Source: Thuidium tamariscinum (lineage: Eukaryota; Streptophyta; Bryopsida; Hypnales; Thuidiaceae). From it: a stretch of 64,000 nt of DNA. The notes below the pieces were generated by a model, which worked only from the letters and a program-made list of their open reading frames with translations, made no database searches and was not told the DNA's origin. The first letter of the stretch is position 1, and each line of letters begins with the position of its first letter. Location of the stretch: the NCBI GenBank assembly GCA_947034885.2, contig OZ019759.1, positions 4,032,501 through 4,096,500 on the forward strand, given 5' to 3'. The translations under genes were made by a program, and so were the position numbers. Positions 1 through 64,000 of the stretch are shown here, piece by piece.

Positions 1-566
1 ATTACTTCTATAAATAAATTAGTTTCACGATCAATATAAGGGTGTTTGTACTATCATGGATATACAGATACACTACGGACCTATGAAGATTGACCTAGCC
101 TAGTGGACGATAGAAAGTCTGTGAATGTGGGTTACTAGTGCGAATTCCAACCTTTAATATTTTAATTTGAAAAGAAGACCTTTAATCAATGCATTGGAAG
201 TGCTAATGATTGAATAAGTAGTCTTGTTACACACCATAAGTTCTAACAATGTTGAACTCGATGATATCTGTAATTAATTTTTGCCTTCTTTAACATTGAA
301 ATGAATGATATTTTTGTTCTTTGTAAATTTATAGATTGGATTGTGCAATTTCAAAGGAAAATGACAGAATTGAGCATTTTCAAAGTTAAACAACATAGTC
401 CATGTATAGCGCAGAATTCCACTCAACGTTTTCTAATTGGCTTGTAGTACTTATTGTTGACCTATAAGGGTATCACCTGGACCAGGTCTCAGACGCCATT
501 AACCCGGTACAAGGATCCGGATGTCGTCGGGTATCGCCGGGTATCGGGGGTTCCAGCGCTTGCACC
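1..566. other. Non-coding 5' flank of cassette I
   Basis: I see no gene here. The sequence is AT-rich up to about 450 and becomes GC-richer towards the conserved promoter-like box at 567. It is the distal upstream region of cassette I, whose own transposase, if it has one, would lie left of the window. Confidence 0.4.
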
Positions 567-580
567 TAGGGTTTGGCGCT
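567..580 (+). promoter_or_regulatory. Conserved box with E2F-like core upstream of cassette I
   Basis: The 14-mer TAGGGTTTGGCGCT occurs here and again at 52915-52928, in the same position relative to cassette III. It contains TTTGGCGC, an exact match to the E2F consensus TTTSSCGC, fused to a telo-box-like TAGGGTTT. Surrounding sequence has diverged strongly between the two copies, so the shared block suggests function. Linking it to S-phase expression is inference. Confidence 0.4.
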
Positions 581-904
581 GGATGCCTTGTCTTTTGTTT
601 TTTTTGTTGCACTTGTATTTTTGCTCGTTTGCTGCGTTTTTGAGTTTAAGAATTTAGGTTGTGTGTTTTCTATGAACATTGAAGGGCGCTTCAGATTGTT
701 TTTGTATTTGCGAGTGCATTGGTCGCTCAGTGGCCTTGCGCGTTAATCGCATGTTCAGAGTTTCGGTGTTGAAGTGTGTTGTAGCGTGTTTCGGGGGAGC
801 ATGTTCAGTTTTCGCGCTCTGAGATTTATGTGTGTTTTTTCGTTGTCTACACAAGCCGCGTGAGTTTATTTTGATGGTGTGAGTGACAGAGAGTTTCGGA
901 GAGT

Positions 905-1090
905 GAGCGTTGAGCACTAAAACTGCAATTTCTCGCAGTGGATAGGAAGCTTCGACGCGGTTGAGCGTTGAAAGTGCAATTCCTCGCAATGGATGAGGGA
1001 GCTTCGACGCGGTTGAGTGTCTTCCGTGACTGATTGGGCTTGAGAAAGCCTTGAAACCGCAATCTATCGCAGTGATTGAGAAGCTCCGGT
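905..1090 (+). repeat. Short imperfect tandem repeat (about 2.5 units)
   Basis: The motif 'gcaat(t/c)tctcgcagtggat..gaagcttcgacgcggttgag' occurs twice about 60 bp apart and a third, weaker copy follows near 1060-1090 (gcaatctatcgcagtgattgagaagctcc). It lies in the non-coding leader of cassette I. ORFs crossing it look like by-products of the repeat. Confidence 0.55.
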
Positions 1091-1115
1091 GGGGTTTAGG
1101 GTGTTCTGTAACCAA

Positions 1116-2009
1116 TTAGGCTTCAAAAGATTGTCCTCGTGATTGCAGAAGTGTACAGGAATTTTGATTTTGGAAGAGGAGTTGGGTGGTTGCGGAGTGT
1201 CTTCAGGGGAGCGCCTTGCCGGTTGGTGGCTCCTTCTGTCTTGTGTTTTTTGTTTTTATTTGCTTGGAATTTGTTCACTTTTGTTTTGGTTCCTCTGATT
1301 TTTTGAGATCCGCTTGCATTCCATGTTTGTTCACATGATTCTGTTGCATTTGTTGATTGTGCTTGAGGAGTACAGTTTGCTTTTGGTTTGCAGTTTAGGT
1401 TTCACTTTGTTGTACAATGCTATTCAATGGTGTTTCTTGAAGTTAGCTTAGGTTCTACTCCATGCTTCCTGCTTCTAAGGATTTGGTCAAGGTATGCTTT
1501 ATGTTTCTGGTTCTTGCTGCGTAGGGTTTGGTCAAGGTATGCTGCATGTGATGTGCACTAAAATGTCAATTTCTCTTTACAGTAGAATTGATTGATTTGG
1601 GTGATGAGAGCATGCACTATTAATGTAGTATAATGTTCATTACAATACCACGCTGTTTTGTGTCTAGCTGTATGAGTTTTGGCTGCATTGTGAACAATTC
1701 ATACAAACATGCTTTCAACCGGCGAGACCCTAAACCCCCCTATTATTTGTGTTGTAATGTTGTTGTTACTAAACCCTAAATCCTAATTCAAACCTTGTAA
1801 TTCCTGTTTGCAGAGTATGAATTTTCTGTGCATAAGTGTTTTGAGTGCAAGAGAAGCGGAGACAGCGTACTACCAAGTCAGTCTACATTCTCCACCAAAC
1901 CCTAAAATTGCATGCAATTCTGTACCCAACTATTTTATAGAGTGCCCGGACATGCAGTGATTGGGTAGTGGTGGATGTGCCCTCAAACCATAATACTCTA
2001 GATTGCAAG
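1116..2009. other. Non-coding leader of cassette I
   Basis: T-rich sequence without a supportable gene. It contains scattered telo-box-like words (aaaccctaaa near 1770 and 1900). By analogy with cassettes II and III it is probably transcribed leader with at least one intron ending just before the first coding exon at 2378. Confidence 0.35.
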
Positions 2010-2340
2010 TTAGCTCGACTCGAGCTAAACTGCTGGACGATAGAAAGCTTTCCAATTCAATTTGCATACCACTACAGGTCAGCTCGACTCGAGCTGAACG
2101 ATTGATCACATAAACCATAAGAAACAGTTTCCATTTAATCATTTTGTCTCTACTTGCTTCATCAACAAGAACATTAGCCAATGAACATTCAAAACATCTC
2201 AAACACAAACAATGAAAATTCACATTCAGCTCGAATCAAGCTGAAAAGTCAGTCAGTTGCCCAACTCCTAGACAGATAGTATGAACATTTGCATCCAAGA
2301 AGTAAAGATGCACTTGTCACATTAGCTCGAATTGAGCTAA
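2010..2340 (+). repeat. Cluster of four type-I palindromes (AGCTCGA-N-TCGAGCT)
   Basis: Odd-length palindromes at 2010-2028 (TTAGCTCGACTCGAGCTAA), 2079-2097 (TCAGCTCGACTCGAGCTGA), 2225-2245 (imperfect, TCGAATCAAG core) and 2322-2340 (TTAGCTCGAATTGAGCTAA). Arms co-vary: a TTA arm pairs with TAA and a TCA arm with TGA. They lie in the leader/intron immediately before the acceptor CTCTGCAG and the first coding exon of cassette I. The same type recurs in the introns of the other half of this cassette (23.9, 25.35, 25.46, 26.9 and 26.96 kb). Confidence 0.85.
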
Positions 2341-2377
2341 ATAGACAAACTAATTGTTCTCTCCACAGCTCTGCAGA

Positions 2378-3581
2378 ATGGAGGAACAAGTTGCCAGCTT
2401 GGAGATGTATTTCAAGAGATGTGAGGTTCAAAACCTAGACGATATCATTGACGGGGACATGATGCTCATCGAGGGGGAATTCTGGGAGTTTAAAGATCCA
2501 GATCAAGTAGAGGCCTGGAGCTTACACATGATCCCCTTCGTGAACGAGAGTTCATTCTCCTTCAAATTTAAAAACTCACCCATATTCATTCAATTGTCCG
2601 TTGAGGAGAAAGTGAAGGACGTCGAAGCCGATGCACATCCAGTCATCAAGATCAAGTGTATGACAGCTGACAGAGATCTTCCCCTGGAAGATCAATATCA
2701 TTATACCGTTTGTTTGAACTCCACCCTGATTCCGTTACATTGACACCATTTCTTAAAAGTCTTGAAACATCTATATTTGTCGATGAAATAAAGGAGTTGG
2801 AGAAGAAAATGGACAACAAGGAGTGGCAAGATGCAAATGGCTCTCCTCTTGTAGGAAGACGCCTGTGCGCGAAACAGAGGTTCATGTTCAGTGACCTCAG
2901 TACTTTGAAGGCTAAACTTCAGCTACAGGATAAGCTGAAGGAACCACGATCCGTCTCCAAGAACACAGTCACTCCAGGTGGAAGTAAAATCTCAAAGCGG
3001 AACTCAGTGGTCGAGTCAGCCACCGCCAAGGCGAGAAAGAGCAGTCAAAAGCAACCAAGGGTGCCAAGGCAATGACAGTCTAAGAAGGTTGCTGCCACAC
3101 CAGCCATTGCCCAGACTGCAGCAAAGTCTTCCGAACAGTCTGAAATCGCTTCAGGCAGTTATGCTGAGGAGATGCAGAATGTTCCCCACTCGCGTGCAAC
3201 AGAGAGAGCGCTTGACTACAAATTAGTCAGCGAGGTTTACCAGAAATTCTGGTCCACTTGCGACGACACCTACATTCTGGCAGTTGGGGAGAAGCGAGAG
3301 ATCGACATTACCAAGTTGGTCGCTGCCCCTTCGACATTCAATATCCGTTCAAAAGAAAATCGGATAGTGAGAGATATGGTGAACTGGCTACTGAACATTC
3401 CCGATAAGAGTGGAAGATAGACATTGTGCGTCATGTCCAAGGGCTTCACAGAGAAGCCAACTTTGTGGGAACAGGTTGAGAACAACGAATTCTACATCAT
3501 CAACGGTCAGTACAGCGTTGCGGCTAGCAAGTGGATGATGGATGACGCGAATGGGATTGCTGAGAGCGCAAGAAAGGAGTT
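2378..3581 (+). pseudogene. Cassette I, 5' half: N-terminal domain and ParB-like motif, cut by composite element 1
   Basis: The first coding exon starts at ATG 2378, right after an acceptor-like CTCTGCAG. The N-terminus (LIEGEFWEFKDPDQVEAW) aligns with the 'YGTLWEFKDHI' domain of cassettes II and III. A one-base frameshift lies near 2715, a TGA at 3073 and a TAG at 3418, the last aligning with Gln in cassette III. A Lys/Arg/Ser-rich linker separates this domain from the ParB-like core, which reads EFYIINGQYSVAAS at about 3490-3530. The other copies have NGQHS there, so His is replaced by Tyr. The coding sequence stops abruptly at 3581, where the composite element begins, and resumes at 23614. 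I infer a split gene that is not functional in this form. The function of the N-terminal domain is unknown to me. Confidence 0.65.
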
Positions 3582-3610
3582 AAGGCCTTATTCGTTAAAA
3601 CGAGACAAAC
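3582..3610 (+). repeat. Left end of composite element 1: target duplication plus TIR
   Basis: AAGGCCTT at 3582-3589 (TAAGGCCTT if one base longer), followed by the terminal repeat ATTCGTTAAAACGAGACAAA from 3590. The reverse complement of the right end reads ATTGGTTAAATTGAGACAAA, with 17 of 20 positions identical. The left end of composite element 2 (32806) reads ATTTGTTAAAATGAGACAAA. Just inside are further GAGAC-containing subterminal repeats (3660-3695). Confidence 0.85.
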
Positions 3611-4155
3611 CGTAGTCTCATTTTTATGGTTTTCTATTTTAGGATAAAAAAATATTTCATTAAATTGAGACTTTTCATTAAATTGAGACTCAAAAATGTC
3701 AAGAATTATACTTTATTATTATTTTCTTACTTCTACAAGTATAAAATATCTACAATCAACATCCAATTTTCTTCTTTCAATTATTTTATAAGTAAATGAA
3801 GTACCTCAAAACATTTTTAAGTTAGATGTTTTCAAAATGGAGACCTCTACTTCCTACAATATATAGGTGAAATTTCATGATATCACATTTTGACTTAACA
3901 ATCTTGTCACCAACTTCTCTATACAAGAAAATATTTTTCTATTCACAATGCAGAGATACAATCATAAAAATATATATACTATTAATAGAAATCAATATGA
4001 GCTAAGTAATCACCATATTTTGATGAATGACATATCCAGGCAAATGTACATTTGGTACATGCAAATATCATTCTGATTATCTATAACTACAACGGAAAAA
4101 AAATCTAGTACTTGAAATACAACAACAAAAATCTACTACTACCATTATAAAATAT

Positions 4156-7009
4156 TCATTCTTCTTCCATAGACTCATCCTCTTCAACAATACGTTCATC
4201 CATTGCAAAGGCCGCCAATGATGCCTTTATGATACCAATCTCTAAGTTTGGAATTGACACTTTTGGTTTTTTAGTGTTTTCTTGAAAACGAGGCTTCCAA
4301 GCCGTTAGAATACAACCCGTACTTGACCATGTTGGCTCGATCGCGGTGTCTTCACGCCACACATTTCCTTGTTTCATGTCCCATCCTTCATATGTATCCA
4401 TATTAATGTGCCGATTTGAGGTAGGCATCCAATATTGAATCTTGATCATATGCATATGCCCTGGATCTGGACTTGGAGCAGTGATGGCCCTAGCAAGCCA
4501 AAATGGTTTAGGGTCATCATCAGCGGGGCGCACTGCGATAAAAGAACCCTCGTGTGTATCAACATTAACACGGAATGAGGGACGTGGACGATCACGTCTT
4601 CGTCCAACAAACGGTACATCTTCAGCGTCTTCCTCGTGCAATGTGCCATCTCTTTGCATTCGATCTGTCTCGTCAAGGGCAATCCAGGAAGCCGGCCAAA
4701 ATCCATCAAGTAATGCTCCACGGACTTGAAGAGGTGCATCCAGAGCCGCGCGAACGCCTTTCCAATAATCTTCCAAGCCGCCATTCTTCCGCCTGAATTT
4801 TCCTGTGTAATCATCATTTGACATTTTCTTCCAATATTCAACAAAACCGTTCAAACCCTTCTTTATATCTAGAAGAGCCTTCATCGGTTCAGGAACTAGA
4901 GGTGGTGGACTACCGGTTGGCACTTTAGGAAGTCCATCTGTTGTCTCGGACCACAATTTAATTCCCTTGCCATCCTCGGGCAACCACTTATCATCCGTAC
5001 ACAAATGTTTATATTCCATCAAAGGCCATCCATTAGAATCCTTGAAAAACTTGAGTTGTTGAGATCTAGAATGACCCTCTAAGAAGTCCCCACCTGTGCC
5101 GAGGTATCCATGTACAAATGCTTTAAAGTCAGGAACTTCCTCAATAAGATGAGGAATCACAGGAAGTTCTTCAGTATCCATGAAGGACTTCATAAGCCTG
5201 GGAAGTGTGGGATAGTTATTTGTCTTCAATCGAGTGCTCCATCGACCAAAAAGAGCATCAATGTCTTCATGAGTGTGTCCCATAATGAGGAAGTTGATGT
5301 ACACCTCACGAAAAATGCCTTTGCATACTAGCATGGAGCAAAAACCAAAAACACAACGGTTCTTGTTGTCCCCTGAACAATTATCAAGCTGCAATATTAG
5401 TACTGGAGGAAGAGGTTTACTTGGAAGTGGTTTGTCCAGAGGTAGAAGGAGGGAGTCCAAACACGTTTCTGCTCCATTTAAAAGCGCTTTCGTTAAGGTG
5501 GACTGGTTATTTTCTACTGAAAATAACGTGCGTGAAGAATTCTTTGGCACTCCTTCCAAATCACGCAACAATCTTGCAATTGACCCAATGGTATGATTTG
5601 AATCTGTTGGATAAATGCCTAAACCGTAGTGTACATGTCGCACATCGCCATGCCCATGAGCAATCATACCTGTAACAACTACAGGCATTTTCATAAACGA
5701 TTCTGTCACTTTGGTCTTATGAGAAAAGTGTGGGGAAGCGGTCTTCGAGTGATCCATCTTGTCATGAATGATGCACAACATCTTATCTGGAGATCTTATG
5801 GATTTCCCGATTTTCGTAGTAGTACTATCTATGAGCCAATTGCCCTTGATTATGTGTTTCTTTCAGTTTTTCCCACTTAGATCTTGCCTCTTCACCAACA
5901 CAAGCACTTTTCAATTGGTTGTATTTGTCACACAACCCACACCTAGCAAATGAATCTCCACGAGCCTTTGCAGCGAACTCAGGAAAAGAATCACGACGAA
6001 TATTGCTCAAACCACTTGAAGAAATGGGTGACAAATTGAATGTAGCATTGGTTTCATTGATTGTTTTCAATTGGTCACTCCAACGAAACGAAGATGGAAG
6101 AACCATGGTAGTGACCTTTTCCCCAGACTTGAGTGTCCTCATCTTGTGCGGCATCTTATCAGGATCCAACTCAATTAACTTCTGAAGTGTAGTAGTAGCT
6201 TGAAGAGTTTGGATACGAGGCTTCTTACTTCCCAAATTCCCATGCACATCCGCTTGCTTCCCAGTTTTGGCTTGCTCTTTGTACCTATAGTATGTACATT
6301 TTGCAATCCCATGAATGATCCACCATGTGGTAGGACACACTTCTCTCTCTTTCAAGGTGATCCACTCTTTGCCACTAGCGTCCTTGTGGATTTGCCTATG
6401 TACCTCCAAGAGTGTCTTGTTTCGAGCCTTGTAGTCATTCCCTCCATACAAATCGGTCCGTATTGCTTGAATTTGTGCACGTGGAAAAGGTTGTACACAA
6501 TTATTTTCGCAACAACTCTTTGTGGAAACTGCTGTGATTGATTCCATAGTCAAGAGAAGTTCTTTTTGGGGAGGGACCTCAGGGTAAACTCTCACACGAG
6601 TTGTTTCATACGATCTAACCCCCTTACGGATTCTTTTGGGAGCAATAGACGCATTGTACTTATGTGTTTCATCATGGTCATACAAAGAAGCACCATCATG
6701 AAGGAACACTCTCCTAATGGGCCAAGAACATAGTGACCACATGTTTGCAGAGGGGAATAAGTCCTCATTTAAAGATTCAACAATATGAATTGCAACTCGG
6801 TCATCACCAAGCGACTTCCCATTTTGGTCAATGACTAACTCAGGGTCAATGTTCTGAATTACTCCCCTCGCAACGTCCACTCCATCTTCACTTTGCAGAG
6901 TGACAAGCCGCGTGACCCACTTCGCACGAGGGGTTCCATCGCACAAACGAACATCCAGTGGAAGTACAGGGACTGTATTCGCGAAGTCCTCTGATCCATG
7001 GTAATCCAT
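4156..7009 (-). pseudogene. DDE-type transposase-like protein (DUF7869-like), one stop/frameshift in the middle
   Basis: Two abutting frames (394 aa from ATG 7009, and 541 aa ending at TGA 4156) form one protein of about 930 residues. The first half has Cys pairs (CCENNC; RCGLC near its C-terminus), typical of the zinc-binding part of this family. The second half has IIHDKMDHSK, LILQLDNCSGDNKN (Asp at about residue 133) and FLIMGHTHEDIDALFGRW (about 164-181). These are the acidic motifs that I associate with the DUF7869 transposase-like family, presumed DDE/D catalytic residues. At 5780-5827 an in-frame TAG and a net 2-base loss break the frame. The sister copy reads AHREYYYSN there without interruption. 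The start follows an acceptor-like TTTGCAG, and the upstream DNA (7.0-8.3 kb) is probably intron-containing leader. It is the likely mobilising enzyme of the composite element. This copy looks recently inactivated. Confidence 0.7.
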
Positions 7010-7041
7010 TCTGCAAATAATATGTCAACAAATAGAGAATA

Positions 7042-7826
7042 TATCACCGAGTCGATGATAACAAATGAATATGCACATCCCCTTGATTGCAAATCAATCC
7101 AAAGACACCACCGATTGATCCATTGAATTGATTCACATACACCGTTTCTTTTTGTAAAACATTATTTTAACAAGGCAATAAAGATTATATACAATCCCAT
7201 CTGAAAACTATCCTCAAATCGACGATAACGTTGACAAGTCACATATACTCTAATGTACCTCTAGTATGTACGGCTAATAATGATCCTGACATTTGAACAT
7301 GAACAACTCTCTACTACAAAAGAGTAAACACAAAATGCATATTCACTTAGATATTGAGTTATCCTCGACTCGAGGATAATCATAAGCTGTACACATAGTT
7401 TTCAGTAATCGATGTTCCCATTCACTTTTTGATTTAAGTCCAGTCATGGTAAAAATGACAACAAGATTTACAACTTTATCAGGTATCCTCGAGTCAAGGA
7501 TAACCCTTACAAAAGGAGGACTAATAACAAGGGAACCACAATCCGAGCTTCAAGTAAATCTTTAAACATAAAATGATACAATTATCAAATATCCAATATC
7601 AATATGTATTAGTACACTAAAGAGATATCCTCGACTCGAGGATAAGTTCTTCATAAAAATCATGCACAGTACTACCAATGATAGACTTATTCATCCACAA
7701 ATTCACCTTCAAAATTGAGTTAGAAGTCCTCAAGGTTCCCGAGTAATAACCTCAATCACTTCTATGTTCTTCCTTATCATCATCGAGTCGATGATATCGA
7801 CAACTACTATCATCGACTCGGTGATG
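7042..7826 (-). repeat. Cluster of seven type-II palindromes in the transposase leader
   Basis: TATC-type 19-mers at about 7042-7060, 7209-7227, 7360-7378 (perfect: TATCCTCGACTCGAGGATA), 7484-7502, 7626-7644 (perfect), 7779-7795 (core ATCATCGAGTCGATGAT) and 7808-7826. Spacing is 30 to 170 bp. They lie upstream of the transposase start at 7009, which is preceded by a 3' splice-site-like sequence, so they probably sit in 5'-leader introns. DNA between them shows no similarity from unit to unit, so this is not a tandem repeat. Confidence 0.85.
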
Positions 7827-8257
7827 CATTACATGTGTATGCCGCAATTTCTGGCTACAAATTCGGAAGATACACCAAACAATAACTCCATCAACGGCTC
7901 GGTGGAAGTCATTGTAAAATGCATTGCACGACTTCTGAATGAATACAGAATCTCAAAGAATACAGAAGTGCGCACAAACATACGTCAAACATGCGATTCA
8001 TAGAAAACACTACTTGCTACTTACTATGCAGGATGATGATTTTGCAGACGATGCAGAGAAGTACCTGAATCCGAAAACGTATTTGGTATCCACAGATGAA
8101 ATAGCTCCAACAAGTTGTAAGAAGTTGTAGAAGCGAATGCAAGATTGAGAAACAGAAAACGAAGCGTGGTAGCAACAGGAGAGCGTACAGTCAATTGTTT
8201 GTGCAGGACGAAATGAGTGCGGTCTCAAGAAGAGAAGCGGGAGCTTCAAGACAGGAA

Positions 8258-8269
8258 GGGCGGGAAAAA
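8258..8269 (-). promoter_or_regulatory. E2F-like site upstream of the transposase
   Basis: GGGCGGGAAAAA (reverse complement TTTTTCCCGCCC) matches the E2F consensus TTTSSCGC. The same 12-mer is found at 41424-41435 upstream of the second, strongly diverged transposase copy, at the same relative place (about 1.25-1.35 kb before the start codon). Conservation in otherwise diverged flanks supports a promoter role. Cell-cycle control is inference. Confidence 0.45.
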
Positions 8270-8696
8270 TAGGCGCATAAGGGACATTATTTGAATTTGT
8301 CTAAATACCTGCCCTCGGACGCATTTGGGCAAGTGGAATGGAACTTTCGGCGATGCCTTCCACAACTTTCACGCACCGAATAAGCAGTCCGAAGTTGTTA
8401 ATACTGAAATTCCGTGTATCTCCTGACAGATTGACGGCATCTTATAGTCGGCTCCCTATTTTATGACCCTCCATAGTTGTAAACACTAAATGTAGTTCGT
8501 TGACTTCCGAACTCCTACAACTGGAATCTGTAACTTTTCCAGCCAACTTTCACAGTGGCTGCCCACGCCTTTTAGTAAATTCCAATAGCAGTAAATTAGT
8601 CCTACGCTTTCACTTTTTTTAGATTGTAGGGTTCAACTTCTTCCTTTAGTGTTGAACTTTCAGCTGTAGGGAACTGAACTCTAAACCTTACATCTG

Positions 8697-8800
8697 GATC
8701 CTAAATCCTACACCTAAACCCTAAAACCCTATACCTAAACCCTATACCTAAACCCTAAACCCTAAACCCTAACCCTAAACCCTAAATCCCAATTGTGGAA
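8697..8800 (+). repeat. Interstitial telomere-like tract (CCCTAAA)
   Basis: About ten mostly perfect CCTAAA/CCCTAAA units, the plant-type telomere repeat, lie in about 100 bp. One CCCTAA variant is present. The tract is internal and is followed by ordinary sequence, so it is not a chromosome end. A degenerate counterpart in the opposite orientation lies at 41690-41870 in composite element 2. Confidence 0.8.
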
Positions 8801-9693
8801 GCCTGTAGGGTTTAAGATTTAGATGTGGGGTTTAGAATTTAGTTCCTCGCTTTTAGGATTTGGATTTCAAAGTCTCGAACGGTTCAATTGCAAGGGTTTA
8901 AACTCACCAAAAAAACATTGATGATTCATTTGAATATGTGCCTTTCCTAAAGATTTAGAATAAATTATTTCCTATGAAATATTGTTAGTTATGTCCCTAG
9001 AACTTCTATACTCCATCCGTATTTGTTGTGCATATTTCTTTTCATTTTCTACTATAGGCATAAAATCTTTGTCTTCTAAAATATTTAAATGTAATTTTGA
9101 TCTTAAGAGTTCAAAATAGTTATAAGTTTTTCAATTTCTTCGCAAAATTGACTTTTATTACGCTTTAGCGAGTGGCCATATTTTTAATAACATTAAAGTA
9201 CACCTAAAATTCTAGAAAAAATTAGATACTACAAGTTCATATAGATAAATACGTAAATGTTTTTTGTTTTGATAACCCATCTTTGCATTCACATATGGCA
9301 CATAACACTGAACTTATTCCTTGAAAAACTAAAAATACTATTATTAAAATAGCAAATTTGACTTCATTTCATAAAGGATTTTGTATTTTTACAAACTCAT
9401 ATAGTTAGTGCTGCCCTAAATAGTCCACTTGTCTTCCTTTAAATTAGAATCAGATTATTGTAATTTATGTAATTTTGGATAGAAGTCTAAAAATATTATA
9501 CTATAAAACACTAGTAAACCAATTAGTTTTAAAAACATTTCATATAATACCTTCAAGTTCATATTTACTTCTTGTAAAAAAGTGTTTTCAAAATAGCTAA
9601 GTTTTTCAAATACTTTTCATCACATCATTGTAGATAAAGAAGCACCTACGAAGAAACTGAAATCCAAGAACATCTTATACCTTCTATTTTCTA
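8801..9693. other. AT-rich spacer, no gene seen
   Basis: No reading frame of note, no palindromes and no recognisable repeat. It separates the telomere-like tract from the satellite array. Confidence 0.4.
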
Positions 9694-11096
9694 GTGACAA
9701 TAGATTTCACACCAAATGGTAAAATAGAAATGGACGAAGAGATTGAAGTCAAAGTTCTAGGGCCATTCCAACTTCTACATATTTTTTTTGGCCATTCCCC
9801 ACGTGAAAGTGGGCATCATTTCATGCTTGTTCGAATTTTGAGAAAATGGCAGGTTAAGCCATTCTTCCAAATGGAAATAGAATTGGGCATGCTCTCTTCT
9901 GTAAAACCAAAATTCCTCATGGATTCCAATGGTCTAGGGCCACTCCAACTTCTACGTATTTTTTTAATCCATACCGCACGTGAAATTCGGCATGATTTGA
10001 TGCTTGTTCGAATTTTGAGAAAATGGCAGGTTTAGCCATTTTTCTAAATGGAAATAGAATTGGGCATGCTCTCTTTTGTGAAACCAAAATTCCTCATGGA
10101 TTCCAATGGTCTAGGGCCATTCCAACTTCTACGTATTTTTTTTGTCCATACCGCACGTGAAATTCGGCATGATTTGATGCTTGTTCGAATTTTGAGGAAA
10201 TTACAGGTTTAGCCATTTTCTTGAATGGAAATAGAATTGGGCATGCTCCCTTTTGTGAAACTAAAATTCCTCATGGATTCCAATGGTCTAGGGCCATTCC
10301 AACTTCTACGTATTTTTTTTGTCCATACCGCACGTGAAATTCGGCATGATTTGATGTTTGCTTGAATTTTGAGAAAATGGCAAGTTTAGCCATTTTTCCG
10401 AATGGAAATAGAATTGGGCATGCTCCCTTTTGTGAAACCGAAATTCCTCATGGATTCCAATGGTCTAGGGCCATTCCAACTTCTACGTATTTTTTTTGTC
10501 CATACCGCACGTGAAATTCGGCATGATTTGATGCTTGTTCGAATTTTGAAAAAATGACAGGTTTAGCCATTTTTCTAAATGGAAATAGAATTGGGCATGC
10601 TCTCTTTTGTGAAACCAAAATTCCTCATGGATTCCAATGGTCTAGGGCCATTCCAACTTCTACGTATTTTTTTAATCCATACCGCACGTGAAATTCGGCA
10701 TGATTTGATGCTTGTTCGAATTTTGAGGAAATTACAGGTTTAGCCATTTTCTTGAATGGAAATAGAATTGGGCATGCTCCCTTTTGTGAAACTGAAATTC
10801 CTCATGGATTCCAATGGTCTAGGGCCATTCCAACTTCTACGTATTTTTTTTGTCCATACCGCACGTGAAATTCGGCATGATTTGATGTTTGCTTGAATTT
10901 TGAGAAAATGGCAAGTTTAGCCATTTTTCCGAATGGAAATAGAATTGGGCATGCTCCCTTTCGCGAAACCAAAATTCCTCATGGATTCCAATGGTCTAGG
11001 GCCATTCCAACTTCTACGTATTTTTTTTGTCCATACCGCACGTGAAATTCGGCATGATTTGATGCTTGTTCGAATTTTGAGAAAATTACAGGTTTA
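9694..11096 (+). repeat. 177-bp satellite, about eight units, with trimeric higher-order pattern
   Basis: The word ATGGAAATAGAATTGGGCAT recurs at 9871, 10048, 10225, 10402, 10579, 10756 and 10933, always exactly 177 bp apart. A more diverged unit precedes it from about 9694. Units 10048/10579, 10225/10756 and 10402/10933 share private variants (for example tttctaaATGG, ttcttgaATGG, tttccgaATGG), giving a 531-bp trimer repeat. Since 177 is a multiple of three, reading frames run through the array (9694-10035, 10933-11145), but they end at each 'ggtttag' and I do not regard them as genes. Confidence 0.95.
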
Positions 11097-13990
11097 CCTT
11101 CCAATCCTTTTTAATTGGAATGTAATAATTTTCATGAAAACATAAATTCATATGCGTCAACTTCATGTTCTGTTATACAATGTATTACATCTTTACAATA
11201 TTTTTAAAGAAGGTTGATTACAAATGAGTTGAGGGTTAACAAAGGGATTTACCTTCTATGCTTACATTCTAGGTATTGCAATTTCTTACCATACATTTGG
11301 GCAATTCAATGTGTTTTGTGAGCTCCTCTGAAGTTAAAATTCCAAAAACTATGCTAATGAAATTTTAAACATTGTGTACTTCTTTAACTAGGTAGAAAAC
11401 ATGATTTTATTTAAGGACCCTAAAATAGCGGATGCAGTGGAGGTTTACTGAAAATGTTCAAATAAAACAAGTTGGTACAAGTATTTTGAGGTTGCAAGTG
11501 TTTGAAATCTAGAATATAGTGAGGCATTCGATGATTTCCGAGAGTTCTAAAATATTATAGAAAGTACTATAGTTTAATTTTTTGTTTTTAATATTGTTGT
11601 TCAGGTGTAAATTGTATCCTTCTTGAAAATGATGGCATTGCTAAATGATTCACTTATAAATATTACAGAAGAAACCAATCATATGCTTTCATAAGAAATG
11701 ACAGAGAAGTTGTTTTACATAAATTTCTCATGAAAAGGGATATCTTTTTCTTTCAGAGCTTTTGAAATGTTTTTGTTTACAAATTTGGAAGCCTAAACAA
11801 TGTAATAGTAAAAGATTGAACAAACGAGAGTCATCATTCATTTCGATTCTTTCAATACTAGTTTAAAGTGTGGAATTGTACATCATCAGGACTAATGACA
11901 ATCATGTCTCATGATTGTACAAGTGTATAGTTATTAAGTATGCTAGATGTTTGTGTCACCACAATGCAATGACCATGCCTTGTATAATAGAGGCCATCAT
12001 TGATTTGAAATGAAGCGAACATGATATTTGTCATAATGATACACTAGTGAAGACTCTAAATGCTCATGACTTATGCCTTAGTTTAGGATTTCATGTCTCT
12101 TTCTTTTTTTATATGTTACATGAGAAGGTGGATGAGGAATTCATAAGGGAATATAAAAATCTAAATTTGAAGAGAAGTTTGCAGTAGGTAATTAAAAAGT
12201 TGAAATCAGAATTTCTTAACTTATTATAATTTTTGTTTTGTCACCAGACATCATTCGTGCTATCATTATAAGTTCAGAATATTTCACAAATGAAGTTTTC
12301 AAAATTATTTTAAAATACATCTAGTACTATATTGAAGGGGTTTAGGATATTTTATAATTAAATCTCAGTCTCTTTCATAATCCTAGAAAAATGTTTGGAT
12401 GAAATTTTTTTTATCATCTTTTGATGTTTAACTTGTTCAAGTTTCCTAATGACTCTAAGTTTCATTTATGAATACCTAGCATGGATTCAAATGTTTGAAT
12501 TTGCAAATGCACGAAACTTAGAAAAGGAAAATGGAACTCAGATGTCTAATGTTTCAAATTCTTTTTCTATGACCGTACGCTCTTTGAACTGGAAGTATGT
12601 GGAAGGTAAACTCCTTTAAGTAAATGGTATTTCACATATATATTTTTTGTCACTTAGACACAGTTAAACTTTATATCGACTAGGTGATCTACAAAGACAT
12701 TGTACTTCAACATCACATGTAATCCCTACCCCTTTCATATCCTCGAAAACTTAAATCATTAAAATAATCTTGAACTAACCTCTAAACACTTGAGGTCTGT
12801 TTTTTGGCACTATAAAGTTTTCAGGTAGTTCACTACTCATAGAGTTTTTTTTCTTCTTTGCACTGCGTACACAAGATGTGCCCAAGGAGTAGCTTTAAGG
12901 CCTAAGTATATCCGTAACTTTCGACTTTGTGGTTAAAAAGGTATGGCATGAATTGTCGTTTTCTTTACTCGGAGGGTAGCTCGGGCAGCTGAGAAAACTT
13001 CTTTAGAAAACCTTATTTTTCAAAACTGAAATTCCAAATTGATTCTTTAGGTTTGTATAGACATGAGAAGCTTTGTTTCATTCCATTTAAATTAAGGAGT
13101 GAAAAGTTATGAGCAATTTTAGTTTGTAAGTAGATTTGGATTTTTTCAAAACCAACCCTAGGCTTGTTGTCTTCTAATTGTAGGTTGCATTGCAACATTG
13201 TGAAACACTGGTATACTGTATACTTTGTAAGCATGTCATTTTTCCCTCAAAATAATGTAGTTGTTTTAAAATGAAGATTTAGAAGATAATGGTAAAGACT
13301 GTTAAGTGATATGAAATATTCAAATACATGTGAAGTACTGGCCTTTGCAGCTTTTAGTTCTAGGGTGAATTTGTAGAGCAGGTTTTTACTACCAAACAGG
13401 ATTTGGGTAGAAAACATCTCCATTTTTTTTTAGTACATCTCCAAACAACTTTGAAATAAAGAAAAATATTAGATGAATTAGCTTAATTTTGGATGAAAAT
13501 AATGAAAAATATTAGATGAATTAGCCTAATTTTGGATGAAATGCATCATACACATCCAAAAAATTGTATGCGAGGTGCAAATTAGAGCGTGCGCAGAACA
13601 TTTGAAATCGCCACTATGACTATTGTCCAAACATGCATTAAAAGTATAGAAAAGCCCTATTGGGACCACTGAAAATTTGGCAATTTATGTGAAAGGATGT
13701 TCATGTAGGTTCGGTGTAGGCTTTTTTGAGGAAGCTGCAACCAGCCCTTTTTTTTTGGGCGATATGGTGCTAGGAAGCACCATTTCCAAAAAAAAACTAT
13801 TTTTCGCTAGAAAAGTATCGAAAAAAGTAACCTTTCTTCGCTAGAAATTTACCATTTTCATGAAAACCGTGGATGACATCGCCAAATTTAGATGATACAG
13901 TGTATGAATATAAATATAAAGTATTTTTTAGTGCAAAAGTTGGATGAATGTAGAAATACAATGCTTCACCAGTTTAAAAGAATGCCATGT
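11097..13990. other. AT-rich spacer of composite element 1, no gene seen
   Basis: Nearly 2.9 kb of AT-rich DNA without a supportable gene. The only structure I noticed is a short local duplication at 13445-13540 (aaaaatattagatgaattagc..taattttggatgaaa, twice about 50 bp apart). The corresponding spacer in composite element 2 (42.95-45.28 kb and 52.7 kb on) is equally gene-free. Confidence 0.45.
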
Positions 13991-14020
13991 TGGCACTTTC
14001 ACAAAAAGAAAAAAAAAGGG

Positions 14021-14165
14021 CTGGCCGCAACCCGGACGTTAGGTTCGGGAAGTTTTTTGGCGGCTTGGGGCTGCCCGCAACCTGGACGTCAGGTTCGGGA
14101 TTTTTTTTGACGGCTCGGGGCTGCCCGCAACCCGGACCTCAGGTTCGGGAATTTTTTTGGCAGCT
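14021..14165 (+). repeat. GC-rich tandem repeat, about 3 units of 55-60 bp
   Basis: Unit 'gctgcccgcaacccggac.tcaggttcggga.ttttttt.gcggctcgg' occurs three times (from about 14022, 14080 and 14130), with T-runs varying in length. It marks a sharp rise in GC just before the cassette II promoter/leader region. Confidence 0.8.
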
Positions 14166-14466
14166 CAAGGAGGGTCAGCTGGCGGCTTGGGGTGCGGTAT
14201 GGTAGATCATCTTCCTCCGCGCGCAATTCTCTCATTGTGTGCTTTCGAATTTGCGTGGGTGTTCTCGTTCATCGGGGTTTACGGAGATTTGTTTTCTTCC
14301 GCTCTACTTCACAACCTTCTCTTGATTTGTCTCGTGAGTAGGGGCAGGCGAGTTCTCGCGAGTTGGGGCGGGCCAGATCCTATAAATTCCGAAGCTTTCA
14401 TTGAGAGTAGCGGGAATTCTTGTCTTCATTCCTAGAGTGTCATTTGGGTTTACGGTGAGTGCATTT

Positions 14467-14556
14467 GGGTGTGCATTGCGTCGCAGGGGTCCGATCGGGT
14501 GTGCATCGCGTAGAGGGGTCCGATCGGTTGTGCATTGCGGTGGAGTGGTCCCATTA
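14467..14556 (+). repeat. Short tandem repeat, three units of about 30 bp
   Basis: GGTGTGCATTGCG...GGGTCCGATC is repeated three times with small changes, in the non-coding leader of cassette II. It is comparable in position, but not in sequence, to the leader repeat of cassette I at 905-1090. Confidence 0.7.
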
Positions 14557-15245
14557 GGTAGCTCTCTTGCAGCATTGGAGAGCATTGCAGAGCTGCTAGG
14601 GTTTTCAAGTTTTTTATCAGACCCGTGAGCGTGTGACTACTGCACGGTTTGGAGGCGTTGTCGGATTTGTTGCGCCAAGGATTTCCGGATTCCTTGTACA
14701 GGTGATTTCGACTGCCTTTGTGTGTGTCTGTTGAACTGAGATGTGTTGCATTGTTGAAGTTCCAATCCTGCCTCATTGCTTGGGCTTCAAACCGCAATTT
14801 GTACTGCCTTTCTACAATTCTGTTTTCGTAGTTCCTGTTTGCAGTCCTCCGAAAGTGAGTGTCTGTTTTTGGAACAGTAGTGTGTAGTTTAGGGTTTAAG
14901 AAAATTATGTGAAGACTTTAGCTGATTGAATTCACTAACAAAAGCTTTGAACTATCCAGGATCTTCTGTTTTGTAATCGACATAGTTTTGCATGCTTTAG
15001 CCCTCCAATTGCAGAGGTTTTTACAGTATTTCTCACATTTGGTAAGCTATTACAGAACCTTTCTACAATTCTGTTATTCGATTGAATACCTTTATGTTGT
15101 TTCGTAGTATATGGGTGTAGGATGTTTTTTCTTTCTACTGTAAATTAGGGTTTAGGCACGGGGTTTAGGGTATAAGTGTATTAAAAAACAGAATATAACA
15201 ACATAATTTTTATGGAATTAGGGTTCGGGGAGAGAAAATAGCCAG

Positions 15246-15848
15246 TATCCTCGTATCGGTGATAAAATTAAAAGCACAGAGGTGAAGCCAAACTAAATAC
15301 TTAGGGTTTTAGAACAGAGAGAATGTTATCCTCGACCCAACGATACAACCAAAAGTGTGCATTTGAGAATTTTATCCCAGAGTGTAGTTATCATCGAATC
15401 GAGGATACTACCCAAACACGCTAACCAATGAACCTGAACACTAAAACCGTACAAATGTATTAGAAAAAAGTAACAAAGTAACATAAATCTCAAATCAACA
15501 TAAATATCCAAAATTCCATCGCGTTCCTCACTTCAATAACATGATTTCAAAGTTTGCTCTCTGTACATTATATCGTGAATTAGTGTAGTTATCCTCGATA
15601 CAATGATAGATCCTACATTCTGTTAGAAGAATTAGTTCATATTAAGAATTTGTAGACAGATCTCTCATGGTACAAACTGTAGAGTGCAAGAAGTAACTTA
15701 TAACTAAATCCCGATATTATGAATGCTGGATGTGAGAATGTAACTTCCTTCTCGTTCAAAATGGATTAAGCTGGCATTCTTCCATAGCTTTTTGGTTAGT
15801 GAAACACTTATTAGTAAAGTATTACGTCTTATCATCGAGTTGACGATA
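15246..15848 (+). repeat. Cluster of five type-II palindromes in the cassette II leader
   Basis: TATC-type palindromes, mostly imperfect, at 15246-15264, 15327-15345, 15389-15407 (TATCATCGAATCGAGGATA), 15590-15608 and 15830-15848 (TATCATCGAGTTGACGATA). The last lies 40 bp before the acceptor GATGCAG that precedes the first coding exon. The stretch is interpreted as leader intron. Confidence 0.8.
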
Positions 15849-15897
15849 ACATTGTCATGACTAACGATACATGTGCTCATAATGATGCAGAATTTCA

Positions 15898-18800
15898 ATG
15901 GGGACAGCAGAGGACTATGATTACTCCCTCACGGCTGACCATCTTCAGCCGTTCATTAACCCCTTGCAGGACGAGCCATTCATTTCAGAAATGCAAGAAA
16001 CTTATGGGACCCTGTGGGAGTTCAAGAGTCATATCTACACCTGGTGTTTTGGGGTGAACCGGTTTAGGAACTACGTGTACCTGCGTTACTGTGTTGAAGG
16101 AACCACCGTGTATATGCCCTGGAATACAAAAGAGGGGTGACTCTCATTGAAGACCATCACAAAGACTTTGTTGTGATCATCCTGCAAGAAATAGACGATG
16201 CTGGCAACGTCAAGGATCACAGTCATTCCATCGTTTTGAACGTGAATTCATATCACGGGAAATTCGATATAGACAATTTAATAACATTCCTGGAAGGCTG
16301 GGCGATGGAGTCATTGAACGTGCATTTTTTGAAAGCTGGGTACGTTCCTTGGAAGAACAGCATTGTTAAGTCCAATGCCACTCGACTGCGCCTCATTTTC
16401 CAAACATTGGATCGTTACGCTATGGAACACGTAGAGAAGCAACCTGTCATTGGTCGTCCCACTGAGCAGAGACAACGTCCAGTGAACCTTGATCAAGGTA
16501 GAAGAACTGTGACTAGTGCCGGGTCAGGGAGCAAAGCTTCAAAACCTCGTCAGTCGAGATCTGAACCCAAGAAAAGGAACCCTCCTCCACAAGAAGGTGA
16601 GTCAAGCAGGAAAAGAAAGAAGAGCCTTTCGTCTGTAGCAGCTACTGCCAACAGCTCCGCTTCCGCACTCACTATTGTATCAGGGGGTGCAACAAAATCT
16701 GAGCCCGAGATTCCAGACTTTAAGAAGTTTGACGAGATTCAGAAGAAGTTCTGGGCTGAGCATAGAAAGTGCTTTCTGTTTGATGAAGAGACAATGAAAG
16801 TTGACATCAAACAGTGCGATGAGGCGCGTCTCGAGTACGTGATTCGTACTCTTCAGAGAGACATTCTGGAGGCCGTGAAGAGGGAGCTCATCTAGCTTAT
16901 AGACGTCAAACAAAGGGAGAAAGTGTGCCTTACTCCAGTGGGTTTGGATGGAAACCTATTGCCCCAGAAACCAAGGAAGTGGGATGATATTAAGGCTGGC
17001 CGCTTCATGATTATTAATGGCCAGCATAGCATAAAAGCTTCTCAAGAGCTGCAACTAGGCGGCTGTGGGGAAGCCAGGAAGGTGGAACTAAAGACCTGGG
17101 ATGCTTACATCGTATGGTCTATGAACGATAACCAATTAAGAAACATATCGAAGTTCTATAACTGCACCAATCACTTAAACCACGCTCAACCGACGTGGGG
17201 CAACCAAGTAATTAGTTGCAAAAGGATTTGGGTTACTTACGGTCGTTCGACTGACACGAAATCAGAGGATGGGACACGAAAAAATGGAGCAACAATTGAC
17301 CTGGTGAAATATAAGGTGAGTATCATCAACTCAATGATATCTTAGGTTCAGTGTAGGTGTTCAATCTTGCATTCTTCATGGTGAAGAAGTAAAATTCTAT
17401 AAATTTTTTCACAGATGGTAATTGTACAAATGCTTGGATTGTCCTCGAGTCGACGATATGGCATGATCACCTGCAAAATGTTTGACAAATTATATTGTGA
17501 ATCGTTTTGCAGAATTTCACTGGCGCTGTCATCAAGCGGTTCAGAAATATAAACCCGGACAAGGATGGCGCCTCCATTAGTGGAACCTCAAATCTCAAGA
17601 ATGAGATCCAAATAATCACCCTGCTAGACAACCTGTGGGAGTTCTGGGAGAGCTTTTTGATGAAGCACTCCGACGGTGACTTGGTTGACCCCGTGACTTT
17701 GGAGCCATTTAAAGCGAACAAGCTCTTCAAAGCAAAGAGCATGTCATTGAAGAGGGAGTTCTTCAAGCACTGCGGACACTTCACGGACGAGGACTTCGGT
17801 GTCAGCGCACAACACTTGCTCGGTTTGACCCTAGGACGGATTTCTAAATATCCGAAGGTCTCCGTCGTGTCGACCAGAGTTCTAGTTCCTGACAACATGA
17901 CCCACAAGAAGTGGGTCGAGCGCAGGAAGCGTAAAAAGGTTGTGCTACAAGATCTAATGGCAATTAACCCAAGCTTGAAGTTCATCACAGCTGGTGGTGA
18001 AGTTCTGAATGAGACCTGGAAGTCTTGGAAGGCCAGACATCAGTTCACCTCAGCTTCATGGGACTTCCTGCTAATGCACCCGAGCGTTGATTACTTCAAG
18101 AGGCGATTGAGGAACGACGCATGGTTGAAGCGCGCGAAGGACCTGGAGAACCAATTTCTCGCGATTCTGCACATGTTTCAGCGTTTCATGAAGCTGAAGT
18201 ATCAGCTTCCTGATCCGTCTGGTGGTGTTCAAATTAGAGGCGTGGACTACTTGAAGATGGCACTCGTAACAAGCTCCAATTACCGGTACGTGAATCGAGA
18301 GGTGAACTTCGCCCTCGTCGATTTCAAGGTGGCTCCAAGAGAGAAGCCCACAGACACAAGCAGTGCCATAGGTCGTTTCCTGACCTTTCTGTGGGAGAAT
18401 CTTTCGCCAAAAATGAATGAAGCCAACGTGTGGCTCTTCATTTTGCGGGGATCAGATGACATCGAAGCCGCAAAGGCCTTTGCGTTGCTTCATATGACAG
18501 AGTATGACAACGTTTTGTCTACGTACCATCCAGCTAAAGCTGAGCTTCTGGACAATGTGACCTCTCGAGGGACGGCTCCCAACGTGCCCTTCCTCTTCCT
18601 ATTCAAAGAGAATAACGAGTTCGCGGCGTCCAGTCAAGCGCTCCTAAAGTCAAGTTATTCGACTGTCCCAACTAATGTATATTACTCAGATTGGGGGAAG
18701 AATACTGAAGCGAAGTGGAGGATTAATCCCACCGAACTCTTTATGGAGTTTTATTTGGACATCCTTCACGATTTTGCGAAGTCAGAGGAGAACGTCCTCG

Positions 18801-19277
18801 GCATTTACGTAGGGGCGAAGTTCATGCTCGCAGCTAAAGTGAGTACCTGACCCTTTCTGGAAGTTATCCTCGAATCGATGATATCGTCTTTTGTTTTCCC
18901 CTAAATTATGCAGACATCGGGTGTTGGTAATTGGCTTAGTGAAATCTGGTATCATCGACTTGATGATACCCGTCGCGGCGGCCACGATATCAAGTTCCTT
19001 GATGATGTTCTAATAGAACTGGTTTTCGTATTTTGTAGATGTTTGGGGCCTTCTACTATGGATTCGTTGACAGGAGTGAGGTGAAGTCCTACAAAGCGAT
19101 CTCTTCTCTAGCAGAGAAGATGGATAAAAGGGACTTCATGATTGGGAATTCGCCATACTCCTTGAATTACGTGAAGCCTCAATCACGTGGTCCAATTATA
19201 GTACGATCGGACTCGCCACCATCGCCGGCTACTACTTTTGTCTCCCCAGCTCAGTAGTTCGACCTTCTTCTCGGGTG
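15898..19277 (+). CDS. Cassette II: N-terminal domain, ParB-like motif and diverged beta-class DNA-methyltransferase-like region (3 exons; one frameshift, in-frame TAGs)
   Basis: Exons: 15898-17315, 17513-18838 and 19039 to TGA 19275-19277, about 990 residues. The N-terminus holds ETYGTLWEFKSHIYTW and GVNRFRNYVYLRY (unknown domain), then a Ser/Lys-rich linker. FMIINGQHSIKAS (about residues 370-383) resembles the ParB/DGQHR nucleotide-binding box. Exons 2-3 follow the motif order of beta-class N4/N6 methyltransferases. NFALVDFKVAP stands where D/N-P-P-Y is expected, ANVWLFILRGSDD matches the next strand, and ENVLGIYVGAKFMLAAK then MFGAFYYGFVD matches the X-I region (VLDpFxGsGtt..AA...gr..vGiE). 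The canonical PPY and GxG residues are missing, so methylation activity is doubtful. Defects: one base missing in a G-run near 16136, TAG at 16893 (Gln in cassette III) and TAG at 19255. Domain naming is by eye, from motif order. Confidence 0.6.
17316..17512 (+). other. Intron 1 of cassette II, with two palindromes
   Basis: Starts GTGAGT after codon AAG and ends TTTTGCAG, phase 0. A palindrome (TATCATCAACTCAATGATA, 17321-17339) begins five bases after the donor, and a second (TCCTCGAGTCGACGATA core) is at about 17440-17458. Cassette I has an intron at the same place (23866-23991), with an AGCT-type palindrome nine bases after its donor. Confidence 0.8.
18839..19038 (+). other. Intron 2 of cassette II, with palindromes
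   Basis: GTGAGT donor after LAAK and TTTGTAG acceptor before ATG-TTT, phase 0. It splits the methyltransferase-like X-I region between LAAK and MFGAFYYGFVD. Palindromes lie at 18865-18883 (TATCCTCGAATCGATGATA) and 18950-18968 (TATCATCGACTTGATGATA), with a weaker one at 18988-19006. The intron position is identical in cassette I (25336-25524) and in cassette III (before 61790). Confidence 0.85.
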
Positions 19278-20624
19278 ACAGAAAACGTTGGCCCACATGT
19301 AATACCAGATCCGGGGGTCCAGGGAATTGACGAGTATGGAACAAACACGTTCTAGATATATCTCTGGACGTCAGTACCTGCTGTTGGCGACAAGGCTACA
19401 CAACCCGCTATGCCTGAACCTAATGAGCTGGAGGTTTTGGAGATTGTGGAGCATTAGCCTTCTCCACGAGCACCGTTGAATTCTGCTACAGCCGAGCATG
19501 ACGAGTCCCAGGATGACGAGAGTATGGAGATAGACTCAGAATTCGAGCGGCAACAGGTGAAGCGGAGAACGAAATGTCGAGAGGAAGAGGACTCCCTGGG
19601 CCTCGAAGGCGAGGAAGACTCGTTCCTAAAGTCGCCTGTGAAGGAAGGGGACGACGAATCCGAAGATGAAGATGTAGTCATGCAAGAAAGGAGGCTTCCC
19701 ATCGGTGAGGTGGATGTAGAAGGGAGGCCTCTCTTTTATGATTTTGGGGATGATGACGACCCCATGGACCATCCCTACGATTCGGATCATGACGACGACG
19801 ACCACGATGCTCCTCCGAAGTAGAAGGAACCGAAACCCTTAGTCCTCCCCGATGACAGAACGATCAAAGTGGAAAAGGACTACTGGGCAGAGCAAGAGGA
19901 GGTGAGAAGAAAGCGGATCGAGAGGACAGAGGAGAAGAAAGCAAAGGACAAGCTGCTGGAGGAAACAAACGCCAAACTCATCGCTGTCACGTAAGAGTCC
20001 GTGCAGTCGAAGGAGAAGATGTCTGCGCTGGAGCTGAAGTTGCAAAGGCTCTCTCAACTAGTAGAGAATCAGTTTGGTCCAACGGCTATCCAATCGCAGC
20101 TTTCCTCGCCTGCCCCACCTGCCGTCCCAGTTCCTCCTCCAGTGCAGCAGCTGGTTTCTGGGCCTCCGTATCCTCAACTCGAGGATACCTCCCAAGTCGT
20201 TTCCTTAATTGACACTGAAGTCGTCGAATGCACTCCTGCATCCCAGCTCAGGGTGAGGATGGCATCTCCGCAGGTGGCTGCATTTGAGGTGGCAGTACCT
20301 CAATCGCAAGGACCTGCTCAAGAACAGGCTTGAGATTATCGTCGACTCGACGATATCGATAAAGTCGCGAAGGAGCAGCCCTCGAGTTCAGTATCGGCGC
20401 CTGAACTTGATACGATTGAATAGGTGCATGAGCCCATGCAGACCTCCTCTCCGGTCGAAGAGGAGGAGAGATTGGACTATGGGGAGAACGACCCCGATGA
20501 AATCGTCCTCGGGGAAGGGGAAGATGAAGTTGTTGCGATGGACCTTGAAGATCAAGGTCCTCTCAACCCGGCACAACCGGCGCAGGTACAATCCTCTGGT
20601 CCTTACGCTTTTGATTGAATATGA
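19275..20624 (+). CDS. Cassette II: acidic, coiled-coil linker region with in-frame stops
   Basis: One frame stays open over about 450 codons apart from TAG 19353, TAG 19455, TAG 19821, TAA 19992, TGA 20331 and TAG 20421. Cassette III aligns through most of it: RENVGPHV, the acidic run with DDDD, KVEKD(Y/H)W and a Lys/Glu-rich coiled coil. At 19353 the sister codon is CAA (Gln). At 19992 both copies have a stop, TAA here and TAG in cassette III. Junction with the preceding exon is unclear: a conserved TGA (19275) and a few-base length difference suggest either a gene end or a lost splice. It may be part of the same protein as the methyltransferase-like region, since in cassette I these parts share one frame. 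No enzymatic motif is seen; a scaffold role is a guess. Two palindromes (20169-20187 and 20337-20355) lie within it. Confidence 0.45.
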
Positions 20625-21094
20625 AAACACGAGATAAGGTGCCTTACCTTCTAGAAATGAGATGTTCTTCAGAGAATTGTAATTCTTATAATGATCTGTC
20701 ATGTCTCATAGGAGGGAGTTGCCACTCCTTGACATCCTGGCACTGACAGAGAACCCATTTGTGGCGGACAGAATGTAGTATAATGTAGAGTAGTCCTCGA
20801 GTGTACAGCCTTAACGGCATTAAAATTTTGAAAATGTATTTTATACACCGTGTAAATAAAATCTTGGAATTTACAATCTACACAAGTGTGTATGTCTAAT
20901 TGAATTCCCTTATCAATGTTTTTGGTTCAGCTCAAGGTTAGTGTAAGCTTGCATCACCCGCTACCCATGAAGCCAATTCCTAAAGGAAGGGCGCAGTCCA
21001 GTAGCGAGTTGCAATGCGTCTCTCCCTATTTTGGCTTTACCAGTCTTGCAATTATTCAGGTAACTCCAATTCTTTGTTGTTTTGGTTTGATCAG
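20625..21094 (+). other. Probable intron/short exon region between linker and HAD domain
   Basis: AT-rich with GT- and AG-like sites (ATTCAG|GTAACT near 21060, GATCAG|GTAAGA near 21095), but I cannot place exon borders with confidence. No palindrome of the dominant type is present. Confidence 0.3.
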
Positions 21095-21122
21095 GTAAGA
21101 TCGGAGGGAGGAAAGGAGGTCA

Positions 21123-21934
21123 TGCGGACGATTGAGCGTCCGATCATGCCTCCGCTGAGGAGGAAGTGGCTGAACATTGTCTTCGACCTGAACGGGGTGC
21201 TCTATCACTCCTCGTTGGCGAAATTCGACAAAGAATTCAAGCACTACAAGGTCGAAGACAATGTTCTCAACCATCGGTACCCGACCATCATCGGGTCCAA
21301 GGCTGTATTTGCTAGGCAGGACGTCGGCGAATTTCTGAAATAGGTGTCTGAAATCGCGAATAAGGTCGTGGTCTGGTCCTCAATGTACAAGTATAACGCG
21401 GAGGCCATCGCGGGACACTTGTTCTCAAGGTGTAGACCTCCCTACAAAGTCCTAGGACAGGAAAACTATACCAAGATAGAGTACAGTCCCGGGAAGTTCT
21501 TCCATCGTGGTCCGAAAGAATTGAACATGAAAGTGCTAAAGCATGGTCTGTTCGACACTATCAGTAATGTAGGGCCGTCGTTTTCGACGGAGGACACCCT
21601 GCTCATTGACGACTCTCCCGAAAAGAGTGTCTGCAATGAGACCGGGAACTCCATCTTCCTGGAGACCTGGAGCTACCTTAATCAGAGGGATGACGTCTTC
21701 ATGGGACAGCTGCTCCCGTGGCTCCGACGGTTGCATTTGGGGTGCAACCCCCATGGGGGGTTGCTGCGATACGTAGACAAGAATAGGATAGGCAATAACC
21801 CCCTCTCCCGCGACCATTTTCATCTCACGGAAATCCTTGAGGTCATGAGGGAGTCAGCGGATTGCATGAACACTCGTTTCAAAGTGCCCATCGCAGGTCT
21901 CACCATCGAGAGACGCCGTCGTTGTAGAAAATAG
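21123..21934 (+). CDS. Cassette II: FCP1/NLI-like HAD phosphatase domain
   Basis: The frame reads RRKWLNIVFDLNGVLYHSS, with motif I DLNGVL: nucleophile-position Asp at 21185, and Asn where FCP1/SCP enzymes have the second Asp. VVVWSSM (motif II), the Lys-rich stretch after VLGQENYTKIEYSPG (motif III region) and TLLIDDSPEKSV (motif IV, Asp pair at 21608-21613) follow in the right order. This family dephosphorylates Ser/Thr residues, classically of the RNA polymerase II tail. The target here is unknown, and the D-to-N change at position +2 may impair acid/base catalysis. A TAG at 21341 falls where cassette I has Glu; TAG at 21932 ends the frame. The start is uncertain: ATG 21123 is the first Met before motif I, but the domain is probably an internal exon of the cassette. 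Confidence 0.65.
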
Positions 21935-22165
21935 ATTTTTTTGATTGTAGAATTAGGCATCGAGGGAGTCCAGGCAAATGGTAACTAATTTTTTATATAC
22001 GTAACGTTTTTTTGTAAAATAAATATAATGTTTTTTCATGGCATTCTACGTTCATCTTGAAAATCTTGTGCTTCATCGATCTTGATGCATAGCAAGTTCC
22101 AGATGTATCCGTGTACTTATAGCAAGGATCGTCTTTGGATTTGCATTGTTACTATTTTATTGCAG

Positions 22166-23068
22166 TTTGGAGCTTTGCGTTCTATTCCAACGCCCAGAAA
22201 AGAGAAGCTCACTAGGAGCCTCCTCTCGGGATCAGAGATTTTGCCCTCCACCGAATCTGATTTTGGCGGTGGGAACTGCGAATCGGTTCCAATATCCAAG
22301 CCCTACATGTTGCGTTCATCCACAGATGCCGCGTCAGCCGCCATAGACTTTTCCAAGGGGAACATTGAAGATGGAGTCGTCGACAGCCCTCCGAGTCGCA
22401 CTACGGGTAGGACTCCCATCTGCTCGCCGTCGCTGTTGAGACGGACATCCTCGAGCCGAGGAAGGTCCTGGTCGCCGACTCCGCAAAGGGATGGAGCGAC
22501 CAGTCGAAAGCTCGAACTCCCTGTCGAAGATGCTCTTGGGCATTCCCGCCTCGAGGATAATGTCCCGCCTTTGAATCGGTTCTCTGGTAACCGTACCATG
22601 GCTGTGGGTTCCCAACTTGAACCTGGTGCTCCTAATGTCCCTGTTCGCTCACCTCGACTTCAGGACAATCCAACCCGTTCCTCCAATTCGACAGGAGGAA
22701 GGCGCCTGCCTTCCACGGATAGTCTTTTTCGTCAAAGATTTTTTAGAGAACATCGACGCTTTTTAGACACCGTGTCTACCGGAACTACTCTTCCCTTATC
22801 AAACAATGAGAAGGGCCCTCTGCCTAAACCGCCCCCACGGAATTCCAAATCGATTTCCACTTCGGCAGTTCCTCAGAGTACGCGATCATCGAAACGGAAA
22901 GCCAACGAATCTCATAGTCTAAGTGAGACTGGAACTCTGTACAATGAAAATGGGTCACATTATTCTTCTCGACACGAGGATATCTTAAGAGGTCTTGCAA
23001 AGCTGAAAGCCGAAGAGGCAGGGAAGGCTGTACATGTAGTTCAGTGCGAAGCTGCTAAAAAAGATTGA
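22166..23068 (+). CDS. Cassette II: disordered Ser/Pro/Arg-rich C-terminal exon
   Basis: About 300 codons open to TGA 23066-23068, following an acceptor-like TTTATTGCAG. Composition is Ser, Pro, Thr and Arg rich, without hydrophobic core. Short blocks (IDFSKGNIEDGVVDSPP; SSKRK; a terminal Lys/Ala helix) align with the last exon of cassette I (MDFSRKPINDGIVDSPL at 27235 on), which shows that it belongs to the cassette. The exon downstream of the HAD domain implies that the protein continues past TAG 21932, or that the two are separate genes. The donor upstream is not clear. Function unknown. Confidence 0.5.
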   Translation, partial: FGALRSIPTPRKEKLTRSLLSGSEILPSTESDFGGGNCESVPISKPYMLRSSTDAASAAIDFSKGNIEDGVVDSPPSRTTGRTPICSPSLLRRTSSSRGRSWSPTPQRDGATSRKLELPVEDALGHSRLEDNVPPLNRFSGNRTMAVGSQLEPGAPNVPVRSPRLQDNPTRSSNSTGGRRLPSTDSLFRQRFFREHRRFLDTVSTGTTLPLSNNEKGPLPKPPPRNSKSISTSAVPQSTRSSKRKANESHSLSETGTLYNENGSHYSSRHEDILRGLAKLKAEEAGKAVHVVQCEAAKKD

Positions 23069-23585
23069 AGCTCTTACTAGCTGTAAGAAGGTAAGATGCG
23101 ATATTTCTTACTAAAAATAGAATGTTCCATAACCATAACTTAGATTTACAAGGTCCATGCCTTCCATATTGTACAGTCTATAATTAGTATGGAAATGGAC
23201 ATAGAAAAGTAGGTTAAAAAAGATCGAGGCTGCCAGGGCTACACATTGAGTACGTAAAACTTTTTGGTCAAATTTAAGCCAATCGTAGAATTTCACAACT
23301 TGTTCTCTTTAGAGGAAATTGCATGTGGTCCTTGGATCCAATCACTTTTTAAGTTTGCAAATGCCCAAAGGCTGTATACCCAATTGAAAATCCACGTTCT
23401 TCATTCTACTTTGTTCTGCTCATCATCCTCATGCATCATCTGAATGACCATCTTTAATGGAAATGCCTCCATTGGAATGTATAAGCGAATTCTCAAATCA
23501 CCATTATTCATTTATCGTTGGATTCAACAACTTTTACTTCGAATGATCATTGCATAATCATTTCTACAAGTCTCAAAATCACCAT
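23069..23585. other. 3' flank of cassette II up to the right terminus of composite element 1
   Basis: AT-rich, no gene. Near the end it contains tctcaaaatcaccattttgtctc-type subterminal sequence related to the GAGAC motifs inside the left terminus. Confidence 0.5.
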
Positions 23586-23613
23586 TTTGTCTCAATTTAA
23601 CCAATAAGGCCTT
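23586..23613 (-). repeat. Right end of composite element 1: TIR plus target duplication
   Basis: TTTGTCTCAATTTAACCAAT (23586-23605) is the inverted counterpart of the left terminus. It is followed by AAGGCCTT (23606-23613), matching 3582-3589. Directly after it the interrupted cassette I resumes with KWNYFLVWSDDDEKLQ. Confidence 0.85.
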
Positions 23614-25335
23614 CAGTTCCATAAGTGGAACTATTTTCTTGTGTGGTCTGACGATGACGAGAAGCTTCAGTGTATATCCGTGTACTACAATTGCACGAAC
23701 CACTTCATCGCCACATAGCCTTCATGGGCTACGAACATTCTGGGTGCCAGGAAGGTGCGGGAGGCCATGGACAGACCAAAGAATCTAAAGGAGGCAGCTT
23801 TTGTTGGCACCCATACAACCTTGAGAAGGACAGTGGACAACTTGAAGAACAAGGACAAGTTCCAGGTGAGCTATTTAGCTCGACTCGAGCTAAAATGCCT
23901 CACATGATAATTTGCAATTCCTTGTCTCAGTGTTTTGTGAAAGTCTTGGATTATAGCAAACGGTATCTGACTTGTTGTTTAATGCTTTCAGGAGTTTGAG
24001 AAGGTTGTTTACGTTCGATTCTCCATGATCGACATAAACAAGAACTTGAAATTGTCCAAGTCTAAGGACAAAAAAGAGAAGCTGAAGCTCACGAATGAAT
24101 TAAAAATCATCACTGCGCCCGATAGTGTTTACAAGCTCTGGAGTGAGGTGATATCTGCTGCCGCGCACGGTGAGCTCCTCAACCCAGATACCGAGAAGTT
24201 TTTTAACGCCCGCACTAATTGGAACCCGGACAGCTGTATGCTAAATTGCGAGTTTTTCAAGTTCCTCGGGAACCTAAGCTACAACGAGCTGTCCAAGCTA
24301 GCAAATCACATTCTGAATCAGTCGGGCGAGAAGCGCAAGTACAGTTATCCCAAGGTGACGATAAAAGCGATATTGTTTGTCCTTGAGAGCTGTTACACGA
24401 CGAAGGAGTGGGTTGAGCGTCGTAAGCGAAAGCATTTGGTGAAGAAAGAGCTTCACCAAATTAAACCTGAGCTCAAGCTGATGAACGCGAAGAATGAGAT
24501 CATTGTCGACAATTGGAAGGCATTCAAGAAGGACCGCATGTTTTCCAAAGCGACAATGGACGTCCTCCTCGACAGGCCGGGGAAGAGATACTTCGCTGAG
24601 GCCAAGCTCGTGAGATCAAAGAACAAGACGTGCGCCGAGCTCTCACCGGATGCGTACGAGTTCTTCTAGTTGTTCTTAGAGTGGAAGTCCAGGTTCGTGA
24701 AACCAACGGCAACAGGGCACTATCGGACGTACAACGAAGATAGGAACGTTCACTCTGTGTGGCCGACGGGTGCTTGGAAGGAGGAAACTCTGAAGCGTAT
24801 GTCGCTAGGAGTGGTGGATTTCCGAATCCTTCCCGGTATCGATAATAAGGAGAAATCGACCGTCGATAATCCTTACTTTTTCCAAGTGATAAGTAGCATG
24901 TTCAAAAAAGAGCCCAAAGTCGATGAAGTGTCATCCTGGCTTTTTACCTGTATCGATGAGAAGGAACAGGCACAGGTGCTGAGATTCATAGAGATGCACG
25001 AGGTTCTAGGCTCCTGGAACCTCAACTACGCGGACTACTATGCCGACAAGAACAATTGACTGGGCGATGTCTCCGCTGCAAGGACACCGAAGAGGGTGCT
25101 CCTCATGTTCCTGCAGAATCCTAGGAACAAACATCAGGTCAAAATTCCTGAGGATTTCGAATGTCCAGATGTTGCAAGATATGTGAAGGCGCGAGCCTAT
25201 AGCGAGCTTGAGTATCGTATTCACAATTTGGAATTGCAAATGGAATTTTATCTGTGGCTCATTAAGAAATTCTACGCTCTTGGAGACTACGTCTTTTCTG
25301 GTTTCATTGGAGGGAAACTGACCTACGCAGCCATG
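23614..25335 (+). pseudogene. Cassette I, 3' half: end of ParB-like part and methyltransferase-like region
   Basis: Exon 23614-23865 (…YYNCTNHFIAT-stop-PSWA…) aligns with the post-ParB block NCTNH..HAQPTWG of cassettes II and III. The TAG at 23716 falls exactly on that Gln. After the intron, exon 23992-25335 runs 448 codons with only TAG 24667 (Gln in cassette II: HMFQRF) and TGA 25057. It aligns end to end with exon 2 of cassette II, including the KEWVERRKRK block, LGVVDFRILPG at the motif IV position, SSWLFTCIDEKEQ, RVLLMFLQNPR, and GDYVFSGFIGGKLTYAAM before the intron. That last segment is closer to the classical FxGxGGxxxxAA motif than in cassette II. It was one gene with 2378-3581 before composite element 1 inserted. 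About 13 extra bases at the junction are unexplained. Confidence 0.65.
23866..23991 (+). other. Intron of cassette I with AGCT-type palindrome
   Basis: GTGAGC donor, TTTCAG acceptor. Palindrome TTAGCTCGACTCGAGCTAA at 23875-23893, nine bases from the donor. Same position and phase as the cassette II intron 17316-17512. Confidence 0.8.
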
Positions 25336-25524
25336 GTATGATATGCAAACTTCAGCTCGAATCGAGCTAATGTGTCTTGTATTCATGCCTTCATTTATCT
25401 CAGTCATTTTTTGTGTTGATTGTAATCTCATGTGTTTGTCAGTTTCCCTCCACTTTCTCTCGAATCGAGCTGATTTTAATAGCGGCTCATTGTTGTAGCT
25501 AATTCCTACACTTGACTTGTGCAG
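25336..25524 (+). other. Intron of cassette I splitting the methyltransferase-like motif, two palindromes
   Basis: GTATGA donor after TYAAM, GTGCAG acceptor before MNCIDVFASETN. AGCT-type palindromes lie at 25352-25370 (TCAGCTCGAATCGAGCTAA) and 25457-25474. Confidence 0.8.
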
Positions 25525-26261
25525 ATGAATTGCATTGATGTGTTTGCTTCCGAAACGAACTTCGAGAGTCAATGGTGGGCGGAAATCTGCGAGAGCGCCA
25601 TGACGTTGGACAAGAATGACTTCTTGCCTAACGGGTATTCGAAGGCGCAGCCGAAAGCTATCCGTGGCTCGTAGTCTCTGCCGTCCTCTTCAAAGAGGAA
25701 GCTGAGGTCAAGCCAGGATTCACCTGGAAGTCTGCAACGGAGAAGACTGGTGCAAATCGTTGATGATGATGATTCATCAACGGAAGACGAGTCCGAGTCC
25801 GATGACGGCTATGACGAGGGCGCTGGTTTGGACGAAATGCCGACTCCAACGAGTTGACTAGTTCCAGATATCCCAGGGTCCTCTGCATCATCCATGCTTC
25901 CGCCACCTGTTCAAACGCCACGGACTCTGACGCCTATTAGTCAGCCTGAGAGAAAGCGGAAACGGGAGTCTATGAAGGACTACATGAAGCAAATGGCTGA
26001 ATACCAGAGGATTCAAGTTGAGAGCGTACAAGCTAATCTGTTAAAGACGGAACTGGCCATGGCGCAGCTTCGGAAGGATCATGAGAAGGATCATGCGGAG
26101 CAAACCAAGATCAATGAGAAGAATTGGTAGCTCCAAGAGCAGCAGAGCCAATGGATGCGGCAGCAGGTAGAGGATAGGAGGGAAGAGAGAAGGAGGAATG
26201 GAGAAATCTTCGCCTTGTTGATGGACAAGGCGGGGATCAAGCCTCTCGCCACTCTGCTACC
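25525..26261 (+). pseudogene. Cassette I: linker with acidic run and coiled coil
   Basis: One frame continues directly from the methyltransferase-like exon (MNCIDVFASETNFESQWW) through a Ser-rich segment and an acidic patch (VDDDDSSTEDESESDD). A Lys/Gln/Glu-rich coiled coil (SMKDYMKQMAEYQRIQ...; RREERRRNGE) follows, ending with MDKAGIKPLATLLPWL. TAG 25672, TGA 25855 and TAG 26128 interrupt it. The third sits in NW-stop-LQEQQSQW, where Gln would fit well. Because the frame is shared with the methyltransferase-like exon, this copy shows that linker and methyltransferase-like part belong to one polypeptide. There is no enzymatic motif. Confidence 0.5.
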
Positions 26262-26870
26262 ATGGTTGCGGTAGTGGGACCGAAGGCAGTGTACGTAAGG
26301 CCTAATTGCTCCAGATTCCTTGACGAGCTAGGATCGATAGCATTTGTTTCAGTGTGGAGTTCCATGAAGGGAACCACCACTAAGCAAATCTGCGAATACC
26401 TCTTTCGAGACGGCCAGAGGCCTCTCTTGGTTCTCGGGCAAGACGCCTACAAGACACTCAAGTGCAGGGACAAATTTGGGAGGCTCACCTCCTATAAAGA
26501 ACCGGGTACTGAAAAAGATTTGTTCCTAAAGAACTTAAACGTGCTTTTCGGTCACCCGCGAGGGGGATTGAACACTGGAAATACCATTATAGTGGACAAC
26601 AGCCCACGAAAGCACGTAATGAACAAGTCCAAGAACGTAGTTCTCGCAGAGTCCTGGAGCTACCGAGGGAACGGTGACAAGGACAATTTCCTCATGGGAA
26701 CGCTACTTCCCTGGTTTCAGCAGTTGCACGTTCACCGCGATGTGGGGTTGAAGTCGTTCTGTGATAATAAAAACGGGAGGATCGGACGACGAATGCTTTG
26801 CGACGAAAGGGGTCGCAAAGAATATGACAGGCTTATGGAGGTCGTGTGCGGATCACCGAATGCTAGTTAG
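26262..26870 (+). pseudogene. Cassette I: HAD domain lacking the nucleophile motif
   Basis: Aligns with the cassette II HAD domain from VVGPKAVYVRP onward: FVSVWSSMKG (motif II), VLGQDAYKTLKCRDKFG (motif III region) and NTIIVDNSPRKHV (motif IV). In motif IV the Asp pair is reduced to Asp-Asn. LLPWFQQLHVH and the region after it also align. The roughly 35 residues with DLNGVL, present in cassette II, are absent between 26200 and 26270, and the frame changes there, so a deletion is likely. It cannot be an active phosphatase as it stands. TAG 26868 ends the frame, but 14 bases later a GTATGC donor starts an intron whose phase joins the next exon in frame. Confidence 0.6.
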
Positions 26871-26884
26871 AGGAACATATCAAG

Positions 26885-27102
26885 GTATGCGGATCAGCTT
26901 GAGTCGAGCTGAATATTGGCAATTCAACACTTTGTGGTAGTTTGCGGGACTGCGCATGTTAGCTTGGATCGAGCTAAAGTGTCAATGCGGAAATACTGTT
27001 TGCTCATAATTCGACACAGTGGTTTGAGTTCTTCGTGTAAATCTGCTTTGTGATTTTCATTGGTCGGATCTAATTCTTCTGTTTTGTATTGAAGGTTGTC
27101 AG
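26885..27102 (+). other. Intron of cassette I between HAD domain and C-terminal exon, two palindromes
   Basis: GTATGC donor and GTTGTCAG acceptor. Phase 2 joining gives S-S-A-P-T-H-E-E. Palindromes at 26894-26912 (TCAGCTTGAGTCGAGCTGA) and 26959-26977 (TTAGCTTGGATCGAGCTAA). Confidence 0.65.
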
Positions 27103-27721
27103 CGCCCCCACTCATGAGGAGCCAAGTGGGGATCTACGTTGCCGAGCATCCGAGGACTCCATCCTGGACTATGGGCAGTACATCATCTTCAGCACCGAGA
27201 ACTTTCTTGGATCAGCACCTACTCTGAATTCTTCCATGGACTTCTCTAGAAAACCCATCAACGATGGGATCGTGGATAGCCCTCTAGATTGGAAGACCAG
27301 ACTGCCTTTCTTGGCATCACTTTCGCCATTATGTTCCAGGGAACCTTCAGTGGATCCGCCAGCCTCAGAGAAAGGGATCCAGAGGAAGCTCTACGGAGAT
27401 GCAAACTACCCTGTCGCGGCAACGGGTACTCTTCCCCCGAGCTTGGAACTCAATAATGAAATAATTGTTTCCCACACAAAACCGCCTACACTACCCCGAC
27501 AGAGAACATCCTCTCAACGTCGGAACAGAAAGAGGAAGCACGATGGCCCCTCATGTAGCGAGAGCTCCGCTGTGTCGTGGGATTTGTGGGAACAATAATC
27601 GCTCAAGGCGCAGCGGATGGAAGAAATCCGAGAGGCAGGGAAGATTGCGGCACGATACAGTCGGGGACCTGAGATCATGAAGGCCATGGAGAAATTGAAG
27701 GGTCCATCACATTTGGAGTAA
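27103..27721 (+). pseudogene. Cassette I: C-terminal disordered exon
   Basis: Aligns with 22166-23068 of cassette II through SMDFSRKPINDGIVDSPL, then a Ser/Pro/Arg-rich stretch with RRNRKRKHDG and a final Lys/Ala/Glu helix (MEEIREAGKIAARYSRG). An internal TAA at 27596 separates WDLWEQ from SLKAQRMEEI. The tail after it still resembles the cassette II C-terminus, so it was coding. Final TAA at 27719. Function unknown. Confidence 0.5.
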
Positions 27722-27936
27722 ATAATTTTTTGTAGCTGTATGCTATAGAATACAAGTAGTCAATTGTATATTGACTTGGACATAGTTTTTGAAGCAGTTA
27801 CTATTGTATAGCCGGGAGTTATAAGTATAGTGTAGATGATATAGGTAGCTACAATCATCTCATAGAAAAAAATAGTATATTGCAAAATTGTATTGAATCC
27901 TTTCGATGTAGACCGAAAAAAATATTTACGAGCTAG

Positions 27937-28310
27937 GTAGTTAAAGTATCTCATCTTCCTCGACTGGGATGGCCTTGTCAGTAGAAGTTTTAGAAGATGG
28001 ATCATAGTTAGGAAGGGAGAAAATTGGAGGATGAGCTTCAAAGTAGATCTTTGCACAGAAATTGTAGAAATAAAAACATCTAGATGCCACTCTAAGCAGT
28101 TCCATGAGTGGCAATTTGAACTTCTATGTTTGATATTGCCGTTTAGGGAACTGCGGAGTGGCACTTAGATGTTATTGAGTCTACTATTTCTCTACGAAGA
28201 ATTTTATTGAAGCTTTTCTTCTAATTTCTTCTTTTCTAACCATGGCTAGTCTTCTGAAACTTCTACTAACAAGCCCAACGCAGTCGGGGGAGATGAGATG
28301 CTTCGACTAT
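27937..28310. repeat. Long imperfect inverted repeat (arms about 180 bp, short loop)
   Basis: The segment from 27937 to about 28120 is repeated in reverse complement from about 28130 to 28310. Examples are GATGAGAT, AACTTCTACT, GAAGCT and GTGGCA blocks in the same order on both arms. The innermost arms are AGTTCC/GGAACT, then GGCAAT/ATTGCC. It would fold into one long hairpin if transcribed. It could be a foldback/MITE-like element or a small-RNA-generating hairpin. Minus-strand ORFs crossing it are not genes. Confidence 0.75.
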
Positions 28311-28689
28311 CAAGAATGTGATGGTAAGCATCAATTGTACATAGTATTGTGCATTTCATAGTCATAGTTCAAGTAAGGGGTCGCCTTGTATTGGCGGTCA
28401 TGTCTCTAGAATGACTTCACAAATTTTGCAAACATGGATTAAAATTAGGGTTTCAAATACCCTTTACACTGAGCCCAAAAGGTGTACCATTGAAAGTGTT
28501 TACATATTATCCTTGTCTATTCAATGATTGTAAGATATAAAGCTATATCTTTTGAAAAAGTTCTACATCGGATTTTATAGTTTTAGGCCTTTATTTGTCT
28601 TTAATGTGTCATTGCATTTCTTGTTCACTAATAATTAGTAGTAGGTTCTCCTAAGTTTGTGATTTGTGGAATGTACCTATCTCTCAATT
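28311..28689. other. Gene-free AT-rich stretch
   Basis: No frame, palindrome or repeat recognised between the hairpin and the reversed TGTC-element fragment. Confidence 0.4.
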
Positions 28690-29510
28690 CACTAGAAAAC
28701 TCTTATTTTAATGAATATGATGTTCGTGAATTTTTTGGATATTTTGGGGTATTCATTGGTTGGTTGCCCTGATTTCCATAGTGCCTTTTTGGTTATTTAG
28801 GCGTTGATTTTTGTTTTGTTTTTTATTTTTGAGGGCGGGCAAGTTAGTTGCCCTCTCATTCCATCCTAGTGCTTATTCAATTGTGTTTCATTCCTTTCTT
28901 TAATCTGAGCCGTTAGGTGGACATTCTAGCTCTGACTTTGCGTTTAGTCCGTATTGGTTTGCTAATTGGGGTGTTGAGATGCGAGAAGGATAGGTGAAGA
29001 AGAATCCGGATACTTCGGCAACTAAGACTGAACTAAGTGGTTGCATCCTTAGAACTTTTATCTGAATTGTAAGTTTGCATGCGTTGCCTTTAATTTGCCG
29101 GAACAATGATTTGGTGGAAGCCCAGGAGTAGCGTGGAGGAGGTTTTGGAACCACAAGGTGGGTACGTGCGGAATTAAGTGGCCGCTAGAGGAAAGTTTCC
29201 GTCCACCAGAAGGTCTGTCAACCACATACAAGATCTGCAAAACTAGATAAGTATGCAGTTTTGGAACTAGTTGTCTTTGAATCTGTCGTGGTAGTAAGGG
29301 AAGTGAACATAGTCCTAAGTGACCTATTGCCTGGATTGGACATTTGAAAAGTTATGAGGATCTAAAACTTCCTCTGTTGCAATATCTGGATTACTTGGGT
29401 GTTTTGTTTATTTTGTTTGAGAAGAGAGAAAGTGAGGTTTATGAGTAGTAAGTCACTACTCCTCTAAAGATCAAGAAAGGACCCCTTGAGGATAATACAA
29501 GGTTATCAAA
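28690..29510 (-). mobile_element. Reversed fragment of a TGTC element (non-coding end region)
   Basis: Its reverse complement aligns with 31850-32570 and with 35210-35990/46310-47100. Shared anchors are tcttgatctttagagg, gacttac.actc.taaacctcac, aaaacacccaa, gtcagagctagaatgtcca and cggctca.attaaag. The outermost 200 bp with the TGTCG terminus are missing, so it is truncated. Confidence 0.75.
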
Positions 29511-29519
29511 AACCAGTAA

Positions 29520-31503
29520 TTAGAAGGACGGAACTGGAATCCGGATAGAAATGGAATCCACTGTGGTTGATTTTCCATCTACATCCACAAAAGCACGAAC
29601 TTGTGCTGTTTCTTCCAATTTTGATAAGGAGAGGGCTCTATCCATCAAGGTGTGATTATATGCCCCATACTGCTCATTGACCTCTTGAGCATATTCTACT
29701 TCCATCCAATTTCCATCTAGCCCTTTCTTCACTTTTTTTTCAAAAAATTGGAAGAATTTTTGGTGTTGCATGCTCCAATGCTCCCCCATGCTACGACAAA
29801 ACAATTCTCAAGCCTCGTCATCTTCAATACCAAGGGCCCATAACTCGACCTCAATGTCGTGACACATCCATACAAAGGGATTCACAAATACCTCAGCATC
29901 GTCATATAATGCATGCTTTTCTTGAACTAAATCCCATATCAAAGGTTTTCCCTAATATAAATAATTTGAAATTTGTAGAACCCTTGATCAATTAGAAGGT
30001 TCCATCGATTGTATTTGTATGCAGCGAGCATACCGTCCAAAATCCCAAACATTTTGTAGAACCTTGAACTCTAAAGAGAACGACATTTGGCACAAACCAA
30101 ACAAATGAGTTATGCTATAACAATGCATGTAATATGGAAAGTGTGGTGGCATTGGCCCATGGTTAAGGCTCCTTCAAGACCAAAAGGACTTCAACAAAGA
30201 CTACAATGAGTTGTTAATAAGCCTGGTGAAGGATCACAAGCATGTACTATTGTCTTCTCATTTTTCTTTATGTGTGTTGAAAATGTGCTATAAAGGATCC
30301 ATCCTTTCTCTAGTTCCAAGGTCCAATTGATGTGGGGATTCGCTTTTTTCTTTATGTAGTTCAAGCGCTCAAACATTGCATCCACATCTCCCCAATATGT
30401 AATGTCGATAGATCCCTTTGGATGCAACTCAAACATTTGCTTCAATTGCCAAAAAGAACTCTCTACTACGTTGCATTCATCCTCGAACTTCATTGCCAAT
30501 TTGAAGAGTCCTTTCATTGCTCAAGACACTACGTTTGATTTGTCTTGAAGTTTTTGTGCCCATACCAACCATTGGGAGTCCAAACTCTTCTTTGGCATGC
30601 ATTTATTGAGGTGTACTATGCGTTTCAATTGCTTCACCTTTGATTGAGTATGGACATTTTTTTGGATTGCCTAGTCTAATTTCTGTTTTATCTTGTCAAC
30701 CTCATGGCCTTCCGTTTGGATGGATGCATCTCCCAATGTTTGGGTGGGATAACGGATGGTGGTACCTAGATCCACTTCCGTTGTATTGTCCTCCTCGGAC
30801 TTATCCAAATTGACAATGATAGGATCATCCATTGCTTTGGCTTTTCCGAAAGAAAGAGAGAGTTCATTATTCTCTTCACTGAGCTTTGTAGATGGGATGT
30901 TTACGTGGCTCACATTATACTTAGGCTTCTTCAATTGTACTATTACGGCCTCCAATCTCTAAATCTCTATGGCTTACTTAGCCATTATACCTTGACTCCG
31001 TTTTTCAGACAATTGCAATTTCAACATCAAGTCATCACAATTTGACTTCAACTTTTGATTTTCTATTTCAAAGCCTAAAAAACGTTTGAGGTTGTCTAGT
31101 TTCTCGTCAAAAAGTGGTAATACAAACTCGGTGAACATCAAAAAAGACAAGGCACTGGCTAAGAATTCAAGCTTAGCATTTTGGATAACTCCAATGCTAA
31201 ATCCATAATTCTTGGAGAAACTTCGGATTTATGCTAGGAGGGACTTGATAGTACGTAAGCACTTTGTACTGATTGGCCAAACCCAACTCCTTCTTGAACT
31301 TCAATAGAATTGCCCATCTTATTCTCAGATTCACATTTGTTAAGTTGTTCTTGAAATGTCTTCTACCAAAAAGAGCATTCTAACAAGTCTTCCAATTCTT
31401 TGGCATTGGCCATTCTCCCAAAAGCTCCAGTTGAGATGTGCTCAGAGTTAATAGGTGAGGATGTTTACTCTCAATTTGTACGCCATCATTGGTCAAATTC
31501 ATT
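29520..31503 (-). pseudogene. Degenerate unidentified coding region
   Basis: Minus-strand frames starting near ATG 31503 (MNLTNDGVQIESKHPHLL) and running down to 29520 look like one decayed protein of about 600 residues. Blocks include LEAVIVQLKKPKYNVSHVN (30.9 kb), FWQLKQMFELHPKGSIDITYWGD (30.4 kb) and MGEHWSMQHQKFFQFFEKK (29.8 kb). Several stops and frame changes interrupt it. I do not recognise the family. Position between inverted TGTC-element fragments suggests an element-borne gene, but this is inference. Confidence 0.35.
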
Positions 31504-31614
31504 GCTATAACATTGTAGCACCCTTCATTTTTTTGATGACGGTTGTACTTCCACTCTTGAACTTACAATTGGGCCCAACATCTTTGGTAAGTTCACATTT
31601 GCAAGGACACTTGT

Positions 31615-32797
31615 TGTCGTACGCATAGTCTAACCAAAAGTACCATTATATACAAACATGTGGTAAAATGACACGAAATATCGTCCCAAGAGATTCCAGA
31701 TGTTACTATAAGCTATGTTTTCTAATTTCTTGCTTTTTTCCCCCAAAACTACCTAATTTTCTGGGTCGTACCTCTTTTCTGGATTCTATTCCAGATCCAT
31801 TTCTTTCCAAATTTTGGTTCTTTCCTTCCAAATAATGGTTTTATATGCCTCTGTTTTATCATTAGAGGGTCCTCTCTTGATCTTTAGAGGAGTAGGGACT
31901 TACCATTCATAAACCTCACACTCTCATCTCTCACAAAATAAACAAAACACCCAAGTAATCCAGGTATTACAGTAAGGAAGGAATATCCGGATCCTCACAA
32001 CTTCCTGGATGGCCTGTACCAAACAGCAAGACACTCAGGACTACATTCACTCCCCTTTACTACAACGATAGATCCAAAGACAACCATTTCCAAAAGGACA
32101 TACTTCCCTAGTTCCGTAGATCGATCAAGTAGTTGGCAAACCTTCCAATGGACAAAAAATTTCCTCTGGCAACTACTTAACTTTGCACATAATCACACTA
32201 GGATTCCAGAACATCTTCCATGCCACTCTTGGGCTTTCCACCGAATCACCGTTCCAACAATTTAAAGGCACCACACGCAAACTCACGATTTAGATCTCAA
32301 GTTCTAGAAATTGATCTCTTAGTTCAGTCTCAATTGCCTAAGCATCTGGATTCCTCTTTACCTGTTCTTCTCACCTCTCAATACACCTAAGCAACAAACT
32401 AATACAATCTGGACACAAAGTCGAAGCCAGAATGTCCACTAGTGGCTCATATTAAAGAAGGGAATAAAAAACAAAGTCAATGCCCCAAAAGCCAAAAAGG
32501 CACCCATGGAAATCAGGGCAACCAAACAATGAACACCCTGAGATATCTGGAAAGTTCACAACGAGTTATCCCTAAAAATCTAAAATTGGGCCCCACAAAT
32601 GAGAAACTTGTCCCAGAAGTGGCCGTAACAAAAATTCAAATTCTAACTACTCAACTCTACTTTCACTGCTTCTTTGAGCTGGTGGCCACCAACAGAACTG
32701 AGAGTCTTCGGGCTACAGGTTTAGTGGATGGAGTTGTCTTCATTGTCGACCATATTGCCCGTTTGGGAATCAGCTGGGGTGGAATGGGAGCACCTCT
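31615..32797 (+). mobile_element. Truncated TGTC element, terminal non-coding region
   Basis: Begins TGTCGTACGCATAGTC, matching the left ends at 34868 and 45991. It continues with the shared ATGACACGAAATATCGTCCCA block and the same leader anchors. It is more diverged than the two full copies and lacks their reading frames. It is cut at 32797 by the left terminus of composite element 2. Its remainder would be expected beyond that element, outside the window. Confidence 0.8.
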
Positions 32798-35700
32798 AAG
32801 GCTTTATTTGTTAAAATGAGACAAATTGTAGTCTCATTTTAACAACTTTCTATTTTAAGGCCAAAAAAGCTTTCATTAAATTGAGACTTCTCATTAAATT
32901 GAGGCTCAAGAATGCCAAGAATTACACTTTATTATTATTTTTTATTTCTATAAGTGGTAAATATCTACTATGAACATCTATATTTCTTCTTTTCATTACT
33001 TTATAAGTAAACAAAATAATTCAAAACATTTTCAAGTTTAATGTTGCTTTTAACGGAGACTTCTATTTCTTACAATACATGTGAAGTTTGATGATATCAC
33101 ACTTTGACTCCTAAAACTTGTCACATGCTACTTCATGCAAAAAAAGATTTTCTACATACAATTTTGAGATACAAGGGTAAAAAAAAATATATTTACTATT
33201 AATAGAAATCAATATTTAATACATAGCCACCATATTGTAATGAAGGACATATCTGTATCTAGTACTATATATGTATGCAAATATCATTCTCATAATCTAT
33301 AACTAGAATAGAAAAAAAAATCTAGTATTTGAAATACAACAACAAAAATTTACCACTACAATTATAAAATATTCATTCTTCTTCCATTGACTCATTCTCC
33401 CCATTGTTGTGTTCATCAATTGCAAAGGTTGCCAATGATGCCTTAATAATGCCAATTTTTTTAAATTTGGAATCAATACTTTTGGTTTTTTAGTGTTCTC
33501 TCAGAAATAAGGCTTCCAAGCCGTTAGGATACAACCCGTACTTGACCATGTTGGCTTGATCACAGTATCTTCACGCCACACTTTTCCTTGTTTCATATCC
33601 CATCCCTCATATGTATCCATATTAATGTGCCGATTTCAGGCAAGTGTCCAATATTGAATTTTGATCATATGCATATGTCCTAAATCTAGACTTGGAGCTG
33701 TAATGGCCCTAGCAAGACAAAATGGTTTAGGGTCACCATCAGCAAGGCGCATTGCAATAAAAGAACCTTCATGTGTATCAACGTTAATACAGAATGAAGG
33801 ACGTAGAGAATCACGTCTACGTCCAACAAACGGCACATCTTCTGCGTCTTCCTCATGTGATGTGCCATCTCTTTGCATTCCATCTGTCTCATCAGGGGCA
33901 ATCCTAGAAGCTGGTCAAAATCCATCAAGTAATGCTTCACGCACTTGAAGAGGTCCATCAAGAGCTGCTTGAATACCCTTCCAATAATCTTCCAAGGAAC
34001 CATTTTTCCGCCTGAACTCTCTTGTGTAATCGTCATTTTCCATTTTCTTCCAATGCGTAACAAAACCATTCAATCCCTTCTTTACGTGTTCAAGATCCTT
34101 CATCTTTTCTAAAACAAGAGATCAAGGATTTCCACTCGGCACTATGGAAAGCCCATCTTTAGTCTCAAACCACAACCTAATTCCCTTGCCATCCTATGGC
34201 AACCACTTTGGATCGTTATACAAATTTTTATACTCCATTAAAGGCCATCCATTTGAATCTATGAAAAACTTGAATTGTTGGGCTTTTGAATGCCCACCTA
34301 AAAAATCCCTTCTAGTGCCTAAGTATCCCTATACAAATGCTTTGAAGTCAGGAACTTCCTCAATGAAATGAAGAATCATTGGGTCTGTTTCACAATCCAT
34401 AAAGGATTTTATGAGCCTTGGAAGTATTGGATAGCTACCTGTCTTCAATTTCAAGCTCCAACAACCCAAAAGAGAAGCAGTGTTTTTGTAAGTGTGTCCT
34501 ACAATGAGGAAGTTGATGTACACCTCACAAAAAATGCCTTTGCACACAAGCAAAGAGCAAAAAGCAAAAACATATCAATTCTTGGTGTCCCCTGAAGCAT
34601 TATCTAATTGCAATATTAGCACTGGTGGAAGAGGTTTAGCCCAAAGTGGTTCTTCTAGAGGTGGAAGAAGGGAGTCCAAGCAAGATTTTGCTCCATTCAA
34701 AAGCTCCTTTGTCAAAGTGGATCGGTTATCTTCTATTGAGAATAACTTGCATGATGAATTCTTTGGCGCTCCTTCCAAATTACACAACAACCTTGCAATT
34801 GATCCAATGGTATGATTTGAATTTGTTGGATAAATGCTCAATCCATACTGTACATATCACACGTCACTGTCGTACGCGCAGTCTAGCAGAAAGCACCTTT
34901 ATCACACCCAAACGTGATAATATGACACGGAATATCGTCCCAGGAGATTCCAGATGTTACTAATAGTTGCGTTTTCCGGTTTCTAGGTTTCCCGGCTCAA
35001 AACACCCAAATTACTACTCTTAATCCGGAAAACCAACTTATCTTCCGGAACTCTTTTTCTGGATCCGTCGTTTCTTTTTGAATCCGTCTCTTAACTATGA
35101 CCGGATTCCTTTCTCGGATCCGGATTTCACCTTCACCCGAATCCGTCTCAATCCGGAATCCGGTTCCGTCACTCAATAATCGGTTTTTGATACCCCTGTT
35201 TTACCCTCAAGGAGTCCTCTCTTGATCTTTAGAGGGGTAGGGACTTACCACTCGTAAACCTCACGCTCTCTCCTCTCAAACAAAACACACGAAAACACCC
35301 AAAATATATCCGGTGTTGTATTAGGGCCGGATTCGGATCCTCACAACTTCCCGGATAACTCTAGGCCAATCCGGTTAGCAGGTCACTCAGGACTACTTCA
35401 CTTGCCCTTACTACAACGACAGATTCGAAAACCCCTAGACCCGAAAGGACGTATTTTCCTAGTTCTTCGGATCGACTCAGTGGTTGGCAGACCTTCCGAT
35501 GGACGGAACTTTCCTATGGCGGCTGCTTAACTCCGCACGGATCCGCCCCTGCGGTTCCGGAACCTCCTCCTCGTCACTCCTGGACTCACACTGGATCACC
35601 GTTCCAGTGAATTAAAGGCTCCATGCTCAAACTCACGATTCAAGATCCTAACTCTCGGAAGTTGGTCACTCAGTTCGGATTTCAAGTGTATAAGAATCCG

Positions 35701-36101
35701 GATTCCTCCTCACCCTTCCCTCTTGCCTCTCAACACTTCAACGAACACACCCAGAAAAGACTCAAACACAAGTCAGAGCTAGAATGTCCATCCGCCGGCT
35801 CAAATTAAAGAAGGGAATGAAAATACAATGGAATATGCACTAGGAGGGAATGATAGGCCAACTAACTTGCCTGCCCCTTAAAAGCTCAAAACAGAATGAA
35901 AGTCAAAGCCTAAAAACAGAAACGGAATGCCAACAAGGCAAAAAGAAAATCCGAAACAACCAATCGGAGCCCAACCGGATTATCCGGAAAGGTCCAACCA
36001 ATTGTTCCTAAAGTTCCGGATCGGGGCCCACATTCAGGAAATCCGTCCAGGAAACTTCCGTCCCAAAACCTCAAAATCCTACCTAACTACTCAACCCTAT
36101 T

Positions 36102-38138
36102 CTACTTACGCGCCCGCTTCGATGTCGTGCCCACAGGCGGAACTGAACTCTTCCGCGTTGCTACCTTGGGAGGGGGAGCCTTCTTGGTGGCAGATCGGGT
36201 CTGCCTCTTCTGAATCGGAATCAGTGGTGTTCCGCTATCTTCCGTCGAAGTCTCCTCCGAATCCGCCTCGGAGCTTTCCGAATGCTCCACTCCTTGGAAT
36301 CCGCCCTGCTCCCTAACTTCATCACGGATGATGAGGGGCGGATTGTCTTCCCTTTCCGAGTCATCCAAGATGACTGTCTTGCTGCGCGGATCTTTGCCCA
36401 GAACTCTGTCTGGCTCGTTCATGTGGGCGAACTTCTCCGGATTCTCCCTGGCCGGATTCACTAGGGCCTTCATCCGGATCTCTAGGTCAAGCCGTGGTGA
36501 TGCCCTCTTCTCTTGTGGTTCCGTAGGTGTGTTGGACGGTCCGGCCGCATTCAGATCCGATCCGAGCTCGCCGAGGTTCTTCACGACCGGCGAGTTTCCG
36601 AGTAGCTTCTGATCCGTCGACATCCGTCCTTGCGCTCCGGGGCTGAAGTCCGTATAAACCTGCTGGTTGAGCAAGCTCGACAGTCCTTCCCCCAACTCCG
36701 GATTGAGAGCCCCAATTAAGGCCCTCATCTCCTTCAGTACCCCTTCCATCTTGGCCTAGTAATCCACCAAGATGGTGATGACTTTCGATCCGGTGACGTG
36801 CCCTTCCGTCATCAGCCGGGCGGAAAACAGTTTCGCCCTCATCACTGTGTCCGCCGGCTGGGCCACCAACTCTTGTAGGTTCTGAACCAAGGAGGTGGCC
36901 TCGACGATCTTTCCGTTGGCGACACTGAGATCACCCTCCAGGTAATTCACCGTGCTCTGGAGCCCATTCCGCTCCTCTTCCGCCTTCCGCCGTCCCTCCT
37001 CAACTACCCGGGCCAGATCTTTCGCCTGTCGGGTCCGATCCGTCTAGTTCCGGGCTTCGTCCTCCCACTTCCGGATCTCCTCGTCCTTCTTCCGCAACAC
37101 CTCTTGAGTCGGAAGACGGTCGAGGATTTCCGGAATATCTTCGATCTTCACCGCGCCCAGCTTCGTGACGATCTACTCGAGTATCGCCTCATGCTGGTTG
37201 TTGTCCGCGTGTGCCATCATGCCGTGACGGATGATGGTGTCGAAGTGGTTCCGCTTCTTCTTCCCTAAGGTCGATCCGAGTGGATCCGGGTCTAGGTGTC
37301 CCCTCTTATCCGGTGTCGTGGATTTCTTCCGTTCCGCCTTCCGTTCCGGCTGGCTGGCCGGCTTCTGCTCTTCCGGGTCCTCGTCCATCCGCTCGTCCTC
37401 TGGGTCCTCCGGCTCCTTCTCCAACTCATCCGTCAAGCTGTACTTGAGGATCTGAATTCCCGTCTCATAGCGGAGGAGTTCCGGGCCACTCAGTACATCA
37501 TTGTGGTGGTACAGGTGGAAGAGATAGGCGCTGATGGTGCTGGTCTTCTCCCGTCCCACATGCTCGGCTAGCCGATTAACTACCCACTGGAGGACTAGGC
37601 TCCAGTTGACTATCCGCTTCTCAAAACACCCGAAGATGGTGTTTGCTACCGTCACCGTGACACGGGTAGGCTTTTCCGGGTAGAGGATGGGAATCAGGAA
37701 TTCCAACATCCGTCTGTGCTGGTCGTTCGTGCAATCCGGAACTAAATATCCGTCCTTAGGGTGGGGCGGATTCCGAAACTTGTTAACACCGAACTTATCC
37801 GTCCGGGGAGCCAGTCCTGATCCAGTTTTATCAAAACCGTATACTTCCGCCCAGGTATCCGGCGACCAGGCACTCGGTCTACCCCTCACTGTGAGTTGGT
37901 ACTGATTTGGAACTCCCGAGAGGATTTCCTGCACCATCTCATCACTCTTTACACTCCATGGGCGCTTAATCAACCCGTGACATCCTAGAAAGACTAAGTC
38001 ATCCTCTAACTCCTTCCGATGCTGCGGATCGGAAGGGATGACTGGCGAAATCGCCTTGGCAGTCACTACCGTCCGTTTCGGATTGGAGGAACTCGCCATC
38101 TCTCCGCCCGAGTCGGAACTTGTCGGTGCGGTCGGCAC
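36102..38138 (-). pseudogene. TGTC-element protein, copy 1 (three TAG stops, all at Gln positions)
   Basis: About 678 codons from ATG 38138. It has a globular region of about 220 residues with HPKDGY.VPDCTN, EFLIPILYPEKPTRVT, VANTIFGC and YLFHLYHH. An acidic/basic disordered stretch, a coiled coil, and a C-terminus ending in a basic TRSATKKAPPPK and KRARK follow. It lacks polymerase or nuclease motifs. The layout vaguely recalls plant retroelement-associated proteins with a conserved N-domain and coiled coil, but I cannot name the family. TAGs at 37173, 37044 and 36756 all replace CAG codons that copy 2 retains (AILEQIV, ARNQTD, VDYQAK). Otherwise the frame is intact. A nuclear or nucleic-acid-binding role is only suggested by the basic tail. 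Confidence 0.6.
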
Positions 38139-38273
38139 CGACCTTGAACTAAACCCGGAATCGATCTCTACTGCTCACCACTCTTTCTCTCTCTATACGC
38201 ACTCCAAAACCTGCACACAAGCCGTACCTCGATTTGCCAAATCGAAAAGGAAAAATGAAATGGAGAGGAGGGG

Positions 38274-38281
38274 TTTATATA
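38274..38281 (-). promoter_or_regulatory. TATA box of TGTC-element gene, copy 1
   Basis: TATATAAA on the minus strand, about 135 bp before the ATG at 38138. It is conserved with copy 2 (49392-49399) in a GC-richer promoter. Confidence 0.6.
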
Positions 38282-40099
38282 CCAGTCGGTACCCTACGTT
38301 CCCAGTTCCCCTCGGAACGGCGCGACGTTCCCCGGCCGTTACGCTAGTTTCCGTAGGTCGGCGGCGTAGACCCGTAGGTGCCGACCATCCGGAACTGGCT
38401 CGGATCCGTCCCTAAGTAGACCGGATCCGTCTTCGACAATGTCGGATTCGTCCTTAGCAAGTTCCGTCTTCCGGAAAGTTCCGTTCCGGATACTGAGGAA
38501 TCCGAATCCGGAAACTTATGCCCATAGTCCGGAAATTCTCCTTGGTCAATCCGGTTCAGGCGGATCCCAATGGAAGAAGACCCTAATTGCCTTCTTTTCC
38601 CCATATCTAACCCTAAAATTTTGAAAAATTGAGCTACTCTATATACTATCTTCCTATTTTACTTACATGATATTTCCGGACTGTGACAGTCACCATGGCC
38701 ATGAGCAATCATACCTGTAATTGCCACAGGCATTTTCATGAAGGATTCAAGTACTTTTGTCTTATGAGAGAAGTGTGAAGAAACTGTCTGTGAATGATCC
38801 ATCTTATCATAAATGATGCAGAACATCTTCTTAGGGTGTTTCGTGGAAGTGCAACAATTAGAGTAATAGTATTCCCTATGAGCCTCTTGTCCTTCATTAT
38901 AGGTCTTATAAAGATTAGTCCACTTCAATTTTGACTTGGCACCCACACAAGCTTTTCTTAGTTGCTTGTAGGTATCACAAACGCCACATCTAGCAAAGGT
39001 GTCTCTATGAGCCTTTGCAGCATATTCAGGAAAAGAAGCACAATGAATGTTGCTCAAACCACTAGAAGATATTAGGGGCAAATTCAGCATTGCATTGGAA
39101 GCATTGATTTCCTCTAATTGATCACTCCAACGAAACGAGGACGGCAGAACCATTACGGTCACTTTCTCCCTCGACTCAAGTGTCCTAGTCTTGTGTGGCA
39201 TGTGATTAGCATCCGATTCAATAAATGTCCAAAGTGTGGCAGTAGCTTAAATATTATGCTTGCAAGGCTTCTTGGTTACCAAATTTCTATGAACCTTGGC
39301 TTGCTCCCTACTTTTGGCTTTTCCTTTGTACCTATAGAATGTACATTTTGCAATCCCATGAATAATCCACCAAGTAGTGGGGCACACTTATCTATCTTTC
39401 AACGTTATCCACTCTTTGCCTCTATCGTCTTTGTGGATTTGCCAATGTACCTCTAGAAATATCTTTTTACAAGCCTTGAAGTCATTCCCTCCATACAATT
39501 CAATTCGCATTGCTTGAATTTAGACACGCGGAAAAGGCTGCAAACAATTCTTTTCACAACATGTTTTTGTGGAAATTGTTGTGATTGATTCCATAGTCAA
39601 GAGAATTTCTTTTTTGGAAGGGATCTCACGATCAACTCTTTCACGAGTTGTTTCATATGATCGAACCCCCTTACAAGCTCTTCTATTTGAGGGGTTCATG
39701 GCCATATTGTATATGTGTGTCTGATCATGGTCATACAAACAGACACCGTCATAAAGAAACACTCTCCTGATGTGCCAAGACTGTAGTGACCACATGTTTT
39801 TAGAAGAAAAGAGCTCCTCGTTCAAAGACTGTGCAATTTGAATGGCAACTTGGTTGTCACCAAGAGACTTTCCATCATGGTCAACAACCAACCCAAAAAC
39901 AACGTTTTGACAAATTCATTTGGAAACATCCCCCCCGTCATTATTTCGGAGAGTAATGGACTGTGAGATTCATTTTGTACAAGGAATCTTCTCACACATT
40001 TAAACATCTTGTGTAAAAGTAAAGACTGGATTTGCAAATTTGTTAGGTCCACGAAAATCCATTTTGCCAATTGCAAGTCAAACAATCAGAAGACTTATC

Positions 40100-40945
40100 A
40101 CTGTTTTGACGATAACCAGTACTTCCACAAAATCACAGTAAGCCAAAAACATTTATTCATTAGAGACTTTTTGATCCTTATGAAACACTAAATGTATGCT
40201 CAATTAACACACTCCAATCTCAAAACATAAAAGAAGCAACGATTTTCTATCAGATGAGAAGAGGAAGTCATCACCACCAAGAATGTAGGTGTCACCAAAT
40301 GGACGATAAAACAAGGACGTCAATCATCACCATGTCCATCACAAACAACAAGGGTATATGATTTCTCCGTGTTGATTATGAGGATACTTAGAATGCATTT
40401 ATCACCAAGTTGATGGTACATAGATGAGAGAATTTGAACACCTTAGTCCAACTTGGTTACTATAAATTTAATGAAAAGACATCCAAATATAAAACACTTT
40501 GACTCCTGTATAAGTTCAAGCGAAAGAGTATCATCGACTTGCTGATACTTTGTCAATCCTTCAATCAGAATAATTTTGTACGTAACTTGTTCTACTACAA
40601 ATTGTTACATCCATGTAATCAAGAATTAGCATGAGTATGCTTCATACTAGAGTTAGTCTTCAGTAATTGAAGGATCTGGGCCAACAAAAAATAATCTAGT
40701 ATGATTTCTGTATAGTAGTTATCTTCGACTCGACGATGATCATTCCACACAACACCATACTCAACTTCAATGTTGTCACAAAATCCCGTCATGATTCTCA
40801 CTCCAAAAACTATATTGTATTAGTCCAAATGAACATAATTAGAGTTCGACAAATAGTAACTTAATAGTGGGAAAGGTATCATCAATCCGACAATAACAAT
40901 GATCACTCAAGCAAAATGCATGAGTACATATTTTCCTCAAGTTAA
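40100..40945 (-). repeat. Decayed type-II palindromes in the second transposase leader
   Basis: About seven TATC-type palindromes upstream of start 40062. Examples are 40529-40547 (TATCATCGACTTGCTGATA), 40720-40738 (TATCTTCGACTCGACGATG), and weaker ones near 40100, 40300, 40403, 40877 and 40931. Symmetry is clearly poorer than in composite element 1, in line with the greater age of this copy. Confidence 0.7.
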
Positions 40946-41423
40946 TGATACTCAGCTCCCATCATTGACTTCAAATGATTTAAGAGTACATAAATTAATT
41001 TGTACTTAATATTGGGCAAGATGAAGGTAATGATTCGGAATTTACAGCGACGAATTCAGGATCAAGTATGAACTTGAAATCTACAACCGCATTGGATACA
41101 AGTTGCTATTAAATGTAAGACCAAACCTCTCAGGTAGATCTACGACTACAATCTTATAAAAACACACAAAAAACAAAGAACTTCAGAAGAGATCATCTTG
41201 CACTCCGCACTGAAGGCATTACCGATGTCCATGTACCTAGAAAAAACTAAGGACTATGTAAATGTTGTTGACTTAAAACTACTCCATGGTGCACTCAACC
41301 ATTCAATCATGCAGCAAAGGTGATTGCAGTAATGAAGTGGACAACTTGTTTCGCAAGAGCCATAATAAGAAAAGGGATTTTTTGTGCAAGAAAGCTTCCC
41401 TTTGGATTCAAAGTTTACAGTAA

Positions 41424-41435
41424 GGGCGGGAAAAA
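41424..41435 (-). promoter_or_regulatory. E2F-like site upstream of the second transposase copy
   Basis: GGGCGGGAAAAA, identical to 8258-8269 and in the same orientation relative to the transposase gene. Confidence 0.45.
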
Positions 41436-41689
41436 AAAAGCGTTCAACGGATCAAATTTGAATTCCGTTTGGATCTAGAGCCCCTACCTTACATTCATGC
41501 ACCTTGGCTAAAAATACTTCCAATGTTTGGTAATTACTATTGTCAACAAAGGGCCCCTTAATTGTGGTAGACCTATTTTTCTGACACCTTACAATTCTCT
41601 ACTAAAAATGGTATTGTTGACTTCTGGACTTGTAGCTTAGGATTCTCTCAGATTTCTAAAAATTGCCTCAAAGAAGTGCATTCCCAAAG

Positions 41690-41870
41690 CCGTTAAGGGT
41701 GTTATGCTTAAGGTTTTAGGATTTAGGCTTAGGAGTAAGCATAAGGGTCAAGGTTTAAGGTTTAGGGTAGAGTTTGGAGTTTGGGATAAACATTTAGGGT
41801 TTTAGGGTTCAAGTTCTGGGGCTGTGCTTGGAGTTCGAGTTCTAGGTTTATGGGATTTGCATTCAGTATG
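41690..41870 (+). repeat. Degenerate telomere-like tract (TTTAGGG)
   Basis: Loose TTTAGG/TTAGGGTTT words over about 180 bp, next to the E2F-like site, as in composite element 1 but reading TTTAGGG on the plus strand. Confidence 0.6.
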
Positions 41871-42239
41871 AGGTTGTAGAGTACTATCTCGCTAATTAAA
41901 ATGTAAAGACTATAAAGAGGTACAAATTCCTTAGGATTTAGGGGTTAACCAATAAAACCCTAGTGATTGACGAATATGTTGTTTTTAGAACTCTCAAGTG
42001 AAAAAATATTAATTATATTACTCTTTGTATTAGTAGAAATTTGAGAGTATACTTCTTAGACTTTAAATCATTGAAGCATCATTTTATATTTGCTTAGAAT
42101 GTTGAAGAATTTTTTTGAGATAGGAATTCTTCTCTGAAATTGTCCACTCTATCATTGATATTGAGAAATAGGAAAACTCAATTAATTATAGGTATATAAA
42201 GTTCAAATCATCTAATGTCTTTTATGAGACTTATGTCCA

Positions 42240-42950
42240 GAATTTACTAAAAAATTAAGTTAGAGGGTCTTCAAATGCACATGCTCTATTTTTGGAGGAA
42301 AAAAAAAGACAATCCTGTAATTTATTCAAATAAACTTACATGCCTTGCATATCATGAACTGACATTGGAAAAGACCAAAAAAAATGGGTAGGAGTTTCTT
42401 TGCTAGAGAACATGCATGTTTTATTGCCTAGCTTAGTGTAGAGGTCTTCAAATGCACATGCTCTATTATTTGAGGAAAAAAGGACAACTGTGTAATTTAT
42501 TTGAAATAACTTGCATGCCTTCTATGTCATGAAATTGACGTTGGAAATCCCCCCCCCCAAATAGGTAGAAATTGCAATCCTTCAAAACCTGAATTTCCTC
42601 CACGGAAATAGAATTTCACACCATTGAATAGTTACTCTCTAATAAAAAACAGAGAATATGAAGTCTTGTCATTTTTTAGAAAAAAGTCCAATGCCTCTTA
42701 ATATATTTTGAATTTCCCCTATAAAGAAGCCATAAGAAATTTGTAGAAGATAGAATGGCCGTGGTTATGGGTGTTCCATGTCAAAATTAAATTTCATGCT
42801 CTCAAATTGCCTACTTTGTAATGAAAACTACAAACTCAAAACTTGGTAGAAGTTGAAATGCCCTAGAACATAAAAAAATCCATGTCAAAAAAAGGTTAAT
42901 GCTATCAAAGTGGTTGCGTAGTCTCCAATCCAAACTATCAATGTCAAAAT
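42240..42950 (-). repeat. Degenerate relatives of the 177-bp satellite, inverted
   Basis: The word gtcttcaaatgcacatgctctat recurs 176 bp apart (42267 and 42443). TAGAAGTTGAAATGCCCTAGA at about 42847 resembles the reverse complement of the satellite (TAGAAGTTGGAATGGCCCTAGA), with weaker matches at about 42560 and 42740. This is a decayed, opposite-strand version of the 9.7-11.1 kb array at the equivalent place upstream of the transposase. Confidence 0.55.
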
Positions 42951-45280
42951 TGAGACTGAACAGAAGAAAACAATTCTTTTATCCGTGAAAGAAAGTACAT
43001 TGATTTTTATCAATGAAAGAGAAACATCAAATTATTAAAGGTTGATCAATTCCCAAGAAAGTACATTGATTTTGATGATCTCTAAACAATGTGCATATAA
43101 TAAGGATTTCATACATTTGATGATAAGATTGTAATAGTGAAGCTAAGTTCTAAAATTCAATATTTTTCCTATATAATTGTAGTGCATCATACATAGACTA
43201 CGCATAATAATTTGAGTGAATATGACTACAAATGAGTGATCGCAACATATCTGACTAAAGTGCAACAGTTCTCATTGGAGAGTATGACACTTAATATAGT
43301 TAGTAAGCCTTATTCATATGATGACAATGTGTGACTATTAATTACAATCATTACAATATAGTTCTATTATTTAGAACAATGTGGTTTTCATGGTAATATT
43401 ACAGTGCCATGTCTCTTGCAATGATTATTGATTCAAAAAAGAATGTGATTCAAGAAGTATTTTATTTGTAATTAACTACAAACTACTAATGTTACATTCA
43501 TGAGTAGGCATTAGTTTTTAATTTGGAAAAATACAAGGTGTATGAAGACTACTTACATTTCAAGCATAGTTCTTAACATTAATTTCTTTATAATTTTTTC
43601 ACTACATGGATGAAACTATGAACATTAATTGAAAATGGTTTAGGGTTGTCAATTTTTCATAGAATCTCCTACATTTGTGTTCAATATTGAATTATCCAAA
43701 AAAAATTATTCTTTTCGTTTCTTCACTTCTCTCGATGCCTTGCAAAATTCCGAAAAGATCATTTAAGTTTTCAAAAGTCCAACAAGAAATTTAGGGTATT
43801 CTTTAAAAAATTTGTTTCTTTCTGCAACCACGTAGGTTATTTTAGAAATTTATGTAGATTTGATCAAAATTTATACTGTATTTTAGAGAGCCATACCCAA
43901 TGACTGTAAATAGTGGTATAGGGTTGCATGTAATGAATTGAAAATCCTACACGTATCTTGCAACATTTTCCCCTCTAAATCCATAAATTCAAGGTTACAA
44001 TGTTGTCATAATACTTTATAACATGACATATGTATGAATAATAGTTGGGAATTAATCTTATTACTTTAGAAGTTCCAATTCATTTTCAATTCCCCTTAAC
44101 TTGCTAATTTTAGGTTATAGTTTTTTTTAACTATTAGTATTCTTCTACATTTTGCCCATTTTAATATCTCAAATAACTTTTTTGGCACTTGTTTAGGGTT
44201 TGATGAAAGAGAAACATCGAATTACAACATGTCGATCAATTCCTAGTGTCAAAATTAAATGACATTCATTTATTTACTATTTTATTTTGCTAGGGGTCAA
44301 GGGGACATTTCAAATATCAAAGGATTTGTTCAACGTTTGTCATATGTCAATATGAAGTTCCTCTCAATAGTGCACTTTGCTTCTTCATTTAAAAATTACT
44401 CTTAAGATTGTGTTGTGAACTCTTTGTAGTCAAATGCAAAGAAGAATTTACTAAAATAGTTGAACTTTTAGTGGTAATATTTAAAAATGTATACAATAGT
44501 TGAACTTCCAATTATAACTTCTTAATGCATATATGTAAAATATAAAGATGATGGCTCTCAAAATGGAAGAGGATTATTTCCATATTTATTACACAGGTTG
44601 ATCTAGATAGTTCTGAATTGAAAAGTCAAAGATTTTTTCTTTCATAATTGGAGGGTGAGGTTTAAAACGTGGGGGGTGGGGGTTTGCAATTTTTACAACA
44701 AAAATTTAGTATTCAAAATGGAAGGTATCGTACTATAGTTTGTATACAAAATATTGTTTTCATTTTCGGGAATCCAATGATTCATACAGTCTCAAAAATG
44801 AATATAAGAAAAACAACAACTACTTATTGTAATGTTCAAGTAAAAAAAAAGGTTTTGTGTTGGAATTAACTATCTCACGCATTTACACAGTTATTGCATA
44901 CAAATGGAGTTTGACTTTGTACAATAAGTGTGATTATGAATTGGAAAATTGAGTGTAATACAAAATTTTTTTTAGTATTTCTGTTCATTTTTTGCCTTGC
45001 TTATAAGAATTATTGATATGGTATAGAAATGGGACAATTGAAGGCTGAAAATATCAAAGGAGGGCTGCAACGAGTGGAATGAAATGGATATGTAAGAAAT
45101 GGGACAATTAAAGGCCTTGATTATCACTGGAGGGCTACATCATGTTGATTGAAACAAATATGTAAGGGGTGCATAGGGCCAAGTATCTATTATAGAACGC
45201 ATGTTCACAAAGGTTAGGGTATTTGCAACCAGGCAAGTATGTGCATTAAGGTAATTTTTTGCAAGGTTGTAGGCATGTAG
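42951..45280. other. AT-rich spacer of composite element 2, no gene seen
   Basis: No supportable gene. The frame at 44669-44869 is low-complexity, with no motif or homologue in the window. TGTAG at 45276-45280 is the left target duplication of the outer TGTC element. Confidence 0.45.
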
Positions 45281-47218
45281 TGTCGCAATACAGGGTAAGT
45301 AAATTCCCCATTATACTCACAAAAATCATTGTAGAGTATAACTAAGTGACTCTAAAGATTGAATCCACGAGATTCTGTGAAGTATCTGGCTTTGTTAAGC
45401 GATTAAGATAGGTCAGTTCCAAAAACTCTACAATCCGGTTCTAGATTTAGAACCGGAAATACCAAAACAACCCAAGGACAACAACCTGCTATCCTGTAAA
45501 AACTGGTATTCTAACAATCTAGTCCAGAACGGATCCGCTCCTTGACTATTCTGGTTTCCCGGGACTTATCTGTTCCGTCAAACTGCAACAAATCCGTATC
45601 CTAACGGATTCCGCTCCTGATTTCCTCTCTGGACCAATCCGTTCCGGATGATCCGTACGTACCCGTTCCTTAATCCGGTTTAGCCTTGCCTCTGTTTTAC
45701 CATCAGAGGGGTCGCCGCTTGATTTTGTGAGCGGTAGGCCCACCGCTCCTTCTGTGACTTATAGTGGCTGAAGACCCACTTTCTACCCATTAACACTAAA
45801 GTTACTTCAGATCCAGTTTGATCTCTCACAGCAGCACGGATAGAAATAAGGACTGTAGGTCACACAGAGATCCCCCGTACGATCTTCTCACACTACAACG
45901 ACTTTGGAACTACTTCCCGTTCCTGTGGAGTCAGGTGGTTACAAGTGTACCCGTCCGTTCCAACGTTAACCAGAACTCTTCCGTTTGTCATGTCGTACGC
46001 GCAGTCTAGCGGAAAGCACCTTTATCACACCCAAACGTGATAATATGACACGAAATATCGTCCCAGGAGATTCTAGACGTTACTAATAATTGCGTTTTCC
46101 GGTTTCTAGGTTTCTCGGATCAAAACACCCCAAGTTACTACTCTTAATCCGGAATACCAACTTATCTTCCAGACTGTTTTTCAGGATCCGTCTTTTCTTT
46201 CCGAATCCGTCTCTCCACTATTACCGGATTCCTTTCTCAGATCCGGATTTCACCCGGATCCGTCCCAATTCGGAATCTGGTTCCGTCACTCAATAATTGG
46301 TTTTTGATACCCCTGTTTTACCCTCAGGGAGTCCTCTCTTGATCTTTAGAGGGGTAGGGACTTACCACTCGTAAACCTCACGCTCTCTCCTCTCAAACAA
46401 AACACACGAAAACACCCAAAATATATCCGGTGTTGTATTAGGGCCGGATTCGGATCCTCACAACTTCCCGGATAACTCTAGGCCAATCCGGTTAGCAGGT
46501 CACTCAGGACTACTTCACTTGCCCTTACTACAACGACAGATTTGAAAACCCCTAGACCCGAAAGGACGTATTTTCCTAGTTCTTCGGATCGACTCAGTGG
46601 TTGGCAGACCTTCCGATGGACGGAACTTTCCTATGGCGGCTGCTTAACTCCGCACGGATCCGCCCCTGCGGTTCCGGAACCTCCTCCTCGTCACTCCTGG
46701 ACTCACACCGGATCACCGCTCCGGTGAATTAAAGGTTCCACGCTCAAACTCACGATTCAAGATCCTAACCCTCGGAAGTTGGTCACTCAGTTCGGATTTC
46801 AAGTGCCTCAGAATCCGGATTCCTCCTCACCCTTCCCTCTTGCCTCTCAACACTTCAATGAACACACCAAGAAGAGACTCAAACACAAGTCAGAGCTAGA
46901 ATGTCCATCCGCCGGCTCAAATTAAAGAAGGGAATGAAAATACAGTAGAATATGCACTAGGAGGGAATGACAGGCCAACTAACTTGCCTGCCCCTTAAAA
47001 GCCAAAATAACAATGAAAGTCAAAGCCTAAAAACAGAAACGGAATGCCAACAAGGCAAAAGAAAATCCGAAACAACCAATCGGAGCCCAACCGGATTATC
47101 CGGAAAGGTTCGGTCAGTTGTCCCTAAAGTTCCGGATCGGGGCCCACATCCGGGAAATCCGTCCAGGAAACTTCCGTCCCAAAATCTCAAAAGCCTACCT
47201 AACTACTCAAACCTTATC

Positions 47219-49255
47219 CTACTTACGCGCCCGCTTCGATGTCGCGCCCACGGGCGGAACTGAACTTCTTCGCGTTGCTGCCTTGGGAGGGGGGGCCTTC
47301 TTGGTGGCGGATCGGGTCTGCCTCTTCTGAATCGGAACCGGTGGCGTTCCGCTGTCTTCCGTCGAAGTCTCCTCCGAATCCGCCTCGGAGCTTTCTGAAT
47401 GCTCTACTCCCTGAAATCCGCCCTGCCCCCTAACTTCATCACGGATGGTGAGGGGCGGATTATCTTCCCTGTCCGAGTCATCCAAGATGACTGTCTTGCT
47501 GCGCGGATCCTTACCCGGAACCGTGTCTGGCTCGTTCATGTGGGCGAACTTCTCCGGATTCTCCCTGGCCGGATTCACCACGGCCTTCATCCGGATCTCC
47601 AGGTCGAGCCGTGGTGATGCCCTCTTCTCTTGCGGATCCGTAGGTGTGTTGGACGGTCCGGCCGCATTCGGATCCGATCCGAGCTCGCCGAGGTTCTTCA
47701 CGACCGGCGAGTTTCCGAGTAGTTTTCGATCCGTCGACATCCGTCCTTACGCACCGGGGCTGAAGTCCGTAAACACCTGCTGGTTGAGCAAGCTCGACAG
47801 TCCTTCCCCCAACTCCGGATTGAGAGCCCCTATTAAGGCCCTCATCTCTTTCAGCACCCCTTCCATCTTGGCCTGATAATCCACCAAGATGGTGATGACT
47901 TTCGATCCGGTGACGTGCCCTTCCGTCATCAGCCGGGCGGAAAACAGTTTCGCTTTGATCACCGTATCCGCCGGCTGGGCCACCAACTCTTGCAGGTTCC
48001 GGACCAAGGAGGTGGCCTCCACGATCTTCCCGTTGGCGACACTGAGATCACTCTTCAGGTACGTCACCGTGCTCTGGAGTCCATTCCGCTCCTCTTCCGC
48101 CTTCCGTCGTCCCTCTTCAGCTATCCGGGCCAGATCTTCCGCCTGTCGGATTTTATCCGTCTGATTCCGGGCCACGTCCTCCCACTTCCGGATCTCTTCG
48201 TCTTTCTTCTGCAACACCTCTTGAGTCGGAAGACGGTTGAGGATTTCCGGAATGTCTTCGATCTTCACCGCGCCCAGCTTCGTGACAATCTGTTCCAGTA
48301 TCGCCTCATATTGGTTGTTGTCTGCGTGCGCCATCATGGCGTGACGGATGATGGTGTCGAAGTGGTTCCGCTTCTTCTTCCCCAGGGTTGATCCGGGTGG
48401 ATTCGGGTCTGGGTGTCCTCTCTTATCCGGCGTTGTGGACTTCTTCCGTTCCGGCTTTCGTTCCGGCTGGCTGACCGGCTTCTGCTCTTCCGGGTCCTCG
48501 TTCATCGGCTCGTCTTCCGGGTCCTTCGGCTCCTTCTCCAACTCATCCGTCAAGCCATACTTGAGGATCTGAACTCCCATCTCATAGCGGAGGAGTTCCG
48601 GGCCACTCAGTACATCATGGTGGTGGTACAGGTGGAAGAGATAGCCGCTGATAGTGCTGGTCTTCTCCCGTCCCACATGCTCGGCTAGCCGGTTAACTAC
48701 CCACTGGAGGACTATACCCCAGTTGACTATCCGTTTCTCAAAACACCCGAAGATGGTGTTCGCTACCGTTACGGTGACACGGGTAGGCTTTTCCGGATAG
48801 AGGATGGGAATCAAGAATTCCAACATCCGTCTATGCCGGTCGTTGGTGCAATCCGGAACTGAGTATCCGTCCTTAGGGTGGGGCGGATTCCAGAACTTGT
48901 TAACACCAAACTTGTCCGTCCGGGGAGCTAGACCTAATCCGGTTTTATCAAAACCGTATACATTCGCCCAGATATCCGGCGTCCAGGCACTCGGTCTACC
49001 CCTCACTGTGAGTTCGTACTGATTCGGAACTCCCGAGAGGATTTCCTGTACTATCTCGTCACTCTTCACACTCCAAGGGCGCCGGATCAACCCATGACAC
49101 CCTAGGAAGACTAGATCATCTTCTAACTCCTTCCGATGCTGCGGATCGGAAGGGATGACTGGCGAAATTGCCTTGGCCGTCACTACCGCTCGCTTCGGAT
49201 TGGAGGAACTCGCCATCTCTCCGCCCGAGTCGGAACTTGTCGGTGCGGTCGGCAC
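47219..49255 (-). CDS. TGTC-element protein, copy 2 (nearly intact; one TAA at a Gln position)
   Basis: 502 codons from ATG 49255, then a TAA at 47747 that is CAA (Gln) in copy 1 (PGAQGR), then 173 more codons in the same frame to TAG 47219. Residues about 30-250 form the conserved globular part (DLVFLGCHGLIRRPW; NKFWNPPHPKDGY; PTRVTVTVANTIFGCF; YLFHLYHH). Then comes a disordered Glu/Lys/Pro region with KKSTTPDKRG, a coiled coil (about 330-450), and a Ser/Glu-rich segment with a basic end. No catalytic motif is recognised. This is the only protein-coding capacity of the element, so movement probably needs proteins from elsewhere, unless this protein itself does something new. Confidence 0.7.
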
Positions 49256-49391
49256 CGACCCTGAACTAAACCCGGAACCGATCTCTACTGCTCACCACTC
49301 TTTCTCTCTCTATACGCGCTCCAAAACCTGCACACAAGCCGTACCTCGATTTGCCAAATCGAAAAGGAAAAAATGAAGTGGAGAGGAAGGG

Positions 49392-49399
49392 TTTATATA
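49392..49399 (-). promoter_or_regulatory. TATA box of TGTC-element gene, copy 2
   Basis: TATATAAA on the minus strand, about 140 bp before ATG 49255, in a block almost identical to copy 1. Confidence 0.6.
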
Positions 49400-50385
49400 C
49401 CAGTCGGTACCCTGCGTTCCCAGTTCCCCTCGGAACGGCGCGACGTTCCCCGGCCGTTACGCTAGTTTCCGTAGGTCGGCGGCATAGACCCGTAGGTGCC
49501 GACCATCCGGAACTACCTCGGATCCGTCTTTAGGTATACCGGATCCGTTCTTGACAACATCGGATCCGTCTTTGACAATATCAGATCCGTCTCTCCAAGT
49601 TCCGTCTTCCGGGAAGTTCCGTTCCGGATATGGAGGAATCCGGATCCGGAAACTTATGCCCATAGACCGGAAATTCACCTTGGTCAATCCGGTTCAAACG
49701 GATCCCAAGGGAAGAAGACCCTAATTATCTTCTTTTCGCCATATCTAACCCTAAAATTTTGAAAAATTGAGCTTACTCTATATACTATCTTCCTTTTTTT
49801 ACTTACCTGATATTTCCGGACTGCGACATGTCACTAGGACGGTGAGACCTCACAGGAGATCGGACACTCAACTGGATTTCCCACCCAGGAGCTCTAGCAC
49901 GACTAAGGAATCCCTCCCTATCGTCTAGCCTAACAACGGCTTTCTCACCCGGAATCTTAAGTTCTAGAAGCGCCGAGGCACTAGAAATACACTCCCAACT
50001 CTTTTCTACCTGTTCTCATACACTTAGACACGGAAATTAAGCACCAAAGGGAGAATGTCGCCTGCAAAACCACTTGCGCCCTCCTAACTCCGCGTCACGC
50101 CGCCTTGCCAAACTCGGGAGATACACGCGCAAAGCAAGAGAGAATAAAATACACAAGGAAATGCAAAAGAGAGACTCCCAGTCCACCGCGAAGGGACTGA
50201 CTTAAATAATGGGCAAAAAAACAAGAAGCGCCATACAAGTCCGCCGCGATTAACGCTCGGCGGATCCGTTCCTACCTACTCCTGAACCGAAACGGATTCC
50301 AACCCGCTCCAAGTTCCTAATCCGGACCGGATTACTTCCTGATACGATTCTAAGTAAAAACTAAAAATACAAGAAAACCTAACAC

Positions 50386-52002
50386 CTATTTCTTTGCCTC
50401 CGCTACTCTAGAGCCTATAGTTGGGCTTTCCGCCCTTCTTATCTGCTCGAAAACCTTAGTGAGGTTCCGATTCCGTTCCCCGTCCACTGCAACCGGAGTT
50501 CCAGCGATCGGGCTTGCGGGAGACTCTGAAAATTCGATTGCCGCTCCCTGTTGACCGGTTGACGCCCGCTCCGACTTCTTGGATTGCGGCGTCTTGTCCT
50601 TCCCAGGCCTCTGAGGCAACCCTTCGGAAAGATCCGGAAGAGACAGATCGGAGAGTCTGACCGGAATTTCCGTCAGTCTCCGGGTGCAGTCTTCCATCTG
50701 CTCCGCAGCCTTCTGAACCTCTACCAGAGTTGTCTCCACCTGCTCGGAGAAGTCGGAGAGGATCCGGACTATCCGGCTTCCGGATAGTTTCTTCTCCTTG
50801 TAGACCTCCTCGTCAAATAATCAAGTCCGGATGGCAGCCGATCCAGGTTCCCCGAATATGGCCTTCACGTGCTCAGCCAGCTTGACGGTCTCTGCCGCCA
50901 TCTCCTTAGTAGTGGCCTCGTTGTCCCTATGGACAAGGAGTTCCGCTTTCAAACCGTCAACTTCCTCCTGAAGTTTCCAGTTTTCCGCCTCCTGCTTGGC
51001 GAGATCCGTGGGTGAGGTGATGCAGTTTCCCACTACGCCCGGAAGAGAACTATCCGGTTGGCCATTGACCATATCCGTGATAGATTCCAGGGTGATCCAT
51101 TTGATCTCCCAATTCGCTCGGATGTTGCACAGGATGACTGTCAACTTCTCGAACGGATCATTCGGATTCGTTTCTTCCGCTGCCAGTTCGGATGGTCCCG
51201 GTTTGTCTTCCGTGGCTGGATTCTTACGGACCGGAGGCGATCCTCTCGTATTCGGCGGTGTGGTCTTCTGCCGCTTCATGAGCGGAACTTCCGGTTCCTC
51301 ATTCTTGTCCTCGTCCTCCGCTTCCATTTCAGATTCGGAGTAGACCTCCTCATCATCCGTTTCCGACTCTCCGTACTTCAAGACTATCTCCTGAGCGTTC
51401 CACGTCTTTTCCTCCATAGTTGTGAGGAGCTGCAAGTGGTGGTAGAGGTGGAAGAGGTAGGGAGAGATTGGAGTCGCCCTACTCTTCCCGATGTTGTTTA
51501 ACAACCGGGCGATCAAATCCACCACGATCCGGCCCCAATCCACCTTCCGTTCTCCGCTCAGGGCGCCGAAGATCGTGTTCGCCAAGCCGACCGTCACCCG
51601 GGTCGGCTTTTCCGGATGAAGGACCGGAAGCAGAAACTTCAACAGGCGCCTATGCCTGTTGTCGTTGCAGTCCATCACCCGGAATCCGTCCTTCGGGTGA
51701 GGGGTGCCGTGGAACTTGTTCTGGAGGAAGTCCACCTTCCTCTCGGCTAGTCCATGCCCCTGATGCTTGAACCCGTACACAGCCCTCCAGTGCGCTTCCG
51801 TCCATTTGTGCGCCATTCCTTGCTCCGTGTTGTCGAACTGGTTCGATACCTTCCCCAACAACTCCTTGACCATCCGCTCCTCCTTGAACCCCCAAGGTAT
51901 CTCTGCAAACCCTAGGCACCCCATGGTGGTCAAGTCCGCCATCAAATTGCCTTTCTCCGACTTTGTGGAAGGGATGAGTGGAACTACTTTCCTAAGTTTC
52001 AC
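50386..52002 (-). pseudogene. Divergent TGTC-element protein of the outer element
   Basis: 393 codons from the Met at 52002, a TGA at 50821, then the same frame continues (LFDEEVYKEKK...) to 50386. At the TGA the homologues have Lys. The frame is probably open a little upstream of 52002. Same fold signature as the other TGTC proteins: TPHPKDGFRVMDCNDNRHRRLLKF, PEKPTRVTVGLANTIFG and YLFHLYHH, then an acidic region and coiled coil. The clear conservation between subfamilies that differ elsewhere argues that this protein is under selection. Function unknown. Confidence 0.6.
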
Positions 52003-52741
52003 TCCTGTGGGCGGGGTGTAGTAGACTCGTTCCTCTTCCGGCGTAGCTGCGGCATGGCAACTATCCGAAAACCCACACTACCTTATTTCTCTCCTAGCCA
52101 CACGTCCCGTTCCTCACAAACACTCACAATACAGATAGCCCGTAATCACCACCTGCACAAACACACACACACACTTCCCGCGCACACCAACGCACCGGCG
52201 CAGCCGCCTGAAACCCACGCACACTGACAACCGCCCGCTCTGACAAATACCAAGCGCTACCACTGACAACCGCGCTAGAGAAAGTTGCGCCACAAACCTC
52301 GCACGAAAAACTAACTCATAGAAAGGCAAATGAACTCAAAACGTTGAGGGTTGAAAAACACACAACGGAGTGCCTGAGAGCAAATGGGCCAATTGAAAAT
52401 GTCAGGCCTTATATAGTTTCCAAAAATGGATCCGGTTTTCCGTTCCTGATCTTCCGTTCCCGTTCCCATCCAATCGGTACCAAGTCCGGAAATGATCCGT
52501 TCCGCTCTGGAATTGAATCCGGATAGAATCCGCTTCGGTTCTGCAGGGGTCCGGGAACATTTCCGTTCCGGTTTTTCTAGTATCCCGGACCGGATTTGTT
52601 CCACTACCAGTGCTACAGCATTATCCGGTACCATTTCTGGATCTTACCCGTTCCATGAGCAAATCCGGTTGCTAAGTTCTTGACTTCCGCTCCCAAAACT
52701 TGCTAAACGGAAAAAATCAAAAATATGCCTTGCCACATGTA

Positions 52742-52813
52742 GTATGAGGCGAGTATGTGGAATTAGGTGGGTATGTGGAAGGAGGCGGGTATGCGGAGGG
52801 AGGTGGGTATGTG
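52742..52813 (+). repeat. Small minisatellite, about four units of 17-18 bp
   Basis: Variants of GGAGGCGGGTATGTGGA directly follow the right target duplication of the outer TGTC element. Confidence 0.75.
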
Positions 52814-52914
52814 TCACAATCGAGTACCATCCAATCTTGCCCTCGGGCCACCAAGTTCAGACTTGGGGTTTTGAATGTAAGCCTTATCTTCTTCGTTTTA
52901 AGGCGCTATTGAGG

Positions 52915-52928
52915 TAGGGTTTGGCGCT
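52915..52928 (+). promoter_or_regulatory. Conserved box with E2F-like core upstream of cassette III
   Basis: TAGGGTTTGGCGCT, identical to 567-580 upstream of cassette I. Confidence 0.4.
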
Positions 52929-54015
52929 CATTATTTGCGTTGTATATTTGGTGATTCTTCTCTCTTTTGTTGTGTCTTGGTGCATAGGCAGTGTCTTAGT
53001 GTGTGGGAGGTGGTTGTGTGGTGAGAGAATTGTATATATCACGCGTTGGAGAGACAATTTGAGTACACGCTAACAGTTTCAGTTTTTCGCATCTACCTCT
53101 CTCTTGAAGAATTTTGTTGGATTTGGGTTTGATTTCATAGAAAAGTGTGCATTTTTGTTCAGGTTTGTATCAATTTGTTTGTGGTGTTGGCTGAGCATCA
53201 GAGGTGATCGATTGGATGTCGGAGTCGCTAGAGTGAGCGTCAGAGGCACTACTGTTGGTGAAGTTCAGATTTTCCACATCTCCGTAGTTGGCAAGTAATT
53301 TTGTGTTAAATTTTTTCTTTTCTTCTCAAGCTTGCACGTTTTTGAGTTTTAGGGTAAGTTCATTTTTGGTTGTTGTACGAGGTGCTGCTTATTTAGCGAA
53401 TGTTATATTTGTGCATTCCCTCCAATGCTTGCACATTTTTTAGTAGTATGGTATGTTTAACTGTGTTTGTTGTACAAGGTGCTTGTAATTGGGATGCTGG
53501 AGTGTATCGAGCCTTATGCCAAACTCAAAAGAGGTTTTTTTTCAGGTTCAAGCATGCTGTTGTGTGAGGGAAGTTGTTTTAGCTAGGGATTTGGAAGGCA
53601 GGGTGCGTTGGTGCAATAGAAAATACATGTGATTTTATGAGTTCGTATTGTTTATAAAATTTTTGTGCAGCATTGGTTTCTGCAATTGACGTTGGATGCA
53701 ACAAGCTGTAGATGGATCTGTGAGGAGCAAACAAGGGATATTTTCTTGACATTGTAATTGAAGAGGTTCATAGCTACTATAAAACCTTGAGTTCTTCTCC
53801 CTAAATCTTTAAAACCTATTTCACATGAAGGTTTAGGAATAGAAGTCCAAAGTCTACCCACAATTTGGGAGACAAACCAGTGAGCTCTTACCCTTGAACG
53901 TTAAAATCCTACTGTAAATTAGGGTTTAGAAACACTAGTCTAAAATCTACTCACAATTTGGGAGACAAATACTACAAAAGTTTGAAAATTAGGGTTTAGA
54001 CAAGACTGTTAAAGT
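52929..54015. other. Non-coding leader of cassette III
   Basis: T-rich leader-like sequence similar in character to 600-1900. No gene is supported. An intron-containing 5' leader is likely. Confidence 0.35.
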
Positions 54016-55908
54016 TATCCTCAACTCGGTGATAACTTCACAAACATCTACAACAAACACAGTGACATCAGTTTAGGATTCTTAGAAAGTCTAGAGATTA
54101 TTATTGACCCAATGATAATATCATAGGTCTTTTAAACCAACTAAATTACATCCATCTAGGGCTCTAAGAAGCTCTCTAGGTCATCCTTGATGCGAGGATA
54201 ACATTCTAAACCTAACTCTAAACTGAATAACAATACTTTAGGGTTCTTAGAAGGTTCATGGCTTTGAAAAAATCCTAAGCTTATCCTCAACCTGATGATA
54301 ACATCGAGAACTTTGTGTTGGTTTTTATGAACAAGCCAATGACAATCTAGGAATTTGATACAATTGCCTCAAAAATATGAGAAGGTCCTAAATTTATCCT
54401 CAGACCAGTGATAACATCAAGAACTTTTTGTCCATGGTTATAACCAAGCCAATGTCAAACATGTGATTTCACATAAAAGGCCAAAAATATATTTAAATTA
54501 TTGTAAAACTATAGTAAACAAAATATTAAACTAAGAATATAACCGCGTTGATTTTGAGCTTTAAGAATTGTTAACAAAATACGAAAAAGGGTGATTGCAA
54601 GAAACACTTGTCCTTTTTTTTGTCCCCTTGACCTTTAGTAGGTAGTTTTTTGCTCATAACTTTTGCATCTTTTGTTCCTTTGACTTGAAACTTGAAATAA
54701 AGGTGCCTACAAAAGTTTCACATTTTGTGTAATTTTTTTAATTTTTTCAAAATTAGTTTACTATTTTTAAATTGCCCCCGATTGGGTGTCTGCTTTGGCC
54801 ATTTTAGGATTTTTTAGTCCTATTTTTGACCCAAAAATGCAAATTTTGAGCTGAAAATTTGCATGTAAGGACCTCATCTAAAGTTACACAAGACCACAAA
54901 GAGATTTTTTGAAAATACTATATTCTTCAACCTCCACATGTTGTCAAAGTGGATGACTTTGCACAAGTGTAGAGAATATATTTTATTTTTTCCAAAGATG
55001 AAATTTGTTGGAAAAGAAAGACCTTTACTTGGAAAAAAAAGGAATTTTTCATTTTCATTTTTTGAATTTTTTTACTATTTTTACCAAATTAGTAAAAAAA
55101 GAGTTGTTTTCATTGTATTTTCCATTGTCTATAACATTTAGAGAAAAAATTTCTTAGGTCTGAATTTCAAGAGATATAATATTCTCATTTCTCTTCAAAT
55201 TACCCCTATTTTTTTCAATTTAAAAAAAATTTATTCCAAAAGTCACAGGACTCACAAGATTCATTGATTTCGAGCCATTTTGAAACAAAACCAGTAAGTG
55301 TTTCTTGCAACGACCCAAAACCAAATTAGTTCAGATGTAGAAAACAAAGACAATATGTTTAGGAAGATTTTCTACATATCCTCTTTGTTATCCTCGAGCC
55401 GATGACAACATGTAGATTACGCATCACCTTATGAGAACCCTATCTAATATAATTGTTTTATAGAGTGAATGATAACAAGCAGAGTAGATATCACTTCCCA
55501 ATGCTCATGCCTCATATGAACATTTAATCGAGTGAAGAATAATTTTTTTTATCAAAATTCAAAATTAGCAGAGTACTTACATACAAAGAAAGAAAGAAAC
55601 TAACGAAGACAATGCAATAGTTAAAAACGTACAACTTAGAAGTAGAAGTTTGATTTCAACACCTACTTACAAACAATGTAAATTGTCTTTTCCACACATT
55701 GTAGGAAACGACTGTTATCATCGACTCAATGATAATGTACAATTAGTGTACAAAAAAACACAACATCCGTGCTCTTGTGTAAAAAAAGCATCTGCTTAAT
55801 AAATCTAATGCTCTTTCAAAATTAGCTCTAATGCAGAATCCTAATTAGTAATAGAACAGATAATTCTTCCCTTGAAAAATGAAAGCAATCATCACCGTAT
55901 CGATGATT
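54016..55908 (+). repeat. Type-II palindromes in the cassette III leader (about eight)
   Basis: 54016-54034 (TATCCTCAACTCGGTGATA), about 54102-54118, 54182-54201, 54282-54300, 54395-54413, 55389-55407 (TATCCTCGAGCCGATGACA), 55716-55734 (TATCATCGACTCAATGATA) and 55887-55908. A 0.73-kb transposon (54589-55316) interrupts the series. Confidence 0.75.
54589..55316. mobile_element. Non-autonomous TIR element, GGGTGA family, copy A (728 bp)
   Basis: GGGTGATTGCAAGAAACACT at the left and, inverted, AGTGTTTCTTGCAACGACCC at the right. AAAA lies on both sides (4-bp duplication). AT-rich interior without a gene. Same family as 58821-59677, in the opposite orientation. Confidence 0.8.
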
Positions 55909-56558
55909 CCCATCTTCCTGACATCTTGAAATTGATTTTGTAGAAGGAACTACAAATGGACGTCACATCTGGAGCCATTCGTTAATCCTTTCAACGATGA
56001 GCCTTTCATCGCAGAGATGGTCGACACGTATGGGACGCTTTGGCAATTCAAGGATCATATAGATACTTGGAGTTTTGGAGTGAACCGTTTCAGAAACTAT
56101 GTCTATCTACGCTACCGCGTGTGGGGTACCAATACATACATGCCGTGGAACTTGAAGGAGAAGGTGACCCTCATTGAAGAACATCAAGTCAACTATGTCG
56201 TCATTGTACTTCATGTTGTCGACGAAACTCAGAAGCCTCAAGATCACTGCCATTCAATCGTTTTAGACATTAATTGTTCCCACAGGAATTTTGATCTTCC
56301 CGATCTTATGACGTTTCTAGAAGGCTCTCAAATGGAGTCCTTGAACAACCAATTCGAGAAATTAGGATATGTCCCATGATGGAGAAATACCACTATAAAG
56401 TCCAACGCCGCAAGACTACATTTAATTTTTCAAATGCTGGACCGCTATGCATTGGAGCATGTTGAAAAAGAACCTGCAGTTGGTCAAAGTACCGACCAAA
56501 TACCAGCACTCCGACAGCAAGGCAAGAGTCGTAAGCCATGATCATCATCTGGTATAGG

Positions 56559-58631
56559 TGTCGCAACCTGGAATACAAGTTTTTATTATTTAGGATAAAA
56601 TTAGGAACAAAAAGATCCAATCTTAGTAATTTTTTGATTCTTTGGTGAAGAATTAGATGAATTACTAAGATTAATGATAGGTTGAAAGTAGAGTAGTCTT
56701 GTAGAGATAAATTGGTTAAGTTGGAAAATTATATTTTTCAACCTGACCGGAAACTGGAATCGAAAGGAAGATCCTCTAGGAAAGTTACTAAGGATTTGGT
56801 GGAACTTTGAGAGTATGTCAAGGGAAAGAGAGAAGTTGCGAGGAAATTTTGTAAGTTGATGTGAGACATCAGCTCATCCAACCTTTGAAGAGAGTGGAAG
56901 TTCTCCTCCATGATAAGAATGTGCAGAAGTTGGAGGATTGGATAGGAGAGCTATTCAATCAGGCTAAGAACCTTCAACACTAGTTGGAGAGGAAGTTTGA
57001 GGAGGTTAATAAAGGAAGAAGACTCTCATAAGAGTCTATAGATACCTGCAGACAAATTTGCAGTTTCATAGCACAAGTCAGTTGAGATCCAGATTAGAAC
57101 CAGACTAGAATTCAGATCCGGATCATAACTTGGAACCGGATGTTACCTCTCCTCAGCGATTTAAGGAGAAGGAAAGATTCCAAGTGAAAGGCTACAATTG
57201 TAATCAAGGTATCAATCAGCTCGAAGAAACTAGCTAGAGAGAGATTTGCCAAGCATGTGGATTCCCCTCAGTAATGGATAAAAAGATAGTTGTAGTTAAC
57301 AACCAAAGTAGGTAGAATAATTTTAGGAGCAGATAAAATTGAAAGTTTGTGGTAGGGAGAAAATAGTTAGCAAGTTACTTTTGAGTTAGATACACTTGGA
57401 CTGGATCGGATCTAGGTCTATAGGATCTGAGATCCACTTTTAGTGGAATCTTTGGACTGTAGTGGAAGTCAACAAGCCTAGGTTTAGAAGGGAATGAAAC
57501 GTGTCATTCTCCAGGCTGGTGTTGATTCCCCTTGCACTTTTAGGTTATTCTTGAAGTTGTTTAGTATTTAAATCCGGGTTGTAGTTGAACCCGGTGTATA
57601 GTTTCATATCTTGTTTTCCCAATTTTGATTTTGTAAATACAAATCAAACTCTTCTGATTCACTTTGAGTAGACTGTGTACACTTAATCTTGTCAAAGTCT
57701 TGTTGGGGCAATTAGGATTGCAACCTTGGGTAGAGAGGAAGTGTACTCAAATACTGAGTTTATCCGGTCCTTGGAATTGAAGTGAGTTTGGTTTGATTGA
57801 AACCCTGTGTGGGATCTCTACGGATAGTTTGGAGCAGGTTTGAGGATGAGTCTTTAGAAATAGCCACCCGTAGAGTTTGGATTTAAGACTGGAAGGATCC
57901 AATTGAATGCCAATTGAAAGGTGATGAGGTCTCTTTGGATGGAAGAAGGACTTGTAAAGGATATAGCTCTCCTCCTTAGCTTACTCCCTTACCTTGCTAG
58001 GAACCAGGACTAATTTGATAATCCATCGTTATAGTGTTTGTTAGGAATTGATGGGAGAGCTTGCATGACTTGTTGGATTGGATTTGTTCCGGACTAGTTG
58101 TGAGGTGATCCTGTCTGTTAGGTCTTATTAGTTATTTTTCTTTTGTTTCTTTAAAGTAGAACTTCTAACACTCTAAAACTCAAAGGGTAGGAGTAATCTT
58201 CCTTTCTGAACACCCAAAAGAACAGATCCCTCTTATTACAGAGGTTAAATTTACAACATGGTTATGCATTTAGTGACGAGATCGGATGCCAACTCTGGTC
58301 AGGAAGGAAGGAGTAATTCCAGTTTCTGGTCTAAATCCGTTATAAAAAAAGAGTAACTATTAAAAATCTAAAGATGTGGGTATAATTAGAGGGGGAACTC
58401 TCTAGAGTCAAAAGTGAATCTATCTCGGTTAGTATCAGAAATAAGGGAATACCTAGACCGGAACAAGATTAGACTTTTGCTTGGGGTTTTGTTGTAACTA
58501 ACATTGCAAACTTCCGGATATTAATAAAATTACAACCTAAATCTTTTGAGGATGATACACAAGTCACTTTAAGGTTAACTTAGAGGTTTCTAATACCTTA
58601 AAGAAGGAATTGTGCTTTCTTGTGCTACAAC
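56559..58631 (+). mobile_element. Degenerate insertion in cassette III, probably a TGTC-family relative in reverse orientation
   Basis: Coding alignment to cassette II stops near 56540 and resumes near 58640. The insert starts TGTCGCAACCTGGAATA, close to the inverted right end of TGTC elements (TGTCGCAGTCCGGAAATA). It ends in ...GCTACAACA, whose reverse complement resembles TGTCGTACG. A coiled-coil-like decayed frame (RLSKLENY...; about 56690-57030) lies on the plus strand, as this orientation predicts. No clear target duplication; boundaries are approximate. Confidence 0.5.
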
Positions 58632-58820
58632 ACTTGATGTTTGTTTATGTGATGGACTTGAGCCCCTACCCATAATTTGAGAAGTTTTAGAAAATTTAGA
58701 AACAATTATGGGCCAACCACAAGACATGCTTCTTGTTCGATGAAGCTGCAATGAAGATTGACATCAAGCAATGTATTATCGCATACCCACAATGCTATAT
58801 TATTTGCGCATTTTAGAGAC

Positions 58821-59677
58821 GGGTGAATGCAAGAAACACCTATACTATTTGTTGTGTTTTACTACAATACTCATGACTTTTTTTGGAGTACTTTAAAATT
58901 AGAAAATTAATTTGAAAAAAATTTGAAAAATATGAACAATGTATACACTTCTAAGATGAAGGTTTTCACCAAAGGAAATTGATAGAAAAATTCTCTAAGT
59001 AGGAGAACTTAAAAAGCGCCAAACCTCACACTAGTAGAAAATCTCCCCGGTTTTGTTGATTTGGTCGCGTTGATGATCAATAGATTTCTGTTAATCAATA
59101 GAAATATGTTGATCATCAACGCGACCAAATCAACAAAACCGGGGAGATTTTCTACTAGTGTCAAGAAAATACACACTTTCATATTTTAATTCGGGAAAAA
59201 TAGTAAAAATAAGTAAATAAAAAAAATGGCCATTTGCAACAATTCTATGTAGATGGTCATTCACAAAAGAAAATTTCAAAATAATATTTTATATGTTTCA
59301 AAATTCAAGCAGAAAGAACCTCACTTTGTAGACTTCCACACCACATAAAAATATCTTTTTTCAAAATCCCTCACATGGAGAGATGTAAGTCTATTAGAAG
59401 ATCATATCACCAAATTTCATCTCAAAATTGTTAAAAAAAGGTACTCAGTACTAAAAACCTCCAAATTCTCATTTGTGACATTTAATCATTAGTACTATTT
59501 TAGTATTAAAATAATTTTGAAAATTATGAAAAAATTATGTAAGGTGTATGATAGACATGAGTACCTTCTCTAGAAATCTTGAGTCATTTCGAGCAAAAAT
59601 GCAAAAGCTATGGCCAAAAAACAGATCAGCACTTAGCTTGTGACGAAAAATAGTACAAGTGTTTCTTGCATTCACCC
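58821..59677. mobile_element. Non-autonomous TIR element, GGGTGA family, copy B (857 bp with a nested MITE)
   Basis: GGGTGAATGCAAGAAACACC at the left and, inverted, GTGTTTCTTGCATTCACCC at the right. AGAC lies on both sides (58817-58820; 59678-59681). The flanks rejoin the cassette III coding sequence (…RDIVDVVKKELIQLIDV). Removing the 132-bp MITE and its 3-bp duplication leaves 722 bp, close to copy A. Confidence 0.88.
59029..59160. mobile_element. CACTA-type hairpin MITE (132 bp)
   Basis: CACTAGTAGAAAA...TTTTCTACTAGTG. The arms are perfectly complementary for about 50 bp, with a short loop, and the element is flanked by TCA on both sides (3-bp duplication, as expected for CACTA/EnSpm). The near-perfect arms indicate a very recent insertion. 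Confidence 0.92.
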
Positions 59678-62014
59678 AGACATAGTGGATGTTGTGAAAA
59701 AAGAGCTTATTCAGCTTATAGATGTTAAGTAGCGGCAGAAGGTGTGCCTTACACCTATCGACATAAGGAAAAAATTACTACAAAGAAATTTTGAGTTGTG
59801 GGACGAAATAAAAAATGGCCAATTCATGATAATCAACGGCCAACATAGTATAACTGGTTTTCAGGATCTTCAACTTACAGGCTACGGGGAGACCCGAAAA
59901 ATTGAATTAAAGACATGGAACGTCTATACTGTTTGGACTTTAGATGAGAACAAGTTAAGAAGCATATCCAAATTCTACAATTGCACTAATCACCCAAACC
60001 ATGCCCAGCCTACCTGGGGGAACCAAATAATTAGTTGCAAAAGCATTTGGATAACATACAAGCATCCCATGGACACTCGGACCAAAGACACAACGAGGAA
60101 GAACAAGGCAGTGTGGGATTTGGACAAATACAAGATACTAATTATTTTGGACTCCTTATCCTTGACTCGGTGATAAGGTGTTGAGACATATTAGATATTG
60201 ATTCTCAAATGAGAAAAGCGTCAATCTATGTTTTTACATTGTTTGGAATGTTTACTTTGAAATGTCTTATATTGATCAAGTGATTACAGTTATCATCAGG
60301 TCGACGATAACTAGGAATGGACTTAGCATTTTACGTGGATCTGCTTGTCTGGGGTGTGTCATACAGATCTTCACAGATGTAGTTATGGAGTGCTTCTAAA
60401 ATATAAATCCTAAGTGAGATAATGCGACGATAAATAGCACCTTGGATCTCAAGAATGAGATTCAAATTATCACCCTTCCCGACGGTTTGTGGGTACACTA
60501 GAAGAACTTCTTGATGAAGCACGTCGAGGGCGACTTGATTGACCCCTACGCCCTAAAACCATATAGGGATGTGAAGGGCTTCAAGATAAAAACCATGTCG
60601 TTGAAGCCATAATTTTTCAAATATTTTGGCCACTTCATAGGTGTGGATTTTGGAATGAATGTTGTTCATCTTCTTGGAGAAGTGACTGGACATTTGGCCC
60701 TATATCCAAAGGTCTTTGTTGCATCAACAAAGATCCTTGAACTTGACAACACAACCCATAGGGAGTGGGTTGAGAGGAAGAAGCGGAAGAAAGTAATCCT
60801 TCGAGATCTAATGGTGGTGAAGCCAGACCTAAAGTTTTTTACTATTGGTGGCAACGTTGTGGACAAGAAGTGGAAGTCCTGGAAGGCACGACATAGGTTC
60901 ATTTCAGCATCGTGGGACTTCTTGCTCACTCACCCTAGGCCGGATTATTACAAAAGACGCTTACGAAACAATGTTTGGCTGAAGCAGGCAAAAAACCTTG
61001 AGAAGCAATTTCCCAAGGTTCTTCATATGTTTACTAGGTTTATGAAGTTGAAGTATCAACTTCCTGAACCTACTGGGGGAGTGCAAGTGTGTGGGGTTAA
61101 GATGAATGCCAAAGCGTTGGTGACAAGTTCGACCTACCAGTACCACAATAGGGAGGTTAACTTCTCTCTCGTGGACTTCAGAGAAGTGCCGAGAGCAGAA
61201 GCCACCAAAACTGAACACCCCATGATCTCTTCTTGAAATTCCTTCATCTTAGTTTGTAGCCTAAGATGACAAAGACAAACATCTTGCTCTTTGTTTTGAA
61301 GAACAACAACAACTTCAAGGCGGCAAAGGTGTTTGCAACTTGGAATCTTGCAACTTATGACTACATTCTTTCCACGTATTGTCGGGGCAGAGCCGAGTTG
61401 TTGGGCAACCTCACCAATCTAACGCCTGTTGTAGATGTCCTTCTCACGTTCTTTTTCAAAAGAAACAAGGACTTTGCACCCTCTAGTCGTGACTTTGTGA
61501 AGAAAAAATACTGCACCCCTTTGGAGAGTTGGGATTATTGGGATTGGAGGAAAAACATGGAGGCAAAGTGGAGGATAGAGTCCACAAAATTGCGCATGGA
61601 ATTCTATCTGCAAATCTTTAGGTCATGTCTGAGCTTCAAACATCTTCTTCATGATGTGCACGACCTTTGTAATGTAGTCATGAAGTATCATTGATTTGAT
61701 GTTATTGCTGATCATATGCAAAGATCTATTCTCACTTCTAATAATAATGATATATTTTGATTGGTTCCTTGACATGTTTTGGCAGATGTTTAGAGCGTAT
61801 TATTACAGCTTTGTTGATTGGAGTGATGTCAAGGTGTATCTTGCAATTTCTTATCTTACAAAGAAGATGGATTGGAGGGACTTCATGATGACCAATTCCC
61901 CTTACTCCTTGACGTATGAGAAGCCAGCTCCTCGTAGCCCCGTTGTGGTTTGTTCAAACTCACCTGCCTCACCTCCCATGATCTTGTTGGCTATAGAAAA
62001 CATTCCAATCCCTT

Positions 62015-63170
62015 GACAAAGGGAGAATGTCGGCCCTCATGTGACATTTGATCCAAGTGTGCAGGGCCTTGACTAGTTTGGAACGTACACATTTCAAATC
62101 TATTTGTGGATGGTGAATACAGACATGACTACACAAGCTGTACAAATAGGCTTACATACAGATGATCAACTGGACTTGGAGGTGGTTGAGTTGCAAAGGA
62201 TGTTGGAAGATCCCTCAAACACCATTGTTGTTGCAGAGAATGAGTTTGACGGAGATGATGAGATGGAGATGGACATAGAGTACAAGCGGCAAAGAGCTAA
62301 GCGTTGGGGCAAAGAAAGGAGGATGACAAGGACCCGCTCGACTTCGGAGAGCGAGAGGATGCTTTATAAAGGAGGGCTCTACGGACAGTGACGTCATCAT
62401 GCAAGAAGCAAGGCAAGATGGCAGACTTGTAGAGGGCACCTCCACCTAAAGCATCTCTACGGCGGACTCTGTGGACAAGGATGAAAAGCCCTTATTCTAC
62501 AACTTCGGCAGTGACGATGATCCACTTGATCGTCCTCACAAGTTCAACTACGACGATGACAACCACAATGGTCCACCAAGGGTGACGGAATTGAGACCTT
62601 TTATCCTATCTGACGGTAAAGTGATGAAGGTAGAGAAAGACCACTGGAAGGAAGAGGAAGAGAAGCAAAACAAACGCCTCGCCCAGGCCGCAAAGAAGGC
62701 GGCAAAGGACAAAGAGTTGGCCGATGCACGAGCACAAATTATTGAAGTGCAGTAGGAGTCCCAGCAAAAAATATCGGTCCAGTCTACTCAATTTGAGGAA
62801 CTGAAACAAATGTTTCAATCTCAGTTTAGTCAAGGCGGTGCCATACCAATGTCCCAAGCATCCATGGAACAGCCGTCAGTTCCCGCCGTTCTCATTTCTA
62901 TGTAGGTCCAAGATTTGGTAGGTGGACTTCTTCATCCTCAACTTGAGGATAAGTTGCTTCCTTATCCTCGAGTTGAGGATATCGCTCACGTGACCTCATT
63001 GGCACACAATGAGATCATGGCATGCACTCCGGCGTTACAATTGACTCCAATTGTGGTCTCGCCTGATGAGGATGCTTTTCAAGTTTTCCTTCCTCAACTA
63101 AGGAAACTTGTTGTAAATAAGCTCAAGATTATTGTCGACTCAACAATATTCTTGAGGAGATTGTTGTGAG
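62015..63170 (+). pseudogene. Cassette III: acidic/coiled-coil linker
   Basis: Continues in frame after TGA 62014 with RENVGPHVTFDPSVQGLD (then TAG) and TFQIYLWM. An acidic stretch, NFGSDDDPLDRPHKF, KVMKVEKDHWKEEEEKQ and a Lys/Ala coiled coil up to TAG 62753 follow, at the same place as TAA 19992 in cassette II. Downstream are HPQLED and YPRVEDIAH, encoded by two palindromes (62933-62951; 62963-62981), and LKIIVDSTIF, encoded by a third (63130-63148). Frames shift several times between 62385 and 62470. Not functional as it stands. Confidence 0.5.
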
Positions 63171-64000
63171 TGCCCATTTGGTCACTCATAACTCAAAAAT
63201 TGTTTTTTTTGGATTTTATTAGTTTTGAGTGTAGTTTTATTTACAAAAAGATCAAAAAAGAGTGAATAACCACAATATAGATGTCACATACCAATATAGC
63301 AAAAGGTCCTAATGGTACATTTTCCTTCAAATATAACCAAATCCTGCATGTAGATAGGGTAAAAATCCAGAAATTGTACAAAATAAACATATATAGTAGA
63401 AAATGCCCAATTCTTTACACCTATTGTGCAATGAGACGCAAAAGGGCTAACTTGGTCCAAGGGAATCATGGGAGAGCTCTAAGATTGATTTCCAAAGATA
63501 GGTTTCATTTTCCCCATTCCATCGATGAAATAGTAGAAACCCCAAATGTTAGCCTACAAGTGAAAGAAATTCAAATGGAGCAACGAAGGGCATCTACGAT
63601 CTAAGTACAATGATTTGAGGTGGAAATCATTCTAGGAGTCCAACAGCGCAATCGGTTTGCCCAGATTCCCTTTTGGTTGAAAGATTCCCTAATTACCGGA
63701 AGCTAAAAGAGATAGCAAGATTTGATTCTCCTTCTTTAGATGTGAAAAATGAAAATATAAATTTGCACATCTCTTGAGGAATTCCATGAGAGGTTTCTCA
63801 AAAAGTCTCGGTTTTTTCTGATCATCTAAAGATCTTTTTCTGAGCGGTCAACTGCCAAAATCCAGTATGGTAAATTCATGAAAATTACCTTGGATGCGGT
63901 AAAAATCTCACAAAAAATTAGTATAGTTTCTTTTATGTTCATAAAGTACCCCAACAAGTTTGGTGACTTTTTGATCGCGGGAGATGCCAAAATTAGCAAC
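63171..64000. other. Unassigned end of window
   Basis: AT-rich. The HAD domain of cassette III would be expected near or beyond the end, but I see no match. The 107-codon frame at 63281-63604 has no motif that I recognise and may belong to another inserted element. No terminus of composite element 2 is seen. Confidence 0.35.

Follow-up and report, generated by a model that had tools for sequence, protein, structure and literature searches.

A multi-copy giant TIR transposon family of the moss Thuidium tamariscinum, most likely of Sola1 type, with a conserved ParB-like/methyltransferase-fold/HAD cassette

We found that positions 3582-23613 of the analysed stretch of Thuidium tamariscinum DNA (64,000 nucleotides, here called the window) form one copy, 20,032 bp long, of a multi-copy transposon family with terminal inverted repeats (TIRs). 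Elements of this family measure about 17.5-25.8 kb in the 363-Mb moss genome. We are highly confident of its structure and family, a decayed copy within a multi-copy family of cut-and-paste DNA transposons; the transposase, ParB-region and HAD frames of the window copy are all broken. The accessory cassette is part of the core gene set of this large family. Structure, family, Sola1 label and cassette function together make up an explanation that we hold with good confidence to be the best one.

Element ends, target duplication and nesting

The inverted termini that the initial annotation had placed at 3590 and 23605 are indeed present, as ATTCGTTAAAACGAGACAAA on the left and as ATTGGTTAAATTGAGACAAA, on the reverse strand, on the right, each with AAGGCCTT outside. 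The identical AAGGCCTT flanks that it had reported are there as well, but they are TIR sequence and not a target site duplication (TSD), the true TSD being 4 bp long. With AAGGCCTT counted in, the left TIR (3582..3609, + strand; AAGGCCTT plus ATTCGTTAAAACGAGACAAA) and the right TIR (23586..23613, - strand) match at 25 of their first 28 bases. A like left terminus was seen at all 30 loci examined. It is adjoined by AAGGCCTT in 28 of them, the window copy included, while in the remaining two AAGGCCAT takes this place and the right ends carry AAGGCCTT. Such a mix of ends would not arise from a duplication, and we therefore assign AAGGCCTT to the TIR as its outer 8 bp.

Right ends were located for 17 of 20 further copies. 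Of the 17 further copies in which the left and the right end could both be parsed, 16 have an exact 4-bp TSD; with the copy L002, parsed by eye, the count is 17 of 18. Flanks agreeing at 2 bp occur once among the 17 and flanks agreeing at 3, 5, 6, 7 or 8 bp never; in the control, 4-bp agreement appeared in 2 of 272 mismatched end pairings. The TSD of the window copy, AGTT, was placed by flank comparison and a frame-join test (left copy 3578..3581, right copy 23615..23618) and is imperfect because of one extra C at position 23614. When the flanks were joined through a single AGTT, they aligned without a break to the ParB exon of another copy (80.9 bits), whereas an 8-bp join split the alignment into two frames of 50.8 and 37.7 bits. 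End variation, flank statistics and this frame test thus rule out an 8-bp target duplication.

The reading frame that is interrupted by the element had been taken for a host frame. It does rejoin, via the single AGTT, but it belongs to an older relative of the element, B, into whose ParB-like exon the window copy has inserted; the proposed nesting inside its own relative is hence borne out. The left cassette part of B lies at 2354..3581 (+), with its transposase upstream of the window in L053; the right part (23619..27595, +) holds the rest of the ParB-like exon, a methyltransferase-like region, the HAD region (26262-26870) and a tail. Relative B keeps the gene set, its side and its strand despite its divergence: the identity to the L025 copy is 25% in the methyltransferase-like region and 31% in the HAD region. 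Another relative, C (32798..64000, +; left TIR at 32798), lies to the right of the window copy. Its transposase (33379-40065, -) is interrupted by a 3.8-kb insertion, its cassette spans 55966-62668 (+), and its HAD gene lies beyond the window in L054.

Transposase, internal repeats and cassette

The DDE transposase gene (DUF7869, PF25273; 4156..7024, - strand) was assigned by Pfam, its open frames and its predicted fold. One frameshift near 5804 divides it into frames of 568 and 399 aa in the window copy; many other copies hold open transposase frames of about 950-990 aa. The predicted fold is RNase H-like, and the invariant residues D34, D160 and D202, which lie at the expected places of this model, probably constitute the DDD catalytic triad; D37 is invariant as well. 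The initial annotation was right to see here a giant TIR transposon that encodes a DDE-type transposase of its own. A literature search for DUF7869 returned no mention.

A tandem array of 177-bp units (7.6 copies, 9756..11096) is located between the transposase and the cassette. Arrays with units of 176-179 bp were seen in three of the other elements examined; several copies have such arrays between transposase and cassette, and some elements of the family have none. The sequence ACGTGAAATT occurs in three of five array consensuses, and a 28-bp palindrome is found in two of four arrays and absent from the other two. A plant-telomere-like CCTAAAC repeat (8700..8786) also lies inside the element.

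Cassette gene 1 (+ strand) comprises an N-terminal region (15892..16505, with a frameshift near 16130 in the window copy), a ParB-like region (16743..17318, with an in-frame TAG at 16893-16895 in the window copy), a helical region followed by the methyltransferase fold (17501..18850, open in the window copy) and the next exon or exons (19033..19565) with a motif-II-like and a conserved NSPY segment. The putative ParB-like assignment derives from the motif IINGQHSIKAS; the region has no Pfam match. Residues 240-449 of the 17501..18850 frame adopt a beta-class DNA methyltransferase fold that matches N6A/N4C enzymes. Our alignment of this fold has 38 rows, namely 37 of 59 homologues and the window copy. 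Motif IV, [DNS]PP[YFW], is present in none of the 37 rows that cover the site, and the canonical FxGxG of motif I is absent in 31 of 31. The "methyltransferase" of the initial annotation therefore stands as a fold but not with its usual catalytic motifs: motifs IV and I are replaced, and the active site is apparently lost. Pfam gave scattered weak matches on the 38 rows and no methyltransferase or ParB family, a profile of the fold region had no PDB match up to E 1, and the viral contigs scanned for the gene contained one pattern match and no encoded relative.

Cassette gene 2 encodes a HAD/NIF-type phosphatase (21071..21922, +; in-frame TAG at 21341-21343 in the window copy) with DLNGV where DxDxT/V is usual; a PDB sequence search with the HAD frame of another copy gave an unconvincing best E of 0.057. 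One HAD clade shows many in-frame TAGs. The conserved Ser/Pro-rich frame at 22202..23026 (+) is either a gene of its own or the last exon of the HAD gene, and it belongs, with the two cassette genes, to the largely constant set opposite the transposase.

Across the genome, the methyltransferase-fold gene lies on the opposite strand at 58 of 77 transposase matches (1.1 expected), and the HAD-phosphatase gene then follows 81 of 94 methyltransferase-fold genes. The full set, on the identical side and strand, is present at 55 of the 77. The initial annotation had proposed to look for further copies that share the paired ends and the order of the genes, and such copies exist. Its ParB/methyltransferase/HAD cargo is indeed a co-mobile cassette, but one that belongs to the core of the family and whose methyltransferase is one by fold only. 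The dN/dS ratio is low in the transposase, methyltransferase-fold and HAD genes (median omega 0.13-0.19), suggesting that the cassette is probably useful to the element.

Classification and related systems

The Sola superfamily is described by 4-bp TSDs, TIRs and a DDD-type transposase; its elements are mostly 2-9 kb long, some exceed 15 kb, and Sola1 is known in the moss Physcomitrella (available parts of PMC10741241 and PMC9033089). Likened by description, our family shares all three features, with a 4-bp TSD as in the Sola1 definition of PMC10741241 (16/17 exact), TIRs (25/28 bases) and, in the predicted fold, a DDD-type transposase that is RNase H-like. The label, drawn from the 4-bp TSD and the DDD residues and set by published descriptions, is most likely Sola1. 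Unlike the moss family, the superfamily has no accessory cassette mentioned in the available parts of these papers.

A giant Sola1 transposon of 21.5 kb, Sola1-1_Ec32 of the brown alga Ectocarpus, was published in 2025. Its opposite-strand gene combines ParB-like DNA-binding and DNA methyltransferase domains, the latter predicted as N4C/N6A and proposed to mark the element's own DNA, and transposase genes of the giant Ectocarpus families are frequently pseudogenised (PMC12477816, available part). Both elements are about 20 kb long, with a gene opposite the transposase that has a methyltransferase domain and, putatively in the moss element, a ParB-like one; the available part of that report names no HAD phosphatase or tandem array. 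Compared with Sola1-1_Ec32-like elements, the moss cassette has the methyltransferase domain and, in its opposite-strand gene, the ParB-like motif, but an intact motif IV in 0/37 rows. Because so similar an element is in print, this kind was already described, and the initial suggestion of an undescribed system falls; the moss family is a probable land-plant variant. As far as our literature searches reach, the HAD gene, the methyltransferase fold lacking catalytic motifs and the ~177-bp arrays are new.

KDZ/Zisupton elements were considered because of the 8-bp duplication idea and the fungal TET/JBP cargo. KDZ and other fungal DNA transposons carry TET/JBP genes, and their TSDs are 8 bp in Zisupton/Dileera and 7 bp in Kyakuja (PMC12730594, available part). 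A DNA-modification-type enzyme gene as cargo is common to them and the moss family; TSD length and other cargo differ. A KDZ/Zisupton/hAT assignment would need TSDs of 8 bp (Zisupton, usual hAT) or 7 bp (Kyakuja), with which none of 17 copies agrees. The target of piggyBac is TTAA; our TSDs differ among copies, with TTAA in one of 17, and this candidate was rejected too.

Possible function of the cassette

Our best guess, a tentative one, is that the cassette functions in VANC-like self-recognition or anti-silencing and would thereby serve the element and not the host. The ParB/methyltransferase-fold protein may recognise the DNA of its own element, probably the tandem arrays, and this would prevent silencing or help to unite the element ends. 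Since the residues that a methyltransferase needs are replaced, it would act by binding, and the HAD phosphatase may target a protein of the host's chromatin or transcription machinery. VANDALs are Mutator-like transposons, and their VANC protein is not known to be related to that of the moss cassette. In Arabidopsis, the targets of VANC proteins are in many cases arranged as tandem repeats, which differ from one related element to the next (PMC5735166, available part); a transposon-encoded protein and tandem repeats are the shared features, the moss function being conjectural. One may speculate further about a three-part system with the ParB-like/dead methyltransferase fold as reader, the HAD phosphatase as effector and the ~177-bp arrays as cis-target. 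Reader and target would co-diverge from element to element, as in VANC/VANDAL, and each element would shield or mobilise its own kind only, with proteins of prokaryote-like origin unrelated to VANC.

The protein could instead be catalytically active and mark its own element DNA by N6A or N4C methylation, as the Ectocarpus authors read Sola1-1_Ec32 (PMC12477816, available part); the fold match to such enzymes, the low omega and the NSPY segment in the following exon agree with this. The loss of [DNS]PP[YFW] and FxGxG from every row covering them argues against it, and we regard it as rather unlikely. Cassette and arrays might also constitute a ParB/parS-type complex like those of plasmids, by which copies, for example excised circles, are paired or segregated. 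The ParB-like motif, the constant array units inside divergent elements, the shared ACGTGAAATT and the palindrome would fit. However, Pfam scans of the examined frames gave no ParA family, half of the four arrays lack the palindrome, some elements lack arrays, and the resemblance of the arrays to parS is short and serves as a lead only. We regard such a complex as quite improbable.

Large transposons carry captured genes in general, and the cargo could accordingly be host DNA captured Pack-type, carried by chance and functionless for the element; cargo of this type varies among copies, with no conserved set. Pack-MULEs are mentioned in the available part of PMC12477816. The cassette, by contrast, is conserved in set, side and strand at 55 of the 77 transposase matches and in B, even at the low identities of the latter, and with the low median omega this rival is largely refuted and very improbable. 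An assembly artefact or chance inverted repeats can be dismissed almost entirely, and are refuted for the family by the exact 4-bp duplications of the further two-ended copies.

With this family, transposons with ParB and methyltransferase domains, reported from algae, are extended to a moss, in many copies. The idea of self-methylation thereby gains a testable alternative in which a methyltransferase fold is used for binding. If the arrays are the target, the family would be another plant case of transposon-encoded, sequence-specific self-recognition, achieved with unrelated proteins.

Termini and target site

Both termini of the 20,032-bp transposon at 3582-23613 (copy A), reread in the window sequence, lie where the initial annotation had placed them. 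In each of the 30 transposase loci fetched, which were drawn from 77 matches and include the window copy, the transposase gene is accompanied by a similar terminus. The left terminus is preceded by AAGGCCTT in 28 loci and by AAGGCCAT in the other two. Predicted right ends were fetched for 20 further copies, and the right terminus was located in 17 of them. AAGGCCTT is also found at right ends, even in both copies with AAGGCCAT at the left end, showing that it is the outer part of the TIR. The identical flanks reported earlier are present, but they are this outer part of the TIR, and the actual duplication is 4 bp. Indeed, direct repeats outside AAGGCCTT agree exactly at 4 bp in 16 of the 17 copies that the script could parse (16 of the 20 further copies and the L025 copy, a family member used for comparison), confirming further copies with paired ends; the single mismatch is AACG/AATG. 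Agreement at 3, 5, 6, 7 or 8 bp was seen in none of the 17, and mismatched end pairings, taken as a control, agreed at 4 bp in 2 of 272 cases. The three right ends that were not located were excluded from this count, as was the L002 copy, which failed in the script and shows ATAT on both sides when read by eye. The parsed elements are 17.5-25.8 kb long. Judged by this anatomy, it is as good as shown that the DDE protein cuts and pastes at the TIRs, yielding 4-bp duplications.

Copy A and its neighbours

For copy A the duplicated target sequence reads AGTT, and a single additional C is present at the right flank. When the flanks are joined at a single AGTT, a continuous ParB-like frame results (80.9 bits versus the ParB exon of another copy). 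The interrupted reading frame described earlier is thereby restored, and it belongs to the ParB-like gene of an older underlying element, B, so that copy A does sit inside its own relative. An 8-bp join and a join with no duplication each disrupt this frame. The B transposase is located outside the window, upstream, on the fetched stretch L053; it has the same orientation and, over its best stretch, 49% identity to that of the L025 copy. To the right, the related element C starts at 32798 and extends past the window; its transposase gene is interrupted by a 3.8-kb insertion. This insertion (34868-38660) recurs in direct orientation at 45991-49773, 11.1 kb away; the two copies are 89-98% alike, depending on the stretch, and contain frames that we take to be gag-like. 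A frame resembling these lies at 50824-52077. The L025 copy adjoins, on its right flank, a frame at L052:8832-9500 that resembles a CACTA/EnSpm-type transposase.

Copy A is decayed. A frameshift near 5804 breaks its transposase frame; cassette gene 1 (ParB-like plus methyltransferase-fold) is shifted near 16130 and carries a TAG at 16893, and a further TAG, at 21341, interrupts the HAD gene. All three frames are uninterrupted in other copies. We infer that A and other decayed copies could move only in trans.

The cassette as part of the family's core gene set

The cassette belongs to the core gene set of the family. The methyltransferase-fold gene has at least 94 scored matches in the genome (363 Mb, 19 contigs), and 58 of the 77 transposase matches have one within 30 kb that lies on the correct side and is encoded by the opposite strand; no pair in any other arrangement was found within that distance. 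Random expectation is a mean of 1.1 and a maximum of 5 (positions redrawn 500 times within contigs, the lengths of contigs C1 and C3 being approximate). Conversely, 56 of the 94 methyltransferase-fold matches are so linked to a transposase, and for 81 a HAD match of the same orientation follows no more than 12 kb downstream, in most cases at 2.5-2.8 kb (150 of 151 used in the linkage counts). Both cassette genes (HAD within 40 kb) accompany 55 of the 77 transposases, while the remaining 22 have the methyltransferase-fold gene only (3), HAD only (12) or neither (7). For 47 of the HAD matches no listed gene is nearby. One such locus, which we opened (contig C8, L055+L056), holds the full gene set with a transposase 59% identical, so at least part of the apparently missing genes is a gap in the match lists, not in the elements. 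B, C, the C8 copy and the L025 copy share one arrangement of genes and strands, which supplies the further copies of like gene order that the initial annotation had asked for.

One HAD clade is 57-61% identical to the HAD of the window copy; of its 28 listed matches, 23 contain one or more in-frame TAGs, which could be inherited stops, mark the edge of an intron or have another cause. A conserved NSPY segment at 19033-19254, after methyltransferase-fold motif II, has counterparts in L052 and L055+L056 and might be a displaced catalytic motif.

Introns and gene content mark the window as eukaryotic. The species-named relatives among 120 listed for the transposase come from the mosses Ceratodon purpureus and Physcomitrium patens, which makes a moss origin very likely. 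Contig C11, which holds the window at 4032501-4096500, is strongly enriched among the matches listed: with 17.5 of 363 Mb it has 28 of the 77 for the transposase, 41 of the 94 for the methyltransferase fold and 79 of the 150 for HAD, where 3.7, 4.5 and 7.2 would be expected by length. C11 is perhaps a sex chromosome, because relatives named KC19_VG exist in Ceratodon, a name that we read as V-linked.

Selection, arrays and known systems

Omega was calculated by Nei-Gojobori for pairs with dS 0.05-1.2. For the transposase the median is 0.079, from 144 pairs among the 19 rows left after 11 of 30 had been removed because of stops. The methyltransferase-fold region gave 0.128 (35 pairs among 22 rows, namely 20 of the 94 matches with the window and L025 copies), and the HAD region gave 0.186 (133 pairs among 21 rows, namely 20 of the 151 matches with the window copy). 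These values are to be read as indications, given that the fetched cargo rows were picked stop-free and pairs share branches. The six closest pairs gave 0.30-0.48 for the methyltransferase-fold and 0.03-0.44 for HAD, which broadly fits what decaying copies should give.

Arrays of 176-179 bp units lie between transposase and cassette in A, the L025 copy, B (two arrays) and the C2 copy; this approximately 177-bp array is absent from C and C8. The units are strongly diverged around a common core of AACTT and a T-run; ACGTGAAATT occurs in three of five consensuses and a perfect 28-bp palindrome in two of the four tested. A-type units form 35 clusters genome-wide, and 14 of these are enclosed by a transposase and the methyltransferase-fold gene linked to it (random mean 0.23, maximum 2). 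Nine further clusters have a listed gene no more than 20 kb away, which is unremarkable (random mean 4.1, maximum 11), and 12 are near none. B-type units have 173 genome matches. Telomere-like CCTAAAC/TTAGGG repeats stand 0.8-1 kb before the array in two different elements (window 8700-8786; L051:5393-5482).

Giant KDZ, EnSpm and Sola-1 elements have been described in Ectocarpus, and in the passages available the 21.5-kb Sola1-1_Ec32 carries, opposite the transposase, a gene whose 1104-aa product contains both a ParB-like domain and a DNA methyltransferase domain (PMC12477816). Sola elements, as excerpted, combine 4-bp TSDs with DDD transposases and are present in Physcomitrella (PMC10741241, PMC9033089). 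The kind is therefore already known, and the proposal of an undescribed system has to be given up. The moss family is probably a land-plant variant, which differs from Sola1-1_Ec32, as far as those passages describe it, in the HAD gene, the replaced catalytic motifs and the arrays. VANC targets, according to the part of PMC5735166 consulted, are often tandem repeats that vary between related TEs; the moss family similarly combines reiterated internal sites with a methyltransferase-fold protein predicted to bind DNA and to be non-catalytic. Such a protein may bind the reiterated internal sites of the element without catalysis, in a VANC-like manner. From the low omega and the co-inheritance we infer that the cassette serves the element.
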